DNA of 56,661 nt. Origin: a virus. Made by a program: the position numbers and the translations under genes. Under the pieces are notes generated by a model. That model was not told the DNA's origin and ran no database searches. It saw only the letters and a program-made list of their open reading frames with translations. Positions 1 to 56,661 of this stretch are shown in pieces (the first letter of the stretch is position 1; each line of letters opens with the position of its first letter). The stretch is taken from the IMG/VR virus record IMGVR_UViG_3300010354_000109, positions 1 through 56,661 of that record; one strand, given 5' to 3'.

Positions 1-221
1 AAGCATTTAAGTAAATTATGACAATCTGCATTTAGACGACCTAATACAGGCTCACCTAAAACATTTTTATTTTTAGATACTTTATTACCTACATTATCAA
101 CTGTTTTGCTTTCTAGATCTTGAAAATAGTCTATTTCAAGCTGAAGAAAATCTCTAGGCAAAGAAGCTACTAAAATTGGTAAAGGAAAAATACCTACTAC
201 TTCATAACGATAATCGCTCAT
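1..221 (-). CDS. Partial gene, N-terminus of a probable 2OG-Fe(II) oxygenase-like phage protein
   Basis: Open from an ATG at 221 to the window edge, so the C-terminal part is missing. About 73 residues are visible, beginning MSDYRYEVVGIFPLPILVAS and followed by a stretch with NVGNKVSKNKNVL. The opening 'F-P-x-P-I' strand followed by an acidic helix and an N-x-x-S...VL segment resembles the N-termini of phage 2OG-Fe(II) oxygenases of the TIGR02466 type. The metal ligands would lie outside the window, so this is a pattern match only. Its ATG overlaps the stop of the upstream small membrane protein gene (ATGA), implying translational coupling. It could instead be another small virion-associated protein. 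Confidence 0.5.
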   Translation of the reverse strand, partial: MSDYRYEVVGIFPLPILVASLPRDFLQLEIDYFQDLESKTVDNVGNKVSKNKNVLGEPVLGRLNADCHNLLKC

Positions 222-391
222 ACCCACTCCTCTGCTACACCAACTAATTCAGCAATAAGTAATAGAGTTGCTGTAAATGCAGCTCCAATCAATCCTAATG
301 CCAATCCGCCAAATGCAACAATACGAATACCACTCTTAACATAAGACATATAAGTATGCCATTTACGATATCTAGATTCAAAATCACTCAT
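218..391 (-). CDS. Small single-span membrane protein, 57 aa
   Basis: Short ORF read directly from the sequence. The protein begins MSDFESRYRKWHTYMSYVKS and then has a hydrophobic stretch of about 26 residues (roughly residues 23-48, rich in G, A, L, I), ending in AEEWV. The basic N-terminus followed by one membrane segment suggests an inner-membrane microprotein with its N-terminus inside. It overlaps the downstream gene by ATGA and the upstream gene by 8 bases, so it is packed as a normal phage operon member. Function is unknown. Confidence 0.6.
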   Translation of the reverse strand: MSDFESRYRKWHTYMSYVKSGIRIVAFGGLALGLIGAAFTATLLLIAELVGVAEEWV

Positions 392-596
392 TACCAAAAT
401 CTTTCAATTTACCAAACAACACTTTATCTGGAATATTATCTGGTGCAGGCCCTCTTTCACAAGGACTCATAAACAAAGTGTGTGCATTAGCCCACCCTGC
501 TTTAAACCCTTCAATATATATTTGCTCTCTTAATTTTCTTTCGAGAACAAACTCATATAGATCATCATAGGTATCAGTCCATTTCTCTTCTGTCAT
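384..596 (-). CDS. Hypothetical protein, 70 aa
   Basis: A 70-residue soluble acidic/basic protein (MTEEKWTDTYDDLYEFVLER...) with a predicted helical first half, an FKAGWANAHTLF segment and a CERGPAPDN turn. Its ATG overlaps the stop codon of gp46 (ATGA at 593-596), so it is probably translated by coupling as part of the recombination operon. No family recognised and no catalytic motif visible. Confidence 0.6.
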   Translation of the reverse strand: MTEEKWTDTYDDLYEFVLERKLREQIYIEGFKAGWANAHTLFMSPCERGPAPDNIPDKVLFGKLKDFGNE

Positions 597-2308
597 GCTG
601 CTACTCTACTAAAGTTTTTATGTTTTTCAAATTTCAATACGTTAGTAAACTTGTCATACATTTGATCTACTTTATGACTAATAATAAATGTATTTGTATC
701 TTGTGTAAGGTTATTAATAATCTTTAAGAACTCATCTGTACCATTTGAGTCTAATGACCCATCCAGTACTTCGTCAAGTATGAGAAGATTAGTACTAGCG
801 CTATTACGTAACTTAGCAATAGCTCGCCATGTAAATAGAATAGCAAGGTTGATGCGCATTTTTTCACCTTCAGAGAAAGACGCGTAAGAAAACTCATCTC
901 TAAATCTTGATTTAATTGTTTCATTAAAGTTCTCATCTAATTCAAATTGAACAAAGAAGTCCATTGCAGCAAGATACTTATTAATCAATTTATTAATGAC
1001 TGGTACATACTGTTTAATAATACGCGCTTTAATACCATTATCCTTAAGAATAATACCTGCAATTGCTAATGCATCTTTATCTTTTAAGAGCTCACTTTTT
1101 TGACCTGCATAAGTTTCAAGTGACTGTTCAAGATCTTTCATCTTATCATCATTAATGATATAATCATCTGCTTTTTGTTGCAACTCTGAAATATCTTTAG
1201 CAATCTTCTTGCACTGACTTAATAGCCCACTAATGGTGTTTGTTTTTGTAATTTTATCAATGTTTAGACTTGAAATTTGGCTTGAAACATCAGCAATGGA
1301 TTGAATTCGGTCTTGTATTGTTTTAATTTCGTTTCTGAGTTTTTCAACCCCGTCATTTGTTTCTTTAATCTGTATTTGTTTTGTATCAAGAGTCTCACAC
1401 TTAAACTCGGTTCCAATGCTCTGCTTGCAAGTAGGGCAGTTATCATGTGAAGTGAAGAATTCGATGTCAGCTTGGAGTTTGGCAATTTTATCTCCCAGCT
1501 GTACCTCCAATCTTTGTAATGTTTTTTGTTTTTTATTGACTTGGTCTTGGTCTTCAATTGAATCTCTGAGCGATAAAATTTCTGCATCGATGCGTTCAAT
1601 ATCATTTTTATCTTCCTCAATAAGATTAGTATAATGCTTAAGATCTTTCTTAAGTTTTTCTACCTGCTCTTCACTATTTTTTTGCATAGCGACTGCATGC
1701 TCATGTTGCATTTTAATTTTTTCTGAAGTAAGATCATAATTATATTCTACTTCAAGTAAATTATTAGAATTAACATTAACCTTATCTTTAAGTAAACTAT
1801 TCATAATAGAAAAAATTTGAATATCGAGAAGGTCTTCAATAACTTCTCTGCGGTTCATTGCAGACAACTGCATGAACGGAGTAAACGAAGCAGAACCTAA
1901 AACTACTACTTGACAAAAAGATTTATGATTAAGTTTAAGAATTTGCTTCTCTAATACTTCTTGGTAGTCTTTATTATCAGCATTTTGGCTAATCATGTTA
2001 CCATTCTGATATACTTCAAACACAGAAGGCTTAAGACCGCGAATGATCTTATACATATTTTTACCAATATTAAATTCAATCTCAACAATAAGATCTTTTT
2101 TATTAATAGAATTAAGAAGTTGAGGTTTATTTACTTTTCTAAACGGTTTATTGTATAATGCAAAAGATACAGCATCGAGTAAAGTAGACTTACCCGATCC
2201 GTTTTCACCAACAATGAGAGTAGTATTAGTTTTTGTTAAGTCAATTTCGGTAAAAGAATTACCTGTACTTAACAGATTTTTCCATCTTATTTTTTTGAAG
2301 AAGATCAT
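593..2308 (-). CDS. 46: Recombination endonuclease subunit gp46 (Rad50/SbcC-like ATPase)
   Basis: The SMC-type ATPase partner of gp47. In T4 the gp46-gp47 complex resects DNA ends for recombination-dependent replication and degrades host DNA. Visible elements are a Walker A motif GENGSGKST (residues 34-42), a long coiled coil (about 180-400) interrupted by a zinc hook CPTC (291-294), an ABC signature FSEGEKMRI (about 478-486) and Walker B LLILDEVLDGSLD (about 508-520). At 571 residues it is close to T4 gp46 (560). The order 46-epimerase-47 on one strand and the overlaps at both ends indicate one operon. The start overlaps the end of the epimerase gene by 50 bases. Confidence 0.96.
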   Translation of the reverse strand: MIFFKKIRWKNLLSTGNSFTEIDLTKTNTTLIVGENGSGKSTLLDAVSFALYNKPFRKVNKPQLLNSINKKDLIVEIEFNIGKNMYKIIRGLKPSVFEVYQNGNMISQNADNKDYQEVLEKQILKLNHKSFCQVVVLGSASFTPFMQLSAMNRREVIEDLLDIQIFSIMNSLLKDKVNVNSNNLLEVEYNYDLTSEKIKMQHEHAVAMQKNSEEQVEKLKKDLKHYTNLIEEDKNDIERIDAEILSLRDSIEDQDQVNKKQKTLQRLEVQLGDKIAKLQADIEFFTSHDNCPTCKQSIGTEFKCETLDTKQIQIKETNDGVEKLRNEIKTIQDRIQSIADVSSQISSLNIDKITKTNTISGLLSQCKKIAKDISELQQKADDYIINDDKMKDLEQSLETYAGQKSELLKDKDALAIAGIILKDNGIKARIIKQYVPVINKLINKYLAAMDFFVQFELDENFNETIKSRFRDEFSYASFSEGEKMRINLAILFTWRAIAKLRNSASTNLLILDEVLDGSLDSNGTDEFLKIINNLTQDTNTFIISHKVDQMYDKFTNVLKFEKHKNFSRVAA

Positions 2309-3017
2309 TCTTTATTTCATCCAATACGACATACTTAGGTGACCAGCCAAGAGATTTAAGTACTCTAGTGTCTGCTTTACTTGAAACCTGTTCACCTGTA
2401 ACACTTTTATATGGTAAATTTCTACCTATTGCAGCTGCAAGCTGCGATACTTGAACTTGCTCACCAGTACCGATGTCTACAATACCAGTATAATCACTTA
2501 ATAATAAAATTTCAACTGCTACTATTAGATCTTTTATACTTGTAAAGTCTCTAGTATGTGTTGTAATATATTCTGCTGTATTTTCGAGTAACTTTCTATA
2601 CATCATATCCGGTCTAGAATCAATTCCGTATACTGTATGAAATCTCATGCCTATAGAATTTTTAGGAGATATTAATTCTAATGCTCTTTTAGTTTGAGCA
2701 TATGGACTTGTTTCTGGATTCTTAGCAGTAGAGCTAGAAGCATATAAAACTTTAGCATTTATTTTATTAGCGTGTTCAAATATTCTTTTTGATCCATTAA
2801 CGTTTACATCCCAATATAAATCCGGTTTATTAAAACTATGTCTTACCCCTGCTAACCCTGCTAAGTGAATAATAATATTACAGTTAGGTAAATCACATGA
2901 TCTAATATCTTGACCATCTTTTATATCTAGACCTATACAATTATAGTTTTCAGAAAGATATTTAAATAAATGACTTCCTATAAAGCCTTTATGCCCAGTA
3001 ATAAGTATCGTCTGCAT
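2259..3017 (-). CDS. NAD-dependent epimerase/dehydratase (extended SDR family)
   Basis: A nucleotide-sugar epimerase or dehydratase type enzyme. The dinucleotide-binding motif TGHKGFIGS is at residues 7-15 (TGxxGxxG), D31 follows the second strand, a HLAGLAGVRHS strand-loop is near 51-61, and the catalytic YxxxK is Y106-A-Q-T-K110 with an upstream SSST. At 252 residues it is shorter than typical GalE/RmlB proteins (about 310-350), mostly in the substrate domain. It sits between the two subunit genes of the gp46/47 nuclease, a place with no metabolic gene in T4, so it looks like an inserted host-derived gene. The substrate cannot be read from sequence; it might supply sugars for the glycosyltransferases at 39.7-42.9 kb (inference). 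Confidence 0.88.
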   Translation of the reverse strand: MQTILITGHKGFIGSHLFKYLSENYNCIGLDIKDGQDIRSCDLPNCNIIIHLAGLAGVRHSFNKPDLYWDVNVNGSKRIFEHANKINAKVLYASSSTAKNPETSPYAQTKRALELISPKNSIGMRFHTVYGIDSRPDMMYRKLLENTAEYITTHTRDFTSIKDLIVAVEILLLSDYTGIVDIGTGEQVQVSQLAAAIGRNLPYKSVTGEQVSSKADTRVLKSLGWSPKYVVLDEIKNDLLQKNKMEKSVKYR

Positions 3018-3020
3018 TGT

Positions 3021-4124
3021 TCACTCTATTGATAAAGCTTCATTATATAAGTTTTGTAGCAGCGATTCAATTCTAACTTTATCAGTCTGTACATTCATAC
3101 CCTGAATATATTTTCTAAGAATAGTCACAGTATCTTCTGCTTCACTAATAATATCATCGTCTTGTTCTAGATCTAAGTGGTGATGATCTTCTACTACTTG
3201 TAGATCAACTACACCTGATTTTTCAAGCTTATCGATAACTAAATCAAACCAATATGGGTTAATTTTATTTTTGATAATAACCTTTACATAACAATTTTTA
3301 TATTTGTCTGCATCAAAAACTACCACTTCATCCATCTCTTTATTAAGATCATCATACATAAATCGATGAAAAAGATTATCTGGATTTTCTATAAATGTTA
3401 ACTCACGAGTCTCTGTGTCCAAGATATGGAAGCCTTTAGGATCATTATAATCAGACCAAGTATATTGAACGGGAGTGCCAAGATAATGAATATTGCCACT
3501 AGAGGAGCGAGTATGATAATGACCGCTAAGTACAAGATCGAATTTATCAAAGAGCTTAGGATCATCGCCATGTGTGTTAATATTCCCTTTATACATTTCA
3601 AAACCATTTAACTCAAGATGGCCAATTGCAATTGGTGCTTTTGTTTCTTTAATCATTTTCATAGTAACATCTCTGTTACTATCTGTAATCCACGGAATTA
3701 AAAATACACCAGGATCAGTTGTATTCCAGTGCAAGGTGCAAGGTTGTTTATAATAGATATAAACTTTATTATAACGTTTTGTATCTACTACATATTCTGC
3801 TTTTGGAGAACCAATTAATTCTTCTAGTGCATTAACATCATTAGTATTTTTATAAAACGTATCATGATTGCCAGCAATAATATGAAGCTCAATATCTAAT
3901 TGTTTTAGCTTATCTAGAAAATCTTCTCTTAAACGTTTTGCAGTAACAAAATTGATATACTTGCGACGGTCAACAAGATCCCCTGCATGAATAACAGTTG
4001 TGATGTTTTGCTCTTTTAATTTAGGAAAAAACACTTCATTAAGAAATTTCTTCATAGCATCATGTTGAATTGGGGAGTCATTTCTAACCCCCCAATGAGT
4101 ATCGGTAATCAAAGCTATCTTCAT
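3021..4124 (-). CDS. 47: Recombination endonuclease subunit gp47 (Mre11/SbcD-like nuclease)
   Basis: Metallophosphoesterase-fold nuclease that pairs with gp46. The five metal-binding motifs are in order: D8-T-H10, G-D-L (48-50) in HAGDLVDRRK, G-N-H-D (85-88), GHLE (168-171) and G-H-Y-H (201-204). Length of 367 residues is near T4 gp47 (339). The C-terminal 100 residues are acidic with a helical end, as expected for the Rad50-binding part. Its start overlaps the stop of the upstream 68-residue gene by 4 bases, and 3 bases separate its stop from the epimerase start. Confidence 0.96.
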   Translation of the reverse strand: MKIALITDTHWGVRNDSPIQHDAMKKFLNEVFFPKLKEQNITTVIHAGDLVDRRKYINFVTAKRLREDFLDKLKQLDIELHIIAGNHDTFYKNTNDVNALEELIGSPKAEYVVDTKRYNKVYIYYKQPCTLHWNTTDPGVFLIPWITDSNRDVTMKMIKETKAPIAIGHLELNGFEMYKGNINTHGDDPKLFDKFDLVLSGHYHTRSSSGNIHYLGTPVQYTWSDYNDPKGFHILDTETRELTFIENPDNLFHRFMYDDLNKEMDEVVVFDADKYKNCYVKVIIKNKINPYWFDLVIDKLEKSGVVDLQVVEDHHHLDLEQDDDIISEAEDTVTILRKYIQGMNVQTDKVRIESLLQNLYNEALSIE

Positions 4125-4327
4125 TTTCTCTTCTTTGTATTAAAAATAGTATTATTTCTAAGTTCTTGTACTTTTTTAGCTTCATACTTTTGCAATTCAC
4201 TATTACAAAAATCGCGAATAGCTTCTACTCGTGCAGCATATATTTCGTTTATTCTATTTCCTTTAAAAATATTTTCTGCACAATCAATAACTACTTGAGG
4301 TACAAGATGTATATTATTCGTCTTCAT
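4121..4327 (-). CDS. Hypothetical protein, 68 aa
   Basis: Small protein between gp55 and gp47 (MKTNNIHLVPQVVIDCAEN...), mostly helical and with a very basic C-terminus (NTKKRK). It overlaps the end of gp55 by 14 bases and the start of gp47 by 4, so it is translationally coupled to both. T4 also has small unassigned genes near this place, but I cannot match it to one. Function unknown. Confidence 0.65.
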   Translation of the reverse strand: MKTNNIHLVPQVVIDCAENIFKGNRINEIYAARVEAIRDFCNSELQKYEAKKVQELRNNTIFNTKKRK

Positions 4328-4880
4328 AAAATTTCTCCACGCCTACATTAGCTTTTTTAGCTTTAGCTTTTTGTTGTTTTTTAAGTTGTTTTTCATCAAA
4401 AGCTTCCACTAAGTTATTCATATAGACGTTATTTAAATCAACATTAACTGGTTTATCTTGATCATCTACCACAGATTGGTCTGCTAATAAACCTTCAAAA
4501 TAAAAATTCTCTAATGTTTTTTGTTTAATATATAAATGCTTTTTTTCTTTTTCAATTCGTCTTAAAAATGCAAAATGAATTATTTGTGTAAAATATGCAA
4601 ACGGGTTAGAGCCTTTTTCTGGGTCAAAATTATATAGATAGTTAATACAATTTTCTAGTCCATCAGAAATCATTTCATCTCTATAAGTGTAATTAATAAA
4701 GTTTGGTCTTAGCGACAATCTAGTAGCGATCTTATACAAACATTCACCTACATAATTTGGTATAGGTGGTTCTGGCTTATTATTTAATTTTGCATTTTCT
4801 ATTTCTTTTTTATGATGTAGTAATGCTGTATAAAACTTTTTATTATCTACATAATGTGGTTTTTGTTGTTTAGTACTCAT
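4314..4880 (-). CDS. 55: Late-transcription sigma factor gp55
   Basis: The small, diverged sigma70-family factor that directs host RNA polymerase to TATAAATA late promoters together with gp33 and the sliding clamp gp45. Recognised from the segment around residues 64-122: YRDEMISDGLENCINYL, then FDPEKGSNPFAYFTQIIHFA and FLRRIEKEKK, which corresponds to sigma region 2 (core binding and -10 recognition). Length of 188 residues matches T4 gp55 (185). It is preceded by a sigma70-like promoter (4916-4943), consistent with expression before the late phase. Its targets are visible in this window as TATAAATA boxes before capsid and tail genes. Confidence 0.93.
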   Translation of the reverse strand: MSTKQQKPHYVDNKKFYTALLHHKKEIENAKLNNKPEPPIPNYVGECLYKIATRLSLRPNFINYTYRDEMISDGLENCINYLYNFDPEKGSNPFAYFTQIIHFAFLRRIEKEKKHLYIKQKTLENFYFEGLLADQSVVDDQDKPVNVDLNNVYMNNLVEAFDEKQLKKQQKAKAKKANVGVEKFYEDE

Positions 4881-4915
4881 AAGTATTCCTCTACTATCGC
4901 GTAGTAAATAAATTT

Positions 4916-4943
4916 ATTATACGCAATTGTATAATTAAATCAA
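4916..4943 (-). promoter_or_regulatory. Sigma70-like promoter for gp55
   Basis: Read on the minus strand: -35 TTGATT (4938-4943), a 16-base spacer, and a perfect -10 TATAAT (4916-4921), 36 bases before the gp55 ATG. The leader contains a small hairpin TACTA-CGCGA-TAGTA immediately before the GAGG ribosome-binding site. This gives gp55 its own host-polymerase promoter, independent of late transcription. Confidence 0.6.
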
Positions 4944-4947
4944 CTAT

Positions 4948-5376
4948 TTAATGCTTAGTTTTATCTTTTGATTCGAAGTAGGCTGCTAGTTCTTCTTCAG
5001 AAACATTATCAATATTAGGTACTTCGTTTTCTTGATCATTTTGAGCAATTGCATCTAGCTCTTTCTGAGCTTGTTCTGCGTCATCAACACTTCTATACAA
5101 TGATTTTCTTGATTTATAAAAATCAACCATCTTATCATAATAAGATTGTAGTGGCGGATCAATTGACGCAACACCAACAATATTATTTTTATTAAAAGAA
5201 ACTAACCCTTCAGAAGCCATTGGCATATATCGAGCTGTGTATATAGATGTAGCTTGTGCGATAGGGTTTGATAGAACCATTATAAGAGGATATTCAACTT
5301 TAATTGTTACATCATCTTGTTCAACTATATTACCAATAAGTAGTTGCCCATTAGGTAAAGAAAATATACTAATCAT
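4948..5376 (-). CDS. Hypothetical protein with Sm/LSm-like N-terminal segment, 142 aa
   Basis: The first 45 residues (LPNGQLLIGNIVEQDDVTIK followed by VEYPL) read like an Sm-type small beta barrel: 'G-x-x-I-G-x-V' strand, acidic turn, then I-x-V and a P. The C-terminal third is acidic and helical (QAQKELDAIAQND...EEELAAYFESKDK). Proteins of this shape occur in marine T4-like phages near uvsW and 55 without an assigned function. The start overlaps the uvsW stop by 4 bases. RNA binding is possible but unproven. Confidence 0.6.
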   Translation of the reverse strand: MISIFSLPNGQLLIGNIVEQDDVTIKVEYPLIMVLSNPIAQATSIYTARYMPMASEGLVSFNKNNIVGVASIDPPLQSYYDKMVDFYKSRKSLYRSVDDAEQAQKELDAIAQNDQENEVPNIDNVSEEELAAYFESKDKTKH

Positions 5377-6836
5377 TTAAGCTCCGTATTGAAGATTTTA
5401 TATTCAAAACCTTCACTATTGTAAATATTTATTCTTTCCATAAAATGCTGTAATGTAAAATTGGTATGAGATTTAATTCTTAGGTCATCAGCAATATCAT
5501 AAAGTGTCATTGTGTCTTTTTCATCACCTATTCTTAATCCACGACCAATGGATTGTAAAATTCTAACGCGAGACTTAGAAGGACTAGCAAGAATAACGTT
5601 ATGTAGATTACGTATGTTAATACCAGTTGAAAACGTACCATAACTGGCAACAATGATTGCGTTTGATTCTTTTTCAACAATACCTCTAATTCTTTCTCTG
5701 TCTTCACCCTCTATACCACCATGCACAAAAAATATTTTACGATCTGACTCTTTTGAAGTCATCATATCATGTAGAATCTTACCATGCTTTTCTACATATT
5801 GAAACAATACAAGAGTATTACCTTTTAATGATAGACTCAAATTACGTATAAACTTATTACGCTTCTCATAGCGTACAATAAAATCCATTTCATCCTGGTA
5901 TGTATACTTACGTGCTTGTTGCTTTATATCATCTGAATATTGTAGTATAAGAGCTTTAATATTTAAATTAGCAACATGACCTTCTTCCATAAGATCGGTT
6001 GTTGTAGTTACTTGCTTTACTGGACCGAATAGTCCTTCAAGAGTAACTCTATTTGTTTGCGACCCATCAAGCGTTCCAGTAAATCCAAATCTATATCTAC
6101 AGTCTTCTAGCTTTTCCATAATTGATTTAAGCGATGTAGCTTTAAACTGATGAACTTCATCACCTAATACGCAACCAAATTGCTTAAACCATTGCTTAGG
6201 CATTTTATAGATAGACTGCCAAGTGCTAATAACTATTGGACTATCTGTTTGTTTATCTACACCAGCTGTAATACAATGTATGTCTAGTTTCTTATCAGTA
6301 TAACTTTCAAAATCTTTTTTCATTTGAAGAACAAGCGATACTGTAGGAACAATAACTAATACTTTATGGTTCTCACAATTATAATACTCTGCAAGTGCAT
6401 ATATGATAAGTGATTTACCAGATGCAGTAGGAGAAAGAAATATACCTCTTTCTCTATTAATAGCACTCATAAATGCTTTATGCTGATATTCTCTTGGTTT
6501 AATTTTAATTCCAAGATCATAAGGACTACCACTTTTATGATATTTTTTAGGAATTAAATTTTCATCAATTTTAATATCATAATTTCGTGATTGACAAAAC
6601 TCAGATATTTCTTTTACTAAACCTGTATAAGTTAACCCATTCATAGAATTAAGTAATCTTACTTTACCGTCCCAAAACTTATTACGTACAGCAGGCATAA
6701 ATTTAGCCCCTGGTACTGTAAAAGTTAAATGTTCAGAAAGCTCTTGAACTACTGAAGCCTCAGATACAACTTTAAGATATACTTCATTTACTTTTTGCAG
6801 GTACACTGTATCACGCACCCACCTTGAACTTTTCAT
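5373..6836 (-). CDS. uvsW: UvsW, recombination/replication SF2 helicase
   Basis: ATP-dependent DNA/RNA helicase that in T4 drives branch migration, fork regression and unwinding of origin R-loops, switching replication to the recombination-dependent mode. Motifs visible: Q-like REYQ (115-118), motif I TASGKS (137-142), motif Ia VPTVSLVLQ, motif II GDEVH (225-229), motif III FTGT (252-255) and motif VI QSIGRGLR near residue 440. The N-terminal 100 residues match the small UvsW-specific domain (FWDGKVRLLN). 487 residues compares with 503 in T4. The start overlaps uvsY by 26 bases. Confidence 0.95.
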   Translation of the reverse strand: MKSSRWVRDTVYLQKVNEVYLKVVSEASVVQELSEHLTFTVPGAKFMPAVRNKFWDGKVRLLNSMNGLTYTGLVKEISEFCQSRNYDIKIDENLIPKKYHKSGSPYDLGIKIKPREYQHKAFMSAINRERGIFLSPTASGKSLIIYALAEYYNCENHKVLVIVPTVSLVLQMKKDFESYTDKKLDIHCITAGVDKQTDSPIVISTWQSIYKMPKQWFKQFGCVLGDEVHQFKATSLKSIMEKLEDCRYRFGFTGTLDGSQTNRVTLEGLFGPVKQVTTTTDLMEEGHVANLNIKALILQYSDDIKQQARKYTYQDEMDFIVRYEKRNKFIRNLSLSLKGNTLVLFQYVEKHGKILHDMMTSKESDRKIFFVHGGIEGEDRERIRGIVEKESNAIIVASYGTFSTGINIRNLHNVILASPSKSRVRILQSIGRGLRIGDEKDTMTLYDIADDLRIKSHTNFTLQHFMERINIYNSEGFEYKIFNTELK

Positions 6837-7245
6837 AATCGATCGCCGCTTTAATAAGGTATCCCCTATTACTTATCGATTTGATAATCGACTCAAGCGT
6901 ATCGACTTTCTCTTGTTGTACAGCAATTCTAAGGTTAAATTTAATTACATCTTGATCTGCCTCCAAATACATTGGAACGTCAGATTTAATAATAGATAGA
7001 CGAAATGGATCCCATCCGTTAGCTTTTAAATCTTCTTCTGGAAGAATGCCTCTATAATAATCATGCTTAAGTTTAAAGAGCTCTTTTCGCTCTTCTTCCA
7101 TTTTACGGAGAAGGAGACGCTCTTCAGTAAATACTCTTAGATATTTCGCATGTAACTTAGGAATCTTTAACGATTCATCACCAAGCTCAGTGCGGTCAAC
7201 ATTACAATCTGCTGACCACCATTCTAAAATTTCATCAAGTTTCAT
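6811..7245 (-). CDS. uvsY: UvsY, recombination mediator
   Basis: Loads UvsX recombinase onto gp32-coated single strands. 144 residues (T4: 137), all helical. Matches the UvsY pattern: N-terminal LDEILEWWSADCNVDRTEL, central KLHAKYLRVF and RKMEEERKEL, then the DYYRG segment (T4 has LDYYSG), ADQDVIKFNLRI (T4: ADKDVLKVDTSL), and the C-terminal ISNRGYLIKAAIDYEKF (T4: IKSRGFAIKHIQDMRAF). Located directly upstream of uvsW, as expected for these partners. An AAGG ribosome-binding site precedes the ATG. Confidence 0.92.
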   Translation of the reverse strand: MKLDEILEWWSADCNVDRTELGDESLKIPKLHAKYLRVFTEERLLLRKMEEERKELFKLKHDYYRGILPEEDLKANGWDPFRLSIIKSDVPMYLEADQDVIKFNLRIAVQQEKVDTLESIIKSISNRGYLIKAAIDYEKFKVGA

Positions 7246-7261
7246 AACAAAGCCTTTTTAA

Positions 7262-7801
7262 TTAAGGATCAACAACTACAAACTGCTGATATCTAAACTT
7301 TACAGAAGCGTTTACATAATTAACATCAGAGTCAACTGAACTAAATTCCATACCTGATAGCATTATAGGATACATATTTCTAAATTGAAAGCTTTTTATG
7401 CCCATCATAGAGCTATTAAGTATTGTAAGTGTACCATCTGAATACAAACCTGTGCCTTCTAGATTTGGCTTATAGTTCTCACCTGATACGTCTCTTAACT
7501 GTTTGTAGCCTTGAAAATTTTCAGGGCGTACAATTTTAGTAATCCAATTATAAATTTCTAAATAATTTTCTAAATTTTCATCTACCTTGAATACTATATC
7601 TAGATCTGCATATTCGATACTATCACCGATAAGAGGTATACCTTTAAACGGAGTAGGTAGTTTTGCTGTGCCTATTGAAATACTTGGAACGCTAGCTTTA
7701 ATTACAAAGAAGTTCAACGCAGGAGAGCGTTTAAGACTAAACTTAAACCCTAACGGTGAAAGAAAATTTATATCTGTTAATTGATTCTCTAATGCTGGCA
7801 T
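7262..7801 (-). CDS. Tail-tube-fold structural protein (gp19/gp54-like)
   Basis: A 179-residue protein with the tail-tube pattern: PLGFKFSLKRSPALNFFVIK, then ASVPSISIGTAKLPTPF, GDSIEYADLDIVFKVDENL and a YLEIYNWI helix. The gp19 of this window (24679-25230) has the same arrangement, so these appear to be distant paralogues. Such proteins form the tube or its baseplate initiator layer (T4 gp54). It carries a perfect late promoter box 23 bases upstream, which supports a virion role. I cannot say which layer it builds. Confidence 0.62.
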   Translation of the reverse strand: MPALENQLTDINFLSPLGFKFSLKRSPALNFFVIKASVPSISIGTAKLPTPFKGIPLIGDSIEYADLDIVFKVDENLENYLEIYNWITKIVRPENFQGYKQLRDVSGENYKPNLEGTGLYSDGTLTILNSSMMGIKSFQFRNMYPIMLSGMEFSSVDSDVNYVNASVKFRYQQFVVVDP

Positions 7802-7823
7802 TTTATATTCCTCTATATTATTA

Positions 7824-7831
7824 TATTTATA
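7824..7831 (-). promoter_or_regulatory. T4-type late promoter box TATAAATA
   Basis: Perfect TATAAATA on the minus strand, 23 bases before the ATG of the tail-tube-fold gene. This is the spacing expected for a gp55-dependent promoter followed by a short leader with a GAGG ribosome-binding site. Confidence 0.7.
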
Positions 7832-7848
7832 TTGCTTAATAATACAAG

Positions 7849-7856
7849 ATAAATAA
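7849..7856 (+). promoter_or_regulatory. Possible late promoter box GATAAATA (plus strand)
   Basis: One-mismatch late box 31 bases upstream of the plus-strand oxygenase ATG at 7887, back to back with the minus-strand box at 7824-7831. If used, both divergent genes would be late genes. Confidence 0.35.
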
Positions 7857-7886
7857 TCATATATGGTGTTTAATTATGAGGTTAAA

Positions 7887-8663
7887 ATGAGTGAACCATC
7901 AAATCAGCCTTTACAAATGCGTCAAATTTTTGGTGTTCCTATTTTTAGGAAAAAATTTGATCTACATGATGCTTTTAAAGAACAAGCATTAGTGTATTTA
8001 AAAGATAAAGAAAACTTTAGAAAATATACTTCTAGACCTAGTTTACTTTTTACATCTTCAAATTTACATAAAGAAGAAGTTTTTAAACCATACTCAGAAT
8101 TTTTTATTAATTCACTTAAAGAAGTAATGGAATCAATTGGATTTGAACCTGATATTGCTTTAACGGGTATGTGGGGTACGGTGCATCCTAATAACGGATA
8201 TCACCACAGACATACACATTATAATTCATTTCTAGCTGGGGTATTTTATTTTGATGGTAATGAACAATGCGCAGGTACTACATTTTTTAACACTAACGTT
8301 CAACACAATATTATTGTGCCAAAGTTAAAAGATAGAAGACCTCATGCAAGTATGATAGAGTATACAGTGCCGTTTGAAGAAGGCACGTTAGTTATATTCC
8401 CTGCATGGTTACCTCATCATACAGCTCATAATAACTTAAGCAGAACTAATTCTTATAGAAAGATATTATCATTTAATTCAATGCCTGTGGGTGCAACAAA
8501 CAATGATTTATTTGATAGATATAGTTATTCAGATGTAAGTAATAATGAAGATCTTCCTGTTACGTTGGATCATCTATTAGGAAGAGAAAATTATAATAAT
8601 TGGGGCTTGATAGATAATGAGCCGTATTTTACAGAACAAAAAACAAAGGAAGAGGGGCAGTGA
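7887..8663 (+). CDS. 2OG-Fe(II) oxygenase (TIGR02466-like), 258 aa
   Basis: A non-haem iron, 2-oxoglutarate-dependent oxygenase by motif. The N-terminus has IFGVPIF. The proximal ligand region reads MWGTVHPNNGYHHRHTHYNS (residues about 95-114), followed by the LAGVFYFDG strand, then ALPHH-type distal histidine in FPAWLPHHTAHNN (about 171-183) and the 2OG-binding arginine in YRKILSFN (R191). The start at 7887 is chosen because GAGG precedes it by 5 bases; an in-frame ATG at 7863 lacks a ribosome-binding site. It is a lone plus-strand gene between minus-strand units and ends inside a terminator hairpin. The substrate is unknown; phage members are proposed to modify protein or nucleic acid. Confidence 0.82.
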   Translation: MSEPSNQPLQMRQIFGVPIFRKKFDLHDAFKEQALVYLKDKENFRKYTSRPSLLFTSSNLHKEEVFKPYSEFFINSLKEVMESIGFEPDIALTGMWGTVHPNNGYHHRHTHYNSFLAGVFYFDGNEQCAGTTFFNTNVQHNIIVPKLKDRRPHASMIEYTVPFEEGTLVIFPAWLPHHTAHNNLSRTNSYRKILSFNSMPVGATNNDLFDRYSYSDVSNNEDLPVTLDHLLGRENYNNWGLIDNEPYFTEQKTKEEGQ

Positions 8664-8671
8664 GCCCCTCT
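8651..8671. terminator. Bidirectional terminator hairpin
   Basis: Perfect 8-bp stem AGAGGGGC/GCCCCTCT around a 5-base loop that contains the oxygenase stop codon TGA. It is followed by a T run on the plus strand and by a T-rich stretch on the minus strand. It lies exactly between convergent genes (oxygenase + and transporter -), so it should end both transcripts. Confidence 0.85.
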
Positions 8672-8692
8672 TTTAATTTACAGTGTATATTA

Positions 8693-9271
8693 TTATACTT
8701 CCTTAAACTTCTTAAGCAAGAAGTTAAGAATAGTACCGTAAATAGGTAAGATGATGAGTGTAGAGATAAGAATCTTAAACACAACATCATTATTAGCAAT
8801 AGTAAGCCAATTTTCTGCCATAAATGGATCTGCTGAATTGTAGAAAGCAGTACCAAAGAATACATAGGTATCAACTGCGTTGGCAAATACTGAGCTTGCA
8901 AGAGGAGCTGCCCACCAGAAACTAAACTTCTCTCGAATACGTTGGAAGACTGAAACGTCAAAAAGCTGTCCAACAAGGTAAGCAGTAGCGCTTGCAAGAC
9001 CAATACGCCAGTCAGCAATCAACCCGCTAATAACGATAGCAGGAATATATGCAAGACCTACAACATACCTTGCATTATGCTTATTAGTTAAACGTACTGT
9101 AAGATCAGTAGCAATGAGTACTAGCGGGAAAGTAAACATTGCGTATGTAACAGTTAGTCCAAAAAATGTAGTTGGAAACTGTACAAGAAAATTGGAAATA
9201 CCAATAATAAAGACGTGGAAGAGCATAAGCTTAATAGCAAGACTCTTGTCAACCTGATTAAAATCAATCAT
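8693..9271 (-). CDS. yhhQ: Queuosine precursor transporter, YhhQ/VUT family
   Basis: Inner-membrane carrier for 7-cyano-7-deazaguanine (preQ0) or related precursors. 192 residues with about six hydrophobic segments. Family hallmarks visible: ATDLTVRL after the second span, GQLFDVSVFQRIRE (Q-x-x-D-x-x-x-F-x-x-I-R), WWAAPLASS and NAVDTYVFFG. The start at 9271 is preferred over an upstream in-frame ATG at 9319 because AAAGGAAC precedes it at good spacing and it avoids overlapping guaC. One base separates it from guaC, so the two form an operon. Phage homologues have been linked to 7-deazaguanine DNA modification or queuosine tRNA; no Tgt or DpdA-like enzyme is in this window. Confidence 0.88.
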   Translation of the reverse strand: MIDFNQVDKSLAIKLMLFHVFIIGISNFLVQFPTTFFGLTVTYAMFTFPLVLIATDLTVRLTNKHNARYVVGLAYIPAIVISGLIADWRIGLASATAYLVGQLFDVSVFQRIREKFSFWWAAPLASSVFANAVDTYVFFGTAFYNSADPFMAENWLTIANNDVVFKILISTLIILPIYGTILNFLLKKFKEV

Positions 9272-9272
9272 A

Positions 9273-10409
9273 TTAGTTCCTTTCAAATATATTATTATAT
9301 TGTTGGTTAACTTTGACAAATGTAGTACATTTGCTTAAATACTTCAACTTAGAAGCTCCAACATACGTACAAGAAGATCTTAGACCGCCTAAAATATCTT
9401 GTACTGTCTCACTAACTGCTCCTTTATAGGGAATCAGTACCTCTCTACCTTCAGATGCTCTATAGTCTTTAAGTCCACCAAAGTGCTTATCATTAGCTGC
9501 TTTAGAGCTCATCCCGTAGAATTTAACTACAGTCTCTGTAATTAAAATATCATCACCTTCATCGGTGCAATAACCATTCTTTTTCCATATATGATGTTTT
9601 TCACCGCCGCCCTCATCATGCCCGGCAAGCATACCACCAAGCATTACAAAGTCAGCACCAGCTGCAAATGCTTTTGCTACATCACCAGGACTAGTACAAC
9701 CACCGTCAGCGATAATATGTCCACCAAGACCATGGGCAGCGTCGGCGCATTCGATAATCGCGGAGAGCTGCGGATATCCAACACCAGTTTTAATCCGAGT
9801 AGTACAAACAGAACCAGGACCAATACCAACTTTAACGATATCAGCTCCATTGAGAATCAACTCCTCAGTCATTTCACGAGTAACAACATTACCTGCAATA
9901 ATAACAAGATGTGGGTATTGAATACGAAAATTTTTTACAAAGTCAACAAAACGTTCTGAGTATCCATTAGCAACGTCAATGCAGACATGCTTGATAGAAT
10001 TATTATGACCATCAGGATCACTTGTTATTTTATAAACTAAATTAAATTTATCAAGATCAGATTCACTTATACCCATACTATAAGCCCAGTAGTTATTAAT
10101 ACTGTATCCAATAGTAAAAATCCACTCTTGAAGATCTTCTAGTGAATAATTTTTTGCTAAGCAAGTAAACATCTCAAACTTAGCTAATTTTTCTGCCATA
10201 GTAAAAGTTCCAACACCATCCATATTGGCTGCCATAATAGGTAAGCCATGATAGTGATATTCTTCTATATTGTCAGGAAAATCAGGAGTATAATTTTTAA
10301 AAGTAAACTTACGAAGTAGATCTACTTCTTTTCTACTTCCTAGTGTAGATCGTTTAGGTCTAAGTAAAACATCTTTAAAGTCAAGTTTAACATCATTATC
10401 AATTTGCAT
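9273..10409 (-). CDS. guaC: GMP reductase
   Basis: Catalyses NADPH-dependent deamination of GMP to IMP, feeding guanine nucleotides back into the purine pool. It follows E. coli GuaC closely: [19 protein letters not shown] at residues 8-26, the NMDGVGTF segment (about 62-69), [10 protein letters not shown] (about 143-152), [15 protein letters not shown] with catalytic C202, [24 protein letters not shown] and the C-terminal [15 protein letters not shown]. No CBS domains are present, which separates it from IMP dehydrogenase. 378 residues compares with 347 in E. coli; the extra lies in short insertions near residues 47-55 and 105-135. Pairing with the preQ0 transporter suggests a joint role in guanine or deazaguanine supply (inference). 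Confidence 0.93.
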
Positions 10410-10965
10410 TATTTACCTTTACAAACCATGAAGGCATTTCACGTTTTGTCCATACCATGTTAAAATTATTCTGCTTCTTCATATAAAACTTTCTATAAGA
10501 ACCAACAGGGTCATTATAATCAATACACTCAGGTGAATTACCCATCGCGAGTGGAAGAGAAGTTTTATAACCAACTTCAATATTTTTAGGAGGGTTATAT
10601 AGATATTTATCTAGCAGTTCTTCCGAGTTATGTTTTTTACCATAGCGGTATGAATACTCGCTGCATAGAGCTTTCCAATGCACATAATGCCAATTATAAT
10701 TATTATTAGACTGCCCAGTCCATATAGTACAAGGATGCTTCATATGTACTGCTCTATACAAAACATTTTCTCGTTCATCAGGAAGCATAAAATACTTTGA
10801 CATAGTCTTACCTGAAATAGATTTGCGGCGTTCTTGTACACCATCAATCATGCGATGAGTAGTAGAGAGCATTTGAGCTGACTCTACTACCATTTTTACA
10901 ACATGTTTATCGCACTGCATTTGAGCTGCAGTTACAGGATCTTTATCAAGATAAAAGATGTTCAT
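10399..10965 (-). CDS. Conserved phage protein of unknown function, 188 aa
   Basis: Starts [20 protein letters not shown] then [18 protein letters not shown], a strongly conserved-looking opening found in many marine myovirus proteins of unknown function. Later features are [20 protein letters not shown] (about 97-116), a [16 protein letters not shown] segment and a C-terminal [15 protein letters not shown] end. Several invariant-looking H, K, C and W residues suggest an enzyme or nucleic-acid-binding protein, but I cannot name one. It overlaps guaC by 11 bases and the upstream lipoprotein gene by 20 bases. Confidence 0.7.
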
Positions 10966-11335
10966 CGAATACTAGCTCTCTCTTTATAATAAGATCTTCG
11001 ATTATATTAGAAATTAAATCAAGATAGCCTTTGCAAATCTTTTCATTAATTCTACCATATCTTGCATCATAAAGAAGATTACTAATAGTATTACCTAGAT
11101 TATGAGTTTCATCTTTAAGCTGACTATATTCATCATTAGATGCAATAAACGCAGCATTATCTAACATAATAACTGAACTATCAGCAATTACTTTTACATC
11201 ATTGCACATTGACTCATTTTGTGCATGATTATAAATTTCTATAAGTGCTGGATCAGGATGCGCATCTACTTGATTATACTTTGTAGATGCGCATCCTGCC
11301 AACATAACACATATTGTTAATACTAATACTCTCAT
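10946..11335 (-). CDS. Probable lipoprotein, 129 aa
   Basis: N-terminal signal MRVLVLTICVMLAGCASTKY with a clear lipobox L-A-G-C (Cys15). The mature part (about 115 residues) is mixed acidic with several helices and two further cysteines. It should be exported and lipid-anchored, most likely in the outer membrane. The gene is coupled (ATGA) to an upstream single-span membrane protein gene. A membrane protein plus lipoprotein pair recalls spanins, but the sizes are reversed from the usual pattern, so a lysis role is only a possibility. Confidence 0.7.
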   Translation of the reverse strand: MRVLVLTICVMLAGCASTKYNQVDAHPDPALIEIYNHAQNESMCNDVKVIADSSVIMLDNAAFIASNDEYSQLKDETHNLGNTISNLLYDARYGRINEKICKGYLDLISNIIEDLIIKRELVFDEHLLS

Positions 11336-11490
11336 TCTAACTCCAGAGATGTTTGATTATAAAATCTAGCATTATCTACCCTCTGAAGCCACTTACCAAG
11401 CGCTTCTGGTACAAATGCATAAAATACACCTAAACTAAGAATTGCACCTAATATAAGACACAATAGATAGTCGCGAATATTCTTAACCAT
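11332..11490 (-). CDS. Small membrane protein, 52 aa
   Basis: Short ORF read directly: begins MVKNIRDYLLCLILGAILSL, one hydrophobic span (about residues 8-29), then a short tail with KWLQRVDNARFYNQTSLELE. The charged N-terminus predicts N-in topology with about 22 residues in the periplasm. Its stop overlaps the ATG of the lipoprotein gene (ATGA) and the gene begins 5 bases after the stop of the phosphoesterase gene. Function unknown; possibly a partner of the lipoprotein. Confidence 0.6.
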   Translation of the reverse strand: MVKNIRDYLLCLILGAILSLGVFYAFVPEALGKWLQRVDNARFYNQTSLELE

Positions 11491-11494
11491 TTTA

Positions 11495-12040
11495 TTAGCC
11501 TCTAGCTATTTTAGCAAGATCTTCTATATTAACTGGCTTATAATCTGTATGTTCAACACAAACACATTTATAAGGACCTTCAGGTGATTTATTATGATGA
11601 ATATGACCGTGAACATTCAACATACGTTTACCATCAAACCTATGTTCACCCAGCGTACTAGGATGCACTGGTACATGTGTAAGAAGTATATTAAATTCTG
11701 GAAACATTCTCCACAACATAGTCTTACCAAAATGTCCTTTATCTACGAAATTTTTAGGATCATCATGGTTACCAAAAATAAGACGCTTTTTACCCATAAG
11801 CCTTTTCATATGCTTATCGAGCCATGCCTCTTTATTAAGACCAAACACAACATCACCCAAATGATAAACAATATCACCAGGTTTAACTAGCTCATTCCAT
11901 TTTTCTATCATATGCTCATTCATTTCGTCCAGACTATTAAAGCCTGGACGAACTGGTGTCACACCATCATCTAATTTAAAGTTTAAGATATTAGTGTGAT
12001 TAAAATGAGTATCTGAGATGACCCAGATATTTCTTGCCAT
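11495..12040 (-). CDS. Metallophosphoesterase, calcineurin-like, 181 aa
   Basis: Cytosolic two-metal phosphoesterase by motif: SDTHFNH (D10, H12), G-D-V at 62-64 in HLGDVVFG, GNHDDP (90-95), LTHVPVHP (120-127) and VHGHIHHN (143-150). All metal ligands of the family are in place. The opening SDTHFNHTNI is typical of phage and bacterial proteins annotated only as phosphoesterase; the natural substrate is unknown. It lies next to an SPFH protein gene and a second, different phosphoesterase gene. Confidence 0.9.
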   Translation of the reverse strand: MARNIWVISDTHFNHTNILNFKLDDGVTPVRPGFNSLDEMNEHMIEKWNELVKPGDIVYHLGDVVFGLNKEAWLDKHMKRLMGKKRLIFGNHDDPKNFVDKGHFGKTMLWRMFPEFNILLTHVPVHPSTLGEHRFDGKRMLNVHGHIHHNKSPEGPYKCVCVEHTDYKPVNIEDLAKIARG

Positions 12041-12041
12041 T

Positions 12042-12947
12042 TTACTTCTTCATTTCCATAAAAGGTACAGTTGAGTTAGGAAGCATAGTAGTAGGAAGAG
12101 CACCATTCCAACGCTCAGCCTGTACAAGCCCAATCAATGAAGGGTTATCACGAAGTGCAGCACCCTTTACTCGAATTGCCTCTGCTTCAGCATTACCGCG
12201 AAGACTAATAGCCTCTGCTTCTGCCTTAGCCGCTGCAATCTGAGAATCAGCAGCTGCTTGTGCTTGAATTACCTTAATTTCTGCTTGAACTTTTTCACGT
12301 TCAGCATTTTGACGGACTTTCTGCACTTCTACTTCTGCAACCATTCGCTGTTCAATTGAATTCTCATAAGTATCAGAGAAGTCAATATTTTCAATTTGAA
12401 CTGACTCAATAACAACAGGTCCGATAACTGCCTTTTGTACTGCCATTTGAACTTCTGCTGTCAAGCGAGAGCGTTCTTGAATAGAAGTAACTGCATTAAA
12501 TTGACCGAAGACATTCTTTACTTCTTCTAGTACCTGTCGATCAAGCAAACGAGTAACTAGCCCAGCCTGTCCTCCAAAGTTAGAATAAATATCTTCTACT
12601 TTATCAGCAGGAAGACGGTAGTTAACAGAAATATTAAGACCAGCAGTTTGTTGATCTCGAGAATACGCTAAAATATTCTCATACAACTGAGCTTGAGTTT
12701 GCACGTTAATATCGACAACACGGTCAATAAAAGGTACTTTAAACCCAAGACCTGGTTCCGCAGTACCTACTACAGCACCGTTACGGAGGATAACTCCTCG
12801 CTCACCTTGATCTACTGTATACCATGATCCAAGGAGAATACCAAGACCGAAAAGCCCCGCTACACCACCCATAACTGCGCGCTTAACTGTCTTTACCTTA
12901 GCAGCCATAGCAGCTGCTTCACGCTTCTCATATTCAGAATATGACAT
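12042..12947 (-). CDS. SPFH/prohibitin-like membrane protein, 301 aa
   Basis: N-terminal membrane segment (about residues 26-45, GGVAGLFGLGILLGSWY) followed by the SPFH domain: DQGERGVILRNGAVVGTAEP, PGLGFKVPFIDRVVDINV, and the YRLPADKVEDIYSNFG segment typical of prohibitins. Then VQIENIDFSDTYENSIEQRM leads into a long coiled coil rich in A, E and Q (about 200-265). Prohibitin-type proteins form large ring scaffolds on the inner membrane and in bacteria control proteases such as FtsH. A phage copy could remodel the host membrane or protect phage proteins from proteolysis (inference). Confidence 0.9.
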   Translation of the reverse strand: MSYSEYEKREAAAMAAKVKTVKRAVMGGVAGLFGLGILLGSWYTVDQGERGVILRNGAVVGTAEPGLGFKVPFIDRVVDINVQTQAQLYENILAYSRDQQTAGLNISVNYRLPADKVEDIYSNFGGQAGLVTRLLDRQVLEEVKNVFGQFNAVTSIQERSRLTAEVQMAVQKAVIGPVVIESVQIENIDFSDTYENSIEQRMVAEVEVQKVRQNAEREKVQAEIKVIQAQAAADSQIAAAKAEAEAISLRGNAEAEAIRVKGAALRDNPSLIGLVQAERWNGALPTTMLPNSTVPFMEMKK

Positions 12948-12959
12948 TTATTTCTCCAA

Positions 12960-13643
12960 TTAAAGTTCTACGTCGATGTGTTCAAGTTCACCAATACACT
13001 GGAACATAGTACGCCCAGACTTGTAAGACATTGTTTTGTGCCAATGTCCAAAGTACCATTCATCAGGTTGATGAATTTCAAACATGGTCTGAAACGCATC
13101 AGCTGTAATACTATTATAGCGCGGGCCTTTAATAAAGCCACTGTTCCAGAACATCTCACCTGCAATATTATGAGGACAATCATGTGTAATCATAACACGA
13201 GGTTTAATGGTAGAATAGATATCAATGAACCTTTCAAACTCTTCAAGAGAACACTGTTCATCCTCCCACCAATCAACTCCTACTGTACGTCTATACCAAC
13301 CAGGAGGAGCATTAGGATTATCAATTGACCATGCGCCACCGATAAACATAACATTATTTTCTACTGTACCGTCTTTAATGTAGCCGGTCATATCCTTCTT
13401 ACACATAGAAGGATTATCATGATTACCACGAATGAAACGATGCTCGCCTGTGCTATGCAATATATTTACTTGTTCAACCCAATAATCACTTTGACCAAAA
13501 CCGATACCAAAATCTCCTATTTGAATTGAACGACTTGGGGGTGCCTCCTCAATTACATGACGAGGACGTCCTACACCCAGTTCATAATATTTGTATTCAT
13601 TAAAATTTCCATGAATATCACCTACGAGTCTCGTAAGAGCCAT
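12960..13643 (-). CDS. Metallophosphoesterase, calcineurin-like, 227 aa
   Basis: Two-metal phosphoesterase: GDIHG (8-12), GDFGIGFG (43-50), GNHDNP (73-78), THDCPH (153-158) and FGHWHK (198-203). The first motif G-D-I-H-G is of the protein-phosphatase/Ap4A-hydrolase type, while the 181-residue neighbour has D-T-H, so the two are separate lineages and not a recent duplication. An IGGAWSIDN segment (101-109) follows the GNHD motif. Encoded 12 bases upstream of the SPFH gene, in the same operon. Substrate unknown. Confidence 0.88.
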   Translation of the reverse strand: MALTRLVGDIHGNFNEYKYYELGVGRPRHVIEEAPPSRSIQIGDFGIGFGQSDYWVEQVNILHSTGEHRFIRGNHDNPSMCKKDMTGYIKDGTVENNVMFIGGAWSIDNPNAPPGWYRRTVGVDWWEDEQCSLEEFERFIDIYSTIKPRVMITHDCPHNIAGEMFWNSGFIKGPRYNSITADAFQTMFEIHQPDEWYFGHWHKTMSYKSGRTMFQCIGELEHIDVEL

Positions 13644-13647
13644 CTCA

Positions 13648-14004
13648 TTACCTCTTTTTATAATATTTGTTATAACACCAAGCTACAATATCCAATTCTG
13701 GATGTTTATGAATCCATTGACCTGTGTCTGGTGAGAATTGTTTACTAAAGAACTCATCAAGCTTCTTATACCTACTAATTTGCTCTTGACACCATATAGA
13801 GGGGTCAACAGTAGGCTGGATAGGATTAATTTTCAAGCTAAGTGAATCATAATCGCTGTCACTCATAATAGATTCATTGCAGAACTCATACGCATATGCA
13901 GCTATAGAGAGACGTATTCTATTACGTCTCTCCTGTTCAAAAACATTACCCCAAGACTCTAAAGTCTCAGTAGTTGTTGATTCCATAAAAGAATCTATAC
14001 TCAT
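13648..14004 (-). CDS. Hypothetical protein, 118 aa
   Basis: Starts MSIDSFMESTTTETLESWGN, largely helical, with AAYAYEFCNESIMSDSDYDS in the middle and a C-terminal HPELDIVAWCYNKYYKKR. Its ATG overlaps the stop of the SWIM protein gene by 4 bases, so the two are coupled. The middle segment (YEFCNESIMSDSDYDSLSLK) faintly resembles the start of NAD-dependent DNA ligase adenylation domains, but no catalytic Lys motif is present. Function unknown. Confidence 0.6.
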   Translation of the reverse strand: MSIDSFMESTTTETLESWGNVFEQERRNRIRLSIAAYAYEFCNESIMSDSDYDSLSLKINPIQPTVDPSIWCQEQISRYKKLDEFFSKQFSPDTGQWIHKHPELDIVAWCYNKYYKKR

Positions 14005-14357
14005 GCAGCAATCTGTGCTATATGTTTACATGTATGACGGAATTGAAACCCTTGACATGTACATGTCTTTACTTTCGGGCCCACAGTGACAGTATAGCTA
14101 TTTCCTTTAGAGCCGGCAACTGTAAAGGTGCGTTCTACAGGATTTTTTTCTACATGTATATTCTCTTCACCATCTATCTCAACAATCCATGCTTTAGGTA
14201 CTATACGTACAGGAAACTGCTTTTGGCCTGTCGTAAGAGATATTGCAGGATAGTCTATCCATTTAGGAGTAGCAACCACTTCTCCTTCATGGTAATAGAA
14301 TTCGGGTTGAAAAGGCCATATAGGACCATAGAAAGGATTTTTTACTTTAACTCGCAT
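14001..14357 (-). CDS. SWIM zinc-finger protein, 118 aa
   Basis: C-terminal SWIM domain: a beta hairpin (RTFTVAGSKGNSYTVTVG) followed by CTCQGFQFRHTCKHI, i.e. C-x-C-x(n)-C-x-H. SWIM domains bind zinc and mediate DNA or protein contacts. The N-terminal part (MRVKVKNPFYGPIWPFQPEF) has no recognised fold. The start at 14357 is chosen because GAGGG precedes it by 5 bases; a longer reading from 14429 has no ribosome-binding site and would run into the repeated intergenic region. First gene of the minus-strand unit leaving the divergent region. Confidence 0.78.
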   Translation of the reverse strand: MRVKVKNPFYGPIWPFQPEFYYHEGEVVATPKWIDYPAISLTTGQKQFPVRIVPKAWIVEIDGEENIHVEKNPVERTFTVAGSKGNSYTVTVGPKVKTCTCQGFQFRHTCKHIAQIAA

Positions 14358-14569
14358 ATTTCCCTCATTTTTTATATAATATGCTCGTTTTTTAATTAAA
14401 TCTACAGATAAAAAACTCAATGATTTCAATGAGTTATTTTCTCCAATGATATCAATAGGTTAAAAACTCAATGATTTCAATAGGTTAAAAAAGTGCGTTT
14501 TTAGGAAAAAAACAGTTGCAATTAATTCGAAAATAGACGATTATAATAATATAAGGAATGGAGATAGAA
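14358..14569. promoter_or_regulatory. Divergent intergenic control region
   Basis: 212 bases between the minus-strand SWIM gene and the plus-strand small genes. For the plus strand there is TTGCAA (14516-14521) and a perfect TATAAT (14542-14547), but the spacer is 20 bases, longer than ideal. For the minus strand a weak TAGATT-17-TATTAT pair lies at 14404 to 14376. Between them are three iterated repeats (annotated separately), placed where a regulator could act on both promoters. Confidence 0.5.
14418..14486. repeat. Three iterated 18-bp repeats, about 25-bp spacing
   Basis: Copies: CAATGATTTCAATGAGTT (14418-14435), CAATGATATCAATAGGTT (14444-14461) and CAATGATTTCAATAGGTT (14469-14486). Start-to-start spacing is 26 and 25 bases. 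Copies 1 and 3 are also part of an exact 20-base direct repeat, AAAAACTCAATGATTTCAAT, at 14411-14430 and 14462-14481. Each copy is itself a rough palindrome. The arrangement looks like operator sites or iterons. Confidence 0.8.
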
Positions 14570-14839
14570 ATGAAGAACGCTAAGGGTACGGTTCGCGCTT
14601 TTGTAATGAATATGCTGCGTAATGGAGAAGCTGATGAGATGATTCTCTCAGAGCTCTGCCACGTTAAAGGTCTTAAGCTTCCTAATGCTAAGCTGCATCT
14701 TAAGAAAGCTAAAGCTCAGCATAAAGAAGAGACTCGTACAAAAGTAGTCAAGAATCTTATGTCTGGTAAGGATATTGAGATTCTTGCTAATACTCCTCTC
14801 TGCTGTGATCCTTCTTCTGAAACCTACTGGAGCATGTAA
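14570..14839 (+). CDS. Hypothetical basic protein, 89 aa
   Basis: Begins MKNAKGTVRAFVMNMLRNGE and is helical and lysine-rich (LHLKKAKAQHKEETRTKVVK), ending in CCDPSSETYWSM. The start at 14570 is chosen because GGAG lies 6 bases upstream; an in-frame ATG at 14558 is too close to its own AAGG. First of three small plus-strand genes behind a candidate sigma70-like promoter. The size, charge and position suggest an early host-takeover or nucleic-acid-binding protein, but nothing specific is recognised. Confidence 0.65.
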   Translation: MKNAKGTVRAFVMNMLRNGEADEMILSELCHVKGLKLPNAKLHLKKAKAQHKEETRTKVVKNLMSGKDIEILANTPLCCDPSSETYWSM

Positions 14840-14840
14840 T

Positions 14841-15005
14841 ATGAATAATATGGTTTTTTCTGGACAACCTGCTTATGCAAATCGTAAGCTTCGCGACCTT
14901 CAACGTCGCGGCTGGGTAATTGTTAAAGAAAGAAAGTGGCCTGATGGCTCTTCAACTTTCGTAATGGAATATGTAGGAAAGAAAAATTATGTCCGATACG
15001 CTTAA
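14841..15005 (+). CDS. Hypothetical protein, 54 aa
   Basis: MNNMVFSGQPAYANRKLRDL then QRRGWVIVKERKWPDGSSTF, a compact basic alpha/beta protein. It starts 1 base after the stop of the preceding gene, with GGAG 8 bases upstream inside that gene's end, so it is coupled. The pattern of a basic helix followed by a beta hairpin with an R-R-G-W turn could suit nucleic-acid binding (inference). Confidence 0.6.
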   Translation: MNNMVFSGQPAYANRKLRDLQRRGWVIVKERKWPDGSSTFVMEYVGKKNYVRYA

Positions 15006-15219
15006 TGAGAAGAAGTATGATACTAGGCATGGTGGCCCTTTTGATAGAGGCGGTGCTGATTCATACTATGGTCGTACTTTTAATCCTCACTATTATAAGG
15101 ATGGAACTTATTCTAGTGAACGTGTAGGTTATGAAGATATGACTGAAGAAGAAATAGAAGCATATCGAGCTGGCTGGGAAGATAACGAGAAAGCTGGTAT
15201 GTTCAAGAATTGGGGATAA
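14989..15219 (+). CDS. Hypothetical protein, 76 aa
   Basis: MSDTLNEKKYDTRHGGPFDR then GGADSYYGR, with a C-terminal EEEIEAYRAGWEDNEKAGMF. The 'HGGPFDRGGADSYYGR' stretch is seen in small phage proteins of unknown role: G, Y and R rich, probably flexible. Overlaps the previous gene by 17 bases and ends just before a strong hairpin. Function unknown. Confidence 0.65.
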   Translation: MSDTLNEKKYDTRHGGPFDRGGADSYYGRTFNPHYYKDGTYSSERVGYEDMTEEEIEAYRAGWEDNEKAGMFKNWG

Positions 15220-15223
15220 AAAA

Positions 15224-15245
15224 AGAGGGGCATTGCTGCCCCTCT
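15224..15245. terminator. Terminator hairpin downstream of gp23
   Basis: Perfect 9-bp stem AGAGGGGCA/TGCCCCTCT with a TTGC loop. Read on the minus strand it is followed by seven T residues, a textbook intrinsic terminator for the capsid transcript. On the plus strand it immediately follows the last small gene but lacks a T run there. The stem is almost identical to the terminator at 8651-8671. Confidence 0.88.
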
Positions 15246-15276
15246 AATAGTTTGACCAGTTATCTGGCTCTTATTC

Positions 15277-16596
15277 TTACATAAGGTTACTGATTGTAAC
15301 TCTACGATAGTATACGTTAACGTTCTGTACGAGTGTACCGTCAGAAGCAGTAGCACCACGTGAGAATGGATTTGCAACAACGCCATAACGTGTCTTGAAT
15401 CCAATCTTTGGCTGGAACGAATCCTGACCAACGGCACGAACCATTTGGAGAGGAATGTATGGGCAGTAGAAGAGACCAGCGTCGAATGCGTTAGCACCTC
15501 TATAGCCTACAACCATATAGTTTGAAGTTGCATATGGGTCAACATATACGCGGTAACGACCATTGAGAACACCAGCGAAAGTGTTACCAGTATCGTCTAC
15601 CTGAAGATTGTTTGAGTTAAGAGCTGGAGCGTAATCAAGTACACCTGCCATCTGAAGTGCTGAAGCAACGTCTGAAGAGCAGATTACAAGATTACCCTTG
15701 CCTCTACGAGTGTCTTTTGCAATTTGGTTAGCTTCACGCTCAACCTGGAACATAAGACCCTTGAACTTTTCAACTGACCAACGACCGTTTGAGTCAGTAT
15801 CAAGGTCGAAAGTACCTGCAGTAGTAGTACCTGAGTTAGCACCAGCCTTAGCTGAGAGATAAACAGTACGTACGATTTCACGGTTGATTTCAGCGAGAAT
15901 TTCTGACTGAAGAATGTTAGCAAGCTCAGTCTCAGCATCAAGACCATGAATAGCCTTGAGGTCCTGTGCAAGTTCCATTGTGTATTCAGCCTTGAGAGCA
16001 CGTGACTTAGCAGTAACGGAAACCTTATCAATTGAGAAGGCCATTTCGTTAAACTGAGTAGTTGAGTTGCTACCAAGAGCTTCTGCAGTAGCAGTATTCA
16101 TTGCAGCTGCGAAGTTGTAAGTTTCTGAGTTACCAGTTGGAACTGTACCAACGTTAAGGTTAGCACCACCAAAAATAGTATTGTCGCCAGCACCTGGAGT
16201 TGCATCAAGAGCTGAATGAGCAGTATTAGCTTCTGAATAGAAAGCTTCTGTACCTGCCTGGTTAGCATAATGTGAACGCATTGCGAAGATAAGTCCTGTT
16301 GGACCAGTCATTGGCTGTACGCCGCAGATATCATAAGCAATAAGGTTAGGCATTGAACGACGAACGAGTGAAATAAGAATTGGATCGTATGTGTCGATAT
16401 TTGAACCAGTAGCGTTAGTTGGTGCATCTTCGTTCAATTGAACTGGACGTCCACCACGCTGCTCGTCAAGGAATCTAGCAGTGTTCTCTAGGAGAACAGC
16501 TGTTGTATTGCGGCGATGTGCGTCACCGATCTTAGGCATTTCTGCATGATCGAGCACTTCTTTCCACTTATTAATAAGATCTTCGTTAATTAACAT
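15277..16596 (-). CDS. 23: Major capsid protein gp23
   Basis: Hexamer-forming HK97-fold shell protein. 439 residues (T4: 521; marine T4-likes are usually shorter). N-terminal helices (LINKWKEVLDHAEMPKI) are followed by AVLLENTARFLDEQ, as in all T4-like gp23. A prohead protease site L-N-E is at residues 54-56 (consensus I/L-x-E), giving a mature protein starting DAPTNATG. Further matches: SLVRRSMPNLIAYDICGVQP, MTGPTGLIFAMRSHY, and a C-terminal QPKIGFKTRYGVVANPF. Preceded by a perfect late promoter and AAGGAG, followed by a strong terminator, so it is highly expressed alone or as the end of the head operon. Confidence 0.97.
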   Translation of the reverse strand: MLINEDLINKWKEVLDHAEMPKIGDAHRRNTTAVLLENTARFLDEQRGGRPVQLNEDAPTNATGSNIDTYDPILISLVRRSMPNLIAYDICGVQPMTGPTGLIFAMRSHYANQAGTEAFYSEANTAHSALDATPGAGDNTIFGGANLNVGTVPTGNSETYNFAAAMNTATAEALGSNSTTQFNEMAFSIDKVSVTAKSRALKAEYTMELAQDLKAIHGLDAETELANILQSEILAEINREIVRTVYLSAKAGANSGTTTAGTFDLDTDSNGRWSVEKFKGLMFQVEREANQIAKDTRRGKGNLVICSSDVASALQMAGVLDYAPALNSNNLQVDDTGNTFAGVLNGRYRVYVDPYATSNYMVVGYRGANAFDAGLFYCPYIPLQMVRAVGQDSFQPKIGFKTRYGVVANPFSRGATASDGTLVQNVNVYYRRVTISNLM

Positions 16597-16610
16597 CTTT
16601 TTCTCCTTTG

Positions 16611-16638
16611 TAGATATTTTATATCTATTGTATTTATA
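16611..16638 (-). promoter_or_regulatory. Late promoter of gp23 with 5'-leader hairpin
   Basis: Perfect TATAAATA on the minus strand (16631-16638), 35 bases before the gp23 ATG. Directly downstream a perfect 7-bp inverted repeat TAGATAT/ATATCTA with a 3-base loop (16611-16627) would form a hairpin at or next to the 5' end of the transcript, ahead of AAGGAG. Confidence 0.75.
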
Positions 16639-16641
16639 AAA

Positions 16642-17718
16642 TTACTTTCTTTGAAACTTTGATAGAGCAGCTGCATAAGCGCTTACTTGTGGATCTGATG
16701 AAATAGACTTCTTAGCAGGTGTTGCTTCTTCTACTTCTTCAGTTAAGAGTTGATCGGTTTCCACCTTAGCTTCTGACTTAGCAGAGAAATAAGTCTCCTT
16801 GAGAATAGAAGCTTTTCTCTTATACTCGTCAGCATTGGTAAAATCGATAGCTTCTAGAAGATTCTTAAACTTATCTTTCTGAGTTTCTGTAAGACCAATT
16901 GAAAGCTCTTCTGATACTACCTTAACATTTACTTCATCAAGTGACTTTGAAAGAGTGATGTTTTTGTCAGTAGCTTCGTTAAGCTTTGCTTCAAGCTCTT
17001 CTACTCTAAGCGCTAATGACTCAACTACATCAGTCTTTTCTGCAGGAATATCTACATAGTGCTCTTCAAATAGAGACTTAAGTCCTGTTAAGAATGATTC
17101 AGTTACATCAGCTCTTAAACCAGTTTCAATTGCAAGCTTGTTATCAGTTACCCATTCTGCAACAACATAGTTGAGATATTGGTCAACTTGCTCTACAAGC
17201 TCGCTGTGAATTTCTTCTACTGCTTCTTCCAGCTTCTGATTAAATACTTCATTAGCTTCCTGAAGCATAGTTGCATATTGCTCATCGAGCTTAGCAACTT
17301 CTAAATTAATTCTTGAGTTGACTGCAGCTTCAAAGATAACTTTTGCTTTATCTCTGAAATTTTCTGATAGATCTGCGCCACCGATAAGTTCGTTAAGATC
17401 TTCTCCAACAACATGCATCATTTCCTTAGGCGCACCTGAAGAGTTGATACTTGCCTTATTTTGCATTTCTGATTCCGCGCCCTGAGTAGATGCTTTGTTG
17501 CCGTCATACACTTCATCTGGAGTTTTTGACATTAGTTCAACTGCCTGAGCAAGTGTAACTTTATCCATTCTAGAAGCATAACCAACCATCTTGGCAAGGA
17601 GATCAGACTTAGATACTACTTCATTAGCATGAAGACCTTCTTCCGCTGGCATTGGATTCTGCTCGCGAGTAAGACCGTCATCAGCTTCTGTAATGTTATT
17701 ATTCTCTCTGTCTGCCAT
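16642..17718 (-). CDS. 22: Prohead core scaffolding protein gp22
   Basis: Internal scaffold around which gp23 assembles and which gp21 later degrades. 358 acidic, helical residues: MADRENNNITEADDGLTREQ, a central region with LDEQYATMLQEANEVFNQKL and the diagnostic HSELVEQVDQYLNYVVAEWV (T4-like gp22 have Y-L-x-x-x-x-x-E-W), then coiled coil VEELEAKLNEATDKN and a C-terminal SAYAAALSKFQRK. The start at 17718 is chosen over an in-frame ATG at 17733 because GGAAGG is 7 bases upstream. A late promoter lies just before. Confidence 0.93.
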   Translation of the reverse strand: MADRENNNITEADDGLTREQNPMPAEEGLHANEVVSKSDLLAKMVGYASRMDKVTLAQAVELMSKTPDEVYDGNKASTQGAESEMQNKASINSSGAPKEMMHVVGEDLNELIGGADLSENFRDKAKVIFEAAVNSRINLEVAKLDEQYATMLQEANEVFNQKLEEAVEEIHSELVEQVDQYLNYVVAEWVTDNKLAIETGLRADVTESFLTGLKSLFEEHYVDIPAEKTDVVESLALRVEELEAKLNEATDKNITLSKSLDEVNVKVVSEELSIGLTETQKDKFKNLLEAIDFTNADEYKRKASILKETYFSAKSEAKVETDQLLTEEVEEATPAKKSISSDPQVSAYAAALSKFQRK

Positions 17719-17759
17719 TTTACAACCTTCCATATTTAGTTAAGTAAAATTAATCGTAA

Positions 17760-17767
17760 TATTTATA
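17760..17767 (-). promoter_or_regulatory. Late promoter box TATAAATA upstream of gp22
   Basis: Perfect TATAAATA on the minus strand, 42 bases before the gp22 ATG and between gp21 and gp22. Confidence 0.7.
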
Positions 17768-17770
17768 ATT

Positions 17771-18415
17771 TTAAAGATTTGAAAGAAAATTTTTGAAAAC
17801 TTTAAGCTTTGCTTCTTCTAGCTGCTTGCGAGAAGCTTTCTTGATTTCTTGCTTATGATCTTCAATCACTTTTTCTTTAATTAATCCGTTATCCCAAACC
17901 CACTCTTTTCCCTCCATAATGCCATTTACATAAGCATCTGGAGCTGATGGATCTGCTACAATATCAGCTGCAGTAGCAAGATAGAAGTCATCTTGTACTT
18001 CGTTTACACCGTTTACTTCTTTTAATGTACCCATACCTCTAGAAGATACGCCTAGCTGACCACCTGAGTTTAGAATACCCTCAACAATCTTACCCATTGG
18101 TGTTTCTGTAATGCGAGCTCTACCCATAACATTAGAACCGTCTCTTTTAAGTTCTGTAATAATATGAGATACTCTATCTAGGTTAATTCCTGGACCACTA
18201 GGATGACCTAATTCACCATAAGCACGGTTTTTTTCAACAAACTCTTTAACATATCTGTTTACTTCTTTTTCAAGTACAGGCATTCTGTACATTCTACCGT
18301 TACGGTTTTTAATATCACCTTGTAAAAAGATACCCTCGATGTAAAGGTTCTTTTTACCTTCTTTTTCTTCCTGGATAACTCTAACGTCTTCTACGAGTTC
18401 AGTAATAAGTTTCAT
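17771..18415 (-). CDS. 21: Prohead maturation protease gp21
   Basis: Serine protease (herpesvirus-assemblin type) that cleaves gp23, gp22 and other core proteins at I/L-x-E during head maturation. 214 residues (T4: 212). Visible: NLYIEGIFLQGDIKNRNGRM, catalytic histidine in GELGHPSGP (H71), catalytic serine in LGVSSRGMG (S124 or S125), and FYLATAADIVADPSAPDAYV. Located between the accessory head genes and gp22, as in T4. Confidence 0.95.
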   Translation of the reverse strand: MKLITELVEDVRVIQEEKEGKKNLYIEGIFLQGDIKNRNGRMYRMPVLEKEVNRYVKEFVEKNRAYGELGHPSGPGINLDRVSHIITELKRDGSNVMGRARITETPMGKIVEGILNSGGQLGVSSRGMGTLKEVNGVNEVQDDFYLATAADIVADPSAPDAYVNGIMEGKEWVWDNGLIKEKVIEDHKQEIKKASRKQLEEAKLKVFKNFLSNL

Positions 18416-18416
18416 T

Positions 18417-18689
18417 TTAGTTTCCGTATGCTACTTGAACAGCTCTAACTGCAGTACCAGTATCAGCTGATTCTAAAGTGTCTGAATAGTCTTTTACTAA
18501 AAGCATCTCTTGCCCGCCACCTATTGTAGCTGTATACTTAACAGTGCCGTTAGCATATTTACATGTCACCAAGAAACTTGCTGTAGTTGCTGCTGGGTAT
18601 GTTAGTCTAACTAACACATTATTACCGTAAGTGTTAGCTGTGGTGTTGCAAGCTCTTTCTGTACCTAAAACTTTTAAAATGTTTGCCAT
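18417..18689 (-). CDS. Small head-region protein, 90 aa (possible decoration protein)
   Basis: MANILKVLGTERACNTTANT with alternating beta strands (NVLVRLTYPAATTASFLVTC) and no charged helices, i.e. a small all-beta protein. Start 18689 is supported by GGAG 6 bases upstream; the in-frame ATG at 18701 is not. It has its own late box CATAAATA. All-beta shape, T/A/V-rich composition and its place in the capsid cluster suggest a capsid surface or decoration protein (inference, not a family match). Confidence 0.6.
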   Translation of the reverse strand: MANILKVLGTERACNTTANTYGNNVLVRLTYPAATTASFLVTCKYANGTVKYTATIGGGQEMLLVKDYSDTLESADTGTAVRAVQVAYGN

Positions 18690-18700
18690 ACTATTCTCCA

Positions 18701-20866
18701 TTACTCAATATTTATGGCAAAATCTAACATAGCTTTTGAACCTTCAACTGAACTAGATGCATTGTTAATAAATGCTTCTTGATTCTTTTCGTTTAGTTTT
18801 TCAAACACTAAACTAATCTTTTCAATTTGTTCGTTGCTAAGTTCAATAAGAAATGACTCTGCAATAGCTGCATGTTGCTCAGGCCCACCACCTTTCATAA
18901 AACCAATCTCACCAGTTTTAAATTTTGGCTTAGGAATAATTTTACCTTCATCAACTACAGATTCTATATGTATTTCTTTCTTAGGGCTTGATTGTAGCTT
19001 TACTTTCATTTTACCAGTTTTAGGATCTCTGTAAGTAACAGCTTTCTTAGCACGTCTATCAGACGCTTTTGTTTCTACATCTTCATCTATAGATTCGCTA
19101 ACACCATATCTTTTATCTAAATCTTGAGCTACTGCCGCACGATTTTTATAATACCCAGCACCATAACCCGCAGCACCAGCAACTAGTCCGCGTGTTCCAG
19201 CCCTATCAAGCGCGCTAACAACCTTACTAGAATCAATACCTCTTGCTAAAGCAGCTCCTGCTTTAATTCCTGCTTTTGCTGCGATTCTGCCTGCTAATCC
19301 TGCACCAGTTAGAGATGTAGCTACAGTAGCACCATGTTCACCTACAGCATAAGCTGTCGGATGCTCAGTTTGTGCTTTAGTATCTTTTTCTCTTTCTTGC
19401 TCAACTTCTTTATTCCAGTCAGTAGGTTTACCCATAACTTTTTTAGCAAGATAATCTGCAGTCCCTCTGAGATATTTACCGCCACCTAAAGTTAAAGAGT
19501 CCCAAGCGCCTCTAGCACCTGCATGTAAACTACCTGCTACATCTTCTTCAACATATTCTTCAGAAAAATGAGAATAAGCTACTGGTGTTTTAGAACTAGA
19601 ACCTTCATGAGAAAGATGTACAGTGTCACCTTCTCTATGTGCTTTTACTTTTGATTTAGTTTCATCAGTGAAAGATACTGATTCACCATCTTTAAGTTTA
19701 GCAATCTTTTCTTGATGTTCTGGGTGAAGTGGGAATGTATGAGATGCACCATGAAGTACAGTTATCATTTTACCCCATGAATATTCTTTCTTATTTACAC
19801 TTACCTTTTCATCAATCTGTTTAACCTCTTCTTCATTAAGTGAAGGTTTAGCAGTGTGATATTCAGGATCAACTTTCATACGACGTTTATGTTCGTCTTT
19901 AATTTCTTGACGAGTATAGGATCCATGAGGTACGTTCTTAGTAGCATGAAACTTAAGACGGGCGTTAGATAATTTAGTTATACCTTCATCAATTAATTCT
20001 GCTTCTTCAGATACTCTTTTAGCTAATGATACTTTAGCTCTTGGCTCATCTTTAACAGCCTTACCAGTACGAACTGTATCCATAAATCTGCTATGAGAAT
20101 GAGCAAGACTGTTTTGAAGATCTAATCTCTCAGAAGGCTTAGAATTTTGTAGCATAGAAAGAGCTCTAGTAGCATGTATAACATGTACTTTTTTCTTCTC
20201 TCCGTTATTGAATGTAAGGTTCTGATGTTCGCCTTCTGGCTTCTTTCTTAGCTGATTCATAATATTCTTATCAGCTTCTTGAGTATCATCTTCACTAGCA
20301 AACTTTGCGCCGTCTTTACGAGGACGACCACGCTTAGCTTCTGCAAAGAAATCTACTTCTTCAAAAGCACTCTTACTTCCCAATACAGTAAGTGATCCAG
20401 GACCAGCGGCAATATTAGGAACTTTAGCTTCCATATTTGGCTTATCTCTATAAACCATATAATCATGAATAGCATCTATATGCATTTTAGCATTTGAAAT
20501 CTTAGATTGTACCCACGCCTCAAGTTGATCTTCATCTCTTAACATAGTTTCTAATTTATTTGCTTTATCGCAAATAGCTTTAAGTTCTGTCTTTGCCATT
20601 TGACCTTCGTAGTCAGGCTCATCTAGATCTTCTTTTATTTTTACTCTTTCACCTTTAGAATTGAGTCTAATACCCTTTTTCCAGTCTTCTTTAGATACGC
20701 CCTTATCGCCATGAATTTCTCTATGAGTGTACCAACCATCATCATCTTCCATACTACGGAGAAGCTTAAAATCATGGGCGTCTACTCTACCATTCTTATT
20801 AGCATCAATCTTATGTTGATTGCCTTTAAGTACTTCTTGTAAACTATCTAGAAAAGCTTTTGACAT
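18701..20866 (-). CDS. Large head-region protein with EF-hand loop and AT-hook, 721 aa
   Basis: Not a recognised family. The N-terminus contains a perfect 12-residue calcium-binding loop DANKNGRVDAHD (residues 21-32). An AT-hook-like KRGRPRKDG lies near residue 182. The middle is highly charged and probably disordered, with repeated SEEAELIDEG-like blocks. Residues about 455-600 hold glycine/alanine-rich hydrophobic segments (GATVATSLTGAGLAGRIAAK; GLVAGAAGYGAGYYKNR). Several L-x-E sites could be cut by gp21. Position between gp67-like/gp20 and gp21 and the DNA-binding motif suggest a protein packaged in the head, possibly ejected with DNA (inference). ATG at 20866 chosen; a TTG 15 bases upstream is an alternative. 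Confidence 0.72.
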   Translation of the reverse strand: MSKAFLDSLQEVLKGNQHKIDANKNGRVDAHDFKLLRSMEDDDGWYTHREIHGDKGVSKEDWKKGIRLNSKGERVKIKEDLDEPDYEGQMAKTELKAICDKANKLETMLRDEDQLEAWVQSKISNAKMHIDAIHDYMVYRDKPNMEAKVPNIAAGPGSLTVLGSKSAFEEVDFFAEAKRGRPRKDGAKFASEDDTQEADKNIMNQLRKKPEGEHQNLTFNNGEKKKVHVIHATRALSMLQNSKPSERLDLQNSLAHSHSRFMDTVRTGKAVKDEPRAKVSLAKRVSEEAELIDEGITKLSNARLKFHATKNVPHGSYTRQEIKDEHKRRMKVDPEYHTAKPSLNEEEVKQIDEKVSVNKKEYSWGKMITVLHGASHTFPLHPEHQEKIAKLKDGESVSFTDETKSKVKAHREGDTVHLSHEGSSSKTPVAYSHFSEEYVEEDVAGSLHAGARGAWDSLTLGGGKYLRGTADYLAKKVMGKPTDWNKEVEQEREKDTKAQTEHPTAYAVGEHGATVATSLTGAGLAGRIAAKAGIKAGAALARGIDSSKVVSALDRAGTRGLVAGAAGYGAGYYKNRAAVAQDLDKRYGVSESIDEDVETKASDRRAKKAVTYRDPKTGKMKVKLQSSPKKEIHIESVVDEGKIIPKPKFKTGEIGFMKGGGPEQHAAIAESFLIELSNEQIEKISLVFEKLNEKNQEAFINNASSSVEGSKAMLDFAINIE
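18709..18716 (-). promoter_or_regulatory. Late promoter-like box CATAAATA
   Basis: One-mismatch late box on the minus strand, 20 bases before the ATG of the 90-residue beta protein, inside the end of the 721-residue gene. Confidence 0.5.
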
Positions 20867-20867
20867 A

Positions 20868-22097
20868 TTACTTGTTCTCAATCTTAGTTAGAGACATTAA
20901 AATTGCTTCATCAATTGATCCTGCAGGCAATTTATCAAATGACTCACCAACTGCAGTTTGTTTAGCGCGTGAAACATACTTCTCGCCCTTCACGTTAGTC
21001 TGGTATTCTTTACCTTTATATTCAAATCTACCAGTTGACTGAGCGCCTTTTTCTGCAGCTGCTTTTCTTGCTGCTGCAAAAGCTTGACCAAATGTCATAT
21101 TATCATAATTAGGCTTATCTTCTTTTGGTGGCTCTGCTGCCTTAGGTGGTTCAGGCATTTTTACTGGAGGTAGATCAGGCTTTGGAAAATTAGGTTCAGG
21201 CATTTTTACTGGAGGTAGATCAGGCTTTGGAAAATTAGGTTCAGGCATTTTTACTGGCTTTGGAGCTTCTGCAGATGATTTATCGCCGCTTAACATACTA
21301 TCAGCAGCTAAAGCTGCAGCACCAGCAGCTAATCCACCACCAATTACCTTATCTGTTGTACTAAACCCGCGACTTGCACCTGGAGGTGGCTTAATATCAT
21401 CAGCTGCCTTAGCACCTGTAGTCACTGCTGTTCTACCTGCACCTGGAGGTGGCTTAATATCATCAGCCTGCTTTGCTACAAATCTACCACCAGCGTCTCT
21501 TGGCTGAGTTGGCTTTTTAGGAGCTGCAGGTGGAGGACCTGGAATATCATCAACAGCTTTAGGTGCTGTTGATGGAGCTCTAAAATCATCAACTGATTTA
21601 CTAGAACCAACAGCTTTTTGAATTCTCTCTAACTCTCTAGCTGTAAATTCTTTAGCGCCTTCTGTATCTTTAAACGGTTTAGTAACTTTAGGTCCAAGAA
21701 CGCCCATAGGGTCATCTGCTGCTGGCGGTCTAGGAGTAGCAGGAGTTGGAGTACCTTTTAAAATATCCTCTGCTGACTTAGCACCAGTCTCTGCTGCTTT
21801 ACCTTTACCAAAAAGCTTGCTACCGTACTTCCAACCGAAACCTAAAATATTATCTAGTAAACCTTTTTCGATAATCATTTCTTCTGTAATGCCAAGCTCG
21901 TTAATTTCTGACATGAATTTTTCATAATCTTCAGCTACTTTTTTAGCTTGAGCGGTAGCGATAGCCATTTTCTTTTCCATTGGCATATCTGGATTCTTTT
22001 TTTCGATTGCCTGTGCAATCTCTTCTCTTTTTTTCTTTTCAGCAGCAGTAAGATGTTTCTCCTGAAGCTGTCTCTTTATATCTTGAAAATTTTTCAT
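20868..22097 (-). CDS. Proline-rich head-region protein, 409 aa
   Basis: N-terminal 60 residues are charged helices (KKREEIAQAIEKKNPDMPME), followed by a segment with I-T-E and I-I-E sites (about 70-78) suitable for gp21 cleavage. The middle is P/A/G-rich and low complexity, including ADDIKPPPGA twice. A hydrophobic GA-rich segment (GGGLAAGAAALAADSML, about 245-262) precedes the 15-residue tandem repeat VKMPEPNFPKPDLPP (two full copies and a part). The C-terminus has FEYKGKEYQTNVKGEKY. The end overlaps the next gene's start region (TAATATG). Likely a head-core or internal head protein, by position; no family known. Confidence 0.68.
   Translation of the reverse strand: MKNFQDIKRQLQEKHLTAAEKKKREEIAQAIEKKNPDMPMEKKMAIATAQAKKVAEDYEKFMSEINELGITEEMIIEKGLLDNILGFGWKYGSKLFGKGKAAETGAKSAEDILKGTPTPATPRPPAADDPMGVLGPKVTKPFKDTEGAKEFTARELERIQKAVGSSKSVDDFRAPSTAPKAVDDIPGPPPAAPKKPTQPRDAGGRFVAKQADDIKPPPGAGRTAVTTGAKAADDIKPPPGASRGFSTTDKVIGGGLAAGAAALAADSMLSGDKSSAEAPKPVKMPEPNFPKPDLPPVKMPEPNFPKPDLPPVKMPEPPKAAEPPKEDKPNYDNMTFGQAFAAARKAAAEKGAQSTGRFEYKGKEYQTNVKGEKYVSRAKQTAVGESFDKLPAGSIDEAILMSLTKIENK
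21150..21257 (-). repeat. 45-bp in-frame tandem repeat
   Basis: Two exact 45-base units (21150-21194 and 21195-21239) and 18 bases of a third. Each codes for 15 residues with P at many positions (VKMPEPNFPKPDLPP). The exact identity at base level indicates a recent duplication. Confidence 0.9.
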
Positions 22098-22102
22098 TTT
22101 TT

Positions 22103-22507
22103 TTATTTTCCTAAAATTTTTCTGATTGATGAAGACATGCTTGTATGTTTGGTTTCTTCTACATTAAGAACTTTTTTAAGTTCTTCTTCAGGCATCTTAG
22201 CAGCTGCTACTGCTATTTCAGGCTTAGGATCGCTAAATTCTGTGGCATCTGTAGCCATAGGATTTGGATCTACTACTTCATTATCTTCTACTACCTGCTC
22301 AGTATTCTCTTTTACAGATTCATTAGTTTCTTGATCTGCAATACGCTTAGTCTTTTTTACATTAGTTGCGTTAAAGACTTTATCATCTTTTGTAGGCTCG
22401 CCTGCTAGCTCTTTGTGCTTTACAAATACATGCTTAGCCTTAAATTTCTTTTCATCACCAGCTAAAGGTTCTGCAACCTCATTGACAAATCTACTAAATG
22501 TAAGCAT
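22103..22507 (-). CDS. Prohead core-region protein, 134 aa (gp68 position)
   Basis: MLTFSRFVNEVAEPLAGDEK then KFKAKHVFVKHKELAG, followed by a long acidic disordered section (NESVKENTEQVVEDNEVVDP) and a helical C-terminus with a basic end (SIRKILGK). Marine T4-like phages carry similar proteins after gp20/gp67. It overlaps the gp67-like stop by 1 base. Position equals T4 gene 68, a prohead core protein, but no clear similarity is visible, so the equivalence is positional only. Confidence 0.6.
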   Translation of the reverse strand: MLTFSRFVNEVAEPLAGDEKKFKAKHVFVKHKELAGEPTKDDKVFNATNVKKTKRIADQETNESVKENTEQVVEDNEVVDPNPMATDATEFSDPKPEIAVAAAKMPEEELKKVLNVEETKHTSMSSSIRKILGK

Positions 22508-22707
22508 TACTCAGATCCTTCTTGTGCTTCTGGTGCTGGAGCACTTTCAGCTTCAACAGCACTACCGAAAAGACTGCTAGCTACATCTTGTCTCATACCT
22601 TCTAAAGTGTCAGAAATGCGTGATGAAAGATCAAGTTCTAATGAATGCTTTAATCCAATAGAATCTTTGTTTATAGCTGCGTTAACAATATCTACTACAG
22701 TTTCCAT
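22507..22707 (-). CDS. 67: gp67-like prohead core protein, 66 aa
   Basis: METVVDIVNAAINKDSIGLK then HSLELDLSSRISDTLEGMRQ and DVASSLFG, ending in an acidic tail (EAESAPAPEAQEGSE). This matches the T4 gp67 pattern: a short helical domain with I-x-x-K-D/N-x-x-x-x-K...L-x-x-R...L-E-x-M-R-x-x-V-A, then an acidic disordered tail. In T4, gp67 is an essential minor core protein encoded between 20 and 68/21, which is where this gene lies. Confidence 0.72.
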   Translation of the reverse strand: METVVDIVNAAINKDSIGLKHSLELDLSSRISDTLEGMRQDVASSLFGSAVEAESAPAPEAQEGSE

Positions 22708-22731
22708 ATTAATCTCCTAATCTTGATATAT

Positions 22732-22739
22732 TATTTATC
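22732..22739 (-). promoter_or_regulatory. Possible late promoter box GATAAATA
   Basis: One-mismatch late box on the minus strand, 25 bases before the gp67-like ATG, sitting within a small inverted repeat TTGATA...TATCAA (22723-22741). Confidence 0.4.
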
Positions 22740-22747
22740 AAAAATAA

Positions 22748-23020
22748 TTACTTAGCACCCTTTTTAGCTTTTACTGTTTCTTCAGCTTGTAAATTAAAAG
22801 AGTTTTTTAAATTCTCATGTTCTACTAATAAACTATCATACATATTTTTTAATTGATGAAACCTTGTAGCTACGTCATTAATATCTCTATTAAGTATCTC
22901 GTATTGTTTTTCTCGAACTATTAACTTTGCAGTTAAATCAATCTTAGTTTTAAATAGTTCATGATATTCAATAAACAATCTATCAACATAAGATCTTTCA
23001 TAATCACCTAAATTTTCCAT
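22748..23020 (-). CDS. Coiled-coil hypothetical protein, 90 aa
   Basis: MENLGDYERSYVDRLFIEYH, then heptad-like helices throughout (LIVREKQYEILNRDINDVAT; YDSLLVEHENLKNSF) and a basic tail KAKKGAK. Located between portal gp20 and the gp67-like gene. A short all-helical protein here may be another core component or an assembly factor; no family match is claimed. Confidence 0.65.
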   Translation of the reverse strand: MENLGDYERSYVDRLFIEYHELFKTKIDLTAKLIVREKQYEILNRDINDVATRFHQLKNMYDSLLVEHENLKNSFNLQAEETVKAKKGAK

Positions 23021-23032
23021 AACGATACCTTT

Positions 23033-24610
23033 TTATTGTGTATTATTAGCCTGAGGCTGCTGTTGCATCTGCATTTGTTGCATTTGCTGATTAAACATTT
23101 GTTGTGCTAATTGTTGTGCGGCAGTTTGAATTTGTAGTGCTACAACATTTTCTTGTTGCATTTCTACTGCAATCTCTTGAATATCTTCATCTGTCTGTTT
23201 AAGAATATTCTTTCTAATCCAGTTATCAGAATAGTATTTACCAACATATTGTTGAAGACTGGTAGCTACTTGGACTCTATTAGCTAGAACTTCAGTATCT
23301 CTAAATTCTGTAAAATGGCTATCAGCTACAAAGTCAAAAGTAATCTGACCTTGTAGTTCTTTCCAGTCATTTTCAGCTACGATTCCTTTAAGAACTAATT
23401 GTTTTTCTAATACTTTATAGAAAAGATAACTAAATCTTCTACGAAGTCTAGTAACAAACTTGCTAAACTTTACTTCATCTCTGGAAATTTCAGCAGATCT
23501 TCCAAGACTAAATCCCTGTTGTTGCTGTAATCTTGAGAAAGGTACACTTAATGATTGAAATAGCTTCTTTTGGAAATATTCAACGTCAGCCATTTCACCT
23601 AGGTTTTGGCCAGCTGGTAGTGTTGTAATTTCTGTACCTCTACCACCTTCACGACGAGGTAGCCAGTAATCTTCAAGCATAGTCATATACTTGCGATCAT
23701 CTCTAACTTCACCTGTAGTAGCGTCATACACTACTCTATTTTTATGGCGAACCATCATATCACGTAGATATTGTTCTGCTTTTGCTTTAGGTAAGTTACC
23801 GACATCGATATAAAAAATACGACGCTCTGGTGCACGCGAGATACGATAGATAACTGTAGCATCTTCTAGTGTGCGAAGCTGATTTAAAGGCTTAATTGCT
23901 TTCTGTAAATAAGAATAAACCATCTGATTATTCTTATCCATTAAACCTGAAGTTACATGAATAATAGAATCTGGCGCAATTCTAAGACCTGCCGTAGTAG
24001 AATAGTCTAACGGCACACCAGCATTAGCACCTGCGTTTAAATAACCCCTATCACTGTATACATAGTACTCAGACTTAGTCTGATTTACCATGATAGGACC
24101 CTTGCGATTCTTTTTTACTTCTCTAATTTTTCTTATTTTTCTAGGATCGATGTAACGTAATTCTTGAATACCTGTTCTTGGCTGTACATCATCTATAATT
24201 AAATGATAATAGAGTCTGCCGTCTACATACCATCTTTTAAAAATTTCATAACAACTATTATTAAAATCTAGTAGCTCTAATACGTAATTAAATTCATTAC
24301 GTATAACTTCTTTAATATTTTCACTGTAAGGAACTTTATCTAAGTTAATTGATACTGTTTCTTCAGCATTAGTATCCATAGCTTCGTTAACGATATCGTC
24401 AACTGCCATTTCAATTTCTGGTTGTAGAGAAATTTCTCTATACTTAGCAACGAGCTCTGCTTCTGTGCGAGCTGTACCTTCTAAGTCTACATATGTTGCA
24501 TAGGCACCACCAGCCGCAACAATAACTGCGCCATCATCTTTTACCTCTGGGGCAAAAGACTCTAGCGGCTTTTCTTCTTTTCGCTTGATTTCGAAACCGA
24601 ACAGTTGCAT
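23033..24610 (-). CDS. 20: Portal vertex protein gp20
   Basis: Dodecameric portal through which DNA is packaged and the neck attaches; 525 residues (T4: 524). Signature stretches: EGTARTEAELVAKYREISLQ, PEIEMAVDDIVNEAM, RWYVDGRLYYHLIIDD, LRYIDPRKIRKIREV, YRISRAPERRIFYIDVGNLP, YLRDMMVRHKNRVVYD, EDYWLPRREGGRGTEITTLP and GRSAEISRDEVKFSKFV. The C-terminus is Q/M-rich (QQMFNQQMQQMQMQQQ). Its leader contains a hairpin with a late box. Confidence 0.97.
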   Translation of the reverse strand: MQLFGFEIKRKEEKPLESFAPEVKDDGAVIVAAGGAYATYVDLEGTARTEAELVAKYREISLQPEIEMAVDDIVNEAMDTNAEETVSINLDKVPYSENIKEVIRNEFNYVLELLDFNNSCYEIFKRWYVDGRLYYHLIIDDVQPRTGIQELRYIDPRKIRKIREVKKNRKGPIMVNQTKSEYYVYSDRGYLNAGANAGVPLDYSTTAGLRIAPDSIIHVTSGLMDKNNQMVYSYLQKAIKPLNQLRTLEDATVIYRISRAPERRIFYIDVGNLPKAKAEQYLRDMMVRHKNRVVYDATTGEVRDDRKYMTMLEDYWLPRREGGRGTEITTLPAGQNLGEMADVEYFQKKLFQSLSVPFSRLQQQQGFSLGRSAEISRDEVKFSKFVTRLRRRFSYLFYKVLEKQLVLKGIVAENDWKELQGQITFDFVADSHFTEFRDTEVLANRVQVATSLQQYVGKYYSDNWIRKNILKQTDEDIQEIAVEMQQENVVALQIQTAAQQLAQQMFNQQMQQMQMQQQPQANNTQ

Positions 24611-24635
24611 AATAAATTATCCTTGAGTAAGAATT

Positions 24636-24664
24636 GAGGGCTACTAGTATTTATAGTAGCCCTC
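24636..24664 (-). promoter_or_regulatory. Hairpin downstream of gp19 carrying the late box of gp20
   Basis: Perfect 11-bp inverted repeat GAGGGCTACTA/TAGTAGCCCTC around a 7-base loop, 15 bases after the gp19 stop. The loop and its inner arm contain a perfect minus-strand TATAAATA (24648-24655), 38 bases before the gp20 ATG. It could act as terminator or processing hairpin for the gp19 message and as late promoter for gp20. No strong T run follows. Confidence 0.7.
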
Positions 24665-24678
24665 TATCCTGTTCTTAC

Positions 24679-25230
24679 TTACGTTCCACCAGCGTTGCCG
24701 GTGATACCTGGGAGTACTTCAAAGTTGTCGTATTGGAACACAACGTTAAATTGCTCAATACGATCAGTAGCATCCCAATCTAGATCAATTGCTGTCACTC
24801 TTGACGGGAAAATACCATTAAACTGGTAAGTTCTGAGCACTTCACCTGCTTTACCGTATTGAGTTACGGTAGCTTGTGATTTATAAAGTGCTGGTGCTCC
24901 TGAACCTAGAGTATTAATATTACCTTCATATGAATTTATCGCATTATTCCAAGTTTCCATAGCATTGCGGATAAGGAAATCCTCATCGTTAATAACTGTG
25001 ACTGCCCAATCACCAAATACTCTGTCACCTGCTACCTTAATTCTACGACCAAAATATGGTACCTGGATTACTCCAAGAGTAGATTCTGGTAGCTGTGCTG
25101 CTCTTACAAGAAATGGAACCTTGAGATCAGCAACTGGGTTAACCGGGTTAGTAATTGTAACTTGAAACAGCGCTGGTCTAGCACCGCCAAGGGTGAGCTG
25201 ACCACGGATTTCGTTAATATTGAAAGCCAT
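24679..25230 (-). CDS. 19: Tail tube protein gp19
   Basis: Forms the inner tube of the contractile tail; 183 residues (T4: 163). MAFNINEIRGQLTLGGARPA then LFQVTITNP, FLVRAAQLPESTLGVIQVPY, FGRRIKVAGDRVFGDWAVTV, NDEDFLIRNAMETWNNAINS and a C-terminal NVVFQYDNFEV, all as in T4-like gp19. Follows the sheath gene and precedes the portal gene as in T4. Confidence 0.95.
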   Translation of the reverse strand: MAFNINEIRGQLTLGGARPALFQVTITNPVNPVADLKVPFLVRAAQLPESTLGVIQVPYFGRRIKVAGDRVFGDWAVTVINDEDFLIRNAMETWNNAINSYEGNINTLGSGAPALYKSQATVTQYGKAGEVLRTYQFNGIFPSRVTAIDLDWDATDRIEQFNVVFQYDNFEVLPGITGNAGGT

Positions 25231-25249
25231 TTTCTATCTCTCCCTTTAA

Positions 25250-28135
25250 TTAAAACTTGCCAACAACTTCGTTAAACTCTACACCAGTTCTAACTGCGAT
25301 GAAGTTAAGCTGGATGAAGTTAATTGAACGAGCTGGTTTAATGTAAATATCACCTACGAATTCGTTTCTATCGATAATCTCAGGTGTATTGTTTGTACCA
25401 TCACAGACTACTCTAAAGTCATAGATACCACGGCGACCCTGAACGTCTCTTAAGAACGGTTCTACAAGATTTCTAAATTGTGCTCTTGTAAATTCATCGT
25501 TGAATTCGAAGAGAGTAAACTTAGCAGCAGTTGCAATGGCTTTTTCAAGCACAATGAACAATCTACGTACGTTAATTCTATCGAATGCAGAAGGCTTGCT
25601 AAGTGCAGTCTTATCACCGAAGAGGATTGTACCCTGACCAGGTTGTGTGATAACTGGGTTAACACCAATCTTGTATAGAGCGTCTCTATCAGCTTTACGT
25701 GGGTTATAAGCAAGTCTTACAACGTTCTTAATTTGACCACGATTATAGCCTGCAGGTGAGAACCAAGGATCTATTAGATTATCTGTACGTACACAGAGAC
25801 CAGCGATATCACCGTTAAGTGGTACCCAACGATATACATCGTTATACTTGTCATAAGCATACTTATAACCAGAGTCAACTACAGCATAAGAAGATGAGTT
25901 GATTGCATTTTTGAATGTAGATACGTTATCTACTTCAAAAGATCCACTAACCTGTACCACATCGTCCTTATCTGGAGAGATAAACACCACGCAATCTTTT
26001 CTAAATTCACAGATATTATCAATAATATAGTTTGCAAGCTGAGTCTTATGAGTCCCACCCATTGCTTTACCTTGAAGTACGAGAGAAATATCTACGTCTT
26101 CAGCTGACTTAAACAAGTCATATGCAGTAGTAAGGGTTTCCATATTTACAGAGCCTTCAGTAATTGAGCCCTGTGATCCATTAACCATTGAAAGTGATAG
26201 TGGCTTAGTATTTGTAGATCCAGTTAGAGATACTGCAGCTGCAGCACTTGCACCTGATCTATGGTTAGCCCACCAAATCCAATTTGAACTCTGATTGAGT
26301 ACAGTTTTATAGTAGTTTGTTGCACCATCATCTTTAACTGCATCAGTAGCTCTAGAGAGACCTTCCCACTTTTCAAGTACTTGACCACGCACACCGGTGA
26401 AGAGTCCGTCTTCGTCAGCTACGATAATATGAACTTCATCGTTTACTGCAGTGTTTGCGTTTCTTGAGTCTACGAATGTAGAACGTCCAGGTGCTTTGTC
26501 TACGAGGTTGTAGTATTCCCAGCTTCTTTCGAACTTATGAGATACAACTGAGCTTGAGCTAGTTACTGTTACGTTAGTTGCTAACTGGAATGGTCTTTCA
26601 AATGTCATAATAACATCTGACCCTGGACCGTTTTTAGTAATAAAGTGACCAGTTTCTGATGCACCTGGAGTTAATGTGATTCCATAACCTGTTGAGGTAG
26701 ATGAGATTTTAACACCTGATGTGTTTGCCTTTACTACATAATAGTTTGTATCACCAGTTAGACCAGTTACTGCTGTGTTGCCTGTATCTGTTGAGTAAGT
26801 AATCAAATCACCGTTTGAATATGGATTATTTGATACTGAGATAAAGTCAGCAAGTACAAATGTGTGACCAGTTTCTGATGAACCAGCAGATAAGTTAATT
26901 GCAGAACCACCTCTAGAAGTAGAAAGCTGAATACCTGTAGTATTAGCACCTACAACATAGTATACTGTATCATTAGCAAGGTTAGTTAGCGCTGTATTGC
27001 TTGCTGCTACCAGATATCTCACTACGTCATTATTTGCAAATGGGTTAGATGCAATAGTAATGAAGTCTGCAGTAGCGTTTACAGCAGAGCTAGCATTGAA
27101 TGATGAGTTAACTGTCTGAACACCTGTGTTTGCGTTAAATGCTCTTACAATATTTTGCTGTGTATCAAATGAATGTCCAGTTTCTGATGAACCTGGAGTT
27201 ATTGTAATAATAGCATGTGTATCACCCGGAGGTGTTGTAGAAAGATAGAAACCAGAAGTATTAGCACTCTTTACATAGTAGGTAGTATTATTTGAAAGTT
27301 CAGTAAGATTTGTGTTGCCTGCAGCTACTAAGTAAGTAACTGCTTGACCGTTAGCAAATCCTGAGTTTGCAATTGCAAACCAACCAGCAGAGTTTACACT
27401 TGAGCTAGCGTTGAAAGTCTTAGTAATAGTTTCTTGATCTTTAGTTAGAGTAGATAGCTTAAGTTCTTGGAATCCAAGATCTGTATTACCTACTGTAATG
27501 ATGTCGCCAATAGTAAACATATTGTAGAATGAATTAGCTTCAGCATCTGAGTTAGCAGATAGTGTAGCTGAATTTGATCCTACAACGAATGATACGTTAG
27601 CTTGGTCAATTTTTACGCTTCCGCCTAGTGTTGTATTAGCAAAGGCAAAAACGTTTTGATTATAAGCATTAGCTGAATCGCAAACTGATACTTTAAGCGA
27701 GTTACCAAAAGTACCAGGATATCTTGCAATATAAACGATAGATGCGTCAAATGCTGAAGCACTTAACTCGTCATAATTGTCTTCGTTCTTTACTGAATAA
27801 GTATCCGGATCTTCTGATATTGCAGCAGTGTTTGCAGTAGCTGAAGTAATTTGAATAGCTGTATTTGTAGTAACAGTGTTACCTGCACGTACTACATATA
27901 GCTGGTTGCCGTATGCTAAAAATGATGCAGCAGTGTAGTATGTTTCTGCATTATAATTAGTTGGCTTACCAAATAGTTTGTAGAGTGACTGCTCTGAGTC
28001 AATAAGTACTCTTCTGTTGATTGGACCCCAGTTGAAGAGACCTGCAATTGCGCCTTCTGTAGTTGCAACTGCTGGGACAACTGTAGTCAAATCAATTTCT
28101 GAAATATTAACTCCTGGACTGATTTGAAATCCCAT
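25250..28135 (-). CDS. 18: Tail sheath protein gp18, enlarged
   Basis: Contractile sheath subunit. The N-terminus (SPGVNISEIDLTTVVPAVAT, then GAIAGLFNWGPINRR) and C-terminus (LFEFNDEFTRAQFRNLVEPF, RDVQGRRGIYDFRVVCD) are typical T4-like gp18. At 961 residues it is about 300 longer than T4 gp18 (659). The surplus is largely residues 241-500, which carry three related beta-rich repeats sharing N-x-T-x-Y-Y-V, A-N-T-x-G and S-x-E-T-G-H. These sit in the outward-facing variable part of the sheath (inference from the gp18 domain layout). Perfect late promoter upstream. Confidence 0.95.
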   Translation of the reverse strand: MGFQISPGVNISEIDLTTVVPAVATTEGAIAGLFNWGPINRRVLIDSEQSLYKLFGKPTNYNAETYYTAASFLAYGNQLYVVRAGNTVTTNTAIQITSATANTAAISEDPDTYSVKNEDNYDELSASAFDASIVYIARYPGTFGNSLKVSVCDSANAYNQNVFAFANTTLGGSVKIDQANVSFVVGSNSATLSANSDAEANSFYNMFTIGDIITVGNTDLGFQELKLSTLTKDQETITKTFNASSSVNSAGWFAIANSGFANGQAVTYLVAAGNTNLTELSNNTTYYVKSANTSGFYLSTTPPGDTHAIITITPGSSETGHSFDTQQNIVRAFNANTGVQTVNSSFNASSAVNATADFITIASNPFANNDVVRYLVAASNTALTNLANDTVYYVVGANTTGIQLSTSRGGSAINLSAGSSETGHTFVLADFISVSNNPYSNGDLITYSTDTGNTAVTGLTGDTNYYVVKANTSGVKISSTSTGYGITLTPGASETGHFITKNGPGSDVIMTFERPFQLATNVTVTSSSSVVSHKFERSWEYYNLVDKAPGRSTFVDSRNANTAVNDEVHIIVADEDGLFTGVRGQVLEKWEGLSRATDAVKDDGATNYYKTVLNQSSNWIWWANHRSGASAAAAVSLTGSTNTKPLSLSMVNGSQGSITEGSVNMETLTTAYDLFKSAEDVDISLVLQGKAMGGTHKTQLANYIIDNICEFRKDCVVFISPDKDDVVQVSGSFEVDNVSTFKNAINSSSYAVVDSGYKYAYDKYNDVYRWVPLNGDIAGLCVRTDNLIDPWFSPAGYNRGQIKNVVRLAYNPRKADRDALYKIGVNPVITQPGQGTILFGDKTALSKPSAFDRINVRRLFIVLEKAIATAAKFTLFEFNDEFTRAQFRNLVEPFLRDVQGRRGIYDFRVVCDGTNNTPEIIDRNEFVGDIYIKPARSINFIQLNFIAVRTGVEFNEVVGKF
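26636..27415 (-). repeat. Three degenerate protein repeats inserted in gp18
   Basis: Residues about 251-323, 356-427 and 429-498 of the sheath each contain: F-x-x-x-N-P/S-F/Y-A/S-N-G/N, YLVAAGNT-like strand, L-T-x-L-x-x-x-T-x-Y-Y-V-x-x-A-N-T-x-G, S-T/S, and P/A-G-S/A-S-E-T-G-H. Conserved at protein level, diverged at base level. Confidence 0.8.
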
Positions 28136-28151
28136 AATTTATCTCCTTTAA

Positions 28152-28185
28152 TATAAATATACTTCAATTTACAAGTATATTTATA
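28152..28185. promoter_or_regulatory. 13-bp inverted repeat with back-to-back late boxes (gp18 promoter)
   Basis: Perfect inverted repeat TATAAATATACTT (28152-28164) and AAGTATATTTATA (28173-28185) with an 8-base loop. The right arm gives TATAAATA on the minus strand (28178-28185), 42 bases before the gp18 ATG. The left arm gives the same box on the plus strand, pointing into gp17 antisense. The structure also follows the gp17 stop and may end that transcript. Confidence 0.75.
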
Positions 28186-28196
28186 AAAACTTAGTT

Positions 28197-29822
28197 TTAA
28201 GATCTTAGAAAGCGGTCAAAATCACTTATTCCAGAAATAACATCATCCACATCTTGCTGAGCTCCATCATCTAACATAATAGCAAAAGGTGTTAATTCTT
28301 CTTCATAATATCGTTCATTATCTTCTAATATTTTTCTACGTACGTCTGTGCTTGTTAATTCTTTAAAATAATTTTGACTTGCCATCCAAGCAAATAAGAC
28401 AAGACACATCACTAAATCATCATTATGGCCTTCTTCCGCATTATACGAAGTTCCATCTACTATAAAAGTAGATAGCTCTTCTATGATGTCATAATCGAAA
28501 AATACTAATTTATTATTTTCAATTAATGCTTTTAAATTAGAACAACCAATTCTTTTAGTAATTTTAGTAGTTTTCATACCCATTCTATTTTGTCTTTGGA
28601 ATCCAGCTCCAATCTGGGTACCTTTTTTAGCTGAAGCTTTTGTTATAACTATATTTTCATACTCTAAATCTTCATGTAAAATATTTACTACTTGTGAACC
28701 TATATTTACTTCAATAAGAATAGCAGCATTATTGTAGAATCTACCTACATTTGCTAATAAAGTTGGATACAATAACTCTGTTATTTCATTATTTTTAAAT
28801 GTAGCTACTACTTCATATGGAATTGTAGTGGTATCTATAACAGTAAATGCAGAATAGTCACCACCTAATCCTTCTGAAACGTCAACTGTAATAGCATAAT
28901 AATGATCTTTTACAGGTTTTTTAAAAACTTTAACTCCATTTTCTATAACTTCTGGAGCTCTATAAACTAATTTAGATAAGAATGTGGGGTGAATAAGCGT
29001 ATTAGCAGAACCTAAAAATTCGCATTCAAATTCTTGTCTAAATTGATCTACAGAAGTATTTCTTATTGTCTCTTCTTTCCAGGCTTCATCTCTACCTGGA
29101 ACATCAGACCAATGAACGTCTACTCTAGCATATGAATTATTTCCATTAACTGAATCCGTCCAAATTTTATAAAAAAGATTCATTCCATTAGGTGTAGAAG
29201 TAATAATAAGCTTTGATGTTTGACCGGATGAAATAGTTGGGAAAACTGAAGCAAAGAACATATCCTGAATATTTCTAGGAACGAACGCAAACTCATCAAG
29301 ATATATCAGGTTATATGATTGACCACGGACTGCAGAAGATGATGTAGCTGAAGCTAAGATTTTAGATCCGTTTTCTAGCTCTATATTACCTTTATTCCAT
29401 TCAATAATACCTTGCTGCAACCACTTAGGGAGCCATTCATAAGCTAGTTGAATTCTAGCTAGAATTTCTCTAGCTTGAACTTGTTTGTTAGCTAATACTG
29501 CAATATTAAAATTTTCATTAAATAATATTTTGTGTAACATATAGCCTACAACCCCGGTAGTCTTACCTACCTGTCTAGGCATTTTGCATATAGTATATCT
29601 ATTATTATCAAAAGATTTAAACATATTCTTTTGATATTCATAAGGACTAAATTGAACCAGTCCTTTATCTACAGATACAATTTTAACATATTTTGAGCAA
29701 AAATAATTTACATCTTGAGAACATTTAATATATTCCTCAATTTGTTCCTTATTAAATTGTAAAGTAACATCTCTACGTTTAAGGTTTTTATTACCTAAGT
29801 AACCAGTATCATTCTGTTGCAT
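28197..29822 (-). CDS. 17: Terminase large subunit gp17
   Basis: ATPase-nuclease motor that packages DNA through the portal; 541 residues (T4: 610). Walker A-type MPRQVGKTTG (residues 81-90), Walker B LIYLDEFAF (172-180, D176 E177), coupling motif TSTPNG (208-213) and the RNase-H-like nuclease: ITVDVSEGLGGDYSAF (about 308-323), an acidic strand ILIEVN and the C-terminal EEGHNDDLVMCLVLFAW with DD. The start overlaps gp16 by 14 bases. Confidence 0.96.
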   Translation of the reverse strand: MQQNDTGYLGNKNLKRRDVTLQFNKEQIEEYIKCSQDVNYFCSKYVKIVSVDKGLVQFSPYEYQKNMFKSFDNNRYTICKMPRQVGKTTGVVGYMLHKILFNENFNIAVLANKQVQAREILARIQLAYEWLPKWLQQGIIEWNKGNIELENGSKILASATSSSAVRGQSYNLIYLDEFAFVPRNIQDMFFASVFPTISSGQTSKLIITSTPNGMNLFYKIWTDSVNGNNSYARVDVHWSDVPGRDEAWKEETIRNTSVDQFRQEFECEFLGSANTLIHPTFLSKLVYRAPEVIENGVKVFKKPVKDHYYAITVDVSEGLGGDYSAFTVIDTTTIPYEVVATFKNNEITELLYPTLLANVGRFYNNAAILIEVNIGSQVVNILHEDLEYENIVITKASAKKGTQIGAGFQRQNRMGMKTTKITKRIGCSNLKALIENNKLVFFDYDIIEELSTFIVDGTSYNAEEGHNDDLVMCLVLFAWMASQNYFKELTSTDVRRKILEDNERYYEEELTPFAIMLDDGAQQDVDDVISGISDFDRFLRS

Positions 29823-30222
29823 TTTGTGGATTTTTTATCATCTTAAGTAGTTCAGCTGAAGAACCTACAAATAAATTATTATTTGTCACTTGTTTTTCTG
29901 GCACATTGTTATCTTTATCTAATTCCTTTTTAACTTTAGCAAGATTTAATAAATCTTTATTTGCTTCTGTCATAGTTTTAATAAGATTAGTTGCTACTTC
30001 AAATGCTCTAGCAGACTCTGATTGTTTAGCAATATCAATAATATCATCCAAAGCATTCTGACCTTTCTCTATTATACTATAGAGATTAGTACGCGCATAT
30101 TCATAATCGTTATTTTTTTCAGCTTTTATTGCAGGTAAAACATCACCTATTTTAGATACATTATTCATTGGTTCTAATCCTAAAGATTCTGCAATCGGAT
30201 CTTCTCTTTTAGGTGTTTGCAT
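29809..30222 (-). CDS. 16: Terminase small subunit gp16
   Basis: DNA-recognition regulator of gp17. 137 residues (T4: 164), helical with a coiled-coil core: DPIAESLGLEPMNN, EYARTNLYSIIEKGQNALDD, ESARAFEVATNLIKTMTEAN and KDLLNLAKVKKELDK; the C-terminus ends in VGSSAELLKMIKN. Pattern and the 15-16-17 order match T4. Overlaps gp15 by 14 bases. Confidence 0.9.
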   Translation of the reverse strand: MQTPKREDPIAESLGLEPMNNVSKIGDVLPAIKAEKNNDYEYARTNLYSIIEKGQNALDDIIDIAKQSESARAFEVATNLIKTMTEANKDLLNLAKVKKELDKDNNVPEKQVTNNNLFVGSSAELLKMIKNPQNATE

Positions 30223-31048
30223 TAGGGAAGTCCTCTATAGTAACTATAAAGTCCCAATTATCTTCTTCATCAATTTGAGTATAAGAAACTGTTTCAGTAA
30301 TATCAGTAGTAGGATTACCGTTAGCGGTTAACCCTGGCTGTATAGTTACTCTTGATGCGACTTCATTAGTATAATCACCAGTATATGGCTTTTTGTATTC
30401 TGGTGTATAAAAATTAACTTTAGAGATTTTAATAAGCTTCGCCTCATTAACAGGACCATAGAAATAGCATTTCATAGTAAATTTAAGAGTGTATATTATT
30501 GCTCTTCTAGTAGTAAATGCTGCATCATAGGTATCTTGCGCAGTTACGCTATTTAAAACTAAAGGTATATCTGTTACATCATCAAAATCTTCTAGTAATT
30601 TTGCTGTTACTGTCCATTCAGGAGTAAAATAAGGAAGAATTTGCTCTACAATTTTAGTAGCATCTTCATTAGTTTTAGTTAAAATAGACATAGTAAAATT
30701 AAGATCATAAGGTACTGGATTATAAACTCTTTTATAAACACTATTACCATTTAAATTGTTTTTAGATACTTTTTTACCTATTGTATTTAATTTTCTGTCA
30801 GGAGCATATCTAAGATTTTCTATTTCAAATCCTATACGAGGTAGAATAGTACTAACTTGTGAGATAGCTGTTGGGTTATCATCCACGCGAGCAAGAAACT
30901 TATCTCTAGGACCATAAGCTATTGGAACTAAAATAGTTTGTTTAGACCCATTTTGTAAAGTTCTATCTATTTTAATATTATTAAATAATGTACCAAATAT
31001 AATAATATATTTTCTAAAAAGTTGATGATAAAAAGGAGCTGATAGCAT
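30209..31048 (-). CDS. 15: Tail sheath stabilizer/completion protein gp15
   Basis: Caps the end of the contractile tail and joins it to the head. 279 residues (T4: 272). Diagnostic segment: VPIAYGPRDKFLARVDD, then STILPRIGFEIENLRYAPDR and KLNTIGKK; also NPVPYDLNFTMSILTKTNED and EQILPYFTPEWTV. Starts 1 base into the gp14 stop codon, so translation is coupled. Confidence 0.94.
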   Translation of the reverse strand: MLSAPFYHQLFRKYIIIFGTLFNNIKIDRTLQNGSKQTILVPIAYGPRDKFLARVDDNPTAISQVSTILPRIGFEIENLRYAPDRKLNTIGKKVSKNNLNGNSVYKRVYNPVPYDLNFTMSILTKTNEDATKIVEQILPYFTPEWTVTAKLLEDFDDVTDIPLVLNSVTAQDTYDAAFTTRRAIIYTLKFTMKCYFYGPVNEAKLIKISKVNFYTPEYKKPYTGDYTNEVASRVTIQPGLTANGNPTTDITETVSYTQIDEEDNWDFIVTIEDFPNANT

Positions 31049-31776
31049 TATGTTCTACGCCCTTCTGAGAACGGATCTATTTCTGTAAAGTCTACAAAAT
31101 TAGCGGCTTCGCTTTCAAAATATTCATTTTCAGCATTTGCTTGATCAACTTCTGAAGCTTTAAATTCTTCTAATGTTAAGAATATACCATTCTCTGTAGC
31201 AAGCTCATTACCGTTTTCAGCTAATAGTATATAATCATTAGTAACCATGCTATAAGCATTATAAAGATTGTCAATGGTTGGTATACCTGTATTAAATATT
31301 TCACTTGAATATTCAAACAATTCTACAGTCATTTCATAAACTTGTAGTGCACCTAATTGATAAAATACAGGTTTCTTATTAACAAATTTAATCTGATAAA
31401 GAGCTTGAGTTAATGGAAACCAAACTAAATCACCTTCAAAAGGTCTTGCTTTATTAGTAAGAGAGGTTATTTCTTGATCGAATGATCTCTGGGAAATAAC
31501 AAATTGAAGTTGATCTCTTACTTCCAAACCAAATTTAGATAAGAATTCACCCTCACCCATTAAATCATTAGCACTCTTTAAATACATTTCTATACTAATA
31601 CCAGTACCAAATGAATATGTTTCACCTTCTCTAAAAACATTATCTTTATTAATAGTAGTTCTAGGAATATAGTACATGTCTATACCGTAGATTTTGATTG
31701 CTTCTACAATCAAATCTTCGATTAAATTTTGCTCATTACTAGCACCTATATTATTAAAGTATTGTGAGGTTGCCAT
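31048..31776 (-). CDS. 14: Neck protein gp14
   Basis: Head-completion/neck protein; 242 residues (T4: 256). MATSQYFNNIGASNEQNLIE, EAIKIYGIDMYYIPRTTINK, DNVFREGETYSFG, then VWFPLTQALYQIKFVNKKPV and FYQLGALQVYEMTVELFEYS, all typical of T4-like gp14. Starts 1 base into the stop of gp13. Confidence 0.93.
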   Translation of the reverse strand: MATSQYFNNIGASNEQNLIEDLIVEAIKIYGIDMYYIPRTTINKDNVFREGETYSFGTGISIEMYLKSANDLMGEGEFLSKFGLEVRDQLQFVISQRSFDQEITSLTNKARPFEGDLVWFPLTQALYQIKFVNKKPVFYQLGALQVYEMTVELFEYSSEIFNTGIPTIDNLYNAYSMVTNDYILLAENGNELATENGIFLTLEEFKASEVDQANAENEYFESEAANFVDFTEIDPFSEGRRT

Positions 31777-32759
31777 TACCCTATCATATCCATAACTGGT
31801 AGACTATAAGACCTAATCATTTCAGCTTCTAACTTTTCTATCTCACGTTGAGCATCAACGTAAATTTTATCACCATTGAACGTAACTCCGCCAGGCATTT
31901 GAATACCAGAGAATTTAGAAAGGTTCATACCCCATTGTCGTTTAATAAGCTGCGCAGTATATGTTTGAAGCCATCTGTCAGACCACACATCCGGAAATTC
32001 TAATGGATCTACGACTTGATAAGCTTCTACAATTAAATAGTTACCTACTGCAATTTTATTCCAGTTAACATCAACATATAATCTATTAGTATGTCTATTG
32101 TATCTAATAGGCTGCTTACCAACTAAAAGTTGCTCTAATAATTGAATGTGCTGGAATGCTTGGTAATATGGTACCATAGATTGATATACTAAAGTATACA
32201 AGTCGTTTAAAGCTATTTGGTATCTAATATTAAAGATATTATTTGTATTAATATAATCGCCTATATCGTAAATATTAATAGCACCAATAATATTGTCAGG
32301 TAAACGAACATAGCCTCCTACATAGCCTCTAAGATCTGCACCTACACCGGTTGCAGAAGTAATTGAGATAGTAGGATCTTTTCTGTATTTTGTTCCGTTA
32401 TTTGTTATGGTAGCTGAAGTGATGACTCCATTGGCATTAGTAGTAATTGTAGCAGTAGCACCAGCGCCGTCTACATCTCCAGCACCGTTAGTTATAACTA
32501 CTACATCTGAATTAGCATACCCAGAGCCACCATCAACTACGTTGATTTCTGAAATACTACCTGGTAAATTACTTTCAGTAAAAACATGCTTATAAAATAC
32601 TTTAGAAGTACCATCAAAGTGATAATCCATATAATATTTTAATGCTTCATCGATGCGATCTTCTACTTGATCGTCATCAACATTAATCTCGATTACTGGT
32701 TTACCTAATTTTCTTAAGCAGTATTCTTTAAATTCTGCTCTGGTTCTTGGAACTGCCAT
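31776..32759 (-). CDS. 13: Neck protein gp13, with inserted beta-rich domain
   Basis: Portal-proximal neck protein. MAVPRTRAEFKEYCLRKLGK and PVIEINVDDDQVEDRIDEAL then YMDYHFDGTSKVFYKH match T4-like gp13, and VRLPDNIIGAINIYDI with QLLEQLLVGKQPIRYNRHTN and ADRWLQTYTAQLIKRQWG-type residues continue it. Between them, residues about 65-149 are an insertion: a G-S-G-Y...I-T-N-G-A-G...G-A-T-A-T-I...G-V-I-T-S-A-T-I...K-Y-R-K-D-P-T-I-S-I repeat of the kind found in virion adhesion proteins. Late box CATAAATA lies 22 bases upstream. Confidence 0.93.
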   Translation of the reverse strand: MAVPRTRAEFKEYCLRKLGKPVIEINVDDDQVEDRIDEALKYYMDYHFDGTSKVFYKHVFTESNLPGSISEINVVDGGSGYANSDVVVITNGAGDVDGAGATATITTNANGVITSATITNNGTKYRKDPTISITSATGVGADLRGYVGGYVRLPDNIIGAINIYDIGDYINTNNIFNIRYQIALNDLYTLVYQSMVPYYQAFQHIQLLEQLLVGKQPIRYNRHTNRLYVDVNWNKIAVGNYLIVEAYQVVDPLEFPDVWSDRWLQTYTAQLIKRQWGMNLSKFSGIQMPGGVTFNGDKIYVDAQREIEKLEAEMIRSYSLPVMDMIG

Positions 32760-32780
32760 TGGTTACATCCTGTTTTATAG

Positions 32781-32788
32781 TATTTATG
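32781..32788 (-). promoter_or_regulatory. Late promoter-like box CATAAATA for gp13
   Basis: One-mismatch late box on the minus strand, 22 bases before the gp13 ATG, overlapping the end of the preceding small gene. Confidence 0.5.
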
Positions 32789-32972
32789 CAGGTGGAGTTT
32801 TATAGTAATCGTTTGCTATTAGATCTTGTAGATAATCATTATATCTAGAATCTGTATCTTCTATAACAATATAAGTGTTAGGGTACCCCTCAGAAGCTTT
32901 AAATTGATTTTCTGCAACAATAATATTTACGTAGTTATTAGATGCATCTAATATTAAATAATTGTTTATCAT
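32784..32972 (-). CDS. Hypothetical protein, 62 aa
   Basis: MINNYLILDASNNYVNIIVA then ENQFKASEGYPNTYIVIEDT, a small alpha/beta protein ending YYKTPPA. The ATG at 32972 is preceded by GAGAGG at 7 bases; the reading upstream would start at TTG. It follows the glycine-rich adhesin by 11 bases. Similar small proteins follow fibre genes in marine myoviruses. A role as fibre assembly factor is possible from position only. Confidence 0.62.
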   Translation of the reverse strand: MINNYLILDASNNYVNIIVAENQFKASEGYPNTYIVIEDTDSRYNDYLQDLIANDYYKTPPA

Positions 32973-32983
32973 AACTATACCTC

Positions 32984-33703
32984 TCAATATTCAATAACAA
33001 CTGCGCCAGCAAGTCCCGCGCCACCAGCTCTCACTGTTGTACCAGTTCCGTTAATACCTCCAGATCCACCTGCTCCGTAACCATCACCAGCGTTACCAGC
33101 AGCACCAGCAGTAGCTGTACCAACTTCACCTCCCTGACCAAAACCTCTAGCTGTGTTACCTCCTCTAGGTAAACGAGACGCAGTTGCAGCAGCTACTCCT
33201 CCAGGTTGACCCTGTCCACCTGCAACGTTAACATTACACCCTGATCCTGTTCCGCCTGCTCCACCTGCTGATCCAGCAGCTGCCCCTGCAGCGCCTCCGG
33301 CTCCTCCAGTTGCAGAATATGTAATAGTATTATAAACTACTGATGATGTACCTCCTGCACCACCAGCACCAGTAGTAGTACCTGCTGTTCCAGCAGCACC
33401 TATTGTAATATTAAGTGTATTTAAACCAGGAGCATAAGTTATATCTTGAATACCTGCACCACCACCACCTCCACCTGCTCCAGTATAACCTGCAGTAGCA
33501 GTAGCTGTACCACCTCCACCTCCACCTCCACCTATAATAGTAACTCTAATTCTTTTTGCGCCGGTAGGCCACGCGTATGATGCGTTAGAAGTAGTAACTA
33601 TTGTTATGTTATTATAACCAGTACCAAAAAAAGAAGGATCTATATAAGATGAGGTACCTCCTACTGTTAATGGTGTAATTGCGTCAACTACTAATGTACT
33701 CAT
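32984..33703 (-). CDS. Glycine-rich tail fibre tip/adhesin, 239 aa
   Basis: N-terminal 55 residues are a beta domain (MSTLVVDAITPLTVGGTSSY; AWPTGAKRIRVTIIGGGG). The remaining 180 residues are dominated by glycine blocks (GGGGGGGG, GAGGGGGGAG, GGAGGAAGAA, GGSGGINGTG) separated by short variable segments, ending GGAGLAGAVVIEY. This is the layout of gp38-type adhesins of T4-like phages (polyglycine II helix sandwich with specificity loops between glycine runs), which bind outer-membrane receptors. The gene lies directly downstream of a giant fibre gene, as expected for a fibre tip protein. Confidence 0.75.
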   Translation of the reverse strand: MSTLVVDAITPLTVGGTSSYIDPSFFGTGYNNITIVTTSNASYAWPTGAKRIRVTIIGGGGGGGGTATATAGYTGAGGGGGGAGIQDITYAPGLNTLNITIGAAGTAGTTTGAGGAGGTSSVVYNTITYSATGGAGGAAGAAAGSAGGAGGTGSGCNVNVAGGQGQPGGVAAATASRLPRGGNTARGFGQGGEVGTATAGAAGNAGDGYGAGGSGGINGTGTTVRAGGAGLAGAVVIEY

Positions 33704-33713
33704 TTTAATCCTC

Positions 33714-36700
33714 TTAAAGTATTTTCATGTAAGCGTTGGAAGCAACGGTTACTGTATTGCCTGAAGCTATTGTAAATATATGTATAAAACCAGCAGCATA
33801 GCCGGCGTAAATAGTTATGTTTCTGTTTGTTGTATGTTTGTGTTGGAAGCCGGCGCCTGCTGCAAAAACGCTATCAACAGTGTTATGATCTTCACCCGTT
33901 ATTACTATACCCCACTTATTTGTTACGTTAGCAGAAGTTGGGTAATTACCATAATACAAATAACCGTTAGTTATAGAAGCGTTAGCAGAATTTAAACCTA
34001 TGCGGCCATCAAATGCATATGCTGCAGTTATGTTGCCTGTTAGTGTAGCGTTTGCAGCAGCGGGCTGTATTAGTGATGTTACACCATAAGCAGTACCTAT
34101 TGTACCTGTACTAAACGTGCGTACTAAAGAATAAACACCTCTAGCTGTTGTTATAGTATTAGAAGTTGCGCCATTAGCATAATTTCTAACATCAGCTCTA
34201 TAACCTTCAGCAGCTGATAAAAATGCATCACCACCTGAGGCACTATTACCATTATAAACTACTGATCTACTTCCAAATACAGAACTATTTAAAGGTGTTC
34301 CTAAAGAATCTTTATTTTCAGATATATTTTGAACAATTCCATCACGCCCAAAGTATGATCTAGCCGCTGTTAAAGTGGTGTTTTGAATTAAAGTTCCAGT
34401 ATATGACCCATAAGTAGATGCATCTGTAGTATAAGTTTTGTTTATATTTAACCCAAAAACTGAAGTAGGAGCAGTTCCTATTCCTACAGTACCTGAATGG
34501 TACAAACCTAATGTATTAGCAACATATGTAGTACCAATATTATAAGCAACTGCATTTACTACGGTGCTGTTTGCGGTAAATGCAGTACCAACTGAATGCG
34601 ATGCAGCATTAACTGTTCCTGTATGATACAAGCCCAAAGTATTAGCAACATATGTAGTACCAATATTATAAGCAACAGCGTTAACTACTGTAGAGTTAGC
34701 TGTAAATGCAGTACCAACAGTAAATGAAGAAGCATTAATTGATGATGTTGCATTAACATACCCGGTTATTGTGGTATTACCAGTAACAGATAAATTAGCA
34801 ACTATTGCGGTAAATGTAGTATTTAATACAAGAGATGTTGAGTATGTTACTGCAGTACCGTTAGCACCTATAGGTGCAGTAAATAGAGACACAGTACCGT
34901 CAGCAGCATCAGAAGACAATTGAATTGTAGCAGCGCCACCGGATGTAGCGCCGTCAGCTGCATATACTAGCGAAGTACCATTAAAAAAATTACCAGCTCT
35001 TATATTAAAGTTGCCAGCACCATCATTCCAACTTATACGCTTATGCCCGCTACTATCTAATACTATAGATCCGGTGCTACCATTTAAAACTAATGTGCCT
35101 GCAATTAAAGATTGCGCGATAGTGCCTGTATGGTATATACCTGTAGTATTAGCTACAAATGCAGTGCCAACAGTATATGATGCAGCATTAACAGTTCCTG
35201 TGTGATACACGCCAGTTGAATTTGCTACTAAAGAAGCGCCTACTGTAAATGAAGCTGCATTAATAATACCTGTGTGGTAAACACCAGTAGTATTAGCAAT
35301 AAATGTCGTGCTAATATTATATGCAACAGCGTTAACTACTGTAGAGTTAGCAGTAAAAGAAGTTCCTACAGTATGTGAAGCAGCGTTTACAGTGCCTGTA
35401 TGGTAAACACCTGTTGTGTTAGCTACAAACCAGTCAACTGATGTATTACCACCATATATACTATTTGCTTCAAAGTCTGCAAAATGGAATGAGAGGTTTG
35501 TAGTATCAATATAAATTGATGTATCTGGCTCTGGATCATAATTATCAAATACTTTCCATCTACCATCAGAAGCATCTCTGAAGAAGCCAGCATGATGATA
35601 TGTACCATCATTATAACCTGCTGCAAAACCTAGATCTGGATTAGCATCTGATTTACCTCTCGCAGTACCTCCAGATACATAGGCGTCTACGTTTGTGTTA
35701 GCAACAGTAAACGTTGTAGAGTTAGCAGCGAAAATATTTAAATATGTACCGTTATATGATGCAGGAGTAACGCCTGTAACAGCAACGTCCCATCCTGCAG
35801 AGTAGTTGTTATTAGCAGTAAATATAACATGAGTACCATTACTAGATATACCTGTAATGGTAGCTAATATACCCTGGTTAAGGTATAACATATTGTCAGT
35901 AAAGGTAATAGTATTACCTGATAGGGATACTGTAGAACCAGTAATAGTTAAGTTACCACCTACAGTCACATCACCTAAGAATGTGCCTATTGTACCGATA
36001 AAAGCATTGGAATAAACATTTTTATAATAACCTGTAGTTGGTGCACCTAAATCATAAGTTGCGTTAGCTGCAGGGATTAAACTGCTTGCTGCATATGCAT
36101 TAAACGTTATTCTATCAGCAGAATCAGAACCTAATGTTGTGTTTGCTGTATTAAATAGACCGCTAGTATTAGCCTGTACTACAGATGCAATATTAGCTGA
36201 TGTAGTTGCGTACAATGTAGCGGTATTAATTTGATTAGTTATATTAAGTGCTGCAGCGTTAACTAATGTTGAATTAGCAGAGAAACTGGTAGTAGAGAGT
36301 GTTGTTGCGTTAACAGTTGTTGCATTTATTAGCCCGGTATGGTATAAACCAGTAGTATTAGCGGACATAAAGTTAGTTACGTTAGCATACCATTTAAACT
36401 GGTTTGATGTTGTAGATACCGATTGCCATAAAGTGCTACCTTCTATACCTATAGCATAATCAACACTTGCTGCACCAATATTAGGATATAATATTATTTT
36501 TGTACCAGCGCTTCTAGTAGTTGCAGCAGGAGCGGCGACTCCTGCAGTATTATAATAAATCCAATTTGAAGTAGCATTTGTAAGTAGTATAGCATTAGCA
36601 CCAGCGTTTGATGTTAATGAACCTGATAGGTTAACTACATCTAAAAATGCATCGAATCTTTGAGTATCAGTACCTAAGTTTTGTCCTGATGTGTTTGATG

Positions 36701-37580
36701 TTGGATAAACACCGGTTACGTTAGCTGTTACACCTGTAGTAGTAAATGAAGCTGCATTCATAGTACCGGTATGATAAGCACCAGTAGTATTTGCAATAAA
36801 ATTAGAACCTACTGTATGGGAAGCAGCGTTTACTGATGTAGAATTGATAGCGCCGGTATGATATAGACCTGTAGTGTTTGCTATTAAATTAGTGCCTACA
36901 GATAAAATAGCAGAGTTAACAGATACTGTAGCGTTAACAAAACCTGTTACTGATGAGTTACCTGCCTCAAAAGTGCCTGCTACTTTTAAATTATCATTCG
37001 CTTGCCATTTATCATTAGTCTCATCAAAATAAAAATATGCGTTAGTAGATGTTCCGCGATTTACTTCTAACCCTACATTATCCGTAGGTGCACCTGTATG
37101 ATCTGCATTTAGAGTTACAATAGGATCACTAACATTAAATGCTATTGTATTAATAGAAGTTGTAGTGCCTGATACAGTTAAATTACCTGATACAATCACA
37201 TCTGTCACAGATATAGACGAAGAGTTAATAGTAGTATTTACTGTTGTGTTGCCGAAAGTAACTAAATTACTAAATGTTACATAATCACTAAATGTGTGAT
37301 CGTTTGACCAATTAAATTGTGCTGCAGTATTAATGCTAGAACCTAATGCAGAGACATATACCCAATAAGGTTTGTTACCATCTGAAGCTAATACTTGATT
37401 GGTTGCACCCATAGCGCTATTAGCTATTATAGCGCTATTCACTACAATATTACCATTAAATGTATACTGTGGAACTGAGTTAAGAGTATTTACATGGCTG
37501 TTATTAACAAGTAATTGAAACTGCTCATTTAGATCTTCAGCTGTAAGTACTTCACCTGCAGTAAATATTTTTAATGTCAT
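33714..37580 (-). CDS. Giant repeat tail fibre protein, 1288 aa
   Basis: N-terminus MTLKIFTAGEVLTAEDLNEQ then FQLLVNNSH is typical of phage fibres (attachment part). The shaft is beta-rich with repeated units of about 24 residues built on Y-H-T-G-T-V/I-N-A-A-S-x-T-V-G-x-x-x-x-A-N-T-T-G-x, several with an 18-residue insert (TANSTVVNAVAYNI...). A non-repetitive block lies near residues 640-730 (DANPDLGFAAGYNDGTYHHA; DGRWKVFDNYDPEPDTSIYI). The C-terminal 250 residues are less repetitive (DGIVQNISENKDSLGTPLNS; RNITIYAGYAAGFIHIF) and may hold the trimerisation or receptor-binding part. Transcribed before the glycine-rich adhesin, 10 bases apart. Confidence 0.88.
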   Translation of the reverse strand: MTLKIFTAGEVLTAEDLNEQFQLLVNNSHVNTLNSVPQYTFNGNIVVNSAIIANSAMGATNQVLASDGNKPYWVYVSALGSSINTAAQFNWSNDHTFSDYVTFSNLVTFGNTTVNTTINSSSISVTDVIVSGNLTVSGTTTSINTIAFNVSDPIVTLNADHTGAPTDNVGLEVNRGTSTNAYFYFDETNDKWQANDNLKVAGTFEAGNSSVTGFVNATVSVNSAILSVGTNLIANTTGLYHTGAINSTSVNAASHTVGSNFIANTTGAYHTGTMNAASFTTTGVTANVTGVYPTSNTSGQNLGTDTQRFDAFLDVVNLSGSLTSNAGANAILLTNATSNWIYYNTAGVAAPAATTRSAGTKIILYPNIGAASVDYAIGIEGSTLWQSVSTTSNQFKWYANVTNFMSANTTGLYHTGLINATTVNATTLSTTSFSANSTLVNAAALNITNQINTATLYATTSANIASVVQANTSGLFNTANTTLGSDSADRITFNAYAASSLIPAANATYDLGAPTTGYYKNVYSNAFIGTIGTFLGDVTVGGNLTITGSTVSLSGNTITFTDNMLYLNQGILATITGISSNGTHVIFTANNNYSAGWDVAVTGVTPASYNGTYLNIFAANSTTFTVANTNVDAYVSGGTARGKSDANPDLGFAAGYNDGTYHHAGFFRDASDGRWKVFDNYDPEPDTSIYIDTTNLSFHFADFEANSIYGGNTSVDWFVANTTGVYHTGTVNAASHTVGTSFTANSTVVNAVAYNISTTFIANTTGVYHTGIINAASFTVGASLVANSTGVYHTGTVNAASYTVGTAFVANTTGIYHTGTIAQSLIAGTLVLNGSTGSIVLDSSGHKRISWNDGAGNFNIRAGNFFNGTSLVYAADGATSGGAATIQLSSDAADGTVSLFTAPIGANGTAVTYSTSLVLNTTFTAIVANLSVTGNTTITGYVNATSSINASSFTVGTAFTANSTVVNAVAYNIGTTYVANTLGLYHTGTVNAASHSVGTAFTANSTVVNAVAYNIGTTYVANTLGLYHSGTVGIGTAPTSVFGLNINKTYTTDASTYGSYTGTLIQNTTLTAARSYFGRDGIVQNISENKDSLGTPLNSSVFGSRSVVYNGNSASGGDAFLSAAEGYRADVRNYANGATSNTITTARGVYSLVRTFSTGTIGTAYGVTSLIQPAAANATLTGNITAAYAFDGRIGLNSANASITNGYLYYGNYPTSANVTNKWGIVITGEDHNTVDSVFAAGAGFQHKHTTNRNITIYAGYAAGFIHIFTIASGNTVTVASNAYMKIL

Positions 37581-37581
37581 T

Positions 37582-37944
37582 TTACCCTATAGGATTAGAT
37601 GTACCAGGTACAACAGGAGGTCCAGTATAATCAATTCTACCCTTAGAAACATCATTAAGAATAAGAGCACTTTTTGCAGATTCTAAAGGTGCAAGGTGCT
37701 TAGTATCTGGATTAACTACAATTGTAGCACCACACCCACATAAACTGCCATGAACTGCTGTAATTTTTCCTTCAGTAATAAAGTTGCCAGACCCATTTAT
37801 AATAGGAACATTGCCGTGAATAGGGCATGCTAAAGTATCAGTTACTCTAGCTATAAGAGACCCTGCAGAATAAGATTTAACAGCAGATGTAATTATAGTG
37901 CCACCATGTGTACTGGTGTCACCGAGTCTGGCAACTTTAGGCAT
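37582..37944 (-). CDS. PAAR-repeat spike tip protein, 120 aa
   Basis: Sharpens the central spike of the contractile tail (T4 gp5.4 role). PAAR features: VARLGDTSTHGGTI (residues 4-17), CPIHGNVPIINGSG with a C-x-x-H pair, and VHGSLCGCGATI. Cys and His are positioned to bind the apical metal ion. Length of 120 is within the PAAR range (about 90-130). Ends 1 base before the giant fibre gene. Confidence 0.85.
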   Translation of the reverse strand: MPKVARLGDTSTHGGTIITSAVKSYSAGSLIARVTDTLACPIHGNVPIINGSGNFITEGKITAVHGSLCGCGATIVVNPDTKHLAPLESAKSALILNDVSKGRIDYTGPPVVPGTSNPIG

Positions 37945-37946
37945 TT

Positions 37947-38567
37947 TTAGGCTTTAAGAATTTTCTTAAAATCTTCAGTATGCTTCTTACGATCTTCAAG
38001 ACCAATAGTACCACCGTTAATCTTTTTTGTAACTGCAGTAACATCGTCTTTATCAGCAAGTGCATTGAGACCATTCTTATTCCAGAACCATGCGCCAGAC
38101 TCTACTGCTCCCTGTGGAGTAGCAAGATAAGAAACTGCTTCTTCAAGCTGAATACCCATGTCTTTTGCAAAGTTAGTATAATTAGAACGGCCTGTTAATT
38201 GAATTACTCCGCGGCCACGGAACTTGTATCCGTCTCCAGATGCAGTGTCTCCGTTACCCATGCGTGAAGCATAAACAATGTTAGCAATTTTTTCTGGCTG
38301 ACGATGATATGCTTGAGCATCACGCCCAGCATTTTTAAAATACTTAGGAAAGATCTTATTAAGACCGTCAGCTGAGTAATTAAGATTTTCTTCTACTGCT
38401 CTATATCCACCTGATTCATGCGCTGTTTGAGCCAAGAAATGAGAAAGACGAAGTGGAGTATTAATACCATACTTGTCTGCAAGTAACTTAAGGCTTTCTA
38501 CTAAAGCCTTTAATACTTTATCGTTTGCGTTTGGATAGTGTTTTTTAAGTTCTTCTTGAGTTATCAT
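37947..38567 (-). CDS. GH19 (chitinase-class) endolysin or virion lysozyme, 206 aa
   Basis: Glycoside hydrolase family 19, cleaving peptidoglycan in phages. FLAQTAHESGGYRAVEENLN (residues 44-63) contains catalytic E51 and second acid E59/E60. Then YSADGLNKIFPKYF, FRGRGVIQLTGRSNYTNFAK and GAVESGAWFWNKNGLNALAD, all classic for the family. No signal peptide or cell-wall binding domain. Its place beside the PAAR gene among tail genes allows either a lysis or a tail-associated role. Confidence 0.92.
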   Translation of the reverse strand: MITQEELKKHYPNANDKVLKALVESLKLLADKYGINTPLRLSHFLAQTAHESGGYRAVEENLNYSADGLNKIFPKYFKNAGRDAQAYHRQPEKIANIVYASRMGNGDTASGDGYKFRGRGVIQLTGRSNYTNFAKDMGIQLEEAVSYLATPQGAVESGAWFWNKNGLNALADKDDVTAVTKKINGGTIGLEDRKKHTEDFKKILKA

Positions 38568-38576
38568 ATTTCACCT

Positions 38577-38906
38577 TTAATAAGTTGCTCGTGGAGTTAC
38601 TGTAACAATACCTTCTTTCACACGAGTAACTGTGCCAGTATTACTGGTAGCTACCACATCATATACATATCGTCCAGCAGTAAGATTAGCTGTAGAATTA
38701 GCTGTTAAAGAGAGAGTAATGACACCTGAACTATTACCTGAAGCAGTAAAAGACGTAGCATTTGTAGAAGTATAATGTTTGCGAATCTTTGCAGTAATAG
38801 AACTATCAGTTAGATTCATAACATTATTGCTGCTATCATAGGCAATAATAGAGGTATTTGAATAAGTTGCGCCTTGATCGATTACAAGATTTAATTTAGT
38901 TGCCAT
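38577..38906 (-). CDS. Small beta-sandwich structural protein, 109 aa
   Basis: MATKLNLVIDQGATYSNTSI, then NLTDSSITAKIRKHY, SGVITLSLTANSTANLTAGR and YVYDVVATSNTGTVTRVKEG. Pattern of an Ig-like/BppU-N-type baseplate module common next to fibre genes in marine myoviruses. It has its own perfect late promoter (38927-38934), which supports a virion function. Confidence 0.7.
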   Translation of the reverse strand: MATKLNLVIDQGATYSNTSIIAYDSSNNVMNLTDSSITAKIRKHYTSTNATSFTASGNSSGVITLSLTANSTANLTAGRYVYDVVATSNTGTVTRVKEGIVTVTPRATY

Positions 38907-38926
38907 GGTTTTCTCTCGTTTATTAT

Positions 38927-38934
38927 TATTTATA
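38927..38934 (-). promoter_or_regulatory. Late promoter box TATAAATA
   Basis: Perfect TATAAATA on the minus strand, 20 bases before the ATG of the 109-residue structural gene, overlapping the end of the methyltransferase-like gene. Confidence 0.72.
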
Positions 38935-39709
38935 AAACCACATCAGACGGTTTCTTAAAAATAACCATGTATCTCTCGAAATTAGACATTTCAAGCTTAC
39001 CAGTATAATAGATATTATCGCCGCCAACTTTAAGGCTTTCTCTGATAAAATGAGAGAAAGTATTTAAATTCTCAAAGCAACCTACGTGCTCTTGAATTTT
39101 ATCGTAATTATTTGTTTGCAAAACAACTGTAACAGCATCTGGTATCTTTTTATACCAAGCTAAAAATTCATCTCTGCTAAGATGCTCACAGCTTGTATTA
39201 ATAACAATATTAGGTCTAAACGGGTATTCATAATCTATCATATCTGCAATTATATGTTGATAATACATACTTTTATTATTAAATCTTCTTGCAGGCTCAT
39301 AAAGAGCTTGATTTTTATCAATATTATAAATATATTTGGTGGTAATATCAGTATCATGCTGTAGCATATATGCTAAGATTCCATACCAGCCTCCAAAAAT
39401 AAAAATATTATTTTTATGAGTTTTAAGAATATATTTTTTAAGTTTATCAGTTAACCACTTTTTACTTTTAGTCTGGTTATCATGAAAAAGATCGCTAAAA
39501 TCTATATTGAACATTTTACATATTTCAAGCCATTCAATAAGCATCTCTGATTTAAAAAGATGAGTATGTTCAAGATCAAAGCATTTTAAAGCTATCTTAG
39601 TACTAGATACACTAGGTAATAAATTAGCATTAATTTTCAACCACTCGTGAGTGGTATATTTTTCGTTTTTTAATTTTAAACATTCAATAGCATAATTTAA
39701 ATCATTCAT
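38930..39709 (-). CDS. Class I SAM-methyltransferase-like protein, 259 aa
   Basis: The central part looks like a Rossmann SAM-binding fold: NNIFIFGGWYGILAYMLQ (about 100-117, glycine loop FGGWYG), then strand 2 with YIYNIDKNQ (acidic D131), and IVINTSCEHLSRDEFLAWYK, where NTSCEH replaces the usual D-P-P-Y-type motif IV. The N-terminal 95 residues are helical and unrelated to the core. The ATG at 39709 is chosen; the reading further up starts at TTG. The gene is divergent from, and shares start-codon bases with, the plus-strand glycosyltransferase. First gene of an island of transfer enzymes; a small-molecule or sugar methyltransferase is the best guess. Confidence 0.66.
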   Translation of the reverse strand: MNDLNYAIECLKLKNEKYTTHEWLKINANLLPSVSSTKIALKCFDLEHTHLFKSEMLIEWLEICKMFNIDFSDLFHDNQTKSKKWLTDKLKKYILKTHKNNIFIFGGWYGILAYMLQHDTDITTKYIYNIDKNQALYEPARRFNNKSMYYQHIIADMIDYEYPFRPNIVINTSCEHLSRDEFLAWYKKIPDAVTVVLQTNNYDKIQEHVGCFENLNTFSHFIRESLKVGGDNIYYTGKLEMSNFERYMVIFKKPSDVVL

Positions 39710-40316
39710 GTATAGAATCTTCTCTGTTCTAGTCAAACCAAAATATAATGTTAGTCACGTTTTAAGACTTTATGATCAATGTAGAAAGCATTGTACTAAA
39801 GATTTTGAATTTATTTTAATAACTGATAGAAATATAGAATTACCAAATATTAAATGTTATAATTTTTCTGAATATCAATTAGATACTTGGTGGAATAAAA
39901 TGTTAATATTTCATCCTAATTTTTTTGGTGAATATATTAATATATATTTTGACTTAGATACTGATATTAGAAAAAACTTTGATGATATGTTTGATCAAAT
40001 TGAAGATAATATTTTAGTAGTTGATGCTTGGTGGAAAAATGAGAGATATTTTCAACAATCAGTAAAAATACAAAACCCAGATTCTTTCTTAAGTAAGGGT
40101 AATACTAGCATTATGGGATGGAAAGGTGATAAGACTTGGCTCTGGCATTTCTTTGAAAAGGATATAGAAACTCATGTCACTAAGCATTTTGGGGATGATA
40201 CTTTCATTAATAAGTATGGTAATGTTGGTTACTTTAAAAATAACATTACGCTATCGTATGCAGCCAATAAAGATACAAAAATCGCAATCAATCACAAAGC
40301 CGTGTTTGTACCATAA
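39708..40316 (+). CDS. Glycosyltransferase-like protein (GT-A fold), 202 aa
   Basis: MYRIFSVLVKPKYNVSHVLR then LYDQCRKHCTKDFEFILITD is the nucleotide-binding start. A D-x-D-type metal site lies in YFDLDTDI (residues 80-87), followed by WWKNERYFQQ and NTSIMGWKGD. It aligns by pattern with the 239-residue minus-strand protein at 40848-41567, so both belong to one family. The only plus-strand gene in the right half. No ribosome-binding site is visible before the ATG, and the gene starts within the start codon of the divergent methyltransferase gene. Confidence 0.7.
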   Translation: MYRIFSVLVKPKYNVSHVLRLYDQCRKHCTKDFEFILITDRNIELPNIKCYNFSEYQLDTWWNKMLIFHPNFFGEYINIYFDLDTDIRKNFDDMFDQIEDNILVVDAWWKNERYFQQSVKIQNPDSFLSKGNTSIMGWKGDKTWLWHFFEKDIETHVTKHFGDDTFINKYGNVGYFKNNITLSYAANKDTKIAINHKAVFVP

Positions 40317-40873
40317 GCCATATAACATTGACTATTAAAAGACACTTTAAAATTCTCTACATTATTTAAATTGCAATCTTCTGCAAAAGTATAATCATTT
40401 TTTATTCTATAATTATTGAAATTGTGTTGCATATTAATATGGTTTACTGCAACTACGTTTTTGCAATTTTTATAATAGCTAAGCATTTTAAGAGGTACTA
40501 GATATTCTGTATTAGGAAATATTACTAAATCAGAATCTATTACATATTCATTTAAATCATCAAAAAGCGGTCTCTTAATAATAACTTTACTATTAAGATG
40601 TTGTCCGTGTTTTTGAAGCATAGGGTGATAATCTATAACTGTAATATTATCTACTCCTAACGAATTTAAAAACATAATATAATTAATAGGAAACCTACTT
40701 CCTATTATGGTTACACTATCTAAATTTTCAAAATAGTCAAGAATAAATCTTGAAATAAAAAATTCTTTTTTAACTATTTCTTTATTTCGTAATTCACTAA
40801 AAGCTGGGCTATCATTGCCTAGCTTATTATGAATATTAAAAATTTTTTCAGTTAAAATTTCGCCAGTATTCAT
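40292..40873 (-). CDS. Rossmann-fold protein, methyltransferase-like, 193 aa
   Basis: SVTIIGSRFPINYIMFLNSL then GVDNITVIDYHPMLQK is a glycine-poor Rossmann nucleotide-binding unit with acidic D after strand 2, followed by DSDLVIFPNTEYLVPLKMLS, a motif-IV-like N-T-E-Y. Such proteins in phages are annotated as SAM-dependent methyltransferases. The ATG at 40873 is preferred; an in-frame ATG at 40894 would extend the overlap with the upstream gene. The 3' end overlaps that of the plus-strand glycosyltransferase by 25 bases. Confidence 0.6.
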   Translation of the reverse strand: MNTGEILTEKIFNIHNKLGNDSPAFSELRNKEIVKKEFFISRFILDYFENLDSVTIIGSRFPINYIMFLNSLGVDNITVIDYHPMLQKHGQHLNSKVIIKRPLFDDLNEYVIDSDLVIFPNTEYLVPLKMLSYYKNCKNVVAVNHINMQHNFNNYRIKNDYTFAEDCNLNNVENFKVSFNSQCYMAYGTNTAL

Positions 40874-41567
40874 TTGCCCAATCTTTAGTATCATGTAATT
40901 CTACACCTCTATTATGAGAAGTGTTGAATAAAGCTATACTATATTCATCTCTCTTTTTATATGGTTCTAAATCATCAGGATATTCAGCACCAAAACTATA
41001 AGCATATACTATTTTACGAGGATGAAATTTTAAATTTTCATAATTTGTATAGTAAATAAATTTGTCTAAACTATGAATTTTATATTCTATTATATCTTTG
41101 TGTTTTTGATAATAATCATATAAAAATTTAAATTGATCTTTGTCCCATGTAACAAAACTACTATTAATTATACATGTACCTACATGATAATACATGTTAA
41201 TATTGTCTTCTGGTGTCCAGTAGTTTTTTATTATTCTTGGTTCTAAAAATTTATATTCATTAAAATATAAATTTAAATCTTTAAGAACTAATATATCTAA
41301 GTCTAACAACACAAATGGCCCCTCAAATGGAATATTTGAAGGGTTAAATAGGTGTAGTTTTTGTAAAGTAAATACGTTTGATTGCTTATAGTTTATATCG
41401 TCAAATGATAGACATTTAACTTCATCTATAATATCTTTTGTATCATCTGTAATACAATAAAATTCAAAATTACCAGTAAACGTTTTTTTAATACTATTAT
41501 AAAGTCTGTTAACGTAATAAGCAGGATACTTAGTACCCCATTTAAATACTATAAATTTAACCAGCAT
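40848..41567 (-). CDS. Glycosyltransferase (GT-A fold), 239 aa
   Basis: KWGTKYPAYYVNRLYNSIKK, then FEFYCITDD, a D-x-D motif in FVLLDLDILVL (residues 85-95), a MYYHVGTCIINSS acceptor-loop segment, and a C-terminal ALFNTSHNRGVELHDTKDWA followed by NEYW. The layout is that of small phage GT-A enzymes that use nucleotide-sugar donors and a divalent metal. Overlaps the neighbours at both ends (10 and 26 bases), as part of a tight operon. Confidence 0.78.
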   Translation of the reverse strand: MLVKFIVFKWGTKYPAYYVNRLYNSIKKTFTGNFEFYCITDDTKDIIDEVKCLSFDDINYKQSNVFTLQKLHLFNPSNIPFEGPFVLLDLDILVLKDLNLYFNEYKFLEPRIIKNYWTPEDNINMYYHVGTCIINSSFVTWDKDQFKFLYDYYQKHKDIIEYKIHSLDKFIYYTNYENLKFHPRKIVYAYSFGAEYPDDLEPYKKRDEYSIALFNTSHNRGVELHDTKDWANEYWRNFN

Positions 41568-42198
41568 ATTCTATATCAGCTACCATATCATTCCATATAT
41601 TCTTATCGTATACTACATAACTAAATGTAATTCTAGGCGTTCTAGTTCTTGCACAATGCCAATAAATTTTATCTTGTTCTTTAGCTGAACCAAAATACCC
41701 TACCTTAACATTCCAGTTCTTTTCATCTTTAAAAACATTTAGTTTATTGTTAATATGATCATAGTGTTCAAACTCACCATCACCTTCAGGGTTACAAGAT
41801 AAAACTATGTTGTAACCAGATGCATTGCAATTGTTATGCCAGCCGATATAACCACCAGCAGGATAATACATCTGAAGAGCATTATTTCTAGCACCGAAAA
41901 ACTCCATTAATGCATCGTTAGCTTCTTTAGCTTTGCGTACAAACTTAGTAGGTACAACACCTACACCATTCATCATCTCTACACCACAAGTAGATTTAGG
42001 GTAGCCATATTCTTCTGGTGTGTTTAATGCTTTCTTTAAATAATCTAAAGATGTAGTTCCATCTTTATCACCTATTCTTTTTCTAGCATCTGGTGTTAAG
42101 TGCTCTTCTAACTCTTTAAGATCTTGATTAAAAAACCATAAGCTAAAATTATCTAAAATCTGTCGCAATTCCGGGTGGTTTAATGATACAACTTTCAT
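41557..42198 (-). CDS. 2OG-Fe(II) oxygenase-like jelly-roll protein, 213 aa
   Basis: The core reads MYYPAGGYIGWHNNCNASGY, NIVLSCNPEGDGEFEHYD, then VKVGYFGSAKEQDKIYWHCA and RTRTPRITFSYVVYDK. This is the double-stranded beta-helix family seen in marine T4-like phages: first ligand W-H-N-N, distal His in Y-W-H-C-A, and basic R-x-x-x-R-I-T-F. The usual H-x-D is H-x-N here, so metal binding could be altered. The start at 42198 is supported by AAGGAG 8 bases upstream. Confidence 0.66.
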   Translation of the reverse strand: MKVVSLNHPELRQILDNFSLWFFNQDLKELEEHLTPDARKRIGDKDGTTSLDYLKKALNTPEEYGYPKSTCGVEMMNGVGVVPTKFVRKAKEANDALMEFFGARNNALQMYYPAGGYIGWHNNCNASGYNIVLSCNPEGDGEFEHYDHINNKLNVFKDEKNWNVKVGYFGSAKEQDKIYWHCARTRTPRITFSYVVYDKNIWNDMVADIEYAG

Positions 42199-42916
42199 CG
42201 GAATGACTCCTTGGTATAGTATAATGGTAAATGACTGGTTCAATATCTCTATATGGCTCGTTTTTAGGATTGCTTGTATCCTCGAGCAAGTAAATATAGT
42301 TCCATTTTAAATTACCGTTGTCAATAAATCCACTTTTAATATCTTTATATTTGTCTACTTTATGTAAAAGATACCACATAGTAAATTGATCCCATGGTTG
42401 CATGAGATTGCTATAATCTTTAAACTGTGATAAATGCCATTTGCTAGAAATCTGTTCTAGATATAATTCGTACCAGTCATTAATAAGACTAATTGTAAGC
42501 GGTTTATTATTATATAAAATAACACCGCCATGATATTCTAACTGATTATCTTCATCTACTTTTCTAGATTTACTAACATGTGAAACTATAGGTGAAAATT
42601 TAATATCGCTACCATCATTTAGGAATTCAAATACGTTAGAAATTTCTGAACTATAAATTTCAGTATCACAGTCTAAATATAAAGTATTATCATAAGGCGT
42701 TCTTGCAATGCCATACATCTTAGCTCTAATATGAACAGGTATATTTGTAATTATTTTATCAAAAAAAACTCTATCTGACTCATCTACAAATTCTTCATGA
42801 GTAAATAAAGTAATTTTTGCTTCTGGATAATTATCTTTTAGAGAAATAGCAGATCTTACTGCCGCTTTATAATAAGCTTTACTAAGTGATGCCACATATA
42901 CATAACCATTATTCAT
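42149..42916 (-). CDS. Glycosyltransferase (GT8-like), 255 aa
   Basis: MNNGYVYVASLSKAYYKAAV then RSAISLKDNYPEAKITLFTH begins the nucleotide-binding half; the D-x-D metal site is D82-C-D84 in TLYLDCDTEIY. Later YHGGVILYNNK, QPWDQFTMWYLL and YHYTIPRSH follow the GT8 order (acceptor loop, W-D-Q, terminal histidine). The gene overlaps the downstream oxygenase-like gene by 50 bases. Donor and acceptor unknown. Confidence 0.8.
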   Translation of the reverse strand: MNNGYVYVASLSKAYYKAAVRSAISLKDNYPEAKITLFTHEEFVDESDRVFFDKIITNIPVHIRAKMYGIARTPYDNTLYLDCDTEIYSSEISNVFEFLNDGSDIKFSPIVSHVSKSRKVDEDNQLEYHGGVILYNNKPLTISLINDWYELYLEQISSKWHLSQFKDYSNLMQPWDQFTMWYLLHKVDKYKDIKSGFIDNGNLKWNYIYLLEDTSNPKNEPYRDIEPVIYHYTIPRSHSDESCIIKPPGIATDFR

Positions 42917-42917
42917 T

Positions 42918-43349
42918 TTAGCTCACTTTGGTTTTATTAAATTCTTCTTGATATAGAATCGTAGCTACGATTTGCGCTTCAAGCACGTTCTTAGCTCTAC
43001 GTAACTTGTTTTTTAACTCTCTATTAGTAGAGTTTTTAATATAATCGATTTCAAATGCTTCAGCTTTAATATTAAAAAGTTTTTCTTTCAAATGCTTATC
43101 AACATTTAATTTATATTCTTCAAATTTTTGAAGCTTTATTCTCTCAGTAATATTGAAATTTTTTCTAGTATTTTCATCAATATGTTCTTCTGTATATTTA
43201 CTAGTAACAAGATCCCAATCAGGGTTCTGACCTGGTTCAGATCTTGTAATAATACAAGTAAATTTACCTTTTTCGTTTATTAAATTACAAATAACTTGAT
43301 TTTTATCATCGTCAACCCATAAGGGGTTTTCTATTTTTCGCTCGTCCAT
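42918..43349 (-). CDS. Conserved hypothetical protein, 143 aa
   Basis: MDERKIENPLWVDDDKNQVI then CNLINEKGKFTCIITRSEPG is a beta N-terminal half; the rest is helical (RKNFNITERIKLQKFEEYKL; LRRAKNVLEAQIVATILYQE). Such two-part proteins lie beside fibre genes in marine T4-like phages and may be fibre chaperones or baseplate parts. GAGG ribosome-binding site. Function unknown. Confidence 0.66.
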   Translation of the reverse strand: MDERKIENPLWVDDDKNQVICNLINEKGKFTCIITRSEPGQNPDWDLVTSKYTEEHIDENTRKNFNITERIKLQKFEEYKLNVDKHLKEKLFNIKAEAFEIDYIKNSTNRELKNKLRRAKNVLEAQIVATILYQEEFNKTKVS

Positions 43350-43375
43350 AATGACCTCATAATATAAAAAAAAAA

Positions 43376-44488
43376 TTAAGCAATGCGCAAAAACAAAGAC
43401 CTATAACTTATAGCTGATGTTGCAGTTTGTACAGTGCTACCAGAGAAAGTGGTGCTGTATGATCCTGTGTATGTACCAGAAAATGCTTGTGAATAGTTAC
43501 CAGAGAATGTGCCTGTATAAGCACCAGTATAATTACCTGAATAGTTACCTGTATATGCTTTTGTAGGTGCACCTGCAAACCCTGAATAATAAGTAGGCCC
43601 TGTATAGTTACCTGAATAGGTGCCAGTATAAGTACCAGAAAATGCTTTTGAATAGTTACCAGTAAATGTGCCTGTGTAACCACCTGTATAGTTACCTGAA
43701 TAGTTTGATGTGTAACCTATAGAAGCAAAATTACGTCTATCATCCGAAAAAGTAAGTCCTACTTGAATCCATGTACCTGGTGTAGGTGCAACTGGTGCAG
43801 CCCCCGCTACTAAATCATATGTGCCTATACCCGTACTAACTATTTGATTTCTAAGTCTATCAACTAAATCATTTATTTCTGCATCTGTCATCTCTTTAAG
43901 AGAATCTGGTGTAGTAGTAGTATCATTTTTAAGCGGTCTTACAGTAGCAGGAATAGACGCAGCTGCTGTTTTTCTCCATAGGTAAATAGTATTTTGTGTA
44001 GTGCTTATATCTGTATTATCTGAAATTGTTGCTTTAGCTGTCCATGTGCCGCCAGCTGGAGCAGTAGTACTAAAATAGTATGAGCCTATTCCTTGGTTTA
44101 CAAGATTAGCTAATGCTCTAGCAATAATAGTTGTATTTAATTCTGTATCTTGTTCTTTTAAAGAATCAGGTGTAGTAGATGTATTAACAAAAAGTGGTTT
44201 GATAAACGTTTCTGCAGCAACTTGAAGGTCTTGATAGAAATTATAAGCAGCAGTATATACTGTAGTAGTAGGATGAGTTCCTACTGGATCAGTATAAGTA
44301 TCATTAAAAGTACCTATTAAAGTTAACCCAGTTGTAGATGCAGGGTTAACTTGAACTGTACCTACACCTGTATCACTTGAAGCAAATGTTGTTAAAATGC
44401 GATGAACAATATAGTCCATCTCAGCATCTGTCATTTGCTTTATAGAGTCTGGTGTAGTTGTTGTATCTACTTTAATAGGGTTTGTCAT
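43376..44488 (-). CDS. Virion fibre/adhesion protein with tetrapeptide repeats, 370 aa
   Basis: The N-terminal 240 residues contain three copies of a unit beginning with T/S-T-T-P-D-S-I/L-K-x-x-T-D-A-E and a helix (about residues 8-35, 107-135, 191-218), each followed by a beta segment (e.g. GIGTYDLVAGAAP). Residues 258-350 consist of Y/F-T/S-G-x tetrapeptides (YTGNYSGNYTGAYTGTFSGN). The last 20 residues are hydrophobic-aromatic (SYRSLFLRIA). Repeats, T/S/Y richness and position between two fibre genes indicate a fibre or whisker-like component; no T4 equivalent. Confidence 0.72.
   Translation of the reverse strand: MTNPIKVDTTTTPDSIKQMTDAEMDYIVHRILTTFASSDTGVGTVQVNPASTTGLTLIGTFNDTYTDPVGTHPTTTVYTAAYNFYQDLQVAAETFIKPLFVNTSTTPDSLKEQDTELNTTIIARALANLVNQGIGSYYFSTTAPAGGTWTAKATISDNTDISTTQNTIYLWRKTAAASIPATVRPLKNDTTTTPDSLKEMTDAEINDLVDRLRNQIVSTGIGTYDLVAGAAPVAPTPGTWIQVGLTFSDDRRNFASIGYTSNYSGNYTGGYTGTFTGNYSKAFSGTYTGTYSGNYTGPTYYSGFAGAPTKAYTGNYSGNYTGAYTGTFSGNYSQAFSGTYTGSYSTTFSGSTVQTATSAISYRSLFLRIA
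43439..43717 (-). repeat. Y/F-T/S-G tetrapeptide repeat tract
   Basis: About 20 consecutive four-residue units with an aromatic at position 1 and glycine at position 3, broken once by a PTYYSGFAGAPTK spacer. The two halves (each about 40 residues) are themselves near duplicates. Confidence 0.85.
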
Positions 44489-44505
44489 TATATATTACTA
44501 TCTCA

Positions 44506-47500
44506 TTATGGGAATAATTGCGCACCTGCAGAGCTAAACACTCTAAGAGGAACACCTACTGTATATGTTGTACCACCTGTAGTATATGAGAATCCACTTG
44601 CGTTTATAGTAGAGAACACTGAAGAGTTACCTGTAAACATCGATGTACTATTAGCAGATGTATTTACAGATGTGTTACCTAGATAAAAACTGCCTACACC
44701 GATAAATGTATTTACTGTTGAGTTTGCTAATGTAATTGTAGTAGCATTAGCAGCAACGTTAGCGGTAGTAGTACCAAAGTACATAGACCCAATATTTATC
44801 TGTGTGTTAACTGTAGCGTTTGCAACCCTAATAACTGAGTTATTTACTACTGCATTCTGAGTAGAAGAGCCTACAAAGAATGTTGTTGTATTTACTACCG
44901 CATTAACTGTAGTTGTTCCAACATACAAACTTGATGATGTTAAAATAGCGTTTGAAGTACTATTCTGTATTTCTAATGTAGTTGCAGATAGATCTGCGTT
45001 AACTGAAGAATTACCAATGAAATGCACTGTTGTATTAACGACTGCATTTGCTGAAGTGTTGCCTACGTAGAAGGTACCTATACCAGTTACTGAAGCAATT
45101 GTTGTATTCTGTACAGCTAATGATGAGCTGGTAGCTGAAACGTTAACAGTAGCATTTGCTATACTTAATGTAGAGCTGGTTATATTAACGTTCGCAGTAG
45201 AATTTGATACTGCATATGTTGTAGGTGTTACAGCTGTATTAACTGTAGAATTACCAACGAATACTGTTGATGTATTTACTACAGCATTAGCTGTTGTATT
45301 ACCTACGTATAAGCTACCAGTTGCAAGAACAGAATTAGTAGTAGCATTAGATATTGTAAGTACTGAGCTTGTCTGTGTAGCATTTACAGATGAGTTACCT
45401 ACAAAGAGTGCAGTTGTATTAACTACAGCATTTGCTACAGTATTACCTACGTATAAGCTACCTGTTGCTAGAACGGAGTTTACAGTAGCATTTGATATTG
45501 TAAGAACAGAGCTAGTAAGCGCTGCGTTAACAATAGAGTTACCTGTGCCTATTGTAGTAGCGTTAGTAACTGCACCTTGTGTAGCAGAACCGTAAGTACC
45601 TACTGTGTAGGAAGTGGCATTTATTGAAGTAGCGTTTACTGATGCTGCATTAATAGTACCAGTATGATATAATCCTAAATTATTTGCAAGTAAAAAGTTT
45701 GCAGAAGCGTTACTTAACGCTAAAGATGTAACATTAACAACTGCATTACCTGTAGTATTTGCTAGAATTAACTGAGGTACGTTAGTTGACGTGGTGTTAC
45801 CTGCTTTGAAACCACCAGATGTTACGTTTACAGAAGCAACTGATGAGTTGCCTGTAAATGTAAGTACAGTAGAGTTAGCATAGAATCCAAAAGTTGAGTT
45901 ACCTGCTTTATATGCTACAGCGTTTACTTGAGCATTGCCTATTTCTAGACCTTCTGGTGCTAATGTATAGATATCGTTTACACCAGTAGAACGCGGTAAA
46001 TTAAATGTAACGTAACCATTAGCTACTCCTGCTACGTTAGCGCTTGTTTCTACATAGGTGTTACTATTTTTAATCTGAATAAGTGTACCGTTAGAACCAA
46101 TCTGTGCTACGAAGTCTAGATTAGATAGAGTAGTGGTACCTAATCTTAAACTGTCCATCTTAACAATACCGCCAACGTCGATTGCGACGCTGGTGTTAAC
46201 AGACGCGATAGCTACGTTTACACCGATTCTCTTGTTTAATGCATCAACTACGAAACCATCAGTACCAAATGTAGCATTACCAGTTTGAGTAAATATACCA
46301 CTATCAAGTACTGAATTAGCAGAAGAATTGCCTACATGTAATCTGGAACCATTAAGTGCTAGATTACCGGCAGTAAGAACTGAGTTTACTGTACCGTTAC
46401 CTATAAACAATGTAGTGGTGTTAGCTGTTACGTTAGCACCTATTGTTATAACACCGCTCTGAATATTAACGTTAGCAGCTGTTGCACCAACTTGAATTGC
46501 TGAGGTATTAACTGAGGTATTTGCACCTACAGTGATTGAGCCTTGTGCAACTATTGTATTAGAAGTTGTATTACCTACAAAGTAGGAAGTATTATTTGCA
46601 ATTACGTTTGCACCTACTGCAACAGATCCTGATTGAACTGTTACGTTAGCGGCAGTTGCACCCACTCTAATTACAGAAGTGTTTACCGAGGTGTTAGCGC
46701 CTACCGTAATTGACTCTGATTGAATAATAGAGTTTACAGTTGTGTTACCCACAAAATATGCTGATGCATTTACTGAGGTATTAGCTCCTACTGTTAGTCC
46801 AGCTTGTTGCATTACTGAATTTAGAGTAGAGTTACCTACAAAGTAAGCTGATGCATTAACGCTAGTATTTGAACCAATTGTTAGCAATGCAGATGTTACT
46901 ATAGAATTAATAGTTGTGTTACCTACAAACAACGCAGTAGTATTAGCGCTTACATTAGCACCTACTGCTACTGAGCCAGATTGTACTGTAACGTTAGCTG
47001 CTGTAGCACCTATTCTAATCGCAGAAGTATTAGCAGATGTATTAGCACCTATAGTAATTGATTCTGCTTGTACTATAGAGTTAACTGTAGAGTTTCCTAC
47101 AAAATAAGCGGATGTATTAACGCTAGTATTTGAACCTACTGAAATAGAGGCACTAGTGATTTGAGTATTAACAACAGTATTACCCACTCTGAACGCTGTG
47201 CTATTAGATGCAGCATTTGATATAGAATTACCAACAGTAATATTAGTATTGGTTATTGTAGAGTTGCCTACATCAACCTCGAATGCTAAAATAGTATTTG
47301 AAACATATAGGTGAGAGGCTACTATTGTGTTAGCGCTTGGTTGAATTGTAACTACGTTAGCATCAAATGTAACATTTGAGTGAGTAGTGTTACCTTGCAC
47401 GGTTATATTAGTGAAGGTAGCATTAGAACCAATATTAGTATTACCTATAATTGCAACGTTACTAGTTACTGTTGTTTTTGTTGCAGTCACATTAACGTTT

Positions 47501-47997
47501 GTAGTTGTAGTATTACCTACTATAGTTACTGTAGTGCTAGTTGCATTTCCATTGAATGCAGTATTACCAGTAAATGTAGATGTTGAGTTAACAGCTAATG
47601 TAGTTGTATTAACTGACATTAACGGTCCAGAAACTCTAGTATTTGAAGTAGGGTTGATAATTACTACGTTACCAGTCATGGTAGCCGTATATGATGCAGC
47701 AGACCCGTTAGCAGTTATTACTAGAACGTTTCCAGATAATGGATCAACATATGTATTAGAAAGTAGAGCTAAGTTAGCTTCTGTGGTATTATTACCACCT
47801 CGAAGACCTACTGATAAGGAGAGCGTATTTGTAGTAAAATAACCGTTAACAGCTACGTTACCGGTAGTTAAAGAACCACCGGTAGTAAAATCCGCAGTAA
47901 CTGCATTAGAAGATATAATATTAGCTATTTGATTAGTACGCTCTAACCAAGTACCAAATGTTTGGGTATTACTAACTTGCGATAGTGAAATAGTCAT
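44506..47997 (-). CDS. Giant repeat tail fibre protein, 1163 aa
   Basis: N-terminus MTISLSQVSNTQTFGTWLER then TNQIANIISSNAVTADFTT is a fibre attachment-type start. The shaft is almost wholly repeats: first 29-residue units of type V-G-N-x-T-V-N-S-I-V...I-x-V-G-A-N-T-S-V-N-x-S-x-x, a non-repeat block near residues 570-690 (NKRIGVNVAIASVNTSVAID), then about 18 units of exactly 16 residues (V-G-N-x-T-x-N-x-x-x-x-x-x-x-x-F/Y). One YHTGTINAAS block is shared with the 1288-residue fibre. It ends VPLRVFSSAGAQLFP. N, T, S, V and A dominate; charged residues are nearly absent. Probably a trimeric beta-solenoid or beta-spiral rod. Confidence 0.86.
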   Translation of the reverse strand: MTISLSQVSNTQTFGTWLERTNQIANIISSNAVTADFTTGGSLTTGNVAVNGYFTTNTLSLSVGLRGGNNTTEANLALLSNTYVDPLSGNVLVITANGSAASYTATMTGNVVIINPTSNTRVSGPLMSVNTTTLAVNSTSTFTGNTAFNGNATSTTVTIVGNTTTTNVNVTATKTTVTSNVAIIGNTNIGSNATFTNITVQGNTTHSNVTFDANVVTIQPSANTIVASHLYVSNTILAFEVDVGNSTITNTNITVGNSISNAASNSTAFRVGNTVVNTQITSASISVGSNTSVNTSAYFVGNSTVNSIVQAESITIGANTSANTSAIRIGATAANVTVQSGSVAVGANVSANTTALFVGNTTINSIVTSALLTIGSNTSVNASAYFVGNSTLNSVMQQAGLTVGANTSVNASAYFVGNTTVNSIIQSESITVGANTSVNTSVIRVGATAANVTVQSGSVAVGANVIANNTSYFVGNTTSNTIVAQGSITVGANTSVNTSAIQVGATAANVNIQSGVITIGANVTANTTTLFIGNGTVNSVLTAGNLALNGSRLHVGNSSANSVLDSGIFTQTGNATFGTDGFVVDALNKRIGVNVAIASVNTSVAIDVGGIVKMDSLRLGTTTLSNLDFVAQIGSNGTLIQIKNSNTYVETSANVAGVANGYVTFNLPRSTGVNDIYTLAPEGLEIGNAQVNAVAYKAGNSTFGFYANSTVLTFTGNSSVASVNVTSGGFKAGNTTSTNVPQLILANTTGNAVVNVTSLALSNASANFLLANNLGLYHTGTINAASVNATSINATSYTVGTYGSATQGAVTNATTIGTGNSIVNAALTSSVLTISNATVNSVLATGSLYVGNTVANAVVNTTALFVGNSSVNATQTSSVLTISNATTNSVLATGSLYVGNTTANAVVNTSTVFVGNSTVNTAVTPTTYAVSNSTANVNITSSTLSIANATVNVSATSSSLAVQNTTIASVTGIGTFYVGNTSANAVVNTTVHFIGNSSVNADLSATTLEIQNSTSNAILTSSSLYVGTTTVNAVVNTTTFFVGSSTQNAVVNNSVIRVANATVNTQINIGSMYFGTTTANVAANATTITLANSTVNTFIGVGSFYLGNTSVNTSANSTSMFTGNSSVFSTINASGFSYTTGGTTYTVGVPLRVFSSAGAQLFP
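44600..45550 (-). repeat. 16-residue (48-bp) repeat array in the 1163-aa fibre
   Basis: Consecutive units such as VGNTVANAVVNTTALF, VGNSSVNATQTSSVLT, ISNATTNSVLATGSLY and VGNTTANAVVNTSTVF keep an exact 16-residue register for about 18 units without indels. Confidence 0.88.
46375..47225 (-). repeat. 29-residue (87-bp) repeat array in the 1163-aa fibre
   Basis: Units of 16+13 residues, for example VGNSTVNSIVQAESIT followed by IGANTSANTSAIR, about nine in register. The 16-residue part is the same motif as in the C-terminal array. Confidence 0.85.
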
Positions 47998-48245
47998 TTA
48001 CTAGTATTCTCCAGCAATTTGTAAAGCAATGATTTGATTTCCTCTAAATCTTGCCTTACTTGTTTTTGCTCTATTTTTATATTTTCTTGTTCTGTGGACA
48101 ATAATCTAATATTATTAAGGTTTTTTCGCGCTTCTTTATATTTATTAAGCGCATCACTATCACTATTAATTATACCCTTAGAATATGTATCACGGTAAAG
48201 ATAACTGTGATCTTCTACTCTTTTTAATTTTATGTCTGGAGACAT
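47994..48245 (-). CDS. Coiled-coil hypothetical protein, 83 aa
   Basis: MSPDIKLKRVEDHSYLYRDT then a helix to the end, with heptads in NLNNIRLLSTEQENIKIEQK and QVRQDLEEIKSLLYKLLEN. Overlaps the fibre start by 4 bases (ATGA) and the 908-residue gene by 16, so it is coupled to both. A short N-terminal segment with a long coiled coil could be a connector or chaperone for the fibre (inference). Confidence 0.66.
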   Translation of the reverse strand: MSPDIKLKRVEDHSYLYRDTYSKGIINSDSDALNKYKEARKNLNNIRLLSTEQENIKIEQKQVRQDLEEIKSLLYKLLENTSK

Positions 48246-50956
48246 AATGCTCTCATATCATCTGCTCTTGGTACAACATACATATTTTCTGTAACTGGTA
48301 CAATCTTGATTGCAAAAGTCTTATATGTTGAATAAATCTTATCATTATTAGTTGAATAAGTAAGCGAATTAGCAACTGCAGGGTCTGGATTTACGAAAAC
48401 AAACGCACTATCTTTACTTTCAACATTATCTAAAGTTCCAATCCATACGTTAGATGAAAACGCAAATGAAGTTGTAGAATCTAATTGCAGTTGAGTACCG
48501 TTGGGAATACTAGTAAGCTTTCTAACATTTAGAGCTGCTTTATCACCATCATAGATATAAATGTAAGTGTTAGCCGTAAATCCGGCTACTGAAGGTGTTG
48601 TAATTGTATTACCTGAAATTGAAGAACCAGCAGTATTAGCAATTATATTGTTGCTTACAGGAACTTTATATTCCAATTCAATAAAGTTGCTAGAATCAGT
48701 AGCACTTGAATAGAATGTATTTGAAGATATTCTATTAAGTCTCGACCAAGCTTTTTTATTAATACTTTGAGTATCAATAGCGCTTAAGAATCTACCATAA
48801 ACATAAAAATCAGTGCCTGGCGGTCTATACGCTGTAATATAAACTTGATGATCTTCTGCGTCTTGGCCATCAGCTAGCTTAACTGGTCTAGTAATATATC
48901 TAGATACTTTAATACCATTACCTTTATTTTCATTAAACTCTTGTATAGATACAATGTTAGCGGTTGTACCAGAAGTCTGTCCAGTGATTGATTCACCTTG
49001 CGCAATACTTGAAATATTTGCAGATGAAGTAGAAGTAGCACCTACTATGTTAGCTGTAGTAACAAATGTGCCAAAAGTATTTACTAATTGAACTACTGTT
49101 GAGTTGCTTGCAAGAACTACACCGGTTGCAGTATTTACTGATGCTACTGATTGATACACAAGCTCACCATTAGTGAATGCGCCTGTATTAGCAGTTATAG
49201 ATACGTTTGCTTTTAATATAATATCAGCTGTTGTGCCATATAATGCTAGCGCGGTATCACTAGAGTTGTGAATAGCATATCCGTAGATTGATGTATTGCT
49301 ATCTAGTTCAACACCTTCATTATATGTGAAAGTATTTGAAGAGTTAGCAAGCGTTAACCAGTATCCTCTTAAAGATGCACTATTAGCAGTAATGTTTCTA
49401 ATAGCAATTAAATCCATACTTTCTTTTGCAAAGTATGGAGAAATTTTAGGATCATCTGTTGCTAGACTTACTTCCATCATAAAAGAAGAGTTACCTTGTC
49501 TTCCAACTGCTAGATCAAATGAGTTAGATCTACTTTGCATTATTCTTGAGTAATCATTAAACTCAAAAGTTTGACCTGGGGTAATATCAATATAAGTAGC
49601 ATCAGCAGTAAATGAGTTATCTGCTTTAAATCCTTTGAATGCTAAATCGAAAGAAGTTTTTGATGGTACAATAGGTTTAAAGTCAGCACTTATAGCATCA
49701 TAAGGTAAGTCTATTACTTTTTTTAGTACATAGTGAATACCAGTTCTTAACCCAATAAGTCTATTTCCAATAGTATCGTTAAAGTTTTGTGTAGAATTAG
49801 CAGATGATGCGGAACCAAAAAGTAATTTATCACCGCTAGTAGCATCTACTCTATTATTATCAACATTGTTAAGTCTTATTCTTAAAGCGGTAGGCATGCT
49901 ACCACCTTTAACTTGACCTATGGTACCTGCGTTAGTAGAAAAGTTAAATGAGCGAGCTAGTGTAAGTGTACTTGCTGCAGAATTAATAGAAACTACGTTT
50001 GCAACAAACCCATATGGTGTTGCGGCTGTATTACTATGAATAATATAAATTAGGTTATTTGTTGATCCATTAGAGAATAAACTAGTATCTGGTACTAAAA
50101 TAGTATTATTAGGAGTAGAGTTAGTTCCGTATGTAATAACGTTTTGCGACACAGATGTAATAGTAGCATATGCTGATGAAGTAGCACCGGTAATAGTATT
50201 ACTTACAATAAATTCCCCGGTAGTGTTCTGCACTTTTACCATGGTAGAATTAGAGAAATAAAGAATACCGGTAGCAGTATTAGCAGAACCGTTTGATTGA
50301 TAAACTAGCTCACCGTTGGACCAGGTACCAGTAGCTGATGAGAACGAAATTTTTGCTGCTTTAATATCACCGTTACCAGCTACTACGAATTCAGCCCCCT
50401 CAAAAGTAGCAGAAGGATTTTTTACTAAAAGGTATTCAATATTAGGTTCTCTAACTATAATAGTACCAGAGCCTTCAAATTGCGCTCTAAAAATTTCAAA
50501 TTTAATATCTTCTTCTTGAACTGCTGTCCATGAAATATCATTAGAAGAAATAAAGAGAGTTCCTATTTCATTATTTTTTTGAATAGGTTTTGCAGCATCA
50601 GTAGATATATCTTTCTCACCTAGCTTAGCTGTCCATATCTCGTATTCTGGGCTGCCGTTATCAGGAATAAGTACAAACGCGTACACCTCACCAGATTTAA
50701 CAAAAACAGGTGAGTCAAAAGAAAAATCAGTATATGCACTAGCGTCAGAACTGACATTTATATCAGCTGCTTCTTTTTGTACTTTACTAAACGGGACAAT
50801 CCTTCTAGTAGGTTCACCATTATCACATTCTCTAAGCTGAAGCGCTATACCTTTATTAGTATCTTTAGATTTAAAATATAGTCTTATCTTAGTTAGAAAA
50901 ATACCTTCTACTTCTAGATCATTTATAGAAAATGTTTGTCCAATTGGTTTAGCCAT
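48230..50956 (-). CDS. Baseplate/fibre structural protein, 908 aa
   Basis: N-terminus AKPIGQTFSINDLEVEGIFL then TKIRLYFKSKDTNKGIALQL and YAFVLIPDNGSPEYEIWTAK is a jelly-roll-like domain common in marine T4-like baseplate proteins. Two inserted copies of a module NGELVYQ...NTATG-I/V...SNST-x-V-x-L/V (residues 214-270 and about 590-650) occur. Between them is QTFEFNDYSRIMQSRSNSFD, and near the C-terminus YITAYRPPGTDFYVYGRFLS and KTFAIKIVPVTENMYVVPRA. In T4 this locus holds genes 9-12; this protein probably fills part of that role. A weak late-like box AATAAATA lies 26-33 bases before the ATG. Confidence 0.76.
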   Translation of the reverse strand: MAKPIGQTFSINDLEVEGIFLTKIRLYFKSKDTNKGIALQLRECDNGEPTRRIVPFSKVQKEAADINVSSDASAYTDFSFDSPVFVKSGEVYAFVLIPDNGSPEYEIWTAKLGEKDISTDAAKPIQKNNEIGTLFISSNDISWTAVQEEDIKFEIFRAQFEGSGTIIVREPNIEYLLVKNPSATFEGAEFVVAGNGDIKAAKISFSSATGTWSNGELVYQSNGSANTATGILYFSNSTMVKVQNTTGEFIVSNTITGATSSAYATITSVSQNVITYGTNSTPNNTILVPDTSLFSNGSTNNLIYIIHSNTAATPYGFVANVVSINSAASTLTLARSFNFSTNAGTIGQVKGGSMPTALRIRLNNVDNNRVDATSGDKLLFGSASSANSTQNFNDTIGNRLIGLRTGIHYVLKKVIDLPYDAISADFKPIVPSKTSFDLAFKGFKADNSFTADATYIDITPGQTFEFNDYSRIMQSRSNSFDLAVGRQGNSSFMMEVSLATDDPKISPYFAKESMDLIAIRNITANSASLRGYWLTLANSSNTFTYNEGVELDSNTSIYGYAIHNSSDTALALYGTTADIILKANVSITANTGAFTNGELVYQSVASVNTATGVVLASNSTVVQLVNTFGTFVTTANIVGATSTSSANISSIAQGESITGQTSGTTANIVSIQEFNENKGNGIKVSRYITRPVKLADGQDAEDHQVYITAYRPPGTDFYVYGRFLSAIDTQSINKKAWSRLNRISSNTFYSSATDSSNFIELEYKVPVSNNIIANTAGSSISGNTITTPSVAGFTANTYIYIYDGDKAALNVRKLTSIPNGTQLQLDSTTSFAFSSNVWIGTLDNVESKDSAFVFVNPDPAVANSLTYSTNNDKIYSTYKTFAIKIVPVTENMYVVPRADDMRALCLQT

Positions 50957-50980
50957 TTAATCGTTCCTAATATGTTCTCA

Positions 50981-53900
50981 TTATTTATTAAATAAATTAC
51001 ACTTAATCCAGCCTACAGCATAGCAAATTGGCTCTAATACCATTCTGTATGATCTACCAATATTATCTCGCTTACCTTTACGTAACTCTTGTCTAATATC
51101 AGAAGTTCTATGACGTGCAATATGTTCTAATACTTTTCTTAACCAAAGTATGTTCTTATCGCCGCGCTTATATGCTTTATCAACTAATGGTAAAAATATA
51201 GCATGATAACCAGCTTCATGATATTTAGTCATATGATCTGCTGAGTATTTTAACCACACTGCATTTCTATATGAACCAAAACCATATGCTTCATTCATAG
51301 CAGTACATACTATTTTACAGCTACCACCTGTACTACTACCTGTAGAAGTCATTTCACCTGAGCTATCATACCCGGTACCACCACCGGTATTCCCACCACC
51401 AGTTGAAGGAGGAGGTGGAGGTGGTGGAGGTGGAGGATCTGGATCCCAAATTTCTTTAGGAACAGTAGTAACAACAGTGTTAGAGTCTTTTACAGTAGAT
51501 ACAAAAAATTCAGGAATTTGAACTTGCATTTTTGCACGTGCAGTATGGTATGATAATTTATTACCAAAATAAGTAGCTTCTGCTGATGTAGTAATAACAT
51601 CTGCACCGGTTACTAAATCATCAATATCTAACAGTCTTAATTTAATCTCATCTGATTTAAATGTGTTGCCTTGAATGCTAAAGTTACCTTCGAGTTTGCC
51701 ACTAGCATTAGTATAAAGCGGGTCACCGTAACCTCCTATAGTAGAAGTTACAACACCTCCGGATCTGCTATACCCCGCTAAAGGCTGGCAAGAGGCGTTA
51801 ACTGGAATGTTATTAAAATACGCATATATTCTAGTATTAGGCTTCATACCTGTAGCACTAAATCTTATAACTTTAGGTTGAATATATGTTTGTACACTAA
51901 TATCAGTAACAAATTCGCCAATATTAACAGTTTCAGAATCTCTTCTAGTATTAAGATTCTCACCGCGTCTTTGCTGCTCTTGTTTTGTTACTTCATTCCA
52001 AGTAGTAAGATCACCTCTTCTACCATTTCTAGTTGCTCTAACTGTCTTTTCATCTGTTTTAGTAACTACAGCTTTACCAACGTTAGTCCAATCACCCCAT
52101 TCAGTAAAGAATGATAGATCAGCCATTTCAGCAAAATTAGAATAAAGATCTAAGTTACTCTTAACATCAGGTGCTCTAGTAAAATCAGGTGTAGTATCGG
52201 TATCTGGAGTTAATTTAAGCTGTCCAATATGCTCATAAAGATTACCTTCAATACAATTTCTAAGCTTTGATGCTAATCTTTGGTTTACATATGAAACTTC
52301 AGTATAATCTAATGCAGCAACTTTACCATAAATGTTTGCATTATTATAGTATGCTCCGTCTAAATTCATAGAAAGTCTACTAATAGCAGGTCTCATTTCA
52401 GTAGCAGAGCGATCAATAGAAATAAAATATTGCTTATCAGTAGTAGCACCGATATCATGTCCAGCAAATGGATCTACTAAGAATCCACTCTTAAACCTGT
52501 CTAAGCCCTGATCGTTTTTAACTTGAAGATCAGTAGTTTTCTTTTCTAAAAGATTTAAGCTTGTTAGGTATTCTACATTTTTAAGTCTATCATCTATACC
52601 ACCAATATCGCGCATTGTGTATCTACGCTGTTGAGTAAGCTTAGTACTAATAGTATACTCTGGAAGCTTATATGTAAGATTTTCAGCAGGTGATATTGAA
52701 GGATAAGGTGGAATTACAATTGTACCTAATGCCATTGATCCTGGTAGATCTTTTGGTTCAACTGGATTAAGAGCTGGTTTACCTTCGTTAATGAATACTT
52801 CACCTACTGTAGAAATTAATACTTTATCAACTCTAGACATATAGAACTTTAAATCAGTTTTATATTGTGAATCCGGGGCAGGCATATAGCTACCTGCACC
52901 AGATACTGAGAAGCTTACTGTATTAGATGGGTTTACAGTTGCAGTAGAAGAATTAGCTGCAGGTAATGCTGTGTTTGAAGCATACGGTCTAAAGTCAACA
53001 CAGTCTCTTAAATTATATGAGAAATCATCAAATACAATTGACGGTATTTGCGCAGTAACTATAGCGGTAGTATTAGCAGTATTTGCATCATCTACCGGGT
53101 AAGAGTTAGCATTAAAGAAACCGACACCCTGTGATGCATCTTGAGTAAAGCAGTCTAAACTTACTAAAATGGTATCGTTTGGTTTAAGTGAGAGCCCTGC
53201 TGTTAGACTAATTGACGCTAAACCATAATGAGATTCTTGCTGACCAAGATCAATATCAAATTTACTTGAATAATCAGTACCTGATGTACTATACGTACCA
53301 TCAGAACCTATGTAAATAGTATTAACTTTTAATACGTCAGGTAGACCTAAAGTCCAAGGTCCGATATTTCTAGCCGGGTGAGTTGAACAGTTAATTTTTA
53401 CTATAGTATTTTTCTTTATTTCTTTTTTAATAGGAACAGTATCTGATCTTACTATTCTATGATAAAGAACAGCACCTAGTGAAGTAGCTAATGATTCACC
53501 TAAATTAATAGTAGCAGTAGTGCCTGCAATAGAAATTGTTCTATCTGTTCTAGTTGCAATAGGTACTAAGTAGCCATTAGGGAAATGTTTTCTATGAGTT
53601 AACCCGGTAGAAGATCCTGATATTGCTGAATCAACTGTCATTAAAGTATTATTAGCAATATTAGTAATTCTTCTAAGATCAGTGTTTACGTAAATATAAT
53701 CGCCTATCTTATAATCTGTTGTATAAGTAGTTGATGCACCAGTAATAGTAGTGTTATTATTAGTATTAGCAGTACCGGTTTTAGCTGTTGAGTTAGCAGA
53801 TGCGGTAGTAATGATAATAAAGTCTTCGTCAGAAGCATCTGAAAGGTTTCCTGAATAAGCAAAATTCTCAGTACCTGTACCTACAACCGCTGGTAAAGTA

Positions 53901-55486
53901 ATACCTGAGTTAGCACCACCTACTCCAAACTGGAATGAAATTCTATTAGTATACTCATATTGAGTTTCTGTAAAATCGTTAATAGAAACTGCTCTCTGTC
54001 CAAGCGGGTATATTAAACCACCACCTGCAGGTTCTTGTAAAACTGCTAATCCGTTTTCAAGGACTACGTCAGCTACTGCTAGTAAACTTCCACTATAATA
54101 ACGAATGCTGCGAATATCTGCAAAATCATATCCATCATCCATATCAATATTAAATAAGTAGAGTTGGTAAATAGCAGATGGAGTACCAGGTGTACCAGAG
54201 CCATATTTAATTGCTTTGGCATATGCATAACCAATTCTATTACCTGTACTGGTAGAAGTGCCTAAGAATGTTCTGCTTGTTAATGCAGTATAAGCAGTGT
54301 TATGAAGTTCAATTTGAATTAGATTTTCAGTATTGAAATCGCCTGCATATTCTTTAATGTTTAAATAACTACCAAAATTAGCAGAAGTAATATTATTAGT
54401 TACTGTTTTTTTATCCGTTGCTTTTCTAGTAGGTGTTAAAAATTTATTAATTACCTCAACACGATAACCTTCAATATAACCTACGCCTTTAGAAATACCA
54501 ACGCTAAAATGTGTTGTGTTGCTAGGAATGCTTTCAGCAGAAAGTAAGAAAGGAGTAACAACATAGTTGCCGCTTTCTTCATAAGTTCTTCTAGCAAATT
54601 CACGACTGAGTGCTGCATATTGTGCATCAAATTTAATAGAAACTGGTAAGCCACCTTTAAAATCAGCAAGTGAAAAGAATGCATCTGAGGTTGCTATATT
54701 AGAAGTAGTTCTTACATCAAGAGTAGATACTAATTTAAGTCTATGCGCGCCTGGCGCAGCATAATTAGGTGCTCCAGAAGCATTGTCTAGCAAGCTTGAG
54801 TCAATTTCTGGCGTAACAATATTTTCATCAGTAACGAAACCAATCGAAAGGTCATCTGGTGTATTGGTATACTTAGATACAATAATAACTTGAGGCTCAA
54901 CTCTAATAAAATTACCTTTTTGATAGATAACACCATCTGTAGTTGAGAACCCATAACCTGTACCTGTAACTGCAGTTACAGTAGCGTTTGTAGACATAAC
55001 TGTTACGTTACCTACAGACACGTTAGCAGATGTAAATACTCTTAACTCTTGGCTAGCTTGGAAAACTTTTTCATTAGTGTCGCTAGTGTTTTCATACTTA
55101 ACATAGATAGTAGGAGTATCTGGATAAGCAGATTCAAGTCCTTCTACTGTATTAATAATTCTAGCTTTTAGACCGTTAGCATTTTCAATATAAAGATCTT
55201 GAAAATCACTAATAGTATATGCAGAATTATTAGCGTATGTATCTTTAAGACGAACAAATGTATAGTTAGGATCAAACGTAAAAGCACAGCCTGCTACTAC
55301 AGATCCATCTTTAAAAATATGATCACCAAATCTACGAATTTGTTCTTGTAAAATAGTTTGAAGCTGAGTTAACTCTCTAGCCTGAACAGGAACAGATGGT
55401 CTAAATAATATTCTATGAAAATTCTTTGTATTATCATAGTCATCAAAATATGGTGATATGTTAAAATTTGTAGTTAAATTAGACAT
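50981..55486 (-). CDS. DUF4815-type baseplate/fibre protein, 1501 aa
   Basis: N-terminus NFNISPYFDDYDNTKNFHRI then LFRPSVPVQARELTQLQTIL and QEQIRRFGDHIFKDGSVV is the DUF4815 signature of virion proteins next to gp8 in marine myoviruses. The body is beta-rich with DUF4815-like continuation (TYEESGNYVVTPFLL; SVGISKGVGYIEGYRVEV). A ten-proline run within DPDPPPPPPPPPPS (about residues 1330-1343) plus a G/T/S linker leads to a separate C-terminal domain (KIVCTAMNEAYGFGSYRNAV, YHEAGYHAIFLPLVDKAYKR, LEHIARHRTSDIRQELRK) of about 110 residues. Gene order (8, then this) suggests a gp9/gp10-type wedge-to-fibre connector. Confidence 0.8.
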   Translation of the reverse strand: MSNLTTNFNISPYFDDYDNTKNFHRILFRPSVPVQARELTQLQTILQEQIRRFGDHIFKDGSVVAGCAFTFDPNYTFVRLKDTYANNSAYTISDFQDLYIENANGLKARIINTVEGLESAYPDTPTIYVKYENTSDTNEKVFQASQELRVFTSANVSVGNVTVMSTNATVTAVTGTGYGFSTTDGVIYQKGNFIRVEPQVIIVSKYTNTPDDLSIGFVTDENIVTPEIDSSLLDNASGAPNYAAPGAHRLKLVSTLDVRTTSNIATSDAFFSLADFKGGLPVSIKFDAQYAALSREFARRTYEESGNYVVTPFLLSAESIPSNTTHFSVGISKGVGYIEGYRVEVINKFLTPTRKATDKKTVTNNITSANFGSYLNIKEYAGDFNTENLIQIELHNTAYTALTSRTFLGTSTSTGNRIGYAYAKAIKYGSGTPGTPSAIYQLYLFNIDMDDGYDFADIRSIRYYSGSLLAVADVVLENGLAVLQEPAGGGLIYPLGQRAVSINDFTETQYEYTNRISFQFGVGGANSGITLPAVVGTGTENFAYSGNLSDASDEDFIIITTASANSTAKTGTANTNNNTTITGASTTYTTDYKIGDYIYVNTDLRRITNIANNTLMTVDSAISGSSTGLTHRKHFPNGYLVPIATRTDRTISIAGTTATINLGESLATSLGAVLYHRIVRSDTVPIKKEIKKNTIVKINCSTHPARNIGPWTLGLPDVLKVNTIYIGSDGTYSTSGTDYSSKFDIDLGQQESHYGLASISLTAGLSLKPNDTILVSLDCFTQDASQGVGFFNANSYPVDDANTANTTAIVTAQIPSIVFDDFSYNLRDCVDFRPYASNTALPAANSSTATVNPSNTVSFSVSGAGSYMPAPDSQYKTDLKFYMSRVDKVLISTVGEVFINEGKPALNPVEPKDLPGSMALGTIVIPPYPSISPAENLTYKLPEYTISTKLTQQRRYTMRDIGGIDDRLKNVEYLTSLNLLEKKTTDLQVKNDQGLDRFKSGFLVDPFAGHDIGATTDKQYFISIDRSATEMRPAISRLSMNLDGAYYNNANIYGKVAALDYTEVSYVNQRLASKLRNCIEGNLYEHIGQLKLTPDTDTTPDFTRAPDVKSNLDLYSNFAEMADLSFFTEWGDWTNVGKAVVTKTDEKTVRATRNGRRGDLTTWNEVTKQEQQRRGENLNTRRDSETVNIGEFVTDISVQTYIQPKVIRFSATGMKPNTRIYAYFNNIPVNASCQPLAGYSRSGGVVTSTIGGYGDPLYTNASGKLEGNFSIQGNTFKSDEIKLRLLDIDDLVTGADVITTSAEATYFGNKLSYHTARAKMQVQIPEFFVSTVKDSNTVVTTVPKEIWDPDPPPPPPPPPPSTGGGNTGGGTGYDSSGEMTSTGSSTGGSCKIVCTAMNEAYGFGSYRNAVWLKYSADHMTKYHEAGYHAIFLPLVDKAYKRGDKNILWLRKVLEHIARHRTSDIRQELRKGKRDNIGRSYRMVLEPICYAVGWIKCNLFNK

Positions 55487-55498
55487 CAGATTCCTCTA

Positions 55499-56661
55499 TT
55501 AGAATTTTATAACTAGCTTGAATGTCTCTTTAGATGTCGGTGTTCTTGTAAACGGTTCTAAGTTTTCAAGAAATAGTACAGATCCAGAGTTTCTTACTAA
55601 ATCAGGTGGTGTGAATGTATTTGCTAGAGAGTTATATCCAACCGCACCTGAAGTATCACCGATAATTGCATAATCACCTTGCTGGAATGTACCTCTAACA
55701 TCAGAAAGAACTAGCACTGGATAAATTGCATCCACCACAGCGTTAGCATTTCTTACACACGTTATATTATTTAGTCCAAAAGTTCCTTGTACAGAAGACA
55801 ATTTAAGATAAGTTGTATTAGCAAAAATTACTATACCATTAGCATTTGATACTGTATCAATTACAACATCTCCTACTACATAATCATCTGTAGGACTATT
55901 TATTGATAGATCTATATCATTTTCTTCTGATAATACCATACCTGAAGCATCGCTAACTGCTTGTGTGACTGTTTCATGTTCAGCATATGGTAGAGTATTA
56001 GTAAATAATGATAATCTACCAGTGTTAATAAACTTTAACCCTACATTTGCAGTTATATCTTTACTATTATTATTAATTTTAATATATTGTATCTCAGCAG
56101 CAGCATTAGCGGCTGAAGTATTTGAATATCTTATAGCATATGTGTTTGCAAAGGTACCGGTTGCATTAGTAACTCTAATTGTGTTATTAGAAGCAATCTG
56201 ATAAAGAATTGCGGAAGCACCAGTTGTATCTTGAATAATTTGAGTAGAGTTGCTTGCTATAGTAAAGTTAATTACGTTTTGTGATTTAACATTAGAAGTA
56301 TACCCGGATGCTAAACCTAATATATTATCCCCTGCTTGGTTAGCAACAAATGTACCGGAAATATCTTTTAGTTCGAGCAATGTAGAATTACTAAATGTTA
56401 CAATACCTGCTGAATTGGAACTATCCTGAAAAACAATTTCACCTACAGTAAACGGGTTAGTAGTATTTTGAAGAGTAAATTTTTGTCTTTCATAGATAGA
56501 ATTTAACGAGCTTGAATTGCCGCTTAATGTTAGATAAAATTCTTTATAAAGAGGTTCTTTAATTACACCGATAGTTCTATAAGAGCCTACGGTAGGGAAG
56601 TCATAACTTTCTGATGTAGTGTTTGAAAACTCTACACTTATAATTGCATGCTTTGCACCTA
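55499..56661 (-). CDS. 8: Baseplate wedge protein gp8, partial (N-terminus outside window)
   Basis: The reading frame stays open from the stop at 55499 through the right edge, so the gene is truncated; an apparent start near 56380 is a TTG inside the frame. The C-terminal stretch DLVRNSGSVLFLENLEPFTR then TPTSKETFKLVIKF matches the end of T4 gp8 (HSGEMIYMENRPPI...DQTEEINILFTF), and YDFPTVGSYRTIGVIKEPLY matches T4 gp8 KGFRQISIITNPL. Between these anchors T4 has about 35 residues, but here about 300 residues of beta modules are inserted (GEIVFQDSSNSAGIVTFSNS and relatives). Followed after 12 bases by the DUF4815 gene. Confidence 0.8.
   Translation of the reverse strand, partial: GAKHAIISVEFSNTTSESYDFPTVGSYRTIGVIKEPLYKEFYLTLSGNSSSLNSIYERQKFTLQNTTNPFTVGEIVFQDSSNSAGIVTFSNSTLLELKDISGTFVANQAGDNILGLASGYTSNVKSQNVINFTIASNSTQIIQDTTGASAILYQIASNNTIRVTNATGTFANTYAIRYSNTSAANAAAEIQYIKINNNSKDITANVGLKFINTGRLSLFTNTLPYAEHETVTQAVSDASGMVLSEENDIDLSINSPTDDYVVGDVVIDTVSNANGIVIFANTTYLKLSSVQGTFGLNNITCVRNANAVVDAIYPVLVLSDVRGTFQQGDYAIIGDTSGAVGYNSLANTFTPPDLVRNSGSVLFLENLEPFTRTPTSKETFKLVIKF
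56285..56445 (-). repeat. 'GE-x-V-x-Q' module inside gp8, shared with the 908-aa protein
   Basis: gp8 carries GEIVFQDSSNSAGIVTFSNS-T-x-x-E-L-K-D-I-S-G-T-F. The 908-residue protein carries the same pattern at 50147-50317 and 49004-49185 (GELVYQ...NTATG...SNST...N-T-x-G-x-F). The similarity is at protein level. Confidence 0.7.

Follow-up and report, generated by a model that had tools for sequence, protein, structure and literature searches.

The locus at 38930-42916 of the window (the whole stretch of DNA analysed, 56,661 nucleotides) has, in our estimate, an even chance of being a fibre-linked modification module, in which a 2-oxoglutarate-type oxygenase (OX) would hydroxylate and a glycosyltransferase (GT1) would glycosylate the adjacent tail fibre, with variable cargo enzymes extending or capping the glycan. 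The features of the locus, together with a distant epimerase gene, are as follows.

43376..44488, minus strand: YTG fibre, proposed substrate, with [YF][TS]G tetrad repeats
42918..43349, minus strand: CHAP, small fibre-partner/chaperone-like protein, always precedes GT1
42149..42916, minus strand: GT1, core glycosyltransferase, GT-A type by motif with invariant D82-x-D84, directly before OX
41557..42198, minus strand: OX, core, predicted 2-oxoglutarate-type oxygenase, H121-x-N123...H181, R189
40848..41567, minus strand: GT2, cargo glycosyltransferase, D-L-D motif
40292..40894, minus strand: MTa, cargo protein called Rossmann-like from the sequence reading alone, found again among the cargo genes of close relatives
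39708..40316, plus strand: GT3, cargo glycosyltransferase with D-L-D motif, orientation opposite to that of its neighbours
38930..39736, minus strand: MTb, cargo, probable class I methyltransferase, listed start TTG, ATG at 39709 likelier
38907..41556, no strand: cargo slot from OX to LFA, from interval lengths in 53 complete loci
38577..38906, minus strand: LFA, homologue of L-shaped tail fibre assembly proteins, marks the far end of the cargo slot
2259..3017, minus strand: nucleotide-sugar epimerase (phrog_540 1e-43, PF01370 4e-19), possible donor-sugar supplier

All six open reading frames described earlier within 38930-42916 were confirmed at the same positions. Relatives carry counterparts of five of these at the corresponding locus, and MTb has a few remote homologues, so that all six are genes and not chance reading frames. 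Their back-to-back arrangement with overlaps of 2-50 bases was reproduced on recount, with 50 bp for GT1/OX (assuming the OX ATG start at 42198) followed by 11, 47, 25 and 2-29 bp. The picture of a six-gene island needs amending in one respect, as GT3 (39708-40316) sits on the opposite strand, tail-to-tail with MTa and head-to-head with MTb, an inversion that recurs in relatives. Likewise, the immediate low-coordinate neighbour of the island is LFA (38577-38906), and the GH19 and PAAR genes of the baseplate side, between which and the second fibre locus it had been placed, lie beyond it.

The order fibre-CHAP-GT1-OX was found in nearly all relatives, in which the GT1 and OX core sits between a repeat-rich fibre with CHAP and LFA. 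OX lies directly after GT1 in 91 of the 93 distinct GT1 copies, and both genes are present at every one of 60 distinct CHAP loci (60/60), which had been collected without using GT1 or OX as query. Distances of the core module are congruent with those of its neighbours (correlations 0.86-0.95) and, as judged from sequence comparison, the core is old and conserved across divergent viruses. Fibre, CHAP, GT1 and OX each matched one and the same named phage among the 50,697 records searched; the block is missing as a whole in phage DLP_6, and the literature search found no published account of the relative Phage C48C1. The fibre-linked pair occurs in scores of related aquatic bacterial viruses. By contrast, GT2, MTa, GT3 and MTb are optional, variable cargo of the slot between OX and LFA, which is fixed in place and, among 53 complete relatives, empty in 35. 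Within the clade of the window this cargo consists mostly of glycosyltransferase and methyltransferase-like genes that recur together, and in other relatives it comprises fatty-acid desaturase, ketoacyl synthase, symporter, APS-kinase-like and cytidylyltransferase-like proteins. Because four of the six genes are optional cargo at a fixed slot, the six do not form one unit with one history, core pair and cargo being distributed differently; the linkage to fibre genes expected in relatives is confirmed for two of the six, GT1 and OX, in essentially every relative examined.

The locus falls in the host recognition cluster known from pelagimyophages, where fibres are mixed with several glycosyltransferases and other enzymes, the content is highly variable and O-chain modification has been proposed (Zaragoza-Solas et al., 2020; PMC7029224). 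As in that cluster, the window locus sits between VrlC (50981-55486 and 48230-50956 match VrlC of pelagiphage Mosig) and the neck gene gp14 (31048-31776 and 31776-32759 match Mosig neck proteins) and mixes fibre genes with glycosyltransferases in a poorly syntenic manner; moreover, freshwater pelagimyophage clusters with fabF and a desaturase (PMC7029224) resemble the cargo of one relative, L030. For this reason fibre-linked glycosyltransferases are not new (PMC7029224). However, a fibre-CHAP-GT1-OX unit such as that of the window is not described for the pelagimyophage cluster (PMC7029224), and profile search found neither OX nor GT1 in Mosig. So far, neither the H-x-N family nor the obligate fibre-CHAP-GT1-OX unit appears to have been described; a literature search for reports of phage fibre glycosylation returned nothing on point.

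The published reading of GT8-type glycosyltransferases in the same cluster (PMC7029224) favours another explanation, namely a role of the enzymes late in infection in remodelling the O-chain, other envelope glycans or lipids at the surface of the host, which would exclude competing phages or stop progeny from binding debris, host-interaction genes merely collecting at the fibre locus. The desaturase, ketoacyl synthase, symporter, APS-kinase-like and cytidylyltransferase-like cargo would also suit lipid or envelope chemistry over fibre chemistry. Nevertheless, this explanation is rather unlikely, as it suits the variable cargo better than the core and leaves unexplained that GT1 and OX were never seen without CHAP and that OX has a second home at a tail-tube gene. 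Of the two roles offered by the initial annotation, decoration of the virion would be the likelier one and alteration of host surface glycans the less likely. A division of labour, in which the fibre is the target of GT1 and OX, and cargo genes with no more than the slot in common serve host metabolism or alter glycans on the host surface, would accommodate both the differing distributions of core and cargo and cargo types that range from glycosyltransferases to transporters and lipid enzymes; it is nonetheless improbable, given that the joint recurrence of mostly glycosyltransferase and methyltransferase-like cargo in the window's own clade suits a single glycan pathway.

The assignment of OX as an H-x-N jelly-roll oxygenase was supported by structure prediction. 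AlphaFold2 gave a confident double-stranded beta-helix (pLDDT 94.6), and the top PDB matches in Foldseek were PHD2, P4H and AlkB, the prolyl hydroxylases being nearest: PHD2, P. putida P4H and the PBCV-1 viral prolyl hydroxylase, the closest solved folds, matched with E about 1e-4 and probability 0.98-1.0, at about 10% identity and low TM-scores of 0.3-0.4. Unlike these enzymes, OX has H-x-N for H-x-D; the replacement of H-x-D/E is invariant in 100/100 distinct members, which thereby depart from the canonical H-x-D/E...H iron triad, and the distal His is likewise invariant. R189, located 8 residues past H181, is invariant as well and fits the 2-oxoglutarate-binding basic residue, assigned by position only. 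From the modelled fold, OX is most likely a 2-oxoglutarate-type oxygenase, with predicted iron/2-oxoglutarate chemistry; given the invariant Asn in the iron site, its activity could be altered or lost. An active 2-oxoglutarate oxygenase that lacks the acidic iron ligand is known in the aspartate/asparagine beta-hydroxylase AspH (PMC13168262), which holds iron by two His plus water, whereas none of the 46 OX members scanned matched its family PF05118 at E 0.1. As no Pfam family matched these 46 members consistently, membership of OX in a described oxygenase family was rejected, and the literature search found nothing on an H-x-N facial triad. That OX came from cells was also dismissed: the sole genome_contigs match, a contig of 6.5 kb from a Bifidobacterium bin, carries YTG-CHAP-GT1-OX and is thus probably a mis-binned phage. 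The second home of OX lies directly downstream of a tail-tube gene, also a virion gene, and these copies have no glycosyltransferase partner.

An oxygenase acting together with a glycosyltransferase is a known logic of DNA hypermodification, and this logic and the presence of AlkB among the fold matches would fit OX and GT1 as a nucleic-acid modification pair (base hydroxylation, then sugar transfer, as in hypermodified phage DNA). We consider this highly improbable, since the best fold matches of OX are protein hydroxylases, no Pfam nucleic-acid oxygenase matches the OX family, and the locus neighbours the fibre within the late structural genes, away from replication genes.

Following the fibre-modification reading, we propose that the module, which this T4-like virus carries within its host-recognition cluster and in which OX and GT1 are encoded with the YTG fibre and CHAP, would act in successive steps. 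OX, via its His-x-Asn...His site, would most likely hydroxylate residues of the fibre repeats, GT1 would then add a sugar at the hydroxylated residue or on a neighbouring Tyr/Thr/Ser/Asn, and the lineage-specific enzymes of the OX-LFA slot, here GT2, MTa, GT3 and MTb, would extend or cap the glycan. Besides the fibre-CHAP-GT1-OX linkage, this reading draws support from the fold of OX, to which prolyl hydroxylases and AlkB come nearest, and from its second home at a tail-tube gene, again one of the virion. The fibre repeats are [NDE..][YF][TSVA][GR]-like tetrads and hold little proline, and therefore the direct prolyl-hydroxylase analogy fails. A precedent may be seen in mimivirus L230, which hydroxylates and glucosylates viral collagen (PMC9546862): there a virus encodes oxygenase and glycosyltransferase activities that act on its own repetitive protein, and in the window an oxygenase and a glycosyltransferase are encoded beside a repetitive structural protein. 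In mimivirus, however, the substrate is collagen (Gly-X-Y), one bifunctional enzyme performs both steps and the iron site is canonical, whereas the fibre repeats of the window are not Gly-X-Y; no sequence relation is claimed.

Several observations weigh against modification of the fibre. By itself, the gene neighbourhood would look the same under shared late expression as with the fibre as substrate; some YTG homologues with few or no motifs (L034, L042, L058 and L140) retain GT1 and OX; and the tail-tube copies without a glycosyltransferase and the invariant Asn point in the same direction. Tentatively, OX might found an oxygenase family of its own, marked by a His-x-Asn...His iron site. On phage fibres it would act on aromatic/hydroxyl tetrad repeats (in a paralogous clade, on a tail-tube protein), and the residues so modified would serve GT1 as acceptors. 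Such a pathway would be the parallel in bacterial viruses to the hydroxylation and glycosylation of collagen and would be widespread in aquatic T4-like viruses. If the fibre-modification reading holds true, many aquatic T4-like viruses chemically modify the fibres by which they bind receptors, using dedicated enzymes whose genes lie next to that of the fibre. This would change the reading of host range and adsorption from fibre sequence and would suggest that some of the 'LPS-modifying' annotations in marine phages stand for modification of the virion; the oxygenase family, with its invariant Asn at the iron site, would be of interest to enzymologists. Mycobacteriophage glycosyltransferases are, according to the Maravista note, thought to decorate the phage's own virion (PMC11256854). 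To our knowledge, they have neither an oxygenase partner nor a fibre-specific linkage.

The initial annotation had correctly described the cassette as AT-rich in wording: GC is 0.24-0.34, with five of the six genes at 0.24-0.30 as compared to 0.35-0.38 in the flanking fibres. This AT-richness is due to amino-acid content, as F, Y, M, I, N and K make up 36-46% of residues in the cassette proteins, and the GC3 of the cassette genes, 0.15-0.24, stays within the 0.11-0.32 seen across the genome; separate acquisition could thus not be upheld by composition, and a foreign origin was rejected for the core. That the six genes are a recent, separately acquired foreign island (moron) with a function not tied to the fibre, as their low GC and the nearly private MTb might suggest, is very doubtful in view of the genome-typical GC3 and is contradicted for the core pair by the age of GT1 and OX, kept across divergent viruses.

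With regard to the three proteins described as glycosyltransferase-like with D-x-D sites, the motif is invariant in the family alignment of each, and the profile matches are weak but consistent with putative glycosyltransferases. The PHROG glycosyltransferase phrog_1962 matches GT3 at 7e-9 and GT2 at 6e-4, and both match glycogenin-like PDB chains weakly. Some GT1 relatives match Pfam PF03407 (best 3e-7) and the GT2 and GT8 families, whereas GT1 of the window itself matches nothing. Uniting GT1 with GT2/GT3 in one profile family was rejected, as hhalign on shallow alignments gave a 21-column match around D-x-D alone. Of the two proteins read as Rossmann/methyltransferase-like, MTa may be called Rossmann-like only loosely, with no convincing profile or PDB match, whereas MTb is a probable class I methyltransferase, as suggested by a Spermine_synth match at 1e-4 in one relative and by the pattern G-x-W-x-G ... 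D ... S-C-E, which is conserved. Apart from a few distant homologues elsewhere, MTb is almost confined to the window. The suggestion that the epimerase at 2259-3017 supplies a donor sugar gained indirect support, in that homologues of the epimerase are found near distant MTb relatives both in phage Mosig, within the corresponding cluster, and in the relative L166.

The six-gene locus at 38930-42916 belongs to a type of phage island already known, but encloses an unexpectedly strict, apparently undescribed core module. The features to which the analysis refers are:

38577-38906: LFA, homologue of an L-shaped tail fibre assembly protein
38930-42916: the six enzyme genes, i.e., glycosyltransferases GT1, GT2 and GT3, oxygenase OX, and Rossmann/methyltransferase-like MTa and MTb
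39708-40316, + strand: GT3
41557-42198: OX
42149-42916: GT1
42918-43349: CHAP, a small fibre-partner/chaperone-like protein
43376-44488: YTG fibre

The window (56.7 kb) carries T4-like capsid, portal, terminase and tail genes, and its major capsid protein matched best that of Stenotrophomonas phage DLP_6 (72%), followed by Methylophilales phage Melnitz and pelagiphages Mosig and HTVC008M (63-64%). For the six-gene locus, the nearest named genome is Phage C48C1 (OQ984149, Kyanoviridae, circular). The observation made in the initial annotation was confirmed with two corrections: all six open reading frames were present with the overlaps described, and the D-x-D and H-x-N motifs as well as the jelly-roll call (as a predicted OX fold) were upheld. 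Of the two proteins called Rossmann/methyltransferase-like, MTb is a plausible class I methyltransferase, whereas MTa is loosely Rossmann-like and gave no clear match to profiles or PDB chains. The + strand position of GT3 had gone unmentioned. The genes are indeed AT-rich, which is due to their amino acid content; their third-position GC is normal, and a recent foreign origin is not supported for GT1 and OX and is possible for MTb. The interpretation given in the initial annotation is partly supported.

Scanning of IMG/VR with OX and GT1 yielded about 100 distinct copies each, where distinct denotes differing sequences and not independent evolutionary events. Nearly all copies share the order repeat-rich YTG fibre, CHAP, GT1, OX, a variable slot and LFA; among distinct copies with enough sequence, 91 of 93 GT1 genes have OX directly after them and 88 of 98 OX genes have GT1 directly before them. 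Since these loci had been fetched by GT1 or OX, linkage was tested independently with CHAP as bait: all 60 distinct CHAP loci that extended far enough downstream carried both GT1 and OX, many of these contigs recurring from the earlier scans. In a collection of 50,697 phage records, the fibre, CHAP and GT1 each matched C48C1 only, and OX matched C48C1 and, weakly and partially, one other record. In DLP_6, an LFA-like gene directly follows a fibre resembling, as judged by eye, the start of window 44506-47997, and YTG fibre, CHAP, GT1 and OX are all absent. The block thus resembles a module that is present or absent as a unit. Over 68 loci, the distances of GT1, OX, CHAP and LFA are correlated (0.86-0.95, with the maximum for GT1-CHAP), in keeping with long vertical inheritance.

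The OX model (pLDDT 94.6) retrieved PHD2, P. putida P4H, PBCV-1 prolyl hydroxylase and AlkB as top PDB matches by Foldseek; E-values were 7e-5 to 1e-3 and TM-scores low (0.3-0.4). No sequence match to OX was found in Pfam or PDB. By topology, H121 lies at the end of the second core strand and H181 and R189 in the last two strands, the histidine spacing of 60 being similar to that of PHD2 (H313/H374). The expected acid-ligand position is occupied by N123, and asparagine is invariant there in all 100 distinct OX (WHNN 83, WHTN 8, WHHN 5, WHDN 2, others 2), a uniformity that may partly reflect the H-x-N motif contained in the scan pattern, although the scan also employed another pattern independent of it. 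GT1-baited loci carry the same motif. A 2OG hydroxylase can function with two histidines and water, as in AspH (PMC13168262). OX may be a hydroxylase, a halogenase or an inactive protein.

The YTG fibre is built of tetrad repeats, and its homologues vary in length between about 320 aa and over 3,000 aa. Across 79 homologues, of which some are truncated and a few contain almost no [YF][TS]G motifs, the median density of this motif was 22 per 1000 residues, as compared to a median of 1.7 for all open frames of at least 400 aa. The C48C1 homologue (CDS0201, L007:31012-41055) comprises 3,347 aa, mostly aromatic/hydroxyl tetrad repeats; neither it nor the window's YTG fibre matched a known domain.

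Alongside the observed gene order, linkage, OX fold and motifs, the best-supported reading is that OX would hydroxylate the fibre repeats, GT1 would then glycosylate the fibre and the cargo, where present, may elaborate this modification; here we infer the substrate, the order of the steps and what the cargo does. The leading alternative is that the enzymes modify the host surface. A pelagimyophage 'host recognition cluster' from VrlC to gp14, containing fibres, GT8-type glycosyltransferases and radical SAM proteins as well as fabF and a desaturase in freshwater members, was read by its authors as serving host O-chain modification (Zaragoza-Solas et al., 2020; PMC7029224). The window locus occupies the same position, and a glycosyltransferase island among fibre genes was therefore already known; the open-licence literature yielded no account of the fixed slot, the fibre-CHAP-GT1-OX unit or the H-x-N family. 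A virion substrate for OX is favoured by gene position, as the family occurs mainly in two settings, each next to virion genes: of 100 distinct OX, 87 have GT1 directly upstream, seven directly follow a tail-tube gene (phrog_45) and precede uvsY, four lie elsewhere and two are cut off. The tail-tube copies form one clade (support 100/99), and C48C1 has one GT1-linked OX, one tail-tube OX and a third copy near dnaB/nifU. As an analogy and not a sign of homology, mimivirus L230 is a precedent for the virion reading and a caution over LPS annotations: initially assigned to LPS metabolism, this enzyme proved to hydroxylate and glucosylate collagen (PMC9546862).

The interval between OX and LFA, measured in 53 distinct complete loci, falls at 70-168 bp (35), 720-837 bp (3) or 3.6-9.7 kb (15), and the intermediate slots hold one extra gene, glycosyltransferase-like where homology was detected. 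In the clade of the window the cargo is glycosyltransferase-rich, with GT2, inverted GT3 and MTa recurring. Other relatives carry different cargo in the same slot:

L009:16138-18399 and L028:14509-15480: transporters (sodium:solute symporter, TctC receptor), with APS-kinase-like and cytidylyltransferase-like genes
L030:12641-17082, L031 and L036: radical SAM, fatty-acid desaturase and ketoacyl synthase, resembling lipid genes of freshwater SAR11 phages (PMC7029224)

In one sub-lineage (L032, L035, L044, L047, L057, L071) the slot is a single giant gene of 1,336-1,795 aa with no small enzymes. MTb is nearly private to the window; its relatives in L166 and Mosig both lie within the fibre cluster, close to a gene homologous to the epimerase of the window (2259-3017), lending modest support to the earlier suggestion that this epimerase could supply a donor sugar.

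Tail-tube OX paralogues with the H-x-N motif and no glycosyltransferase partner were seen in L067, L062, L059, L060, L064, L074, L078, L080 and L082, and in C48C1 (L005:18267-18920). In the window, a separate oxygenase gene (7863-8663, + strand) lies beside the tail-tube gene on the opposite strand, and its product shares 22-26% identity with several Mosig proteins that carry a 2OG-Fe(II) oxygenase annotation. A contig binned as Bifidobacterium breve (L165, CALPIE020000128.1), probably a mis-binned phage contig, carries YTG-CHAP-GT1-OX and, on the opposite strand, GT-like and MTb-like genes. The window's tail sheath gene (25250-28135) encodes 961 aa, of which residues 352-443, in the middle, resemble part of the large VrlC-like gene in L009, as would an inserted or shared domain.
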